This document shows positions 1 to 64,000 of a stretch of 64,000 nt of DNA, piece by piece. The translations under genes were made by a program, and so were the position numbers. Source of the DNA: Paramacrobiotus metropolitanus. Its lineage: Eukaryota; Tardigrada; Eutardigrada; Parachela; Macrobiotidae. The stretch is from the NCBI RefSeq assembly GCF_019649055.1, contig NW_026570267.1, forward strand, positions 372,001 through 436,000, written 5' to 3'. Position 1 is the stretch's first letter. Each line of letters starts with the position of its first letter. The notes under the pieces are model-generated. The model was not told the DNA's origin. It searched no databases and saw only the letters and a program-made list of their open reading frames with translations.

Positions 1-1159
1 CGATGGAAGGCTGTCCAGCAGTATTAATCGTACTCGCGTATTAAATCAGATTAAAAGTTCAGGCACAGAACGGAGAGTGTTGTAAGCAGTAAGCAGCACC
101 AACAGCTGGGTAGCCAGCGCGCAGGGTTCCCTGCGATAAGACGGCAGCTATACATGACAAGTATATTACAAATCGTTAGAGACAGCCACAAGGATCTGTG
201 AACCTTTTGGCAAGTCGGAATCAATTTGTAATACGCTGGTCAGCTGCAATAGGATATCAAAACCAAATTAAACAATGATCAGGCAACAAGTAATCAGTAA
301 ACACTGGCGCACTTGGCCAAACGCTAATATTGCGCAGTCTAGTCTGTAATCCCAAGACGCAGGCTTCCCTACTGCATAGACCCAGTACAGAATAAAAACT
401 TTTCTATTTTCCACAGTAATGATTTAGACCAGTAAGTTTGAAAATTTAACTTGAAAAAAGAAGGAACCCGTTGTTCTACTACCATGATTTCCTATGCTAA
501 GTTGAAGTATGGGAAAACAATCACGTGGTTTTGAATTTTGCTATTGGCGGTGGGCAGCCTCGATCTAAACTCAGAATGCTGACCCACCAATAAAAATCGC
601 GGAAAAGCGAAGTTTTGTAAGTACCTGGGCGTCGCTTAGACCCGTTACAAGGTACGCCCATGTTGGTAACGGTTTTCGTCGACGCCCACCGACAGACATC
701 GAGCAAAAACCGACTTACATCGAAGCCCAGCCAATTGGGACTTGGTACGCCTATTTCTCGCTTCGATGTAAGTCGCTGTTGCTCGATGTATGTCCGCGTT
801 TTGATCCTCTGGAATATCATAGAATTGCATAGATAAGCTGTCACATGAGGCTGGAATGGGCGCACAGCTCTCATGGTCAGTAACGATCTCGTATCGATCG
901 TATTTACATATCTATATATTCACAAATTCTGCACAGAATCTGAATGCGCCTGCATTTCTCATGATCAACAAGACCACTGGATATTGGGAGAAACATCATT
1001 TTAGAAGTTTTGTGAAATCATGTTTAAACATTATTACTTGGAATGCAAAATATAGCATTATTATGTGTGATAAAACTGATAATGCATATGTACATAGGTG
1101 GCGAGCGGTACTGTCCTCTTTAAGTAAATCAATTCATCACGCTGGGTAAAACGTAAAAA
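1..1159. other. Upstream intergenic stretch, no gene seen
   Basis: I see no convincing exon here. The open frames around 520-1150 are short, lack family resemblance and overlap an inverted repeat. The stretch holds the presumed promoter of the membrane-protein gene that starts near 1160 and a foldback structure at 691-796, listed separately. Confidence 0.5.
691..796. repeat. Foldback inverted repeat
   Basis: The left arm (691-726) reads GACAGACATCGAGC then CGACTTACATCGAAGC. The right arm (760-796) carries the reverse complement, GCTTCGATGTAAGTCG then GCTCGATGTATGTC, with a few mismatches. The loop is about 33 bp. Shorter nested matches (GGGCGTCG near 627, CGACGCCC near 680) lie outside. The structure could be the remnant of a foldback transposon or simply a cruciform-prone palindrome. 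No target duplication was recognised. Confidence 0.55.
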
Positions 1160-1997
1160 ATGAATGGATCGCAAAATCACATTTCCCTTGTCGTATACTT
1201 GGACGCGACCTCTGTGAAATGTAAGCCAATGCCTAACAGTTGTAAAACATTGTTTATTTGTATCACCGCTTTGAATTTTGCAAAGCTTTAACAAATTGCC
1301 TGTCTGTGTGTGGATAGCGCATGGGCAAGAAGATGATCTCCAGTACGGACATGCCGTTTCCTCTAAGATGGGGCCTATTTGCCAGTACATGTGGGCAAAT
1401 TTTCTACTGTCCGCTCTGCGTGTTTTTCTGGAATGTGGCCCATTTGGGTGGGTGGCGTACAGCCTGGTTGTATGTAGGAGCATGGTAAGCACTAGACGCA
1501 ATAACCACATCGTAACATACATTTACCTGTCGACTGACATTTAACAGGCTAGCGATAGCGCTGTACAGACGGCTGTGGCGTGGTTTTTCTTTGGCATGGT
1601 TGGATTTTTTCTCGTCACGGAGGCATTCATGTCTCTGATGAGCTTGAGGATATTGAGAAGTGTTCAACAATGGCGTCCTGGAACAAAAAGCGAACCAGTG
1701 TCTGAGGTTGTCGCTTGTCTGGATATGGCCTATGTACCGCTGGTTAGCACGATGGTACTGAATTGCCTCATGCTCGTATTCTACCTAATGCTCGAGTGTA
1801 ACGGTTCCGGCTGGAAAGATCTTTCAGAATATGTCGTGTTTAGCGGTAACACAACAATTCAAACTACCCTGAAACATCTGGTACCACACAAACATAAGCG
1901 AACAAATCAAAACAACCAGCAAATGTTCAATAAGACGAAAACACTGAGCAATCTACAAATTTTAAACGAGATTTATACTGCCTTTATTCAGCGGTAA
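1160..1997 (+). CDS. Multi-pass membrane protein, paralogue A
   Basis: The model has three exons (1160-1220, 1318-1484, 1548-1997) and gives 225 aa. I do not recognise the family. Three hydrophobic segments are visible: one containing WANFLLSAL, one containing AWFFFGMVGFFL, and one containing AYVPLVSTMVLNCLML. Conserved blocks QYMWANFLLSAL, GWVAYSL and QQWRPG are shared with the paralogue at 29074-29899, as are both intron positions and phases. The paralogue's start codon is TTG here (position 1199), so I chose the in-frame upstream ATG at 1160, which adds 13 residues. The C-terminus diverges: where the paralogue has a fourth membrane segment, this protein has a basic, Asn/Lys-rich tail. It converges with MED17, the two stops being 15 bp apart. 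It could be a decaying copy; transcript data would settle this. Confidence 0.6.
1983..1988 (-). promoter_or_regulatory. Poly(A) signal for MED17
   Basis: TTTATT on the + strand reads AATAAA on the minus strand, 24 bp beyond the MED17 stop codon. It lies inside the last codons of the convergent membrane-protein gene. Confidence 0.55.
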
Positions 1998-2012
1998 GGA
2001 TCCACCTTTGGT

Positions 2013-5000
2013 TTATGCAGCACTCCATTTCGTCCAAACTGAATCCTTCCGTCGAGGGATATCTGTGTGTGCACTTGATAGCGCTGACACTGTTTTAGGA
2101 AAACCATGGTCTTTGGGCCAACTCGCAAGGGCACCCAGAAGCAAAGCGACACGCCTAATCCTGGTCGGACCACCCACGATTTTGTTCAGATTGATCTCCG
2201 AAAACTCTTGTCCCGATTCCATAAATGTTCCGTCTCTTATCACAGTAGTGCAGACATGTTTAACGGACAAATCAGCAAGGTATACGCGGCACACAAAGGT
2301 CACACTGCAGACGATATTCAGTAACCTGTATAAAATCCGAAACCTTCAAAGCGCCGATCAGAAAACTTTCAACATATTTCTCCCGTTTTTAAAAATTTCG
2401 TTATCAAAGACTTTTAAACAATATGAACAATAAGCCAAGCGTCGTCTACAGAGACTGAACTTAAAAAGGCACCCTTACCATCGATTGTCAGATGATTTTG
2501 CTGTCAAAACGATTGCATAGCGAAGACCGGCGCGAACAGATTCCGATTTCACATTCTCGTCTGCATTGTAGTAAAGAGCCACTGGAGCATAGTGGACAAC
2601 TTCGAAACGATTGCTCTTCAAAAGATACTGAAGGACTACAGCGTGTTGTCGTACAACCTATTCAAAAAGCTGGAAGTGTTAACTTGCCCCCGATACAACA
2701 ACACTTTGAATAAACAATAAAACAACAGCAAATGAGGGCTAAATACCTCCATGTACAACAACCGGCAGTCCAATTCAACCTCGCAATTCACGGGCGTCAC
2801 GAAATCTTTCGTTAGAAAAGTAACTTTTCCATTGGATACGTTGAAGGAACAATTTGATCTTCAACAAACAGTAATATTTTGTTCCTATCAGTAGCGACTC
2901 TACAGTAAAAAAAGTTGTCTTCACCTGTTGTACATATCAAAACCCGGCGTCGTTAATGAGATCTTGATCGTAATGTTTCTCCACGATGTTGTAAAGCAGC
3001 AGTCATGCACCGAAAGCTGAATATCCGGACAGCTAAGGGATTCTGCTGCTTTTAAGCACCTGCCAAAAAACACGGATGTCTAAAAAATATTACAGTTATT
3101 AACTAAAATACCATAACAACAAGCTGAGATCGGCTATGAAAATGCTATACTTGTACAAGGGAAGATAATTTTGTCGAAGATCTGTACCGTCTGTGAAGGA
3201 TCAATGCCGTTGCTCTAGATACCAATTCTGCTGTTAATGTGCGGCTGCAAAAACACAATAAAATTATAGTAATAAAAAGGTTTTTTTCAAAAATCGGTAC
3301 TGCCAAAAAAACACCGAAAGTATTTTTAACAGTTTGTTATCAGTACCTGCCAAGTCCTTGTTTCCATACCCGGCGATCTTTGGCCTGAATCGCCATTTTC
3401 CTCCTAAATATCTTCAGTCCCACCGGCCCACACGCAGGCACCGGTAGATCAGGATTAGCGAAATCGCGCATGCGGTTTAGAAGCATCTGGGCAAGCGAAT
3501 GTTCAAGAATTCTGGATTCAGTCAATAAAGGGGTCTTATGCATATCCCGAACCACCGGGATGCTACGAAATTTTGTGTCGGCCTCGGCAACATGGAGCAA
3601 TTTCAACCGCACGGAGAAACCAAAAAAATTCTAAGCACAAGACAAAAGCGTTCTAAATCGTACACCATAAACGAATACCGTTTCCAGATAACTAACCGAA
3701 TAATGGATTTCATCAGAGAGTACTATGGGTTCGATCATGTCATCCAGTCCGCTAACACCTTCTGCGCTCATCTACAATGCAAAAAATGTACTTAACAAAT
3801 CACATGCAGCTAACTAGACGTTTTGAGGCATACCAAGGCAAACAATTCCCGACAAAATAAGGTGTTTTGCGCAGACATCAACTTCCGATGCCAGTAGGTG
3901 TCCAGTGTAAGAATTCTTCCCCACGAGTCCTGCTGCTTCAATTCCTCCACTCGACTGCGTTGATTATTACCGAATTCCGCTAAAGCAAACAACCGAAAAG
4001 TTTTCCGAGGTGTCCATCAGCCCGCCACAATGTCACATACGTACAGGTGACCAAATCAACCTGAATGACCGTTTCACCACCCAAATCACCGGAAATGACG
4101 ACATCGACTGCTTTATCATTGTCCTCTTCGTTTTTACGCACTTCAAACTGACCCATCCCTTTCACCGACGATCCGACTAAAAGGAAAAATACAAAAAATT
4201 GAAATCTTATGAGGTATCAGATATAAATGTTTCAACTGCACGGCAAGTTTGTTATTTTGCAAAAAAAAAGCAAATCCAACCTGTTCGATAGCTGAGATCT
4301 CCCGTAATTGTCTGTCCCTGCTTCTTCAGTCTCCAGTGTTCCCGCATCTTAATAATAGCAGCGTGATAATCATTTTCGGATTTTTGCACCACAGCCGCGT
4401 CGTTAGCTGAACGCTTCAGTCGATCAGCAGCGTTGGAAAAGATGGCCGCGACTCCTTGAAGCGTCTACATTTGCACACCAAAAGTTAACATCGAACAAAA
4501 CGAACTATAAATACGTGCTTCACTGTCACAGTATCACTTTCACCTTTTTTTTATAGTGCATACTAAAATGCGGACGGGCTTCCACGGGATCGTTTAGCGA
4601 TGGCTCCAAGCGCAGATATTTACGTTCTTTGGCCAACGAGAGCACATCGTGAAGCACAGAGATTTCCGTATAGGCGGTCCTGTAAATTCGCTTAAATGCT
4701 TCAGTACACCAATTTTATTTCTGCAGATATTTATAATTTTTTAATTTTAATTCAATAAATTTGACTATTTCCATTTTTCCATTAATATTATTTTCTTGTT
4801 TATTTCGTTTATTAACTTTCAGCTTATTCTATTCAGCGTCTTTAGACGCGAATAAATGCAATTTTCTCCGCTCTTCACCTCAGTTTATTCCGCACTCCGT
4901 CTAAACCCCAGACAACCGTGCTGGCGTCGGGATTGTTGCGCAGCGGTCGCGATTCCTTTTCCGCTGTGTCTTCGTTCACGGAGATCTCCATTGCCGTACC

Positions 5001-5296
5001 GCTGTCCGCTTTCGTGGCAATTTTACGAAAATCTAATTTGCAGGCATTTCGGTACAGTTTTTCGCCTTTCGATACGGGCCTGCAAAAGACGCCGCAGCAT
5101 AGAGCAAAGGCTGCAAAGCTTCAACGCGGGATTGCCAATCACACACGTACGACTGCATGATTTCACGGCCATCGAAAGTGATTTCCGCGATCCGCGGTTC
5201 CGATGGGCATTCCACGGATACGGGGATATTGCTCGCGCGCCCTCCTCCGCGAGCTGCTGCGCTGCTGGAAGGCTCGTCACGATCACCGTTATTCAT
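2013..5296 (-). CDS. MED17: Mediator of RNA polymerase II subunit 17
   Basis: A head-module scaffold subunit of Mediator, acting in the nucleus as bridge between activators and RNA polymerase II. Thirteen exons, in transcript order: 5296-5151, 5079-4879, 4679-4544, 4464-4281, 4176-4045, 3979-3834, 3771-3697, 3630-3347, 3244-3157, 3079-2925, 2858-2747, 2657-2479, 2304-2013. Phases agree throughout and give 709 aa (human about 650). Family landmarks in order: ITFDGREIMQ near the N-terminus; VRNKLR; EISVLHDVLSLAKERKYL; HWRLKK followed by GDLSYRT; the block SAQNTLFCRELFA; ILEHSLAQML; the coiled AELVSRATALILHRR segment; RQHAVVLQYLL; and a C-terminal EFSEINLNKI block matching the family's FKEV..NKMEG motif. 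Introns are mostly 60-80 bp. The C-terminal tail after that block is about 30 residues longer than usual. The weakest junctions are the acceptors at 2858 and 2657, chosen because only they keep the family alignment open. Confidence 0.88.
2709..2714 (+). promoter_or_regulatory. Candidate poly(A) signal for membrane-protein gene A
   Basis: This is the first AATAAA on the + strand that I noticed downstream of the stop at 1997; a second overlaps at 2715. If used, the 3' UTR would run through the last two coding exons of MED17 on the other strand. Confidence 0.3.
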
Positions 5297-5842
5297 TGTG
5301 CAAGGATATGGCAGCGAGGAAATCCAATTTTCGAAATCGAAAGAAACTTAATGGTCGGAGAAAATAAGCTACGCACTCAAGTGACTTGGCATCCGAAGTG
5401 GCAGATTCCATAACTGATATCATCAAATATCAAGCAGATCGTTCCCAATCCCCATGCGCGGCGAATTTCAAACAGAAAAGAAGGCACAAAACATATACTA
5501 CCTCATAACGTTGCAGGTAAAGTTGTAATAAACCCAGACAAAAGAAGCAGAAGACAGAATTCACAGAAACGAAGGCAAAAATGTTCGTCCGTTCTTTAAG
5601 TACTCGTATAATCGTATTTGATTTTTTGTATTCTGGAAATCCATTACCGTGCCGAAGCCATTAAGTCGGAGGGGGGGTGACGCATTTTGTATAGTACTGT
5701 ACGTATTCGGGAAATTTCGGGATTTAATCATATGGGTATCGTTGGACGTTGTATATAGATGGACAGTGGCTACAGCTGCTATAATTTCATGAGTTATCTT
5801 TCATAAATTTAAATACTTTCATATACTGATCTTCCTTATTGA
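5297..5842. other. MED17 upstream region, no gene seen
   Basis: This is the 5' flank of MED17. A + strand open frame that runs over from about 4860 to 5413 is antisense to MED17 exons 1-2 and is explained by their GC-rich codons. Nothing else was recognised. Confidence 0.4.
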
Positions 5843-6240
5843 TGATTCTCGCCCGGATGGCGCCCCGTGGCGGTTGGGAGCCGTACGCCTAAGCTACGCC
5901 GGGAAGTCATCGTAGGCCCATAACAACAAGTGCTCATCCCGGCACTTTTTAAACAGCGCGCGTTCGCAAACTGTGCTGTTTGTTAACTGCGCAGATACAT
6001 CAAAATTTACAGAAAACCATCCTCTGCAAAGAAGGCGACAAATGTGTTATAAAAATATTAACAGTTTTCTTAAATTAAGCGCCAGTGCTTTGGCCACGGT
6101 ATTGTACCACCTCCCATAAGACAGCACACAAACAGAAACAGAGCGAATGCGTAGACCCCCTGTTGGCGCACCGTGAAATCCCTGTTTGTTAGTGACGTCA
6201 AAATGACACACTGCCAGTCTGCAGTCCCGGCGAGAATCAC
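5843..6240. mobile_element. Possible non-autonomous DNA transposon (MITE-like)
   Basis: The left end TGATTCTCGCCCGG and the right end CCCGGCGAGAATCA are inverted copies of each other apart from a one-base difference, about 400 bp apart. The interior is non-coding. No clear target-site duplication was found, and the terminal repeats are only about 14 bp, so chance is not excluded. Confidence 0.35.
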
Positions 6241-7287
6241 GAATTTAGATTTTTTTTCATTTTTAGTTTTACATCTGCAAGGAAAAACACAACATGAAAG
6301 TTAAATAAATTGTTTTTTCTTTAGCAGCTGGCCTCGCTAGGCTCGACCTGGAGTCGTTCGACAGTCGGTTCAGCCTGCTCAGACTGCCGGGCGCCGGCCA
6401 GTATACATCAAAGCTTAAGCAGCAAACTAAGTGAATTTTATAAACTAGTATAAAGGTCGTAACCGCCCTTAGTGCAAGCGAGCGAGCGTGTAAACTTTTT
6501 TCTTGCAAAGACGCGGTTGGGTAAGACTGCAACAGTAGTAGTTGAGAGTCTACTCGCTTTTTGTAGCTGTTTCATATGCTGTGGAAGGCTTATCAGCAGA
6601 GCTGCTCAAATGTCAGTTTTGCCACCGCTACGATGCCGATATGATATCATTAGTTTTATTACGTTTTTCGGAATTATGCCGATGCAATATATTATTTTTG
6701 AATGTTTTTTATTTTTGATTCCGTTAAAAAAAGTATATTATTTGAGCTTCGTGCTGGTGCATGCGTTTCAAAAACTATATTCAGAATTTCGTAAGATGAA
6801 ATGGTTTAATGTTGGCTGGAAATTGCGTGAAAAAAAATAAACGATGTCTTGAGGCGCTTGAGCTAACCAAGCCTAAGGAATTATTGATCTGTGTATTGGC
6901 CAAAATATTGTTTGCGGTACGCTCGACATTGTAGAGCCGATTTTGCGGCCGATAAGCAGCTTAAGCGGTTACTTAAAATAGCTGAATGCTGAGTGGAAGT
7001 CGGCGTGATTGACTGGCATGAGTTTTAGCAGACTGGTGGATAGCGGTAGTCTCTTCATACTCCCGCAAGCGGCGCAACGCGATACGAGCATGCCGCCACC
7101 TCGGGACATCTCATTCCGTGACATGGATGATAATACTGATATAAATGACAATAACGACCCCGCGGGTGATACAAATGGACTGCTACACGATCAGATGTGA
7201 CCACGCAAGCAACTGTGACGCGGCACTACTAATATAAAAACCATACCGCACATTGCCGTCAATTTCGCACCAAATTCTTTACTTTAG

Positions 7288-7569
7288 GATGCCCGTATTG
7301 CTTTCAAGTTGTTAGGCGCTTGGAAGCCGTTTAAATCCCAGTATTTTCAAATTTACGGAAAGACTGTCTTCGCTGCGAATAAATTGGCACGTTTATTTAC
7401 ACAAACCGCGTATGCCGATGTAACCACACAGGATCTGAGAAGCGCCGGCGCAGATTTCTGTTTTAGAGACCACAATGTTTTTCGTAAAGCTTGGTTTGGC
7501 TTGATTTATTACGCAAACGATTTATCGTTTCAACGGCTTATTCGATGTCTGGGGGCAGTAGCAACGTAG
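7288..7569 (+). CDS. Possible 3' exon of an unrecognised gene
   Basis: A good acceptor (polypyrimidine run, then TTTAG at 7283-7287) opens a 93-codon frame beginning DARIAFKLLGAWKPF and ending at TAG 7567-7569. The composition looks coding, with mixed charged, aromatic and aliphatic residues. A further open frame just upstream on the same strand (ATG at 7018 to 7200) has a strongly acidic Asp/Asn run and could be a preceding exon. No family was recognised. Because it lies beside repeats, it may belong to a mobile element rather than a host gene. Confidence 0.3.
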   Translation, partial: DARIAFKLLGAWKPFKSQYFQIYGKTVFAANKLARLFTQTAYADVTTQDLRSAGADFCFRDHNVFRKAWFGLIYYANDLSFQRLIRCLGAVAT

Positions 7570-8380
7570 GTTACAATAACGCAGTAACGATTCCCAACTG
7601 GATCGCTTTCTAGGGTAAAGGGTACCATGTTTTTTCATGTCTTTCAGTTGAATTCGGTTGATTTTATTGTGGAACAAAACGGTCGAGTAACTCTTATTTA
7701 CTTATCATGGTGTTGAAAACCTAGTGACCGTTTCAGGCAAAAAACAATGGTTAGCAATCCGGTGTCGTTTTTGGTCTTGACGTACTAGCTCAACTCCACC
7801 TGGTGCAAAAATGTTTTTGTGCTTGGATGTTGATTTGACTAAGCTTGCCAGAATCTTTGGTCTACAATAAGTTCATGAATCGCGTAATTTTCTAAAAAAT
7901 ATGTCGACAATAATTTATGAAAGTCTTAAAAAGTTGTGAATTTTGGTAAGAGTCGTTTCAAAAACGAGGAATTTCACCACTCTGCTTACCGTGTTGAAAG
8001 TTACCTATTACACGCAATTCTGGTGAGAGCAAGGCCACGTCATTAAATTTCTGTGAACACCGGTGTATTTAAAAGTAATGACCTCTAACGCTGACCTCGT
8101 CTCTTTTTCTCCGCAAAAGAATCAAAACTTTTAATCGCTAGGTTTATTTTATTTGTACTTATGTATTCAGATTTATACAAACCTTTATGAATGAGACTGT
8201 TTTGAAGTTTGAAATAGGATGTTGTTGCACAAGGCAACAAACTTCAATCAAGCAATCAAATAATTCGTCTTCATTTGCAAAATTGAAATCTAAATTTCCA
8301 TGCAGATTTTATTTAAATTTTGTTGCATTTATTGAAACAAAAGTGTGAAATAGAAAAATAAATCTTTCGTTCTACTTGAT
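7570..8380. other. AT-rich spacer, nothing recognised
   Basis: The sequence is AT-rich with no long open frame, no clear splice-bounded exon and no obvious repeat. It leads into the GC-rich tandem repeats that begin after about 8380. Confidence 0.4.
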
Positions 8381-9170
8381 GCTTCAGTTGCGGCGCCGCT
8401 CATTTTTGCCTTCGGTTTTCCTCGAAACGAAACGATAGTTCGCTAGCGAATTCAAAATGGCAACGGAAATTTTGTCCGTAAAAACTATTTTTTTAATGAA
8501 AAGGACAATGGAATGCTTTTGTTTTACTTGCCGCTCGCTGCGATGCGCTTCCTCGCGCCGCAGCTCGGCGTAGCTTTTTTCTCCGCCTTCGGTTTCCACT
8601 TCCGTATCATCACGGTAACGAAAAGTTCAAGCGAACTGTAAGAAGCATCTCTTTTGAATAAAAAGACAATAGAATGCTTTCGTTTATTTGCTGCTCCGCT
8701 CATTATGCTGCGCTCCCTCGCGCCGCAGGCTCGGCATCGCCATCGGCTTTGCCTTCGGTGTCGGTGGAAACGGTAGTTTGCTACCGTAAAATCATGTAAC
8801 AAAAGGGTTAAGCTGAACTATAAGAAGAATCTCTTCGGAATAGCAGGACAAAAGAATCCTCTTGTTTTACTTGCTGCTCCGCTCGCTGCGCTGCGCTTGC
8901 TCGCGCCGCAGCTCGACGTCGCCTTTAGCTCCGCCTTCGGTTTCCACTTCCGTATCATCACGGTAACAAAAAGTTTAAGCTGAACTGTAAGAAGAATCTC
9001 TGCAGAACAGCAGGACAACAGAATCCGCTCGTTTTACTTGCTGCTCCGCTCGCTGCGCTTGCTCGCGCCGCAGCTCGGCGTCGCCTTTGGCTCCGCCTTC
9101 GGTTCATGCGACCGTATCGTTACAGTAACAAAAAGTTTAAGTGAAACTGCAAGAAGAATCTCGAACGTGC
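8380..9170. repeat. Diverged ~165-bp GC-rich tandem repeats
   Basis: Four recognisable units begin with GGACAA-type motifs at about 8503, 8664, 8846 and 9013 (spacings 161, 182, 167). A more degenerate unit lies before 8500. Each unit carries TGCTCCGCTCGCTGCG, then CGCGCCGCAGCTCGGCG, then GCCTTCGGTTTCC, then an AT-rich half ending GTAAGAAGAATCTC. The open frames on both strands here are products of the repeated GC-rich core and are not annotated as genes. Confidence 0.75.
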
Positions 9171-9312
9171 GGACCAACCACAACGACTCCCGCCTTGAGG
9201 TCAAGCAACACTCCCAGTTAGCAGAGATGGAATTGGTATCCGCCGGTCAGAAGAATTATCCCTACCAGCCTTCCTGACTTCGATTCATTCTGTTTCCGGT
9301 TTGCTATCCGCG

Positions 9313-10201
9313 CTGCCCCCTACCCACGGTATTACCGACGTCGCCGGCGCAGTGGAGTCCTGGAAACTGAAAGCCCGTCAGGCTGAAATTCCGGAACCCG
9401 CTTTCCGGAAGTCTCAAAAGCCGTGGGACATGCCTTGATGTAACGTTTCCCTTTATACTCTGTTGCAGGTGTTCGAGGGCGATGAAGTCAATACAGCACG
9501 CCTGCTTACCCAGTCTTGGCCAGAAGCCGGCATCTGGTTAAACGCCCAACCTTCCGCCCACATCGGCAACCTGCCGGTAGACGACGAACTCATGATCAGT
9601 GTTGGTCTTTGCATTGGCGCCACGATTTGCGAACCTCATGATTGCGTCAAGTCTCAAACGCGTGGATGGTTACGGGCATCATGGGCTGTCATGTGTCTTC
9701 TCCGCCGGAAGACACCCGCGCCACGGCGGATTAAATAGCATCATTTGTCGAGCATGTGTATCTGCCGGCGTGCCTGCAAAACTGGAGCTTCGTGGTACTT
9801 CTCACACCACGGAGCGCCGTCCGGACGGCTGCACGGCACTTGCCTGGAAACGTGGATTGTGCCTAGCATGGGAGGTGACATGTGTAGACACGGTTGCACC
9901 GTCACATGTCAAAGCCACCTCGATCAAAGCGGGAGCGGCCGCCGTGCAAGCAGAGGATAAAAAATCCAGATTTAATTTGTACCTGGTTGGCCGCTACCTG
10001 TTCGCTTCAATCGCCTTTGAAACCCTGGGCCCGTGGGGCCGTCAGCAATCGTAATTGCCAAAGAATTGGGGAAACGATTTCAGCAGCAAACCGGCGAAGC
10101 ACGCTCGCATGAGTTTGTACATCAGCGTTTGTCGATAGATGTTCAACGGGATAATGCGGCGTCTGTGCTGGGCACTGGGCACGATGGAAGGCCTGGCTAA
10201 A
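9313..10201 (+). pseudogene. Decayed 3' end of a non-LTR-type retroelement ORF
   Basis: The translated fragments resemble the C-terminal region of animal retroelement polyproteins that carry a restriction-like endonuclease after the reverse transcriptase. Recognisable pieces in order: SQKPWDMP, then WLNAQPSAHIGNL, then CEPHDC, then GYGHHGLSC, then the RRPDG followed by LAWE.T..DT block that corresponds to the family's RPD ... WD.T..DT motif, then AEDKK and FETLGP. The ORF is broken: an in-frame TGA at 9436-9438, a frame change near 9650 and another near 10030. The Asp of WD.T is Glu here. No reverse transcriptase domain is present upstream, so only a 5'-truncated relic remains. A copy of the local ~165-bp repeat lies about 90 bp downstream. 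The family assignment rests on remembered motif patterns. Confidence 0.6.
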
Positions 10202-10290
10202 AGAAATTTTCTTGTTGTAATTTTTGTTTCTTTCTTTATTTTGCCTTAAGTTTGATTTGACCAATAAAGTCACATACGTTCAGATTAACA

Positions 10291-10405
10291 GAACAATAGA
10301 ACCCTTTTGTTTACTTGCAGCTCCGCTTGTTTTGAGACTGATGCTTACGCACAGCGCCACGTTTGATGTCGCCTTCGGCTACGCCTTTAGTTTCAACAGT
10401 AAAGA
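10291..10405. repeat. Outlying copy of the ~165-bp repeat
   Basis: GAACAATAGAACCCTTTTG, then a TTACTTGCAGCTCCGCTTG core and GCCTTCGGCTACGCC, repeat the order seen in the tandem units at 8.5-9.1 kb. The retroelement relic separates this copy from the others, as if it had inserted into or spread with the array. Confidence 0.55.
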
Positions 10406-10429
10406 GACATGATACACTATCAAAAACAG

Positions 10430-11270
10430 ACACAGTTACGGTACCTTGTTACAGTTAGGCAAACGTAACACTTATTACTGATAACGCTTGGTTTGAATGG
10501 TAACGCCGGTAGCGGTAACGCGCAACAATGAATCATCAGAATACGAATAACAACAGCGGCAATGCAGGTAACAGTGTTAACCTTAGTAATGGTAGTAATG
10601 ACTCCTGACTTCGCTGGGTTTCTTGAATAGATGTTTCGCTATGACAACGTTTCAAAACTACTTCCAAAAATTGCTCAGAAGCCTTAGAATCCTTTTGATT
10701 TTGTTTATTATTTTACAACTTCTCGAATGTGCGCTTCCTAAGCGTACCCCTTCAAATAAATTTGTAACCTGCAAGCCTCGTGAGCACGAATTTCTTTAGT
10801 TCATCTTAGATGAATAACGGCGTTAGCTTTTTTCAGGATTTTTACATTAAGTTTATTTAAGCAACAATTAAATGATTGTTCGCGTTGCAGCTCGGCGGCG
10901 CCCTCAGCTCATTTATAAAAGCGGTTAATTAATAAAGTAAAAGCGTAACGGTTGCGGAAACCCAAAACGGTGACAATAACATGCACGGTAATCCATTACG
11001 GTAACGGTTACAATGACAGTATCCCGTCATAGTAATCCATTACAAAACAGGTTGCGGTAACGGTAACCCGTTACCCTAAGGATCAATTATTATAAAAATT
11101 CGGTAATGATCACCTGTTGCATAAAAAGTAATCTGTTATGGTAACAGTAATCCTCGTCTAAGGTAACGTACTGCGAATACGGTAATTTTACTGATAGTAA
11201 TTAGAAATCTTTGCGAGAGCTCTTCACGGTAAAAGTTACCTGTTACAGGACCCGTAAACATAAGACACTC
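10430..11270. repeat. Degenerate GTAAC/GTTAC-rich tract
   Basis: Short words GGTAAC, GTTACC, GTAACG and GTTACG recur at irregular spacing on both strands, densest at 10430-10610 and 10920-11260. No open frame is supported. It looks like a decayed simple repeat of about six bases. Confidence 0.55.
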
Positions 11271-11283
11271 CACCACCTACACC

Positions 11284-12871
11284 GGGCAAAATTTTCGGAC
11301 CGGGTCCATAAAACGACCTACTTTTACACTTGTACAGCGGACTCTTCATAAAAATGCTTAAGTATGTAAGGTTGAAAAATGTATAAGCATTTCCCCAAAC
11401 GTCAATTCCCTAAAAACGGCACCAACCAAAGGTAGCTAAAAAACCTTCCCGGGTCCAGATTTTACGACAACCCGTATATCACTGCGAGTTCGTCAATAAT
11501 GACCAGGTTATATTTTACGCTACCGTTCCCCAGTACTTCACACAGAAATCGCTGAAAAAATCCGCCCCGGGTCCAAATTTTCGGACCCCCCGTACATTAC
11601 TACGGCGGGTTCGTCAATAATGACCGGGTTATAATTTACGTCACGGTTCCCCAAAAATGCTCCACCCGGGGGTCGTTAAAAAAATCCGCCCCGGGTTTAA
11701 ATTTCCGGACCCCCCCTACATTACTACGGCGGGTTCGTCAATAATGACCGGGTTATAATTTACGTCACGGTTCCCCAAAAACGCTCCACCCAAAGGTCGC
11801 GAAAAATATCCGCCCCGGGTCCAAATTTTCGGACCCCCCGTACACTACTACGGCGGGTTCGTCAATAATGACCGGGTTATAATTTACGTCACGGTTCCCC
11901 AAAAACGCTCCAGCCGGGGGTCGCGAAAAAAATCCGCCCCGGGTCCAAATTTTCGGACCCCCCGTACACTACTACGGCGGGTGCGTCAATAATGACCGGG
12001 TTATAATTTACGTCACGATTCCCCAAAAAAGCTCCACCCGGGGGTCGCGAAAAAAATCCGCCCCGGGTCCAAATTTTCGGACCCCCCGTACATTACTACG
12101 GCGGGTTCGTCAATAATGACCGGGTTCTAATTTACGTCACGGTTCCCCAAAAACGCTCCACCCAAAGGTCGCGAAAAATATGCGCCCCGGGTCCAAATTT
12201 TCGGACCCCCCGTACACTACTACGGCGGGTGCGTCAATAATGACCGGGTTATAATTTACGTCACGGTTCCCCAAAAATGCTCCACCCGGGGGTCGTTAAA
12301 AAAATCCGCCCCGGGTCCAAATTTCCGGACCCCTCAGACATTCTTACGGCGGGTTCGTCAAAAATGACCGGGATATAATTTACGTCACGATTCCCCAAAA
12401 AAGCTCCACCCGGGGGTCGCGAAAAAAATCCGCCCCGGGTCCAAATTTTCGGACCCCCCGTACATTACTACGGCGGGTTCGTCAATAATGACCGGGTTCT
12501 AATTTACGTCACGGTTCCCCAAAAACGCTTCACCCAAAGGTCGCGAAAAATATCCGCCCCGGGTCCAAATTTTCGGACCCCCCGTACACTACTACGGCGG
12601 GTTCGTCAATAATGACCGGGTTATAATTTACGTCACGGTTCCCCAAAAACGCTCCAGCCGGGGGTCGCGAAAAAAATCCGCCCCGGGTCCAAATTTTCGG
12701 ACCCCCCGTACACTACTACGGCGGGTGCGTCAATAATGACCGGATTATAATTTACGTCACGGTTCCCCAAAAACGCTCCACCCGGGGGTCGCGAACAAAA
12801 TCCGCCCTGGGTCCAAATTTTCGGACCCCCCCGTACATTACTACGGCGGGTTCGTCAATAATGACCGGGTT
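11284..12871. repeat. 124-bp tandem satellite array, about 12 copies
   Basis: The word CGTCAATAAT recurs at 11491, 11612, 11736, 11860, 11984, 12108, 12232, 12356, 12480, 12604, 12728 and 12853, a period of 124 bp (121 at the diverged left edge, 125 at the right). Each unit contains GACCGGGTTATAATTTACG, TTCCCCAAAAACGCTCC, GGGGGTCGCG, CCGCCCCGGGTCCAAATTTT and CCCCCCGTAC. Copies at the left edge are degenerate and interior ones are nearly identical. Diagnostic variants group the monomers into subtypes. Confidence 0.93.
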
Positions 12872-12904
12872 AGGTTTTGAATTTTAAACTACCTTCTCAA
12901 TTGT

Positions 12905-13060
12905 TTCAGCGGGGGGCTGCGCCCCCGCACCCCCTGCTTATTGGGGCTCCGCCCCAAACCCCGGCCAGGGGCTTCGCCCCTGGACCCCGGGAATTTGGCT
13001 CTCCGGTTCGTCACGTCACACATTTTAAATTAAAAACGCTTCGCTCGCTTCGCTCGCTCG
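12905..13060. repeat. Cluster of GC-rich perfect hairpins
   Basis: Three short stem-loops follow each other: GGGGGC-TGC-GCCCCC (12912-12926), TTGGGGC-TCC-GCCCCAA (12941-12957) and CCAGGGGC-TTC-GCCCCTGG (12965-12983). They are followed by a CGCTTCGCTCGCTTCGCTCG run near 13036-13056. The hairpins abut the end of the satellite. Similar trinucleotide-loop GC hairpins occur as dispersed elements in many genomes. Confidence 0.7.
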
Positions 13061-14418
13061 CTTGACTAAATTCTGAAACTGTTTCTATTTGGGACAAAAG
13101 ACATTTTGTGCAATTTGACAAACCATCTAATACACAAAGTTACGCAAAATTTCACGAGTTCTCGGGCCTACGAAAGACGAAAAATTGGCATTCGGTCTGG
13201 CAGGGATGGCTAGCTACCCGCGAACTGCCTATGCGCATTACTCACTTGACACTTGACAGTAGCAATCGGTTTGGCAGCGGAACTTGCCTTGCGTAGTCAT
13301 TCATTTGTTTGTGTGAACGACAACCGTAAACTCGATTTGAGTGTGTCGTCGTTTTCGCCACATCAATAAAAACATTCGTTAAAAGTTGGAGCATCTCATG
13401 ATCATTTTACGAATCAGCTTTCTGTTCTGTAAAGAGATACGGTCTCAAGTTTGTGAAGTTTTCAGAAATCTATGGTTAAGATCAGTGTGGCTGGAATCCG
13501 TATCGGGACAGATTTCCCCTGCACGTCCAAAACTAGGAAGTTTTTAGTTTCATTGTTTCAATCATTTTGTCCGTGACGAACGGCGTGAAACCCGGGAGTG
13601 CTTTTGCTGGATGTTGGACCGTGATAATTATTTATTCTACGGTGTGATTCGGGAATGCGCGGACTGAATTTCTTGGATGCAGAGGCTTTATTCGAGTGAG
13701 ATGTCTGAGTCAGTCTGATCACTCTGACTTATTACAGTGACAATGTCTGAATTGAGAGTACTGTACACAGGAGTACTGTACACTGTGTACAGTACACAAA
13801 TAAGTTTTTATCTACTTTTTAAATATTGTTTTGCTGTGGGTCTGCTGTAAGCAGCTGCGCATATGTAATGATAGTGATAATGATTTTGAATTACGTTTTT
13901 AGTGAAAGTTGTAGCGTTTACGTCAGTCGATCTAGGAGGATACAAGAGAATAGGTAAAGTATAACTGTATAAGATATTGCTGTTTTTGTATGGATATGAA
14001 TTAGATGCTGTCTGATCCGCATTTTTTATGGCCTTTATTGATTGATTTACCGCGGTGAGGTTTCTTTAACTGTGACTGTTGAGCTAACTTTAAAATGTCG
14101 ATAAAATAAATGTCGAGCTTCTTTTCAAGAGTCGCTTTGGTTCTTTTCAGTAGTCCGACATCTTACCAGTTAAAGTACCACTTATGTTGATCTTTAAAGG
14201 AAGCCACAAAACTTTGCTTCAAGGACAGCCAATAAGGAATGTCTGTTTTTTAGGTTATATTTTACGGAATTTTTTATTCCTGAAAGTTTCTTTCGGTTAA
14301 TTTTATTTTGGCTATCTGTCTTTTTCGTAAAAATGCCGGTTGGTTATCTCGAAATTGAACGCAATAATTACAGTTTCCTATTAGTCGTAAAAGGAGGTAG
14401 TAGCGTTTAAAACGGAAA
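13061..14418. other. Intergenic stretch, no gene seen
   Basis: It contains a local run of GTACTGTACAC-type palindromes near 13760-13795 and otherwise unremarkable sequence. No exon could be supported. Confidence 0.4.
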
Positions 14419-14745
14419 TTATAATTTGTTGCTGGATATTAATTTGGGAGTTATTCCAAATTTAGCAGTGGTTTGATACTGGATATGAGCTATCACATTT
14501 CCCCTCGTGTTGTCCCAGCCAACAGCATTTGTGCATTTGAATTGGGAGCATTGATCTAATTTTGTAAAATTTCCACACTGTGCTACTTGATTTGGTGTTT
14601 TACCACAGTGCTCGATTGTGTACACTGACTCGTACTCGACGTCAATAATTAATGTCAATAGAAAGTTATACCACGACGTCGCTACCGAAACGGCGGAAGC
14701 GCTACCGATCAATCCAAAAATAAAATAGCCAGCCACCAAGCTAGC
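14419..14745 (-). CDS. Possible exon of a membrane or secreted protein
   Basis: An open minus-strand frame ends at 14419. It encodes a long hydrophobic stretch (LVAGYFIFGLIGSASAV and following) and then a polar region with four cysteines spaced within HCGKTPNQVAQC and DQCSQFKC, ending ISSNKL. The pattern suggests a membrane anchor or signal followed by a disulfide-bonded ectodomain. There is no convincing ATG, so it would be a downstream exon. No family was recognised, and there is no poly(A) or neighbour support. Confidence 0.3.
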   Translation of the reverse strand, partial: ASLVAGYFIFGLIGSASAVSVATSWYNFLLTLIIDVEYESVYTIEHCGKTPNQVAQCGNFTKLDQCSQFKCTNAVGWDNTRGNVIAHIQYQTTAKFGITPKLISSNKL

Positions 14746-15104
14746 GAACAGTTTTGCGGTTTTGGTAATCAGAAATTGAATTTCGAAGAAAGCCGTTTTA
14801 CTTTACAGCAGTAGTGCACGAAGAAGTTAAGTAGTGTTTTGCAAGCTTTTTACTGTGATTAATTGTGCGGTTTATGGAAGATGCTTGGTTGAAGCGCGAG
14901 TTTGTAGGGCAAAAGTTTTTTATGAAGCATTAGAGCTTAATGCGTGCAGCTTAATAATAGGCCAGAATTGGTCAAAATTTCTGTTTGTTCGTTTATTTTT
15001 TTATGCAGACTCCGAGTATGAGAACGCGATGCATTTCAAAGGCATCTGTGCACAGTCAAATCGTTCATGCCGTCAAAGTAGTCAAACAGGTTTAAGAGAT
15101 ATTA

Positions 15105-15347
15105 TTATTCAGTGACTTTTACAGTCGTGTTGGGTTGGAAGAGTATACACTGCACAGTTGCGCAGCTGGTTACATGCATTGAAATTCCTCTACGTATGCG
15201 TATTTTTTCCCGGTAGGAGTAGTGGTTCTTATTTTGTACCCTAGTTAATTCCATAATCACGTTGCCACCTTGAAGTTTTGCAAATTTTATTTTAAAATTT
15301 TTTCTTGTGTTCAGTAACATTGTACTCGTGTTGTATGGGATAATCAC
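15105..15347 (-). CDS. Possible exon, unrecognised
   Basis: An 80-codon minus-strand open frame contains NTRKNFKIKFAKLQGG and ends FQPNTTVKVTE. It has two cysteines near the end and potential N-glycosylation sites. It lies upstream, in transcript sense, of the frame at 14419-14745 and could belong to the same unknown gene. It could equally be chance in AT-rich sequence. Confidence 0.2.
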   Translation of the reverse strand: MIIPYNTSTMLLNTRKNFKIKFAKLQGGNVIMELTRVQNKNHYSYREKIRIRRGISMHVTSCATVQCILFQPNTTVKVTE

Positions 15348-15820
15348 AATAATGCTTTGCTGTTAATAGCGGTAGGTCGGTAATAATTCTATTGTAATTT
15401 TGTTTGTGAGTTCAAGGCCTGAAATATTGCTATTTTGTAGTTTCATGGTCAGGCAATTGCCCTGTTTTCCGAAGCCAATCGTTTAGTGCCCCATTCTACC
15501 AGAATGCGTATTTTTATCTTATTTATCGGTTAGTTTATGGGATTTTATTGTGCGCCATTTTCCCCTACGTGATCCATAAACGGAATCCGTTGCATTTGAT
15601 TAGCGCGCGATATTTCTCACCACGGCAGTGACTGCATACACAGCGGACACGCGAGCGGAACTGCTGTCGAGTTGGCGATGCGGTTTATTTTTATCATCCA
15701 TCATGCCAATTTTTCTAATAAGGAATGTGACGGATTTTAACCACGGGATAGTGCATTCCTGATTGAAAGTGAATTGGGGGGCTCTATAAACGGGGGAAAG
15801 AGGCAGAAAAGGAGAACATC

Positions 15821-28136
<12,316 letters not shown>

Positions 28137-29073
28137 GAGTCTGAGTGGTTTTTTGTACCATAATATCCATCAGCTAGGCATGCGAAATATTTTCAGAAGG
28201 TCGCTTTTTTGAAAAGTTTTATATGTGGACGCTGGAATTTTGCTGTGATTATTGATGTAAAATAGCCTTTACACTGCGTCTGGATCTCGTTGATATATTA
28301 TGTTGTTTACTACCCCTGTTAGTTGTGGTTATTGTGAAATTATTTGTTCGGACAGCGATATTGAATAAAGCGGCAGATGTATTTCCTTTGGATGCATTTG
28401 CAACTTTTGTTTCTAAGCCGGTTTGGTCGCATGGGTGCTTTATTCGCTGATGCCTTCTTACTTTCATTAGCAAAAGGAATATAAATATACAGTTCACAGC
28501 TGTTACGGAAGATGTATTACCGCAAGCAGTTGCTTATTTAGTTGCACACCTTACAGTCGGCATCGAAATAATGTCATCCGGAAAGTAAAGATCCATTATT
28601 TAATTTTGCTGTGGAAACTGTTTCCAAACGCGGCACTGCATCTGCCACTCAAGTCAAGGATGACCAGCGCATAATGCGATCGTAGTCCATACATACTCCG
28701 TAGAAATCATAATATAGTTATTGATTTTACGTCAGGCTGGTCAGGAATGCGTGGCGCATGATGGCGATTTATATCGATCACATTCACAGTGCATTTCGCG
28801 GATTTCGCGCAGGATTATCAATCTTCGAGATGTCGTCAACATTTTTTCCGGGATTAATACAAATTGCTGGATTTACGAATTCTGAGGTTTTATGAAGTGC
28901 TTTTATTAGAATATTCATTATTGGGCAAAGGGCACTGCTAGACATAAATCATAATCTTTAATAAGGTAACTACATGTTTCCTTTTTTACTGGTTCAGTTC
29001 CACGTCAGGAAATTGTACGCAAAACACAAACGGGTAACAACGAATAACATTACGCTGACCGAAGACAATTGAC
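28137..29073. other. MRCK 3' flank, no gene seen
   Basis: It holds the MRCK 3' UTR and poly(A) signal (28364) and then the 5' flank of membrane-protein gene B. No exon could be supported. Confidence 0.5.
28364..28369 (+). promoter_or_regulatory. Poly(A) signal for MRCK
   Basis: AATAAA lies 227 bp beyond the MRCK stop codon and is the first one in that 3' UTR that I noticed. Confidence 0.55.
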
Positions 29074-29899
29074 ATGGACGCGTCTACTGAGAAATGTAAG
29101 GTCATATTCAAAAAAGTATCATTTGTTTTACCGGCTGCACGCAGTACGAGTACCGTACAAATAACTGTCAATTTGGGCGTTTTCAGCGGATGATAACGAT
29201 AACGAACCGACGCGCGGGCATACTGTTTGTCGTAAAATTCAGCCAATTTACCAGTATATGTGGGCGAACTTCCTACTGTCCGCTTTGCGATTCATCCTGG
29301 AATGCGGTCTATTCGGGTGGACCGCTTATAGCCTGACAGTCTGCGCCAAAGAAAGAAGTCCGGTAAGGATTATACATTATACAGTTACAATTATTTCCTT
29401 ATTTACGTAAGTACTCGTACTTTAAAGAAATACTGAAAAAGTTAAACGTACTTTTACTTATAAAATAAGAAAAAATACTTATAAAATACTTAAAGGTTGA
29501 CTGCGCGTTTTACAGGCGAAGGATAATTTTTTGGCTTGGTTTTTCTTGGTATTTGCTTGGTACCTTCTGTTCACGATGGCATCTATGTCTTTATGCTGCT
29601 TGCAAATATCGAGAGAAGTTCAACGATGGCGTCCTGGCGACGTACCAGAATCTGAGGTCATCGCTGATTTGGAAACAGCCTATTTGCCGCTGCTTTTCAT
29701 GACGCTGCTGAATTGCGGCCTGCTGGTACTCTGTTGGATGGGCATCGGTTCTGCCTGGAAAGAAATAGCCGGCGCATGGTCGTGTCTGAGCGCAGAAATA
29801 CCGGAAGCGAAGACCGGTCGGTTCATGACGTTATGGACGGGTTTGACGGCTGCCCTGATTTTCACGGGCTGCTGTGTTTGTTACAAAAGTTTCGTTTGA
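29074..29899 (+). CDS. Four-pass membrane protein, paralogue B
   Basis: The model has three exons (29074-29095, 29187-29362, 29516-29899), giving 193 aa. The family is not recognised. There are four hydrophobic segments: around WANFLLSALRFILECGLFG, AWFFLVFAWYLLF, PLLFMTLLNCGLLVLCW and LWTGLTAALIFTGCC. A short polar N-terminus and two cytosolic-looking loops (EVQRWRPGD; WKEIAGAW) complete a tetra-spanning layout. It shares exon structure and about half its residues with the gene at 1160-1997, including QYMWANFLLSAL and RWRPG. The start is the ATG at 29074, which fits the short first exon MDASTEK. A poly(A) signal follows at 30232. The four-span topology and Cys-rich C-terminus invite comparison with tetraspanin-like proteins, but the CCG motif is absent. 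Confidence 0.72.
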
Positions 29900-30231
29900 A
29901 GAGAAACTGCAAGCGGCCGTATTATCTTGGGATGCATACACAAGCGGTTACATCTGAAACCGAATCGAAGAAAGTGCAGTGCATACTGGACCCTTAACAG
30001 GTGTCCAGTGCGCAGTTTAGTAGTGCCGCAGCAGTCTGTCGTCAGACTCGTCACTTTTGAAACTCGCAATCAGCGTTGGAAATCGCCGTCCCACGGGAAT
30101 AATACTTACCTATATTGTCAGTTCGCAAATCCGCGGTTTGAACTATTATACGTTACCAGGAATTTAAAACTCACAAGTTAAACAAGTGTTTACGAGTATA
30201 AAAGCAACTCGCTTGTGTATTTACAAACATT

Positions 30232-30237
30232 AATAAA
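30232..30237 (+). promoter_or_regulatory. Poly(A) signal for membrane-protein gene B
   Basis: AATAAA lies 332 bp beyond the stop at 29899. Confidence 0.45.
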
Positions 30238-30645
30238 AATTATTTTGTCCGGTTTCGCTTTTTTAGTACTACCAAATACAATAGACGTCAGATACCAACT
30301 GCCATAATATCATTGTGCGTCCCTGAATATCTGCAGAGCGTGAATAATGATGCATGGTGGAATATAAATGTTTGCAATGGCTTTTCCCGCTTTTGCTGAA
30401 TAAAATATTCTGTGATATGTATGGCTTCCTTATTTGCAATAGATCGGATTCATTAATGGTAGCCTTGGTAGGCATTGGCCGCGATCATAAACACTTGCGG
30501 TATGGTACGCATTTGAACTAAATGCAATGCAGCAGCTGGGAAACCGACTACGGTACTTGCTGGTAATTTTATTCACCGACAGTCTCGTTAGATGGAAATG
30601 CGCAATCCGACAGACAGCAGAAATTCCGTACCAAAACATAATAAA

Positions 30646-30651
30646 TTTATT
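30646..30651 (-). promoter_or_regulatory. Poly(A) signal for RpS14
   Basis: TTTATT on the + strand reads AATAAA on the minus strand, only five bases beyond the RpS14 stop codon, implying a very short 3' UTR. Confidence 0.6.
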
Positions 30652-30656
30652 ACTCC

Positions 30657-31577
<921 letters not shown>

Positions 31578-32102
31578 AACTGATTAGTTCTTAAGGATTA
31601 TATGGGAAAATAACACGAAATAGCGGATGATTCTTGGCAAATCTCAAAATCTTCCCAATTCTAGATGTTCTGCTGCAATCAGAAGGAACGTCAGGAATCT
31701 TTGATAAACAATTTGCTTTTGCAGCAGCTCAGTGCACCGGTATTTCACGGCAAATCTTGCACAGCGCCACCTGGCAAAACTGGAATTAGCGAGGCGAGGT
31801 TCGAGTGCATGCCATCCTGTAACGCAGGGTGTGCGCCACAGGGTGCCGCTCTGTGATTCTAGCTTTGCAAAGCGCTTCCGCGCGGTACACAAGCCACAAG
31901 GCACCGGAAACTGCAAAAATTTAGCAAATCGAAAAATCGACAAGCAAAAGTGCAAAACTACAAAATCCGAGTTTTTAACTTTCAACTGAAAATTCTGAGC
32001 ACTGACAGTACAGTCACGTACAGGAAATGATTATTTTCTGCGATTTAAAATTTAACGTAGCGCTTGTGAACTTTTAAAACTTGTTAGATATCTGTTCGTG
32101 CT
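31578..32102. promoter_or_regulatory. Divergent intergenic region between RpS14 and TENT4
   Basis: 525 bp separate the two start codons, so both promoters must lie here unless unseen 5' exons exist. A pyrimidine run on the RpS14 strand (TATTTTCCC, about 40 bp before its ATG) could be the 5' terminal oligopyrimidine start. No TATA box was recognised. Confidence 0.45.
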
Positions 32103-33627
32103 ATGCCTCGTTTCGGGAAATATTATCCAGATAGGTTTGAAAATGGTGAATCTTCAGAATCATCAGCTCTTCGGAACTGCGGCAACTCCAAGAAACATGT
32201 GACGTACGCTACACCATGGATCATCCCGTCTACGAAGCGGTACTGCGCTGGTGTTATTGGCCTGCATCAAGAGATCGAAGATTTTTATGCCTGGATTGCT
32301 CCTCGGGAATGCGAGTACCGTATGCGGCAGAATGTGATTGATCGGATTACGGAGGCCGTTCGTCGCAAGTACCCGCATGCTCTTGTGGAGTGTTTTGGTA
32401 GTTTTCCAACAGGCCTCTTCCTCCCCACCAGCGACATCGATGTGGTGGTATTCGGGAAATGGGAGCAGTTCCCCTTATATACTCTCCAGGAGGAATTTGT
32501 TCGCAGTGGGATCTGTTTTCCTCATGATGTGAAAATTCTGGATAAAGCTGCCGTACCCATTCTCAAGATCACCGACCAACGAACTGGTGTGAAAGTAGAT
32601 ATCTCGGTGCGTTCGGTACATATATTCATCCCTCTTGGTGGTCGACATTGATTAACGCTGGCCTTATTTTGGTTTTACATGTTTCCTCGTTTTGACGCTC
32701 TTTGAATTGCTTAAGTTCTTAACATCGGATTTGTGGATTTAATTCAAAATTTTTTTAATCAGTTATTTAATTTAATCCTCTGAATTTGTGCATTTTAGAA
32801 TATAATTATTTACGTTTATTTTAAAATTTGTTTAACTCGTACATACGAGAAGGTAGATTTAATAGTAGAGTTCTGTTACTTCTGTATATATGTAGCAGCC
32901 ATTGTAGCTGAAAATTTCTGTATCTGCTTGCGAAATAAGTTTGACAATTTTGATTCAAGTTTGTAGTGTTTTTTTACTGTAGTGTTTAGCTAGATGTTTA
33001 GCTAGCTTTAATTTCGAGTGCTGTCTTTTGTAGTTTAATTTGGTCAATGGTATCAACAGCGCGAAGATGCTCAACACGTACATTGCTCAGTTTCCTTGCC
33101 TGCCGAAATTAGTCCTCGTGCTCAAACAGTTCCTTCAGTACCGCGAACTGAATGAAGTATTCACCGGTGGCGTTAGCTCCCACTGCCTGGTCATGATGGT
33201 CATCAGTTTCCTACAACTGCATCCTCGTTATTTTCCCTGTGATCGCGAGGAAAATCTTGGCGTTCTACTCATAGAGTTCTTCGAATTATACGGTCGGCAT
33301 TTCAACTACGCCGAGACCACCATCATCGTAGCCGGTAGCGGATCGTACGTTCCCAAGAAGTCTTTCAAGAAACGTTTATCCGATGGAGAGAGTGTGGGAT
33401 TACTGAGCATTGAGGATCCCATTCAGACGGATCACGATATTGGCCGGTCGTCGTACGGAATTATGGATGTGCGGAATGCATTTGAATATGCCTACTTCCA
33501 GCTGGTGCGGCGTGTTACCGAATACGACGCTGCTGGAGAAAGTATTCTGAGCAGCATTTTCAGAATCTCTGATACCCTTGTGGAATATCGAAAGCTTCTT
33601 CAAGAGCGCTACGGTACCGCCAGCTGA
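32103..33627 (+). CDS. TENT4: Non-canonical poly(A) polymerase, Trf4/TENT4 family
   Basis: A nucleotidyltransferase that adds short tails to aberrant nuclear RNAs or mixed tails to mRNAs. There are two exons (32103-32606 and 33034-33627), giving 365 aa. The catalytic core is visible: GSFPTGLFLPTSDIDVVVFG with the Ser/Asp-Asp pair (Asp111, Asp113), and the third Asp in VDIS (166). The central/PAP-associated domain follows, with LVLVLKQFL, the GGVSSHCLVMMVISFLQLHP block, ENLGVLLIEFFELYGRHFNY, and SIEDPIQTDHDIGRSSYG. It is short for the family: the long low-complexity N- and C-terminal tails of vertebrate TENT4A/B are missing. Either this is a core-only enzyme or an upstream 5' exon is unseen. 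AATAAA lies at 33909. Confidence 0.92.
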
Positions 33628-34540
33628 TGGAAATTTGGATCGCCCTGAAGTCTGTGTAGCAAATTGATTTTACGTTTTCTAATTATTTCTTTTGCTTGTT
33701 GTTTTTGTTAAGCGCGATTGCTTATATGCCGTCTTCGATTGTATGAAAGGCTCCCGCTTTGAGTAAGAGATATTTACCTTCTTTTATGTTTTAGCCTTGC
33801 TTTCTCTATTATGTCAACCATGCAGTATTACAAATATACAGATCAGTTCTAAGTTCTGGCATTGTGATTAGTGGTACATGTGGTTACGTAATGCATATAT
33901 GATTAATGAATAAAGCGCGCGATTTGGTTACGGAACTTTCAGTCGATTTCGGATGTAAATATAGTAGATATCTTTAAAACCGCATCGCATTTTTTTCTAT
34001 AAGATGCAGGCTATTGGTGAAAATTACTAGTCAACGATTAATTTGTTCAAGTGGATAACAGTTTCGCATTGTTAGTGCTAAACTGCCAGTGCAAATGTGT
34101 ATAAATACGTTATACAAAACTCAGAACACGGAATTCACATTTTGATTTCGAAATTGAACACATCAAACAGATTGACACAGTTTAAATTAGGTAGTAACAA
34201 AATAAAAAAAACTGGAAACCGGATTAGCAAAACGACTCATTAACTTTGCGTTCTCCAAAGCTACAGGAAACAGAAAAAGCAACATACTGAACAAAAAATG
34301 TGCGTATTCATGCTGCCGTTATTTTTTTCGCGATGCCAGTCAGATGAGATCTATAAAAACAAAACTTTAGTATTTGGGGATGTTCTAAATTAAACAAGAA
34401 ACATAAAAAAATCGGCGCAGTAGTTAAAAGTATGATTTTACTTCTAAACACTGGAACTAGAATACGACCGAAAAAGTCCAATAAACGTCGCAATACGTTG
34501 TCTTCCTTAGTATTCGTTATCTATCACAACTTCCGAAAAC
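33628..34540. other. Convergent 3' flanks of TENT4 and the FIRRM-like gene
   Basis: No gene was seen. It contains the TENT4 poly(A) signal at 33909 and otherwise AT-rich sequence. Confidence 0.5.
33909..33914 (+). promoter_or_regulatory. Poly(A) signal for TENT4
   Basis: AATAAA lies 281 bp beyond the TENT4 stop codon. Confidence 0.55.
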
Positions 34541-37500
34541 TCAGAGCTCACCATCCAGGTCGGCATCCTTCGCATCAGGTTCGAACTCGCCGGACGCCAC
34601 GCTCTCGCACTCGGATTTCTTTCGCTTACGCGACTTATCCACGGCATGGTCAACACAGTCTTCTAAACTACGTGTTGCTCCGACTGGGTGCTCCGAATCA
34701 ACCGGCCGCTGCAAGGTGGCATACATTCGTGCGAGCGTTTTATCTTCGACTCGCCCCTATAATATAGCAGACTTAGGATTTTTTGTCAGTTATTTGTTAA
34801 AGAAAAACGAGAAACTATCCTTACAAGGGATAAATAGGTAAAGACATTCTCGTTCCCACGGACGCCACCAGACAGATATGAAAGTAACCTTTCGCATCGT
34901 ATGTGCATCCCAATCCAACAAAAAGCAGACACTGCACAGCTCTTGACCAACGCGTTTTGATGGCTGCACAACATCGAAAAAAAATTACGAATATATTCCG
35001 AAAGACCAATCCCGATCTTTCTTTGTGGCACAATGCTCTTCACAAAATCGACGCCGGCGATCAATACGTCAGGATCTTTTTCATTTTCCACCAGATATTT
35101 CATAATCTAGAAGGGCAGAGGGAGGATTACGCAATAAGTATAAATACGAAATGCAAGCTTCTGCAGATCAAACGTATGTAAGTCAAAAGGCATTCAAACA
35201 CACGGTAAAATACAAATACGCCGAAATATTCGTAGCTTTTTATTGTGACTGCTTTCGAATTGCGATGGCTTTCTGAGACTATCAATTATTTACAGATGTA
35301 TGTAATACTGTAATTATTTCGGAAGTTTTAGTACCACACCGTTCTTACCTTACGTATATCAATATTTTTGTACATGTGTAGATAACCATGTCAGAACATA
35401 AAAGCGCTTAATGTCCATTGTTATCCGACAAAAAAACAATTTCTTCTTGATCCCATGATCACCGATAGCGGCCGACAGCGTATAGTAGCTGCTGATGCAT
35501 TTTAACTTTTATCATTTACCTCAACGATTTCAGTATCCAATAAATATCGGTACAACGCAGATCCCAGCTTCAGCAGCGCACAACAAGAGGTCTGAATCAA
35601 AGGAAGAAGTGACAACTGTTCCACCGTGAGGAAACGAAATAACCGCATAAACTGCTTCGCTATGCCCGCTGGAGAGAACTCCCATTCACCGGGTTTCGTC
35701 GCATCGAATAATGGCAGCAAATTCGTCAGACAACGCAAACTCAGAGGGAGTCGCACTACTAGCATCTGCATCGATGTAGCGGAGGTATTTTTGTCGAAAA
35801 CGCCGTCAATCGTAGTCATGCTTTCGTTGAACAGCTCTTGAAAAACAGAAGAGGAATGCAGTTCCGAATACGAAGCCAGTGGTAAATAACTCCAAATAAA
35901 AAAGTGCCGTCTAACTGGAAACATCTCCAGTAATTCCACCTGCAAAAGCACAGGCATTTGTTAAAGCAAGCCATCAAGCCACATTGAACTTATTTCTAGA
36001 AATTTCAGGAGTACAATCAACAATGCACTGGCCGACCGGTACAATTATTATTGTGCAGCCTTTCGGATTTGAGACAATGGATATTGGATACGTACTTAGT
36101 ACTAAGCTACTAACCCAAGTAAATCCAAAAGTACTTCAAGAGCGTTCAGAAATGAATTAAAGTCAAGAAATTAATACTTTCTCGAATATAGTTAATAAAG
36201 TACAATTTAAAGCTGCTATAAAATCAAAATTTGTTGATTACATACCTTCATTGATGCCGGGAGCTCTGCAAACGTTCGTGCACAAAGATTTCGAATAACA
36301 GCATTGTGCATTTTCCCAAATCCACCACGGAAACCGTCCACAAAGCCTCGAAACACAGCGACAGTAATCCTGAACGCAATCTCAAATGACGAAATTCTAC
36401 AACGACAACACGAACAAAGTCATATTTCACACGGCCAACTTTTCCCTATTCTCCGTTCTTACTTCTTACCGACACACATACCGACATACAAATTTGATCA
36501 CATCAGACGCAAAAAGTGCAACTAAAAAGCGGTCTGATTGCAAATGTCTGAGCAGCGACTTCTGGCATTCGGCGATTTGCTGACTGTTCAAGACGGGAAT
36601 AATGGAGCACACACCGGTAAGGACATATGTATAGAAATCCCTAAAAGAAAAGTCAAACGTGGCACATGAATTATAGAAGTAGGATTTAACTGTATATCAC
36701 CGAAACCACTTACTGCTGCTTGATCGTAGCGGGCAGACAGATTTCCGGATGCAGATGGACAAGACAAGAAAACATCTGATTCATCAACAAAAGATCTCCA
36801 TCCGATCCCGCGGTCAGCCAGTGGTTCATATGTCCGATACCTACAGCACAATCTATGCATCTTTTACGTACCTGTGTGCACAGATAAATTACAGGGTAAT
36901 TGTTATACCACGCATGACCGAAACTGACATGTGTTAAATACGGATGTGCTGGTATCAAATAAAGATACAGTATATGTACAAGTACTCTATATCCTACATG
37001 GCGATTGGCGCAGTATCGAAGCCGTACCGGACGACTAATAGTAAAATATTCGACCGGTATCATAACAGAATCACAGATAAGCGGATGGCATCGGAGCACC
37101 TGCAGCTCTGGACATAATTTTTTTTAAGTTACTACACAATTTATAAACACACCTTTCTTACAAGAAATTACGAATACATTTCTTACGTTTAGGAATGTGG
37201 CCCATGATTGTGCATAAAATTATGGCTACGGGAAAAGCCGAATCATCTGCTACTTTGTGGCGCAGACAGTGCGAAGCAAACTGGTGATCATTATACGCTG
37301 GTTTGGTCAGATTAGAAACATGATCTTTGCACGCATCCATAAAAAATTTCAGCCCTTCTCTCGTAAAAAACATGGATTTCATGCCAGGAGGGTAATTTCT
37401 GCAACAGCAAATTATTAAAATCGCTCAAACAATAGTACCACTTTACATAAAACTGAGTCAAGTACATACTCCGGACTGCGGCTTAAAAAGCAATTTTAAC

Positions 37501-38168
37501 TTTCACAATAGTAACTTTTCGTAATTAAGAAAAAGGCAGAAACGAATTTCGCATGCAATTACTTAAATAAAACATACGGGTATTTTAAAGCAGATACCTG
37601 TAAATCCCAAGTAAAAGCGCAAAGACATCAGAGTAATGCTCAGAGACCATATTCCGCACTTCGTCGGCTGACAATTCCTTGCGAGCGTGGTCCATCTGCA
37701 GCAGAATGTCCTTAATCAGTTCTAGCTTCTGCAGGATAACATCGGAGGAAACCGTTCTGGGATTCTAAGAAGAAAAAACATAAGAAAGCGCACGTACCAC
37801 GGTATCTGGCAATGAGCAGCGTTATGGGTGGTGTGGTAAGGAGAAACTCTCAAATACTTTCAGAAAGTACGTAAACCATAAATCCTTGCTTTCTTTAACG
37901 AACAGCTAACTTTTAATCTGCCTATCAAACTATAAACCGGAAGTCTGAAAAAGAACTATAGAACGGAAAGCCACATAAACGCAATAGTCGCAACAGCTGA
38001 TGGAGGTGCTGTAACAGTGTAACTGACAATTAATCTTAAAACATCACTTACCAACTGGTTAAACTCCTGAAGAGCTTCGGAACTCTGGCGGATCGAATTC
38101 ATCCAAGCCTCGCTCTTTGTGCTGCGGGTTTGAGAAGCTGTGATAGAGGAAATACGTATCTGCGACAT
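34541..38168 (-). CDS. FIRRM: FIRRM (C1orf112)-like helical repeat protein
   Basis: Known FIRRM partners the AAA ATPase FIGNL1 and helps remove RAD51 during DNA repair; that role here is inference. Exons in transcript order: 38168-38052, 37764-37598, 37398-37187, 37107-36998, 36871-36714, 36640-36470, 36396-36246, 35939-35520, 35106-34825, 34756-34541. This gives 667 aa (human about 850). The assignment rests on weak but co-linear resemblance: AFPVAIILCTIMGHIPK against the family's FP..LL..VMDKLP; the CQKSLLRHLQSDRFLVALFASD helix pair; FFIWSYLPLASYSEL against LPLW..I....LP.EL; and VDFVKSIV. It is almost all helix, as HEAT-like proteins are. The C-terminus has a basic KSRKRKKSE patch that could be a nuclear signal. 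The 126-bp stretch 36872-36997 is in frame, so it may be an optional intron. If FIRRM is wrong, it is another HEAT-type nuclear protein. Confidence 0.6.
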
Positions 38169-40303
38169 CTTCAACTTCGTAGGTACGTAAACTACGTTAA
38201 AAGACTCCAAAGAAAAGTATAAAAACTCGAATCTTGTTCAATGTTAACATCAGACATTTGAAATTCACTGCAGTGTGCATTTACGCGGCCGGAAACAACA
38301 CATCGGTACAAACGTCCGTCTGAGGGCGGAAGGCCCAGTAATGTACTTACCATTAGTGTACTACACCTGTACTTGTAGTAAGTACTAATACCAAAGACAT
38401 ACAAAAATAGACATTTTTGTCTAATACTGTAAATACAGTAATGTTTTGTCGCTGCATTGGTAATTTTATTACAGTACTAAGTAATTTGCTATTACTATTA
38501 GGTTACATGAACTTAAAATCGAACTTTCACAGCGTTATGGGATTTAATCTGAAACTTTAATAGGCAATAACAACCAAATTGGTAAAAGTAGCAAACGCGA
38601 TCATACGACATGAAATTTAAAACTGGTACAGTAAAAATTTAATAGCAAGCAAATTGGGCTGCCAGAATTTTCGGCCGCCCGTTCGATTCGGCTGTGAGAA
38701 AACCTAAGAATTCTAAGAAAACTTAAGAAACCTAAGAAAACCTATAATTAATCTCTGGGCTTAAAAGGTAAAGCACTCTACTAACATTTCCTTTAACAGC
38801 AGACAAAGTAAAGACTAATTGTCCGAGTAATAGTGATATTTCTTTTATAAAAAAATAAAATCTGTTTTTCATAGTTTGTTTGGTGCTAGTGGTTCTTTTA
38901 CTGTTTCTCACGTCAGTGACCTACAGGCTACAGAATACTTCTGTACGTGGTCTTAAAACTGTAGCTGGCAGTAATATTGTAGCTTGCTGGCTTTTGTTCA
39001 TGCGCTCAAGCATCTTTATTATTATTCCTGTTGGGAATTTTACATTGCATCCTTTCGCAAAAGTAAATATTATATAAAACTTTATAACGCAATTATGAGC
39101 TAGTGGCTGCAAAAAATATGAAATACATATATATCGTTTGACGTTTTTATTCGAATGTATTGCTTATAGCGGATCGCTTAAGATTAGAATTAATTTAAGA
39201 AAGGCGTTAAAACAGAGCTTTTTGCGATATTTATGAATTAATTATCTAGTACTTCCGGTTTTCCCGTCACCCGGTGAAATACCGGATGTAGAAATAAACC
39301 GCTGAAACAAGAGTAGTTACTAAATGCTATTCTAGCACTGTAATGTATTTTTGCATACTATTTCAAAGAAGGGCATTATTGCATCGGCCGTAACCTTTAT
39401 CGAAAACGTTTGGCAAGTTTACCTGTGCCTGCTGTGCAGTTTTTGTGTGCTGTAACCGGCAAAGCGTGATTTGGCGTTTTAGTTATCGCGTACCATTTCA
39501 GATGAGTTTGTCCATTCACATCCGGGGCACGTGCTCGACGTTCGACATGTGGTTGCGACAAACTTGCTCGGCGCTTATGTTTTTTCGAAGTGGTTGCAAC
39601 AAGCGGAGTGCATGAGCGTCACGTAGCACCGCTAGCGTAGACGAATCACAAATCTACGATAAATCGGTTGTATTGAATAGTATGCGCTCGTCCATAGTGC
39701 ACGCAACCGCTTTTAATGAGATCACTTGGAAATCAAGTCTAGCCGTCGACGCTATCAGCGTAGTTGTGAAATATCCCATATCGTGGGTTCGTGCTTGTCG
39801 TACATCATACATGCAACACTGGTTCTGGTTGTTGTTGTTTTCTTGTAACACAGTCGTACTGTATTTACTACGTCAACTTCCAAACCGCAAAATTGATGCT
39901 TCCGGCTGATAATTATCGTGCTAGTTTTGACTCATTTCTCGCTGCCCAGAGACAAACAAGAGGTTTTTCCCATAATTCCGACAGTGTCTCACTGTGCGTC
40001 CTGTTTTGACAAAGCAAGCAGTAAGTCTACCTGTTTTAAGTGATTACTTTGTACACGTGCTGACTGCTGCTGAGTGGTTGTAATTTGTAATCGTTTTTGT
40101 AATGCACGAATTCTTGGCATTGCTGTCTGAGACTGTATTATACGTGAATATCCGCTTTCATTCAAAAATAACAAGCACGATTAAGCAGACGTTTTTTTTC
40201 AGAGATTCATTTTTTGCAGGTACTTTAACAGCAGTTTTGGAAAATCTTTAAAATTGTGATAACCAGTGGTTGGCAAGTTTGGAGGATATTTCACATCAGC
40301 ATC
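38169..40303. other. Divergent intergenic region, no gene seen
   Basis: This is the space between the FIRRM-like gene (-) and MTHFD2 (+). It contains a palindromic GTACTTAC run near 38341-38400 and a CCTAAGAAAA repeat at 38698-38745. Open frames at 38880-39077 and 39673-39909 have no coding character I can defend. Confidence 0.45.
38698..38745 (+). repeat. Short CCTAAGAAAA tandem repeat
   Basis: Four to five diverged copies of AAACCTAAG/AAACTTAAG follow each other. The reverse-complement motif TTTCTTAGG recurs in a longer tract near 62.9-63.05 kb. Confidence 0.55.
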
Positions 40304-42756
40304 ATGGGATCAGCGAGGAATGTGTGCATACTATTTCGCAGTTTTTTCGCCACCGAATCGTGTTCGATATACACGCTAAACGGTATATGCATTCCACAAC
40401 CACAAGGTGAGCGGAGTTTCGTTCGACGTTCGTACATGATTTTTGCACGCGCAGTTTGAGAACTACATTTTGACGATGACTGACTTTCTCGCAGGTCGCA
40501 AGCGCAGATATTAGACGGAAAGAAACTATCGAAAGAAATTCTGAGCGAACTAAAATCTGACATCGATGTATGGAGCAAAGCCGGCAATCGCCGACCGCAT
40601 CTAAGCGTTATTATGGTTGGAAACAATCCCGCGAGTCTAGCATATATCGCTAACAAGGTGAAGGCAGCGGAAAAAGTTGGTAAGCAATTGGCAGAAATTA
40701 ATGCGTCACTGGCAGACTTAACTAAATGTAAAGTAACTAACGATAAATATAAAGTGGGTATTACTATATTTTAATGTTTTTGTCAACCACCAATCCATCA
40801 CATCCGGCTAAGAAAATGGGCTGTGTATTTTCTTTAAACCTGTTAATAAAAAATTTTGTTTTGAAAATGGTTAATTAAATTTACTTTAGTGGTAAATTTC
40901 TCTGTGGTAAAATTTGCAAAAGTTTTGAACAGCACGTGAATATTTGTTTAAAAACTTGTGCTAGCTACTCATGTAGATGTTTGTATGGAATTCGTTTCTT
41001 GTAATGATTGTTCTTGTTAGTGTTCAGTGTCGCTATCAGCATGCATGAAAACAACTGGCGTAAACTAAAAAAGAGATACAAATTTAAATTTCAAATCCAG
41101 TGTGATTTCCGGTTTGTTTAGTTGGACTTCCGGTTCTTGCATGACATGAACCGGTTATACGAGTAGAAACTGTATATAACTTATACTACTAATACGTCAT
41201 ACTCTCACATGTTTGTGTGCACTATTTGACTATTTCGACATTTTCCGTTTATTACCAGGTGTAACAAGCAACACTTTTCGGTTGCCGGAAAGCGTATCCC
41301 AGTCTGATCTCCTCAATGTCGTGGAATCTCTCAATACTGACCGCAATACAGATGGAATTCTGGTGCAGTTTCCCTTGCCGGCGCACTTATCCGAACACGC
41401 TGTATGTGAAGCGGTGTCTGCCTACAAAGATGTGGATGGTTTTCACGTCCTTAACATGGGACAAATGGTCCAGGGCCGGGAAGGGCTCTATCCCTGCACA
41501 CCACTTGGCGTCATGGAGTTACTAAAACGAAACGGTAAATTCAAAATTCCCGCAAATTCTTTCTTCGAGAAGTGGGTTTGGCTGCCTGTTTTAAAGCTAC
41601 CTGCCGGGCCTTTTAAATGTCAAGGGTAGTATTCCGTACAATGGTTGTGACCTGCTTTTGTTGAAGAACAGCAAATATCAATAATCAGAAATAAGTACAC
41701 TTTTGATAGACTGCTGTACCAGTTTTGCTTGTATATTTTTGCTGTACCAGTTTTGCTTGCTGTACTTGTTTTACTTTGCCAAGTATTTAGTTGCTGTTTA
41801 CTTGGCAGGTGTGGAGACTTTCGGGAAGAACGCTGTTATTTGCGGACGGTCAAAAAACGTGGGAATGCCCATTATGATGCTAATGCACGCTGATGGCCAC
41901 GGTACGGTAAATTGTAGTATTTTTATCTCGGTATTTTATGACAATGTTTCTTTGAATCACCGCCATTTTAATATCGTATACTACAGTATTATGAATGGGC
42001 CGTGACGCTGCAGCGTTTACGTGCGACACCTTGAACGCGTGATTGCACCGATCGCGCGCATGTCTACTTTCATTACTAATACTTTTATTTTAGGCGATGC
42101 TACGACTACCATCTGCCATCGCCATACTCCACCGGAACAGATGAAATTGTTCACAAAAATGGCGGACATACTTATAACTGCCGTCGGGAAGCCGGGTCTG
42201 ATTACCGCGGATATGGTGAAGGAGGGCGTCATTGTTGTCGACGTGGGGATTACGAGAGTTCGGGAAGAACAATCCGATAAATTTGTTTTGAAAGGCGACG
42301 TGGATTTCGAAGGTGTGGGCATGCTTTGATTACTTATTTTCTTCTGATGGAACATTAAACGTATTGCTGGAAATTCTTATGGAATGTCGTTTCTTACTAA
42401 AATAGTAAAAATGTTGTTTATTTTTGATTACACCGTAACAACGTTGTTTACTTGTTTATAGGTGTAAGTGAAAAGGCAAGCTATATAACTCCTGTCCCTG
42501 GAGGGGTAAGTTTTACCATTTTTTTTATATTTAACACCGAACAGTGTCGCAGAAACGAGCGTTTTATGAGAATAATTTTTGTCTTTGCTAGGTCGGCCCC
42601 ATGACTGTGTGTATGCTCATCAAGAACACCTTTATCGCTGCTAAAAAGCTTCGTGGATTCGATTCAAACCTGGAATTCCTCCCATCCAAAAAACTGACCG
42701 AAGTGAATTTTAATTTTATGGAAAACCTTAGGAAGGCTAATGTGGCAACTAATTAA
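40304..42756 (+). CDS. MTHFD2: Mitochondrial methylenetetrahydrofolate dehydrogenase/cyclohydrolase
   Basis: A bifunctional one-carbon enzyme that oxidises 5,10-methylene-THF and hydrolyses methenyl-THF in mitochondria. Seven exons: 40304-40406, 40503-40679, 41259-41534, 41809-41901, 42094-42312, 42462-42505, 42592-42756; 358 aa (human 350). Phases agree throughout. The N-terminal exon ([15 protein letters not shown]) is basic and hydrophobic with no acidic residue in its first 16, fitting a mitochondrial presequence. Motifs: ILDGKKLS; the active-site YIANK (Tyr82, Lys86); [22 protein letters not shown]; the dinucleotide-binding [16 protein letters not shown]; and [14 protein letters not shown]. 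The exon 2 acceptor is a CGCAAG rather than the nearby CGCAG, because only the former keeps frame. It lacks the formate-THF ligase domain, so it is MTHFD2/2L-type, not the trifunctional enzyme. Confidence 0.94.
41711..41766 (+). repeat. Short direct repeat in MTHFD2 intron 3
   Basis: GCTGTACCAGTTTTGCTTG occurs twice in succession about 28 bp apart, followed by a third partial GCTGTACTTGTTTT copy. This is probably replication slippage. Confidence 0.75.
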
Positions 42757-43633
42757 TCTGGAATAGTAGTGGCATTACACGAATGTTTAAACGGAAAGGG
42801 ATTGATAAAGGAAAGTGGTAATTTTTGGTTTCTCTGCTTTCTTTTGTATACGTTTTGAATTGTACTTTTGTAAATATATATTTATTAATTTTTGGCTTGC
42901 ATTTCGCTGTTTAATTTTTATATGATTTACTCATCCGGTAGCTAATGTTTAGTTTAACAGTTCGAGAAAATATGTAATAAGGCAGTGTTATAGAATCAGT
43001 ATCAAATTATAATTACTGTACTTTAGGAAGAGGACACGCAGGCACCCCATGTATTTTCCATTAATTTTATCTTTTATGTCGGTTAAAATTGAAATAAAAT
43101 TGGCTGATGAGGCATTATGTTCGTCTTCAGCGCCCAAAAACCTTCCGTGGCAAAGGTATAAATAATCTTAACAGTATGATGCGGAGTGCGAATCGTATTG
43201 TATGCATATGAGTACCCTACAGGCTTCTACATCGCACATTATATCCATAATTCCATACTAGTAGCAGTAATGTATCACGATTACTAATTACTATAAGTAG
43301 TACCACATTGCACATGCAAATCTTACAATTGTTAAGGCTATGGAAGACAGTTACCGGTATATATAATCTTTGCATGCAAAGTGATCGCGGTATTCCGGGA
43401 TACTATTTTCCCAAGCGTATCTGCATTTACGGCCGTGAATCAAGTGTGACAGTTTTTTAATTGTAAGGTTGCTCAGTGTTAAGCGTTTTATTGCTTATAT
43501 CATCATAATTTGTTATGATATCGTCACACGCCAGTTATAAACAGTTATAAACGTGCGTAAAGCGTTGCCGTCAGTGAACGTAATAAAACCTTATGGTTGT
43601 ATTTTGAGATTTACATGCGTGTGTGGATTAAAT
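42757..43633. other. MTHFD2 3' flank, no gene seen
   Basis: AT-rich. It contains the MTHFD2 poly(A) signal and, further on, the 5' flank of the 131-codon ORF. Confidence 0.5.
43093..43098 (+). promoter_or_regulatory. Poly(A) signal for MTHFD2
   Basis: AATAAA lies 336 bp beyond the MTHFD2 stop codon. Confidence 0.45.
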
Positions 43634-44029
43634 ATGACGAATCCGGATACAAATAAAATCCGCAGACTTCCATTCACTAAAACTTTCCCGACATATAAAT
43701 TGGCGGATCAGCAAGATGTTTCGTATCGCTTACAGAACTATGAAGATTACATAAACAACAATCTGCCGGCTCGTGTACGCACAACAATATTTATCCGCAT
43801 CATCAAGTTCAGTACATACGATTTTTATCAATCCTGTATTACAACGGGTATATATGGCGGTATATTGACTCATCTTTTTTCTTTCTTTATAAATGCCCTT
43901 TCATCGGCGCACGCGCACTTGAAAGTTAAGAATCTCCATCCGCATGAACAGTCCTCCTTTGGTAACTGTCATTTACAGCTGGATTTTCCAAAACTAGGTG
44001 AACCGGATATGTTGAGAACCTTTAACTAA
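43634..44029 (+). CDS. Hypothetical 131-aa protein, single exon
   Basis: The frame is open from ATG (MTNPDTNKIRRLPFTKTF) to TAA. The composition looks coding: a polar N-terminus with a YRLQNYEDYINNNLPARVR helix, a hydrophobic stretch around GIYGGILTHLFSFFINAL that could be one membrane span, and a His-rich tail. The frame stays open another 81 bases upstream of the ATG, so the true start could be an unseen exon. No family was recognised. It lies 0.7 kb upstream of, and in the same direction as, the neuregulin gene. Confidence 0.42.
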   Translation: MTNPDTNKIRRLPFTKTFPTYKLADQQDVSYRLQNYEDYINNNLPARVRTTIFIRIIKFSTYDFYQSCITTGIYGGILTHLFSFFINALSSAHAHLKVKNLHPHEQSSFGNCHLQLDFPKLGEPDMLRTFN

Positions 44030-44723
44030 CGTTGGCGCCAAGAAAGAGGGAAACGAACAACCAATCAGCCAGCGCCGGGTTGCTAGCCGGCTTTAAACTT
44101 ACGACTTTTGTCTCTAGTTTTTTGTGGACTTTATTGCTCGATTATGACCATCATATAACCTAACCTTTGTCAGCGCACTGGACGATCATTATGCTTGAAC
44201 CGGTGTGCGCGCCGGTGGAAAGATTTCATGGAAGGTTTGATTTCCGGTAATTAGCTGACAACTGCAGACGCGCTGGTCACTGCGACGTCATAATTTGCGC
44301 AGGCCGGCGTATCCTGTGGATATATAGATCAGCGCATCTTCTGTCTCTGTTCGCGGCAGCAGCCCAGATCTCCTGTTTACCCGCCCCTCTTCTTCTTCAT
44401 CCACTACCACAAGCATATTATACAGCGTGGAATCCTCTGTGTGCAGCAGCATCTTCAAGAGAAACTTATCAACTGCATCTTGTCTTAATTTGAATCAGTG
44501 TCTGGCTTGGCTTGATTAGTTGGTGAAACTTCACGGATATTTGCCATGTTGTACAACGGCAGCTAAATCGTCTTATATATAAACGCATCCGCATTTTCCA
44601 TCGTTTGTTAACAGCTGAGCGGTATATGCTCGTTGTATCAGAAGTCCTGTTTCTTAACCGTATTTGGTTTCGGTTTTTTATCTTTGAAAATATATCACTC
44701 AACCAGAAATTGTGGTCTTCTAT

Positions 44724-47700
44724 ATGGTTAAACCAAAATTTCGCCATATTCGCGTTGAACATGCCAACAATCACAAGATGATGGGTGGCAATTTCCATGA
44801 CCTTTACCATCCCGCTCCGCTGCGCTGGGAATGGATCAACAAATACTTCAGGCTGGTGTGTCTGCTGGTGATTGTCCTACTGGATACGGTAATGACAGCC
44901 TCCCACGTGAATGGGATTAAGCGGGATACCGTACAGCAGCCCTACTGCTGGAGCGAGTACGAGGATGTGGCCAGTCGCGCCTACATTGCGCCGGTCGTGG
45001 TTAAGGCCTGGTGTACGGTAGTGTATTCCCGCAGTCATCACCCGCACTTCAATGCCACCTTTCACGTCAGTAAGATCCTCAAGGGCGGTCCCCATATCGG
45101 CAAATATCTGGAAGAGAATCCCAGGATACAGTTGCATTTCGGGATGCCGTCCGTGTGGACGCAGTTGCCGGTGACCGCGGCTGAGATCCAACAAGAATCA
45201 CTGTTGCGCAATCAAGTGTGCTCCATTGCTAGAGTGGATGTACAGAAAGAATATCTGCTGTTTTTACAACCACACAACGGCCTGGATGAGAGCGGCCTGG
45301 CCACAAATGATGGAGGAGAGGATATGCAAATGGAATCAAACAGTCTGCCCATTACACCGTCACCGGCTATTTCATGGAGCATTTACGCCGCACCCGAAAT
45401 CGTCACTGAGACGGCACTGACAAATGCTCATAAAGTTTTAAGGAGAGGTGAGTTGATGTATTATCAAATATCAATTTAATAATGTAGAATAAATAATTCA
45501 TTACAGCTGCAACTGTATTATGCTTGCAGCACGCGAGTATAAAAAATTTGCAGCAGTGCGATTCAGAAAATAAAATGTATTAAAAAATGTTTTACAAAAA
45601 TTTCTTGTAAAAATTGTTGTTTCCTGTGTATGCTTAACGTAATTTTATGTCTGCCGGACGTTGCATAATTACATCTACAAATGTATGCATATGACCATAT
45701 GATAACATCACTGACGTTTTTATTTCGCCCGCTTATAGAATCTATGAGACGTAGTTGTTTGTATTCAGTGCAGATTGCAGAAGGAATTGTAATACTTTCA
45801 ATGAACACAAACAGAAATTAGTGTTGCACATACGTATTAATCTTTTACGATTTCAAATCATTCAAGAAAAACTGATCATATCACAAAATAAAAATCTCAA
45901 GTTTAAGGAAAGTGCTCTGAATGTTTTTGGATTTGTAAGTTCGAATTGCGGTCATTTTCGTACAACTTATATATATGATATATGACCTAGACCTACATAG
46001 GTATAACTACGCTGGTAAATGTGTTTAATTTGACACAAGCAACAGGATATTAGAAAATAAACCGCAGATCTCAACATGTTTCCATTTACTTAAAATTAGG
46101 TCAGTTCTTTTTTAACAGCCGATCTGACGATTTTGCAAACAGCGGGATAACGCATTATCTTCAAGTTTGTATCCTTTCGAAAATAAGCAAACGCTGTGTA
46201 GATGTACTCGGCACCCCTTATATTACTTCTGGATTGTTTACTATGAGTAGACCAATTTCCGATCCTCGATCGACCCTGATGTCGTAGATCAGCCGCGCGG
46301 TTTTTTTGCTCTAATTCACTGCCTCTGTTCTGGCTCGATTTGGCCACTTTTAAAAATGCGTACGAGTATAAAATGGTAAAACTTCACGCGTGTTGAAGAA
46401 TAAAATTAACCCCGCAATCGAATACATGGCACGCGTAACAATAGCACTCGATTTCGTTAGCCTAAAATTATCAGCAGAAATATTTTTATTATGCAAAATT
46501 AATTATGCCAAAAGAATCAGCGATATTCTATAATGGTAAAAATTAATATCAGTTGCAATAAGCATAGCGTGACTGAGATCGTGCCGGCATTGTTATGCGA
46601 ATATAATCGGTTGAATAATCGAGCATATTATAATCCTTTAAGACGCCATAGATGGTATCAAAGCAGTCTATTATTTTCCTTTTGTACCCAGGATAGACTG
46701 GATGTCGAGGAGTCACTCCTCAAACAGAAAACACAAAAGACACGCGCCTGCTTAATTTTAATGGTATTGTTAGGTGGTGCGGCGGCATGTTTATGGCTGG
46801 TTACAGCACGGTGACGGCTGAATCCAGACCGGTGTTGGTAATAATCAACCACTCATTTGCACATACTGCCGATAGGACAGTGTCAATATTGTTAGGCATC
46901 AGTTAGGGAATAACGACCGTCAGTACAGAGTGTCTGATCGCAAGTCGCAACATGTAATGCATAAAAGAGCCAATAAAATAATGAAAACTATACAAAACAA
47001 AAACAAAAAAATTAGGTTTTTAAATCTAATCACTGCAGAGGTAAATTTTTATTTGCAAAAAATCTTTCTCAAAACTCTCTTCAATAAGACTGCATTTAAC
47101 ACACCCGGTAATTTAAAAATTACCGGGACTTTCCAGTTGGACGTACGTTACCCTTCAAAAACATGTGCAGACCGTTAAGAATTTTTAATTATTCTGTCAC
47201 GAGATTTTTGTGTGAAATTCAGTGTACATCATTAGGCTTTTTTGATGAGCAGCGCATTGATTGATCAGCGGGATGCAGAGCGCGAGGGGAATGCCTGCTT
47301 AACTGGTTAAACTGCGGCAAATCAGTGGAAGTCAGTTCTTTTAAGGGGTAATGAAGATGTAACTTAAGAGAGGAAAATTCTTGTGACAAATTTGTCTTTT
47401 TCTTTCTCTATGGACACTTATATGCCAGCGCGTCCTGCGCATCATGATCATCCACAGCGGTCCTTCTGCTAGGCTCATTTTGGCCGGACATCAGTGGTCG
47501 GCAAGAAGTTGTTGTTGTGTTACTGTTTCTCGTCTCGTTTTGAGTGATTGGAAAGTTTTCCAGTCAAAAGTGTGAAAGATACTGCCAGATGGCTATCCTT
47601 TTCCATGTATTTATCAAATCTGCGGTCAGTCCGCTGTCTGTGGCAGGGAAAGGATAGAAGTTGGACGCTCTGTTAAACATGTGATTTATTTGCCTCTTTA

Positions 47701-50700
47701 AAATGCGTGCAAAATTCAGCATACTTTCCAGTTCATACCGCCAAACTAAATCCACTCAGCAATAATCTCAGGGTCAGTTTGTGTGAAACTTTACTGATAT
47801 TTTAACACATGTATTCTTGCAAAAATTGCTTTTGATTCCTTCTCGTGCACTTACTACAGAGTAGAATCAGTTTTACTGCTACGCCAACAGTACATATGAA
47901 AATTATGGTAAAGATAGTGAAATAATTTATCCTATTATTTAAGTCTGTAGTTCATTACGTAACGTTTGAATAACCTACAGTAAAAAAGTGATCTTATAAA
48001 ATTACAAAGTGCGTAGAAAAGAATACCGTATAGTGCATAGTGCACGGCCGGTTTTAATAAAGTGATATTATTAAAGTGACCAGCGCTGCATACTTACGAG
48101 TTACGACTTACGAGTACCTGAATACAGCGCAAGCAGTTTTATGGTTTTGACTTTTGACCAACCACAGTCTGCAAACGATGTCTTAATCAGTGCGATCATC
48201 CTGACAACTGGCTGATCATGAGGAGCCAGCAACGGTCAGTCCCTGCAAGTAATCATTAATGAGATGGTGTTATATCCTAATTCGATCTAATGGGTACGTC
48301 TTGGTGAGCCCCCGGGTTGGCGGGTGTTGATGGGTTGTGTGTATGCGCCCCGGATGCATACGCCTTACACCGTGCACGGGTACAGAAACATGCATTGCAC
48401 AGACAGGCAGAGAGCCGAGGGTCAAGCCAAAGAAGATGTGCGCAACTGACATGACAATCTGACATGTGACAATGGAAGATCCCTGCACCGCGGTTGCTTA
48501 ATCGATCAATGAATTTATCGCCCAAATGACGAGAAAATCAGATGGAGAAATTGACTTCTTAAGACGGCGGCATTTGATTGCAAGCTCCATTTAGTGGACT
48601 TGTTATGTATGCTGGTGTAACGGTTAGCGGCGGTGTGGTGGCGGCGAGGCCCACAAGGAAGAGTGTTGAATGAGCATAAACCGATCATGGCGGATAATGC
48701 GAACAATAATTTACGTTGATGTTAGGGGAGATGCTGATAATATCCGTCCGATTCTACAGCTTCGTCAGTTGAGGAGATAGCCTCGCATCCCACAACCACA
48801 ACTGAAATACGCACATCTACCGTAGCAATACTCGGTTGCGATAGCGAAGATTTCAAAGTCTTGGCATCCGCTCCTGGATATACAAAAAGGAGGAGGACAG
48901 CATGTGCCGTGTTCTTACAATATTAATTCTACATCTTAAGTTTTTAAAATTTACAACAGAAAATTTATTTTACTGTGGAAAACCACTTAACGTAATAAAG
49001 AAAAACAAGTTCGTACGATATCATGCATAATAACCGCATGCAATGGCTGCAAATGCTGCCACGAGCCACACAAGCACTTCCGCATTCTGAAAATACTATT
49101 CTGTAACTGCACGGAAATGCGTGCTCCACCCTTTTGGCTATTTAAATGCTGCTTTAAAATTACAACTATTATCCGAAAGGATTTTGTGACTGAAAATTTT
49201 TATATTCCGCAGTCAATTCAAATTTTCCGCGTGGTTTTCTCGCAACGTGTATGAATTTGTCAAAGGTTAACGGTTAGCGTTGAAGATGTGAAACACAATG
49301 ATGCAGACCAAATCAAAATCCCGTTGTCTCGTTATATTATTCAAGCCATATCAAATGTCTGCCCGATTGTCAGCGCATAGCAAATTGTCCATGTTGTTCT
49401 TCGTGTCTGATGGATTGTTCAGTAGGCGATATGTAGAGATGCTGCTCCCGATTATTTTCTCTCCCCTCTGGACAGTGCAGTGCTCGAGCAGTTTCATGAA
49501 TGAACGCTTTTAAGGAAGCGTGTGTATGGCGTTTTGATCAGAAGATGACTATTAAGTACTTCCTCACACACCGTGAACTGGACAGTGGGCACTGTGCTTC
49601 GGCCTGCTGCAGGTGAGAGAAGGGAAGGCACTACGAGAAACTTGATCACGGTGCCGAAATCCCTCCCTGAGACAATACTGACACACTGGATGCATGGGAA
49701 AAACAGTTTTCATTGAAAGCCAGTACTCGCTATGCGTCACGGGGGGCTAATGAGTAGGGCAGTAGACGGGGTCGTCTTCATGGGGGAAAAATACTGGCGA
49801 AAGCTGCTTGATGCTGGCCGAAAAGCAAGACCCGCGTATTTATTTCCATCATGCACACTGTGTTCAGTACGACACGAAATTGTCCGGGTGTGTACAGCAC
49901 GCTTGCCTAGGTGGCCAACGAATTATGGCAACTGTGTCTGTCTAATTGTTCCAGACAGTTTCCGAAAAGGCTAATTGTAAGACAAATTCGGGCCATCCTA
50001 ATCAATTTGAGTAAACTGTAATTTCCGGGTGTTTATTTTAGCGACAAGGTTTCTCGGCGGCAGAACGTAAAATTAAACTAGCTGCGTTACAGTAATTACG
50101 AATTTCTGGCATACTCGAATTACTGGCTTCTGTTCCTGTACACGAAACATAATACTGCATTAATTTTGACACCATTTGCAAAAAAATTGTAGTAATGTGT
50201 AAATCAACATTTTTAAAGTTCAGCTCTATCGTGGCTTCCTAACGTTCCCAAAACGCGAACTAACTCACCAGCTTGACTTTAACTTCAGTTTTATTAATAA
50301 TTTTCTTGTATCCTGAAAAGGGCATTGTAATGTTGACACACGTGTAGCGTGATGTTGGGTCTGTGCCGGGTTTTGACTGATGGGTCCGGATTGTTTGAAT
50401 ATGACACATCATAAGCGAGATATTTGAACAACAACAAATCGGTTCCTTCAAAACCCAGCCTGTAAAATTTGTCTGTTTACCGGCAGTCGCGCCGCGGTGC
50501 CCCGTCTTCCACGTACCCGTATTGTAAGCAAAGATTACATACACCAACACCCAGTCATCTTCTAATTAATCGCGCAAGCACCTACTGGTTGGCTGATTCA
50601 TTGGAAGTGTATTGAAATATACTAATCTTATCAGATAGCCCTGATTTGCTGTCGACGTAGGAAGGATGAATTTTTGCCGAATATGTGATAGCGTTTGTTG

Positions 50701-51141
50701 ATATTGCAGCCAAACCGCCCGTTGTTGCCAAACTCCGTCCCTTGAATATAACCGAAGGCGCAGAATTGGCTCTTCATTGTCGGACCAAAGGATTTCCCCA
50801 CCCCAGAGTGCTATGGTACAAAGACGGCATCGCTATCCAACACCGCCAGCGGAAATCGTTAGCGATACGTAATCACAGGTAACCTCTTTTGATACTGCCT
50901 CGGCGCATACTGGCACAAACTGCGCAGCACGATCTACCGGTGCATCTGTTGCCGTTGACCTAATTAGCACCTGCAATCGAAACCTTGTTGTGGAATCCTT
51001 ATATTATCATTTGATTGCATAGGCGAATTCACCGTTTGCGGATTAAAAAATCCACTGTAGAAGACGCTGGAAAGTATCGCTGTGTGGCTGTTAATGTGCT
51101 GGGAGCTGCTGAGTCGGAAACGACTGTTACGATAATGTCCG
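44724..51141 (+). CDS. NRG: Neuregulin, shared N-terminal and Ig exons
   Basis: An EGF-family growth factor precursor that would bind ErbB/EGFR-type receptors. Shared exons: 44724-45447, 50710-50878 and 51023-51141, encoding residues 1-338. Residues 41-58 (YFRLVCLLVIVLLDTVMTA region) are a hydrophobic signal or signal-anchor. Next comes the neuregulin-specific N-terminal domain, whose RAYIAPVVVKAWC matches the AYKAPVVVEGKV block of vertebrate NRG2, with KILKGG and later YLLFLQPHNG in the same order. Exons 2-3 form a C2-type Ig domain: GAELALHC (Cys265), RVLWYKDG, then VEDAGKYRC (Cys318). The first exon ends in phase 1 and fits the Ig exon exactly despite a 5.26-kb intron. An in-frame stop lies a short way upstream of the ATG. 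The Ig part ends in phase 1, into which any of three downstream cassettes can splice. Confidence 0.9.
45448..50709 (+). other. Neuregulin intron 1 (5.26 kb)
   Basis: It runs from donor GTGAGT to acceptor TATTGCAG. Apart from one exon-like segment at 46692-46814, the open frames inside (for example 47564-47755, 48270-48525, 49298-49513, 49732-49974) are short with no family resemblance. It is long compared with most introns in the window and may hold enhancers, but no motif was recognised. Confidence 0.6.
46692..46814 (+). CDS. Possible terminal exon with C-terminal membrane anchor
   Basis: A strong acceptor (TTTTCCTTTTGTACCCAG) is followed by 40 codons, DRLDVEESLLKQKTQKTRA then CLILMVLLGGAAACLWLV and TAR-stop. 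A coiled polar segment with one terminal hydrophobic span resembles the end of a tail-anchored protein such as a SNARE. An AATAAA lies near 46973. It cannot be an alternative end of neuregulin, because joining it to exon 1 in phase 1 gives an immediate stop. No upstream exons were found. Confidence 0.3.
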   Translation, partial: DRLDVEESLLKQKTQKTRACLILMVLLGGAAACLWLVTAR

Positions 51142-51453
51142 GTAAGTGCACTGCAAGTGCAAATGCGAAACTCTTCCCACGTACATAACTGCATTTGCGA
51201 AAACGACGCTTGGGGGACTTTTTTACAGAGTTCTTGGTTTTTCGCATCTATGTCTCACGCTTCGCATTTATATCTCCACATGTCTGTTAAATTACTAATA
51301 CACTGTAAATCAATTGAATTTTTACTATGCTTGCTCGAAACATGTGTTCTGCGAAATTTGAGTAAATTCGGCAGTTCTTGATGACCATTTGCCGTTGATT
51401 TAACTGACATGCAAATAATTGTGGTATGTAAATTAAATGTTTTGTGTCTGCAG

Positions 51454-53976
51454 CTCCGGACTCAGATCACTGGATTGTCAAGGGTGTTCCATGCCCTGAG
51501 CGACACTTTTGCCTTAACGGGGGATCTTGTACATTTTATCCTCGAATCAATGCCAGATCCTGCAAGTAAGTTCTCACACGGAGTGAATCATGGGAAAACG
51601 GTCCCTCTGCATGGCTTGTCAGTTTCAAGTTTACTCGTGTGCTCTTGTATTTGTTTGCATGTTGCTATGTACTCGTATGTCTTGGTTTTCTTGGTCAGTT
51701 CGCGCGCGCTTAAACTACTGGGGCTTTGGCACTGCTGCTTTAAAGTTCTGCTGCATTCTGCTGATGCTACGTTCTGACTCACCTTCCTTACATCCTGCAG
51801 TTGATAACATAATATGATTTTTTAAACATTTGTTCAAATGAAATAATAAGTTTAGCTATAAGCAGCTACAATTTTAACATTGACAGATATGTGAGAAATT
51901 TAGTCGTTGTATACGTATTAAATTTCGTATTAATTTTTTACAATTCTAACAGTGAAAGTGACATCTGACAAGTATGCAAAATCCAATAGGCTGGTATTTT
52001 GTAGTTAACATTGCGTGTTCATGGATCAACCATGTCCATTGTTAATATTTTTATCGGTAACGAGATTTTGGATTCCTACAAATATGCAGGTACAACTGCT
52101 TGCTATTGCACTTTTTGATCTGCACACACACTTTGACCTTTCCGTGTACCTTTATCTACCACAGTTGCATTAACCGCTCGCCAATACTTGCATCAGGCAA
52201 TTTTTCACACTGGCATGTTTCACTACTTCCTAACCCTATCTTCCTTCGTCTAACCAACACACCTATTTAACCCAAAATTCTTCGAATCTTCGAAACTATT
52301 CTTAGCTGCACATGTTAAAGTTCGCTGCGTCAAATCGCTGAGATTATCGCCAACTTTTCAGGTGTCCAGTAGGGTTCCATGGGACCCGGTGTGAACGCAC
52401 CAGTCTTTCAGATGAGACATTCTTTCTTACGGTTCGGAGGCGTAAAAGTATGTAGATGATAATCACACACTTGTTGTAACAAAAAGAGCAATTAAATCCT
52501 AGCTTTTACTTCTTCGGTAATTTATGTTTTGCTCATAAATTTCGAAACCGGTAATTTACAGATTTTAAAGCCATGATATATATATTCAGGCAAACAAAGA
52601 AACTATGCGCGTGCGCGAAGCTTCTTATACGTCTGCAAAATTCGCTTATTATATAAAGCCGTATCAGCGTGCTAGAGTACGATACTGCTACTGCTTAAGC
52701 GTGAGCCAATTTTTTTGCGCTCGTGCAAGGTTTTTGAATTTCTGTGAACTAAAAATTTACTAGTACTTGCATTAAGTAAGTAAAATTTACTAGTACTTGC
52801 ATTTCTTTCTTTCAGTTGCACCGTCGGTTTTGAGGGCGCGCGGTGCGAATTAAAGGGTGGATTTACGATGGAATTAAAAGAACGATGTGAGTACAGACGC
52901 ATGTGCATTGTTAACTTCTGCCTTTAATTCTAATTAATCTTTTTGTGATAGTCTTGTACATTCCAGTGAAATCAAATTCCTAGTTATCTGTTTGCAGCAG
53001 CCGGGGCCGGAGCTTTAGAAGTGTGTGCCTATCTTACCGTAATCACCAATCTTCTCTGTATTATTCTCCTCCTCATTTTACTCTGCTTCGCCTATCGATA
53101 TTTACAAACAACGAAAAAGGATGTGCCTCGAAATAATGCGTAAGTGCAATATTAATTACGCGTGTCTGCTTTAATTAGCTTAACACTATGTAACGAGTAA
53201 TATTGGTTTTCAGTTCAGAACGATCGAGAAATCCAGACAGAACAGCTGCTGCAACGCCGTCCAATGGTTCAGAAAGTTTTTGCACACAATGTCAGTCTGT
53301 CACCGAATCCAGCAGGACCAGTACGATCCATCAGACTCAGGTCAGAAAAACCGAAGCATAAATCCAGATTAGCATTTAGCTGCTTATCATATTGAAAAAC
53401 ATCAGTTGTGTGTGGGCAGCTGAAAATTAATTGTGTAATTTTTCTGTACGCTTGTTTTGTAATGGGTTCTTATTAAAATTGCGACAACAATGTTACTTGT
53501 TTTTTTAGAGTACCGGCATCTGTATATGTATATGCTACGGCTTAAAATTTTATTTAATGATTTTATATGCTAAGCGATAAATGTATAGTTTTATATACTA
53601 AGCGAAAAATGTACAGCTTTACTATTGATTTTAGGCTGATGAGCGACAGACTTTGCTGACCGTTCACACGGAAAAGCACACTTCGCGATCGGGACCGTCA
53701 CGACCAGTCCGCCCGCACCGGAATTCCCAGTTCGACATTCCGGCCCGCAACGGGAGTACCGTGGCCACATGCAATCATCAGCATGTTAACCACACATCCG
53801 CTGATCGCAGCATCCCGCGGTCGGCCGACGGTCAACGCTGGGTCTGGCCACCAGCCGATCCTACAAAGGTCACCACCACCTCCACCTCCCTGGTTCCGCC
53901 GGAAACGCTGGTCGCCATGCAGATTGATCAGTGTGTACAGCGGCGCGTCTCGGTAGCGGAAGTCAGGACGGCATGA
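51454..53976 (+). CDS. NRG: Neuregulin cassette A: EGF, transmembrane, cytoplasmic tail
   Basis: Exons: 51454-51565 (EGF first part), 52816-52886 (EGF second part), 52998-53139 (membrane), 53214-53340 and 53635-53976 (tail). Spliced to the shared exons they give 601 aa. The EGF has all six cysteines: PC, FC in HFCLNGGSC, RSC, then NC and RC in TVGFEGARC. A juxtamembrane KGGFTMELKER follows, then the span VCAYLTVITNLLCIILLLIL ending CFAYRY. The tail is about 170 residues, Ser/Thr/Pro/Arg-rich, with no enzymatic domain. Exon phases are 1-2, 2-1, 1-2, 2-0, 0-stop. The stop is TGA at 53974-53976, and AATAAA lies at 54384. Confidence 0.88.
52752..52803 (+). repeat. Direct repeat, period 30 bp, two copies
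   Basis: AAATTTACTAGTACTTGCAT occurs at 52753 and again at 52783, directly before the polypyrimidine tract and acceptor of the second EGF exon of cassette A (52816). Its position in the branch-point region is notable, though it may be simple slippage. Confidence 0.7.
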
Positions 53977-54383
53977 ATTATGGAAAGAGGCAAAAACTGC
54001 TGAAATGGAAACCGCTATGTTTCGTTCTCTTCATACTCCGTCCCGCGTTCATCTGTCATTGTCTGCCGAGAAGGAACTGTTTGCGAGCGGCACGGCCACC
54101 GTTTTTGGTACCAAATTCCCGGTGAATATGGATATGTAGCTGACAATCAAAGCAATAGCACAAGTTATTTATATTTAACCAGAAAAGATTTGTGGAGTTG
54201 TTAAGATGTTTTTCGCGTTCTTCTCTGTTCTTTTTGCATTATGGATCTCTTTCTCAATGTCCATGACAGCATTGATGGTGTTTGCATTATTGTAAAATTT
54301 ATGCACTCGGGTGTACAATACAAAAACGCCGCCGACACAATGAAATTCGGCTATGCATTTATGCATTTTGTGAACGGTACATG

Positions 54384-54389
54384 AATAAA
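54384..54389 (+). promoter_or_regulatory. Poly(A) signal for neuregulin cassette A
   Basis: AATAAA lies 407 bp beyond the cassette A stop. Cleavage here would prevent use of cassettes B and C. Confidence 0.45.
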
Positions 54390-55382
54390 AAATGACAAAT
54401 TTGTGTATGCAGTGTTCGCCTACAGTATACTCGTAATATAACAGCGATTGTGGCGCGTCTATCCGAAGTTATCAGTAGCTCATTGATTACCGCACTTTGC
54501 AGATTTACGAAAAACCTAATTCTACGTTTTCTGACGAAATTCGATGTGAATGCGGGGTCATTCTGATCGCATGCATTGTGAACGTAAAACTAAATGAAAA
54601 CCATAAATACATGCGCTTATCAACAATACAACATTATCCAGGTGACCCAAAAATATGAAAAATAAAATACGTAATTGAGCCGATATGGTTTCATTTCGTA
54701 TTTAGCATCTCTGCAGATTATTTTGATTACACAGATATGTGCAAATCGCTACCGGTGTGGTCACCTGCGGCATACTCTTACAATTCTGACAGTTTTGAAA
54801 TGTCGCGCTACTTTTCTGGATGCAGTAGCGGTTATCGTGCGATACCTAGGCCTGTAAAATAAATAATTGTGATCCATATTTATTACGTTACTCATAAATA
54901 ATCATACAATCGGCTTCGCGGCTTGATTGGCAATCTAATCTCACAGACAGCGTGGTGTGGCTTACCGCGCTGCATCACACAGGTGTGTTATATTTTGGTT
55001 AGCAAAGCATGCCGGATGATTGCTGCAACTGCGCTTGCTATACTTAAACTTGTGATTTCAACTTTCAGTTTTTACCAGTCTGCTCTTCACATTTACTAAA
55101 ATTGACGTTTTAATGTTTTAATTCAAAGTCTATTTTCTCTCTGGTACAATTACATGAGACATGAGTTTGTCTGTCTGATGGCAACAACGTCGACAAGTAC
55201 GGGTAGTGGATTTCACATGTATACGTACAAACTTGACTGGCCAATTTTAAAATAGTCGGCTGCTTTGTGCTTACTTTTTTGGTCCATTCGATCAGAAAAT
55301 TTTAAAATAATCAGATTCCTGTGAGCTGTGCTCCGCATCGGGTGACCTCACGTTGAGAAATTTCCGTTTTCTAAGCCTTTAG

Positions 55383-55432
55383 TGCCAGAATCTCCAATCG
55401 TGGAAAGCCGATTCCCGCAGACAAAATGACGA
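55383..55432 (+). other. Exon-like 50-bp segment between cassettes
   Basis: It is flanked by a pyrimidine-rich acceptor ending CCTTTAG and a consensus GTAAGT donor. Joined to the Ig exon in phase 1, it reads 15 codons and then hits TGA, and its length is not a multiple of three. If spliced it would truncate the ligand before the EGF domain. It may simply be a chance pair of sites. Confidence 0.25.
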
Positions 55433-55778
55433 GTAAGTTCACTGTTTTCGGAGTTCGGATCCGCATTTTTGAATAAAGCCTGATGACGGCGGATTGCCCT
55501 TTCTCCGTTTTAATTTCGCTTTTTCCCTTTTCTTAATTTAGTAATAAGACTATTCTTTCCGCAAGTATATTCGGAATAGAATAAAATAATGTCGTGTTAC
55601 AGTCATGTGTTTACAGTTAATGTATCTGAATATTATCGTACTGTTTGAATTTTATGCTGCCCAAATATTGCGAATAACATTTCTTTGAATCGGTCAATAT
55701 TAGAAAATTAATAAGCCTCCCAAATACACATAATACATATAAATAAGGTCTGCCTACATTGGTCTGCATATTTTTCAG

Positions 55779-57635
55779 CTGCAGAAAACTGGATCAGGCA
55801 TGGGATTTTATGTTTGGAGCGTTACTACTGTTTAAATGAAGGAATCTGTACATACCAATATCACAATGCTGCGGAAAAATTCATGTGGTGCAAGTAAGTA
55901 TATTTGTACATGCAACATACACTTTTAGGCATGCCTAAAACAGTAGAATATTTTGAAAGTTATAGAAATTAACACCCGTTGAATAACACATTATAATCCA
56001 GTAACAAACTTTTATCTGTACTGCAGCATGCGTGCCTAAGCATCGGATCACTTGTAAATGGGTTTAGAAAACGATTAGAATAAAACTACTGATCAACAGT
56101 TTTGTGTATGTTAATACATAATACTGCGATTGTGCTTTGCTCTTGAAACGCAAAATTAACAGTTATGCAAATACGCACTATATATGTAATCACCGCATGT
56201 TATTAAGCTCGAATGGTTATCAGACCTGTATTCAGTGCTTCAAATCAAATTAAAATGTGTCAGTGCAGTTACAATAATCTCCTTTTTTTCAGCTGTACAA
56301 ATGGATTTGAAGGTGCTCGATGCGAACTACAAACCGGCGAAAGTAGTGAACAACGAGGTACTCGAGACAACGTTTGCAAAGACCATTTGTGACCGATCCT
56401 CGATATTCTATAAGCAGAAAGAAGGTTTCGAACGAAATGTTTAACTGCAGAATGCAGAACTACCATACAGTAATTAATTCTATCATTTAATATGAGATGG
56501 TCAAGCACCCGACAATCACCGGCATACCCAATGCGTACGAGTACAGCACTCGTACATAAAAGAAAAATATGCGAGTACTATCTGCAAACTTAAAATTGTT
56601 TTGCTTTTACTGAGCTCAGAACAAGAGTATATATGGCAAGGAGAAAAACTATTTAAGTTTTCAATTATTAAAACGTGCCTGTGTCACATAAATATTGGCA
56701 ATATTGTAAGCAAACTTTATACTTCATATACAAATAGTATGAAGTTGTGATGGAATTTTTGACTTATCATGAACGTTGTATTGCAGTTGTTGGAGCTGGT
56801 TACCGTTTTTTTCTCGCCTTAATCTTCCTTTTTCTCATTATCCTTGTTGTCATCTTATTGTGCGTATTGTACCGGTACTGGAAAGCAGGAAAGTGTGTTC
56901 CATCAAACAGCGAGTATGTGAACTGCTCTCTATTTAGCGAGATGGCTTCTCTTAATTTTCAACATATGCGGTTTTTCAGATCCCCTCAGAATATGTCCCC
57001 AGAAGCAAAAGCGCCGACTGCAAACTCATACCACTCTGGGATCACCGGTCCCCGGGCGATTGTGGTACAAAAACATTGCATTCAAAATTCGTTTAGTTCT
57101 AGTTTTTGTGCGTTGCTTTGAAATTTTGTAGTACTTCGATAAATACTCGTATGTGCATGACTGCATTATATTATACGCCATACGGTATGCAACACGCAGT
57201 TTGTGTGCAGCTTTTCGCTTTTATAACTACTTTGTACCCATATTGGTGTTATTATTCATATGCAATTCTTGCCTAATTTTATTTTAGGATGAAGAAAAGG
57301 AATCTCTTTTGTCCGAAACAGTAGCTGCCGCAGTGCCGGCCCCTGTTCAGCGATCGACATCATGCCCTTTACCTTCCCTGCTGCAGCACAGCCCGATTTG
57401 GACGGACCAGCCTACAAAATCTGGAAATCTTGCGTCCGATTGTGATAAAGATCGTATTGAAGTGCACAACTGCTCTAATAAGTCTTGCGATCATAATCTC
57501 ACGCTACTGAAATTAAAAAATACGGCGTGGAAGGTAGCCGGTCATCCGGAACATGTAAGCTCACCACCCGATACTGTTTTGACCATCGAGATGGATACCA
57601 TTGTAACGGAACAACAAATTTCAACACCTAGCTGA
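55779..57635 (+). CDS. NRG: Neuregulin cassette B: EGF, transmembrane, cytoplasmic tail
   Basis: Exons: 55779-55893 and 56293-56357 (EGF), 56787-56913 (membrane), 56980-57064 and 57288-57635 (tail). Joined to the shared exons they give 583 aa. The EGF keeps six cysteines (LC, YC in YYCLNEGIC, WC, NC, RC in TNGFEGARC), but the loop between Cys3 and Cys4 is one residue longer than in A, and the LNGG motif is LNEG. The span is FLALIFLFLIILVVILLCVL, then a YRYWKAGK stop-transfer. Phases match cassette A exactly at every junction. The 66-bp intron 56914-56979 is in frame and could be retained. The donor at 57065 (GTG/GTACAA) is the weakest choice; without it the frame ends at 57119. The tail includes Cys-rich CSNKSCDHN and an acidic C-terminus. 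Confidence 0.84.
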
Positions 57636-60301
57636 AGTCGAGATCGAATATGACGGCCTGGATGTACTCGTGTAATAATTAACTTAGCACGACTTTTTGT
57701 TAGTGTTAACTTAGTTGGCCTTTTGCATTTGTCACCTGCCCTTCAAGCACGTTTTTTGTTATTTATTTCGCTGTATGTTCATTTTACTGCACGGTGTGTC
57801 AAATTCTGCATATTTGTTTATAAGTTGTTAGAATGTTTGCGCTTATGAAAAACAAAAAAACCTGGCTTGACAGCATTGTATCTGATCGATAGTGAGTTCT
57901 TACGTAGTTTGAGAAAAATGCTCGATTTTGCGTGAAGGCACATAAATGATCACAACAAGGTGTGACACTTGCTCTACAACATGAAACAAGGTCAATATTG
58001 TGCAAAGTTTATTCTCTCATTTAAAATTAAATATTTTGAATAGAACGGAGGTTTTCAACTTGTTTACACCTAAACTAAAACTGCAGTATTAAGCATAAGC
58101 AAGTTAAGAAAATTGGCAAGATACGTACACACCACTGTGACACCAGAAACTGGAAAAAATTTCTTCGCCTGCAATCTGTGCATTTGGATGGGCTTACTAG
58201 GAAATAATGCGCTATCATAGAATTCGAAAATTTGCTATATGAAGCCTATCACGTATATATACACGTAGTTGGTGATAAGAATTTAATTCTCCCGCATTCC
58301 ATGGACGTAATCATATCTTACAACCCGAAGCGCTAAAATTACGGAGTGTCTTCCGGTTCGAGCTGAGATTTCTCACCATGGATTGCGTGCTTCTGTAGTA
58401 ACGTGCAACTGTACATCAAATTTGAAGAAGGAATTAGAACCTCGAAAGAAGATAATTATTTTTTAACAAAATGATGAGTAAAAAGTGAAAGCGATGCAAG
58501 CACGTGCAATGAAAAGCTAATTTTGCATTTGCTTGTGTTAAGCCGTACAAATTTTCGTATACTGCGTATGCGCATGCATTGTTTGAAAATGTGGACAATG
58601 GGACATGCGCTTTAGTGGCTTATCTAATGTAAATAAAAGTACATATATGCACATGCAGTTATTGTTCGAATGCTCATATACTCTGTAGAGACTAACGCAT
58701 TAAATAAAGCCTAAAGGTCAATTTTGCGTTATTAATTGCTTGATACCTATATGTAATTGTGGAGTTTGGTATATATGTAGTATGGAATACACTCAATGGA
58801 ATTTGTGGTAAACTATCATACCGGCCACATCAAAGGTCTATTGTGCTAGATTGTTCAAACAAATATTTTATCAGGGTTTACTCATTCGATATTACATCCG
58901 CATTTTCCATTTGATTACAGTGGAGCCGTGTCGTAAAGTGGGCACTGCTAAATGCTTATATACCAACACCTCATTTGCTATTATGACGCAAATTTAATAT
59001 TGAACTCGAAACGTTTAGGTTGGGTCAGTTTGCCCAACACCCGAGTTATTTGTTTTATTAGCGTGCAGGCGATCTTGACTTTTATTTGTCTTCCTTGCAT
59101 ATTGGCGCACGTGAATCGCGCTTTCTTGTTATTCGGCGCAAACATTTATTATAAATTTGTATCAAACGGTGACGTTGAAAATATGTGATGCCGATTGAGT
59201 TTTTGTTGCTATAATAGTATGTGGTACTGTTTAATTCGTTGATCAGAATTGGCCACTACTCTATAGTTTGCATCTTGTTGCTTAATTCTGCGCTATATTT
59301 GTTCTTTGTCCACTCACATATCCACCACAACTGGATGCTGTGCTATAGTAAACATCTGTAACTGGTTTCTGAAGATATTGCATTAATTACGGTATCTGAG
59401 AGTTGCACAGTGCATGGTTATCAGGATGTATTCGATTCTACTAATTTTGATGGACATTTTCGACACTGGATCGCGTGATCAAATATGAACTTCATTGCTT
59501 TATTGTAACTTGTCTTTTCGGAAACACCGAGTTTTAATCTGTCCATGTTGATATTGTACGGAAGATGACATTTCCTTGAACCGGAAGCTGGAAAACCATT
59601 CGAAACATTGTTAAGGTACCGATGTAATTCAAGTATTCGAAGAATATTGCTGCTTTTCTGCATTTATGTAACCCAGTATACACATGAACGTGAATATTAA
59701 AGAAATAATTTATCCTTTATACGAAAACAGCATTTGGTGATTGTTTTTTTCCGCTACTACTAATTTATGGAATGTTTCCCTAAATTAAAAAAAAGCACAA
59801 ATGGGACTTGCTTTTAAATCATACACGATCGAAAGCGTGGTAAATGGCAATCCGGACTGTGCTAACAGAACGGAAGAGTATCGATTTTCGGATGTTTTTC
59901 TCATTGTTTGGATTTTTCAGATTATTCTCACGCTTATTCGTGTTGCCTTCTATTCGCGTAGTCGCAACATTATACTGCTTGCTGCAATGGATACGTCTCC
60001 AGGTAGGATGTTTCGTGATCATGTAAATGTTCGTTTTACATAATAAGGAATGTATTCCGCGTTTATTGTCAGCTATTCGGTAATGTTTACAACTATGACA
60101 GTACTCCTACCGAATCAATACATAAGCACGCTCTGCAACAACTGACTTGTGAGTTTTGCAGTCGGATGCGAATAAATTCACCATTCGAGACTTTGTTTGT
60201 TCTATCGATATTCCAAAAATGACATATTACGATCTATCCTCATAAGAAACTAAAAATGAAATGTTGATGATTGACCAACCGTTTTCTAAACCTTTTGCTA
60301 G
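57636..60301 (+). other. Spacer between neuregulin cassettes B and C
   Basis: It contains an AT-rich 3' UTR for cassette B, with the first convincing AATAAA only at 58703. An open frame at 59801-60043 has a hydrophobic segment (FLIVWIFQIILTLI) but no EGF motif and no clear splice phase, so it is not called. Confidence 0.5.
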
Positions 60302-61572
60302 ATGTGACGCACTGGACGTTTCAAGGTTTACCATGTCGGCAACGCATGTTTTGCTTAAACGGAGGATCATGTACATATTTTCCTCGGCTAAATATTCAAG
60401 CGTGCAAGTAAGCCAAAATAGCTCATTAGAGCTGTACGAAAAAGCAATTTCCCATTAATGATCCTTTCTAAACTGTTGTTTTCTAGTGTACATGTAAATA
60501 TCGTCATCAGGGCACCGTATTAATTAATCATTTGTGTTGTCAAAAATTAGTTTATTTATACGTGCTTTATTAGAAGTTTGCCACTGACCATGAAGTTGGT
60601 AGAAACCTTGATACATTGAATACGTACGTAGTGAAGAAAAACAAATTTATATACTATATTATGTCCATATATTGGGCAATAAGTCAGACTAAAACGTCTG
60701 TGCTTTAATTAATGATTTTGTCCTTAATTTTATCCATTGAATGTAATTATAGTGCCTGTATATGATGGCTCTACTTTGTTTGTATATTGAATTACTTAAT
60801 CATTACGAATTAAGTGCTGTGCCCGTAAGTGCAGTGCTAATTATCAATGCTATCCATTACAGCTGTTCTGTTGGATTTGAAGGATCGCGTTGCGAATTTG
60901 TAACGAATCTCCTTAGCGAAAGTACAAGTGAATCTCGAACAAATAATGGTAAAACATGCTTATATGGTTTAGCCCGAGCACAGATCACAGATACTTTTAT
61001 ATGAAAACTGAGTCATCATTGATGTCTTTTAGTGTGTTCATATGAATCCTTTTTGGCCAACGATACAGGATTCCGCATTTTCCTTATATTTACCAACATT
61101 ATAATCATTATCTTGTTGTGCCTCCTCACGGCCTTCGTCTGTAGACTGCGTAACGGGCTCGAAAGGTCATCCAGTATATACTATGTCGGTAGCACAACAA
61201 AGGTCACTCGGTCTACAACACGCCACATCATTTTACAGACCAAGTACGAGCGACGACGCGCCAGCAGCGAGGGCATTGTGTGATCTGAAAGTGCCAAACG
61301 AGGCGGGAATCCGTTGTAATGCTGCTGGCCATCCGCGAAAACCCACCTATGTGGAGCGCGTTATGTCCGTTTTGGGGATAAAATCCGGCGATCCTCGAGA
61401 AGATTATCATGCGCTGTCATCGACAGCACGGACATCATTCGATTCTGGTAACGGTGTATCGACTTATGAAGAGTCGGTGCCGATCAGCCAGCCGGCTTCA
61501 AAATGGGCCATTGTGCGAAAGAAATTTATAGAGCCGGACGAGGTCGATACCGAAAATGAAATGGCGGATTGA
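60302..61572 (+). CDS. NRG: Neuregulin cassette C: EGF, transmembrane, cytoplasmic tail
   Basis: Exons: 60302-60407 and 60863-60948 (EGF), 61033-61165 (membrane), 61239-61572 (tail). Spliced to the shared exons they give 556 aa. The EGF has six cysteines (PC, FC in MFCLNGGSC, AC, NC, RC in SVGFEGSRC). The juxtamembrane stalk is longer and Ser/Asn/Thr-rich. The span is IFLIFTNIIIIILLCLLTAF, then VCRLRNG. Phases again are 1-2, 2-1, 1-2. The last intron (73 bp, donor GTCATC, acceptor CATTTTACAG) is weak at its donor. If retained, the frame continues into a different basic tail and stops at 61283. If spliced, a 111-residue tail ends EPDEVDTENEMAD. AATAAA lies at 62542. Confidence 0.85.
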
Positions 61573-62098
61573 CCACTTTATTAGCTAGGCATGCTTCGTC
61601 AATGGCTTGTTTTCGTTGAGCAATGCTAGCACTGAATACTAATCTTCAAGTATTTTTTATAATTAGAACGCTAACTGCAGATTGCAGGTAAATAATTTCC
61701 TTTGCAAACAAGTTACTATTAGAGAATACCAAATACGGAAGGAGACGGTTTTTTCGATAGTCGGTTTGCATGTGCAATTTGCTGTCTTTGAGTCTCACGA
61801 TCATTGCCATTTTGAAATTAGGCAAACAATGTTTTTTCCTGCGTTAGTAAAAATGATAACCGATTTCGACCGAGTCAGCGTTTAAGACTGGGAAAACGAG
61901 TTTTGCGCAGTTTTGCGGCCTTAATTAGTTGTGCCGCAACGTTCTGAAATCTTGGGGGTTCCGGCTTCATAGCACACATATCTATTTTTGTCCCGGGCAA
62001 CGAAGAGGAATAAAACATTAGCATAGTTCTAAAACTGCGTAAACCAAAAAGAAAAAAATATCTATGCTTGTATTCCATCAGTATTTGTACTCTTTTAG

Positions 62099-62354
62099 CC
62101 ACTGGCACTGCGAACCGGAAGTTACCATAAATTATGTGGACCGCAGCTACAAAGCAGTGCAGTTTGTGAAGTCATTGCAACGTTTACCATTTGCACAATA
62201 TACTATATATGAAGATGATTCTGTTACCGAGGACAAAATCATCATGCTATCCCTAGAACAATGCATAATGCCACCGACTCAACTCTCAAGAGGTTTCTAC
62301 AATGATACAATGCAAATATTGTGGTACTTCTTTAATAGCCAGGCAATTCTATTT
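62099..62354 (+). CDS. Possible orphan exon
   Basis: Acceptor TGTACTCTTTTAG and donor GTAGGT bound an 85-codon frame, HWHCEPEVTINYVDRSYKAV onward, ending FFNSQAILF. The amino-acid composition looks coding. It does not resemble the neuregulin cassettes and has no recognised family. It could be the first seen exon of a gene running off the right edge of the window. Confidence 0.3.
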
Positions 62355-62541
62355 GTAGGTCGGCATATAAAATAATACGATTAGTATTGGTTAGTGGAGA
62401 CTTCAGAAGTAAGTAATTACAAGAAAAGTGCTGCTTGAATTTCAAACCATAACCATGATTAGTTCATTTTCTACGCTTGTCCAAAGAGAAATTTAGCTAT
62501 GAGTACTTACAGTATAGCCAAAAAAATCATAACCGATTCCG

Positions 62542-62547
62542 AATAAA
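62542..62547 (+). promoter_or_regulatory. Candidate poly(A) signal for neuregulin cassette C
   Basis: AATAAA lies about 970 bp beyond the cassette C stop. It is distant, so the assignment is weak. Confidence 0.3.
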
Positions 62548-62564
62548 AATAAGGATAAAAAAGT

Positions 62565-62720
62565 GGTGGTTAGTCACCGTTAGCGACGCTGGTTTATTAC
62601 CGTCTGCTGGCGGTGGTGGGGTTTAGTTGCCGAGTAGTGCATATGAAGGAGATAGGTGTGCATACTCGGCTTCCATATGCACTACGATTTAGTGGTTACC
62701 ACTAACAGACAGTATTAAAC
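62565..62720. repeat. Foldback structure with nested inverted repeats
   Basis: The inner arms are AGTGCATATG (about 62637) and CATATGCACT (about 62674). The outer arms are GTGGTGGTTAGTCACC (about 62564) and TTAGTGGTTACCACTAAC (about 62690). GC content is higher than the flanks. It may be the remnant of a small foldback transposon. Confidence 0.4.
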
Positions 62721-62879
62721 AGTATAGCTTCGTTAGCAATCTGCGATAGCGAAAAAATCTCACTATTACGTCACAGAAAGTTGCACTTGCTGGATACTAA
62801 ACCATGCTACGTCCACAAGCATTAGCAGCGTATGTGGCAGATAGGTTGCAACCTTTCCAGAAGGGTGTCCGTTCACTTC

Positions 62880-63080
62880 GGAAACCGTATATTTCAGAAA
62901 TATTTTCTTCGGTTTTCTGATGCTTTCTTATGTTATTATTCAAATGACTCTTAGGTTTCTTAGGTTTTCTCAAGTTCTTAATTAGGTTTCTTAATTAAAT
63001 GGTTTTCTTGGGTTTCTTAGGTTTTCTTATGTTACTCTTGTTTCCGAAATGAATGGTTTCCGAAATGAACGATTTCCGAA
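62880..63080 (+). repeat. TTTCTTAGG-type degenerate tandem repeat
   Basis: Repeated words GGTTTCTTAGG, GGTTTTCTTATG and AGGTTTTCTC are followed by a run of TTTCCGAAATGA units near 63048-63082. The core is the reverse complement of the CCTAAGAAAA repeat at 38.7 kb. Confidence 0.6.
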
Positions 63081-64000
63081 ATGATAGGTAGTTTTACTTT
63101 TTATTAAACTATCATGAACTACAGAAACTGCGCATAATCTTTAATGCACCGACCCTGGACAACTTAACACAGTACATATACAAACAAAATAGTACAGTCG
63201 GCATTATACGCTTGGTGTGCATGTGTAAGTACTTAGTGATGTTGATACTACTATGTACAAAATTACTAGTGACTTGTGAGTTTACCATCGTATAATTATG
63301 GTATGGTACACGTCCACGACTAAGGCAACAACCGTTGAGATCACCATTGCAAGATCTGATTTCTATGTACTGGTAACGCCATGTTTTTCATACAGAAAGC
63401 AGTGATTGGTGGGTTAAACTGGAACGTACCACCCTTCTTTTGCACGCCACACTTTTGCACACGCTACCACTATGATATCATCCTCGAAGATCGAAATGGG
63501 CACAGCCGGCTTCTGTTATCTCTTCGATCTGCCATACCGGCATTTTGCGATGCTGCTTTTATAAAGCCGGCTGCGACTGGACCCTTCTAGCTCTAGCCTC
63601 ACTGCAGCCAATCACATAACATGCAGTGTTACCCATTTACCCATCGACGACGTCATCAACGATGGGTAGCGATGAACTGCAACACAGCGCCCATCATGAA
63701 ATGCAGTCGGTACCGGCTTCGTTACCCAGACACAGCGCGCGTACATGGTGCCAAGCACATACAAAGTAGATCGACCGGCATTCGATTTTCTTGCTCGAAA
63801 CCAGCTTGGTTTCCTCTCACTTCATTTTGTGCATGCCGGGTTGAAGTTTCAATCAGCTTTCCACGAAGCAGCGAATATAAGTACTTCTCCGCACATTTCC
63901 ACGTTAGCCGTTGCATTGACCCACTTGTCAAGTCTTCTGCAACTTTTTGCATTCGCTGATTTGCATCGATTTTTTCTTGTTACTTCGAAGAATGCCTCGT
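63081..64000. other. Right-hand end, no gene seen
   Basis: Open frames near 63381-63590 and 63621-63959 are uninterrupted but show no family resemblance, and they overlap frames on the other strand. The window ends without a recognisable gene. Confidence 0.4.

Follow-up and report, generated by a model that had tools for sequence, protein, structure and literature searches.

Organization of the locus

The window analysed in this study is a stretch of 64,000 nucleotides from the tardigrade Paramacrobiotus metropolitanus (contig NW_026570267.1, positions 372,001 to 436,000), and all coordinates given below are positions in this window. The gene described here lies entirely on the plus strand. 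It consists of a first coding exon, two immunoglobulin (Ig) exons and three sets of exons, which we call cassette A (51454-53976), cassette B (55779-57635) and cassette C (60302-61572). Exon boundaries were placed by hand at GT-AG sites that preserve an open frame, and every intron of the modelled gene is of the GT-AG type.

The first coding exon (44724-45447) encodes a hydrophobic signal segment, which begins at residue 44, and an N-terminal domain without a known family, and it ends at a phase-1 donor. This exon had no Pfam match, and a search of the genome at E values up to 1 returned the exon itself as the sole match. Comparison with solved structures gave chance matches only (best E value, 0.9), and the predicted fold of the domain is of low confidence (mean pLDDT, 34.8). 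By eye, the domain resembles GGF2 and the agrin NtA domain. This resemblance raised the idea of a type II neuregulin N-terminus; BLASTP against an approximate segment of GGF2 gave an E value of 0.18, which does not support it. The next two exons (50710-50878 and 51023-51141), when joined, encode an Ig I-set domain (Pfam PF07679, E = 3.2e-19). Scanning both strands of 74 kb for the Ig-like motif D.[GA].Y.C gave a single hit. The donor at 51141 is in phase 1 and fits the frame of all three cassettes.

In each cassette, an exon for the first half of an EGF domain (cysteines C1 to C4) is followed by an exon for the second half (C5 and C6), an exon for a membrane span and one or two tail exons. The EGF exons were identified by the gene model together with a motif scan, and the span exons by the gene model together with hydropathy. 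By conceptual translation, cassettes A, B and C each read openly from the Ig exon to their own stop codon, and the conceptual proteins comprise 601, 583 and 556 amino acid residues, respectively. As modelled, the 14 cassette exons are free of frameshifts and premature stops, and their splice sites are intact. Cassettes A and B both have exon-start phases of 1, 2, 1, 2 and 0, and cassette C has 1, 2, 1 and 2. Because the boundaries were placed so as to keep the frame, part of the phase agreement at the tail junctions follows from the modelling. The EGF junctions are dictated by the sequence itself: there is an acceptor AG, and the donor AA/GTAAG follows C4 in all three cassettes. The preliminary description of this locus had reported three exon sets behind one N-terminal domain and one Ig domain, each with a complete six-cysteine EGF split at a common point and then a membrane span. 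This arrangement is present, and the coordinates given there for the end of the Ig exons (51141) and for the three EGF acceptors (51454, 55779 and 60302) were all reproduced.

We also calculated a codon-usage score, which was trained on 1387 codons from hand-picked neighbouring open frames, several of them without a Pfam match. At this neuregulin-type locus the score does not separate exons from intron. For example, the EGF first-half exons of cassettes A, B and C score -7.5, -5.6 and -10.6 bits, respectively. Because several accepted exons score zero or less, codon usage neither supports nor refutes the exons.

The three EGF domains

The first halves of the EGF domains are encoded at 51454-51565 (A), 55779-55893 (B) and 60302-60407 (C), and the second halves at 52816-52886 (A), 56293-56357 (B) and 60863-60948 (C); in A and C the second-half exon also encodes juxtamembrane residues. 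All three domains possess six cysteines, and in each the intron lies between C4 and C5, in phase 2, after the C4 codon. An arginine precedes the sixth cysteine in all three. The C3-C4 loop of B is longer than those of A and C. In all three domains C1 and C2 are separated by five residues. The mammalian EGF consensus has seven residues at this position, a spacing that is usual and not defining, and that is no part of the ErbB-ligand description in PMC1618406.

A split-EGF motif was scanned on both strands of 30 kb, namely the window from position 44001 onward plus 10 kb beyond it. The second half of the pattern was shaped on cassettes A, B and C themselves. The scan returned nine rows: on the plus strand, both EGF halves of all three cassettes plus one unrelated hit, and on the minus strand, two unrelated hits. 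Among these nine rows, the AA/GTAAG donor follows only the three cassette first halves. When the genome was searched with EGFs A, B and C, 12, 6 and 12 matches were obtained at E values up to 10, and those with E values below 1e-10 were the cassette first halves only. Beyond the locus, the strongest hit (E = 8.6e-4) is a whole EGF that is unsplit in one open frame. With EGF A as the query, cassette B was found at an E value of 0.0035 only. Therefore, such a search could overlook a further ligand with the divergence of B.

The Pfam EGF model gave 19.4 bits for A and 17.1 bits for C, both under the curated cut-off of 21.5 bits, and EGF B had no match to it at E values up to 1. A, B and C were also absent from a genome-wide Pfam EGF search in which exons were taken singly (85 matches; 150 of 277 candidates scored). 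When a profile of the three EGFs was compared with solved structures, the top match was a Notch fragment (E = 1.4e-9). EGF/TGF-alpha, EGF, heregulin and Spitz were matched by the same profile at E values from 2.6e-8 to about 6e-6, and clotting-factor EGFs were matched too, from 8.9e-6.

Membrane spans, tails and transcript ends

The membrane-span exons lie at 52998-53139 (A), 56787-56913 (B) and 61033-61165 (C). There is one strong hydrophobic span per cassette, with a mean Kyte-Doolittle (KD) value over 21 residues of 2.73 in A, 3.64 in B and 2.98 in C. Counted from two residues past C6, the 21-residue span begins after 19 residues in A, 16 in B and 31 in C.

The tail of cassette A is encoded by two exons of the gene model (53214-53340 and 53635-53976, the latter with the stop codon), and that of cassette B by exons at 56980-57064 and 57288-57635, the latter again with the stop. 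The donor of the first B tail exon has the lowest score of all (4.2), and this junction is the least certain one. In cassette C a single exon (61239-61572) encodes the tail and the stop. The tails of A and B are homologous, as their alignment score was reached by none of 2000 shuffles. In contrast, the tail of C resembles neither: the scores of its two comparisons were reached by 1309 and 1239 of 2000 shuffles. The earlier claim that each cassette carries a different tail thus holds fully for C, whereas the tails of A and B are related to each other.

AATAAA occurs 5, 3 and 2 times in the 1802, 2666 and 2428 bp that follow the stops of A, B and C, respectively. In the intron between the N-terminal and Ig exons, which served as a control, 8 copies occur in 5252 bp. 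Because the signal is also common in that intron, its presence after each stop is only permissive.

Age and constraint of the cassettes

The EGF domains are identical at 26 of 47 residues between A and B, 30 of 47 between A and C, and 21 of 44 between B and C, and each of these similarities was reached by none of 2000 shuffles. Among the 48 codons compared for each pair, the proportion of changed silent sites (pS) is 0.89 for A-B, 0.79 for A-C and 0.63 for B-C, and the proportion of changed replacement sites (pN) is 0.31, 0.23 and 0.36, respectively. The silent sites are saturated or nearly so, and therefore the duplication of the cassettes is old. Judged by these proportions, amino acid change is restrained in all three EGFs, and the cassettes are both old and constrained. 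The segments comprising the juxtamembrane region and the span are also alike beyond composition, their pairwise scores being reached by 9, 8 and 0 of 2000 shuffles. The preliminary description had presented the arrangement as an alternative to gene duplication. This wording needs to be qualified, because the EGF homology and the nearly saturated silent sites indicate that the cassettes themselves came from an old internal duplication.

EGF similarity places A nearest to C, whereas tail similarity places A nearest to B. A replaced C tail and conversion between EGFs are candidate causes of this disagreement, either of which would account for it.

The constraint on the EGFs bears on whether one or two of the cassettes are decaying relics that are out of use. 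EGF B is without a Pfam match and has the longer C3-C4 loop, as a relic might. However, the 14 cassette exons are intact as modelled, all six cysteines are kept in the three EGFs, and replacement changes are well under silent changes. We therefore regard decay as extremely improbable.

Family assignment and the putative receptor

An Ig I-set domain, an EGF domain and a membrane region together form the neuregulin-type layout as described in PMC4914847. As ErbB ligands are described in PMC1618406, their EGF is interrupted by a splice site between C4 and C5, lies close to the membrane span and carries an arginine before C6; neuregulins come under the splice-site part of this description. All three cassettes have the C4-C5 splice site, a membrane-proximal EGF and the arginine before C6. 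From the Ig I-set domain, the EGFs and the membrane spans, we consider that the gene is probably an Ig-EGF ligand gene of the neuregulin type. No neuregulin intracellular domain was listed for the three cassettes among Pfam matches at E values up to 1, a listing from which most matches above about 0.1 are filtered out. Given the C1-C2 spacing, the lack of a listed neuregulin intracellular domain and the N-terminal domain, all of which are deviations, we would not claim orthology with NRG1, NRG2 or Vein.

The EGFR-type domain GF_recep_IV was detected at one genomic locus (C30), and Recep_L at two (C30 and C207). Because GF_recep_IV is present at C30 alone, one EGFR was found in the genome. The Recep_L locus C207 is presumably an insulin receptor.

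Comparison with known Ig-EGF ligands

The gene resembles vertebrate NRG1 of types I and II, in which an Ig domain is followed by an EGF, a membrane span and variable tails, and in which isoforms arise by splicing (PMC7297728, PMC3176322). The accounts of NRG1 describe alpha and beta exons that alter part of the EGF, with a stalk and tail that also vary (PMC3176322, PMC7297728), and they describe one membrane-span exon, the a, b and c tails being a separate choice (PMC7297728, PMC3176322). Unlike NRG1, the tardigrade gene has the first EGF half, the second half, the span and the tail in three linked sets. Insect Vein likewise combines Ig and EGF in one ligand, and the C4-C5 splice site is reported for vein (PMC1618406). 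The Vein of Tribolium is described as a secreted protein in which a PEST region separates the Ig domain from the EGF (PMC8458297). In contrast to this secreted form, each of the tardigrade cassettes carries a strong hydrophobic span. SISS-1 and IGEG-2 of Caenorhabditis elegans also have an Ig-like domain and an EGF, and IGEG-2 is stated to have the order Ig-EGF-TM and an intron between C4 and C5 (PMC12485627). These two are encoded by separate genes (PMC12485627), whereas here three cassettes stand behind one Ig domain.

In the open-access literature, we found no paper on neuregulin in tardigrades, and no duplication of a neuregulin EGF exon or mutually exclusive EGF in an invertebrate. Among the matches listed from the broader open-access literature, no title describes a neuregulin gene with three EGF-to-tail cassettes. 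A similar layout is found in the Drosophila genes lola and mod(mdg4), in which common 5' exons are joined to many alternative 3' exons that encode different functional domains. Those genes encode nuclear regulators, whereas the tardigrade gene would encode a membrane growth factor.

Probable joining of one Ig domain to three 3' cassettes

Taken together, the anatomy of the locus is most simply read as one neuregulin-type gene in which a common 5' part is followed by three alternative 3' cassettes, and we consider this reading likely. From the observed exons, frames, phases and homology, we infer that B and C, too, are joined to the Ig exon. The proposal that one locus encodes three membrane-anchored ErbB ligands had already been made in the preliminary description, and much of the anatomy fits it: all three cassettes are in frame with the Ig exon, the N-terminal exon and the Ig-like motif are single, and there is no in-frame ATG between the acceptor and the first EGF cysteine in any cassette. 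A candidate first exon upstream of cassette C (59801-60002, plus strand) speaks against it. Equal phases do not prove the joining, because tandem duplicates inherit phases.

This candidate exon leads to the idea that the locus contains tandem genes, in which A belongs to an Ig-EGF gene, and C, possibly also B, is an independent EGF-ligand gene with a promoter and a short first exon of its own. In this case the 3' half alone would have been duplicated, and an own start would be less likely for B than for C. The spacers of 1802 bp (between A and B) and 2666 bp (between B and C) are large enough for promoters. The exon at 59801-60002, about 300 bp upstream of C, starts with ATG, has 67 codons including a hydrophobic stretch, and ends at a phase-1 donor. 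Strict thresholds, which were fixed once this exon had been noticed, leave it as the sole example in 148 kb of strand, and shuffling the B-C spacer 400 times never produced an exon like it. However, looser thresholds gave 2 to 6 such phase-1 exons in the same 148 kb, itself included, so that about 0.06 to 0.18 would be expected in the two spacers, which is suggestive and not decisive. Moreover, the charges around the hydrophobic stretch, examined by eye, are acidic before it and arginine-rich after it, which predicts an N-terminus outside the cell and an EGF in the cytosol. Because the EGF would be cytosolic, this topology does not suit a ligand. Apart from itself, the exon matched nothing in the genome at E values up to 10, and it may be a chance occurrence.

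For cassette B, a two-codon exon that starts with ATG and ends at a strong phase-1 donor is found at 55426-55432, about 350 bp upstream, where 0.2 would be expected at such strength. Such mini-exons are, however, common at donor scores of at least 5: the A-B spacer has 4 against 1.8 expected, and the B-C spacer has 4 against 2.7. Counted as phase-1 ATG-to-donor candidates at the same donor score, the A-B spacer contains 4, none longer than 10 codons, and the B-C spacer contains 5, one of which is the 67-codon exon. The N-terminal exon has no second match in the genome (E values up to 1), and a second Ig-like motif is absent from the 74 kb scanned, which also stands against separate genes. Thus, we consider tandem genes to be unlikely.

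A variant of the single-gene reading is that all cassettes are joined to the Ig exon and C is, in addition, expressed through a second promoter and a separate first exon. Such a start could use the candidate at 59801-60002. Vertebrate NRG1 offers a parallel, since several alternative 5' ends are described for it, including a type III form with an N-terminal membrane segment (PMC7297728). The predicted topology of the candidate is nevertheless the wrong way round and its origin may be chance, and we consider this mixed use, as one part of the favoured reading, to be very unlikely. A trans-spliced operon, in which a leader is joined straight to the EGF exons, is unlikely, as no in-frame ATG precedes C1 in the three cassettes.

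If the locus is a single gene with alternative 3' cassettes, the donor at 51141 would be spliced to one of the three EGF acceptors at 51454, 55779 or 60302. Each choice would come with a complete EGF, an anchor in the membrane, a cytoplasmic tail and a transcript end of its own, and cleavage and polyadenylation would occur after the chosen cassette. The products would be three membrane-anchored ligands, which are probably shed and would act on the single EGFR. The NRG1 Ig domain is said to bind heparan sulphate proteoglycans of the matrix (PMC7297728), and therefore we propose that the shared part may localise the ligand to the matrix or the cell surface. The cassettes, in turn, might set the receptor affinity, the shedding or cleavage site and the function of the tail.

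If this joining is true, one EGFR ligand gene gives three complete ligands by the choice of its 3' end, whereas other animals use several genes. The isoform variation of neuregulins would then extend from part of the EGF to the whole module for receptor binding, anchoring and the tail. Such a gene would also be a natural test of the contributions of EGF, anchor and tail, with the Ig part and the receptor kept constant.

Since the matching junctions of the cassettes share their phase, mixing across cassettes is possible. Splicing could in this way turn the gene into a combinatorial generator of ligands for a single receptor, including chimeric EGFs, although we regard this as distinctly unlikely. 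For the EGF first half, the EGF second half and the span, there are 10 frame-compatible forward combinations (non-decreasing triples of A, B and C).

Relationships of the cassettes

The cassettes of the neuregulin-type gene (51454-61572), which are probable alternative EGF-membrane span-tail ends, group differently according to the part compared: EGF likeness pairs A with C, and tail likeness pairs A with B. It is possible that this mismatch was caused by replacement of the C tail or by conversion between the EGF exons. The spacer separating cassettes B and C contains a candidate exon (59801-60002), which is open for 67 codons and possesses an NRT site, a hydrophobic stretch and a phase-1 donor. 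This exon looks like the beginning of a membrane protein in the N-out orientation; a genome search gave no match elsewhere.

Neighboring genes

Upstream of the neuregulin-type gene, the protein kinase domain (19637-20011) and the CNH domain (26126-26647), both on the + strand, presumably belong to a single MRCK/citron-like kinase gene. Exons of a Cid1/MTPAP-like poly(A) polymerase are present at 32088-33624. A methylenetetrahydrofolate dehydrogenase/cyclohydrolase gene, of which one exon lies at 41180-41626, seems to span approximately 40484-42329, immediately upstream of the neuregulin-type gene. The downstream neighbors, in the 10 kb beyond the window end (L001), are SRAP (HMCES-like; L001:3191-3532, + strand) and a CNNM metal transporter C-terminal domain (L001:7774-8850, - strand).

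Within the 74 kb, three open frames (1545-1994, +; 29501-29896, +; L001:5455-5952, -) have in common, as judged by eye, hydrophobic stretches that surround the words [QR][QR]WRP and AY[VL]PL. None of the three matched in a Pfam comparison. These frames may represent a lineage-specific membrane protein family.
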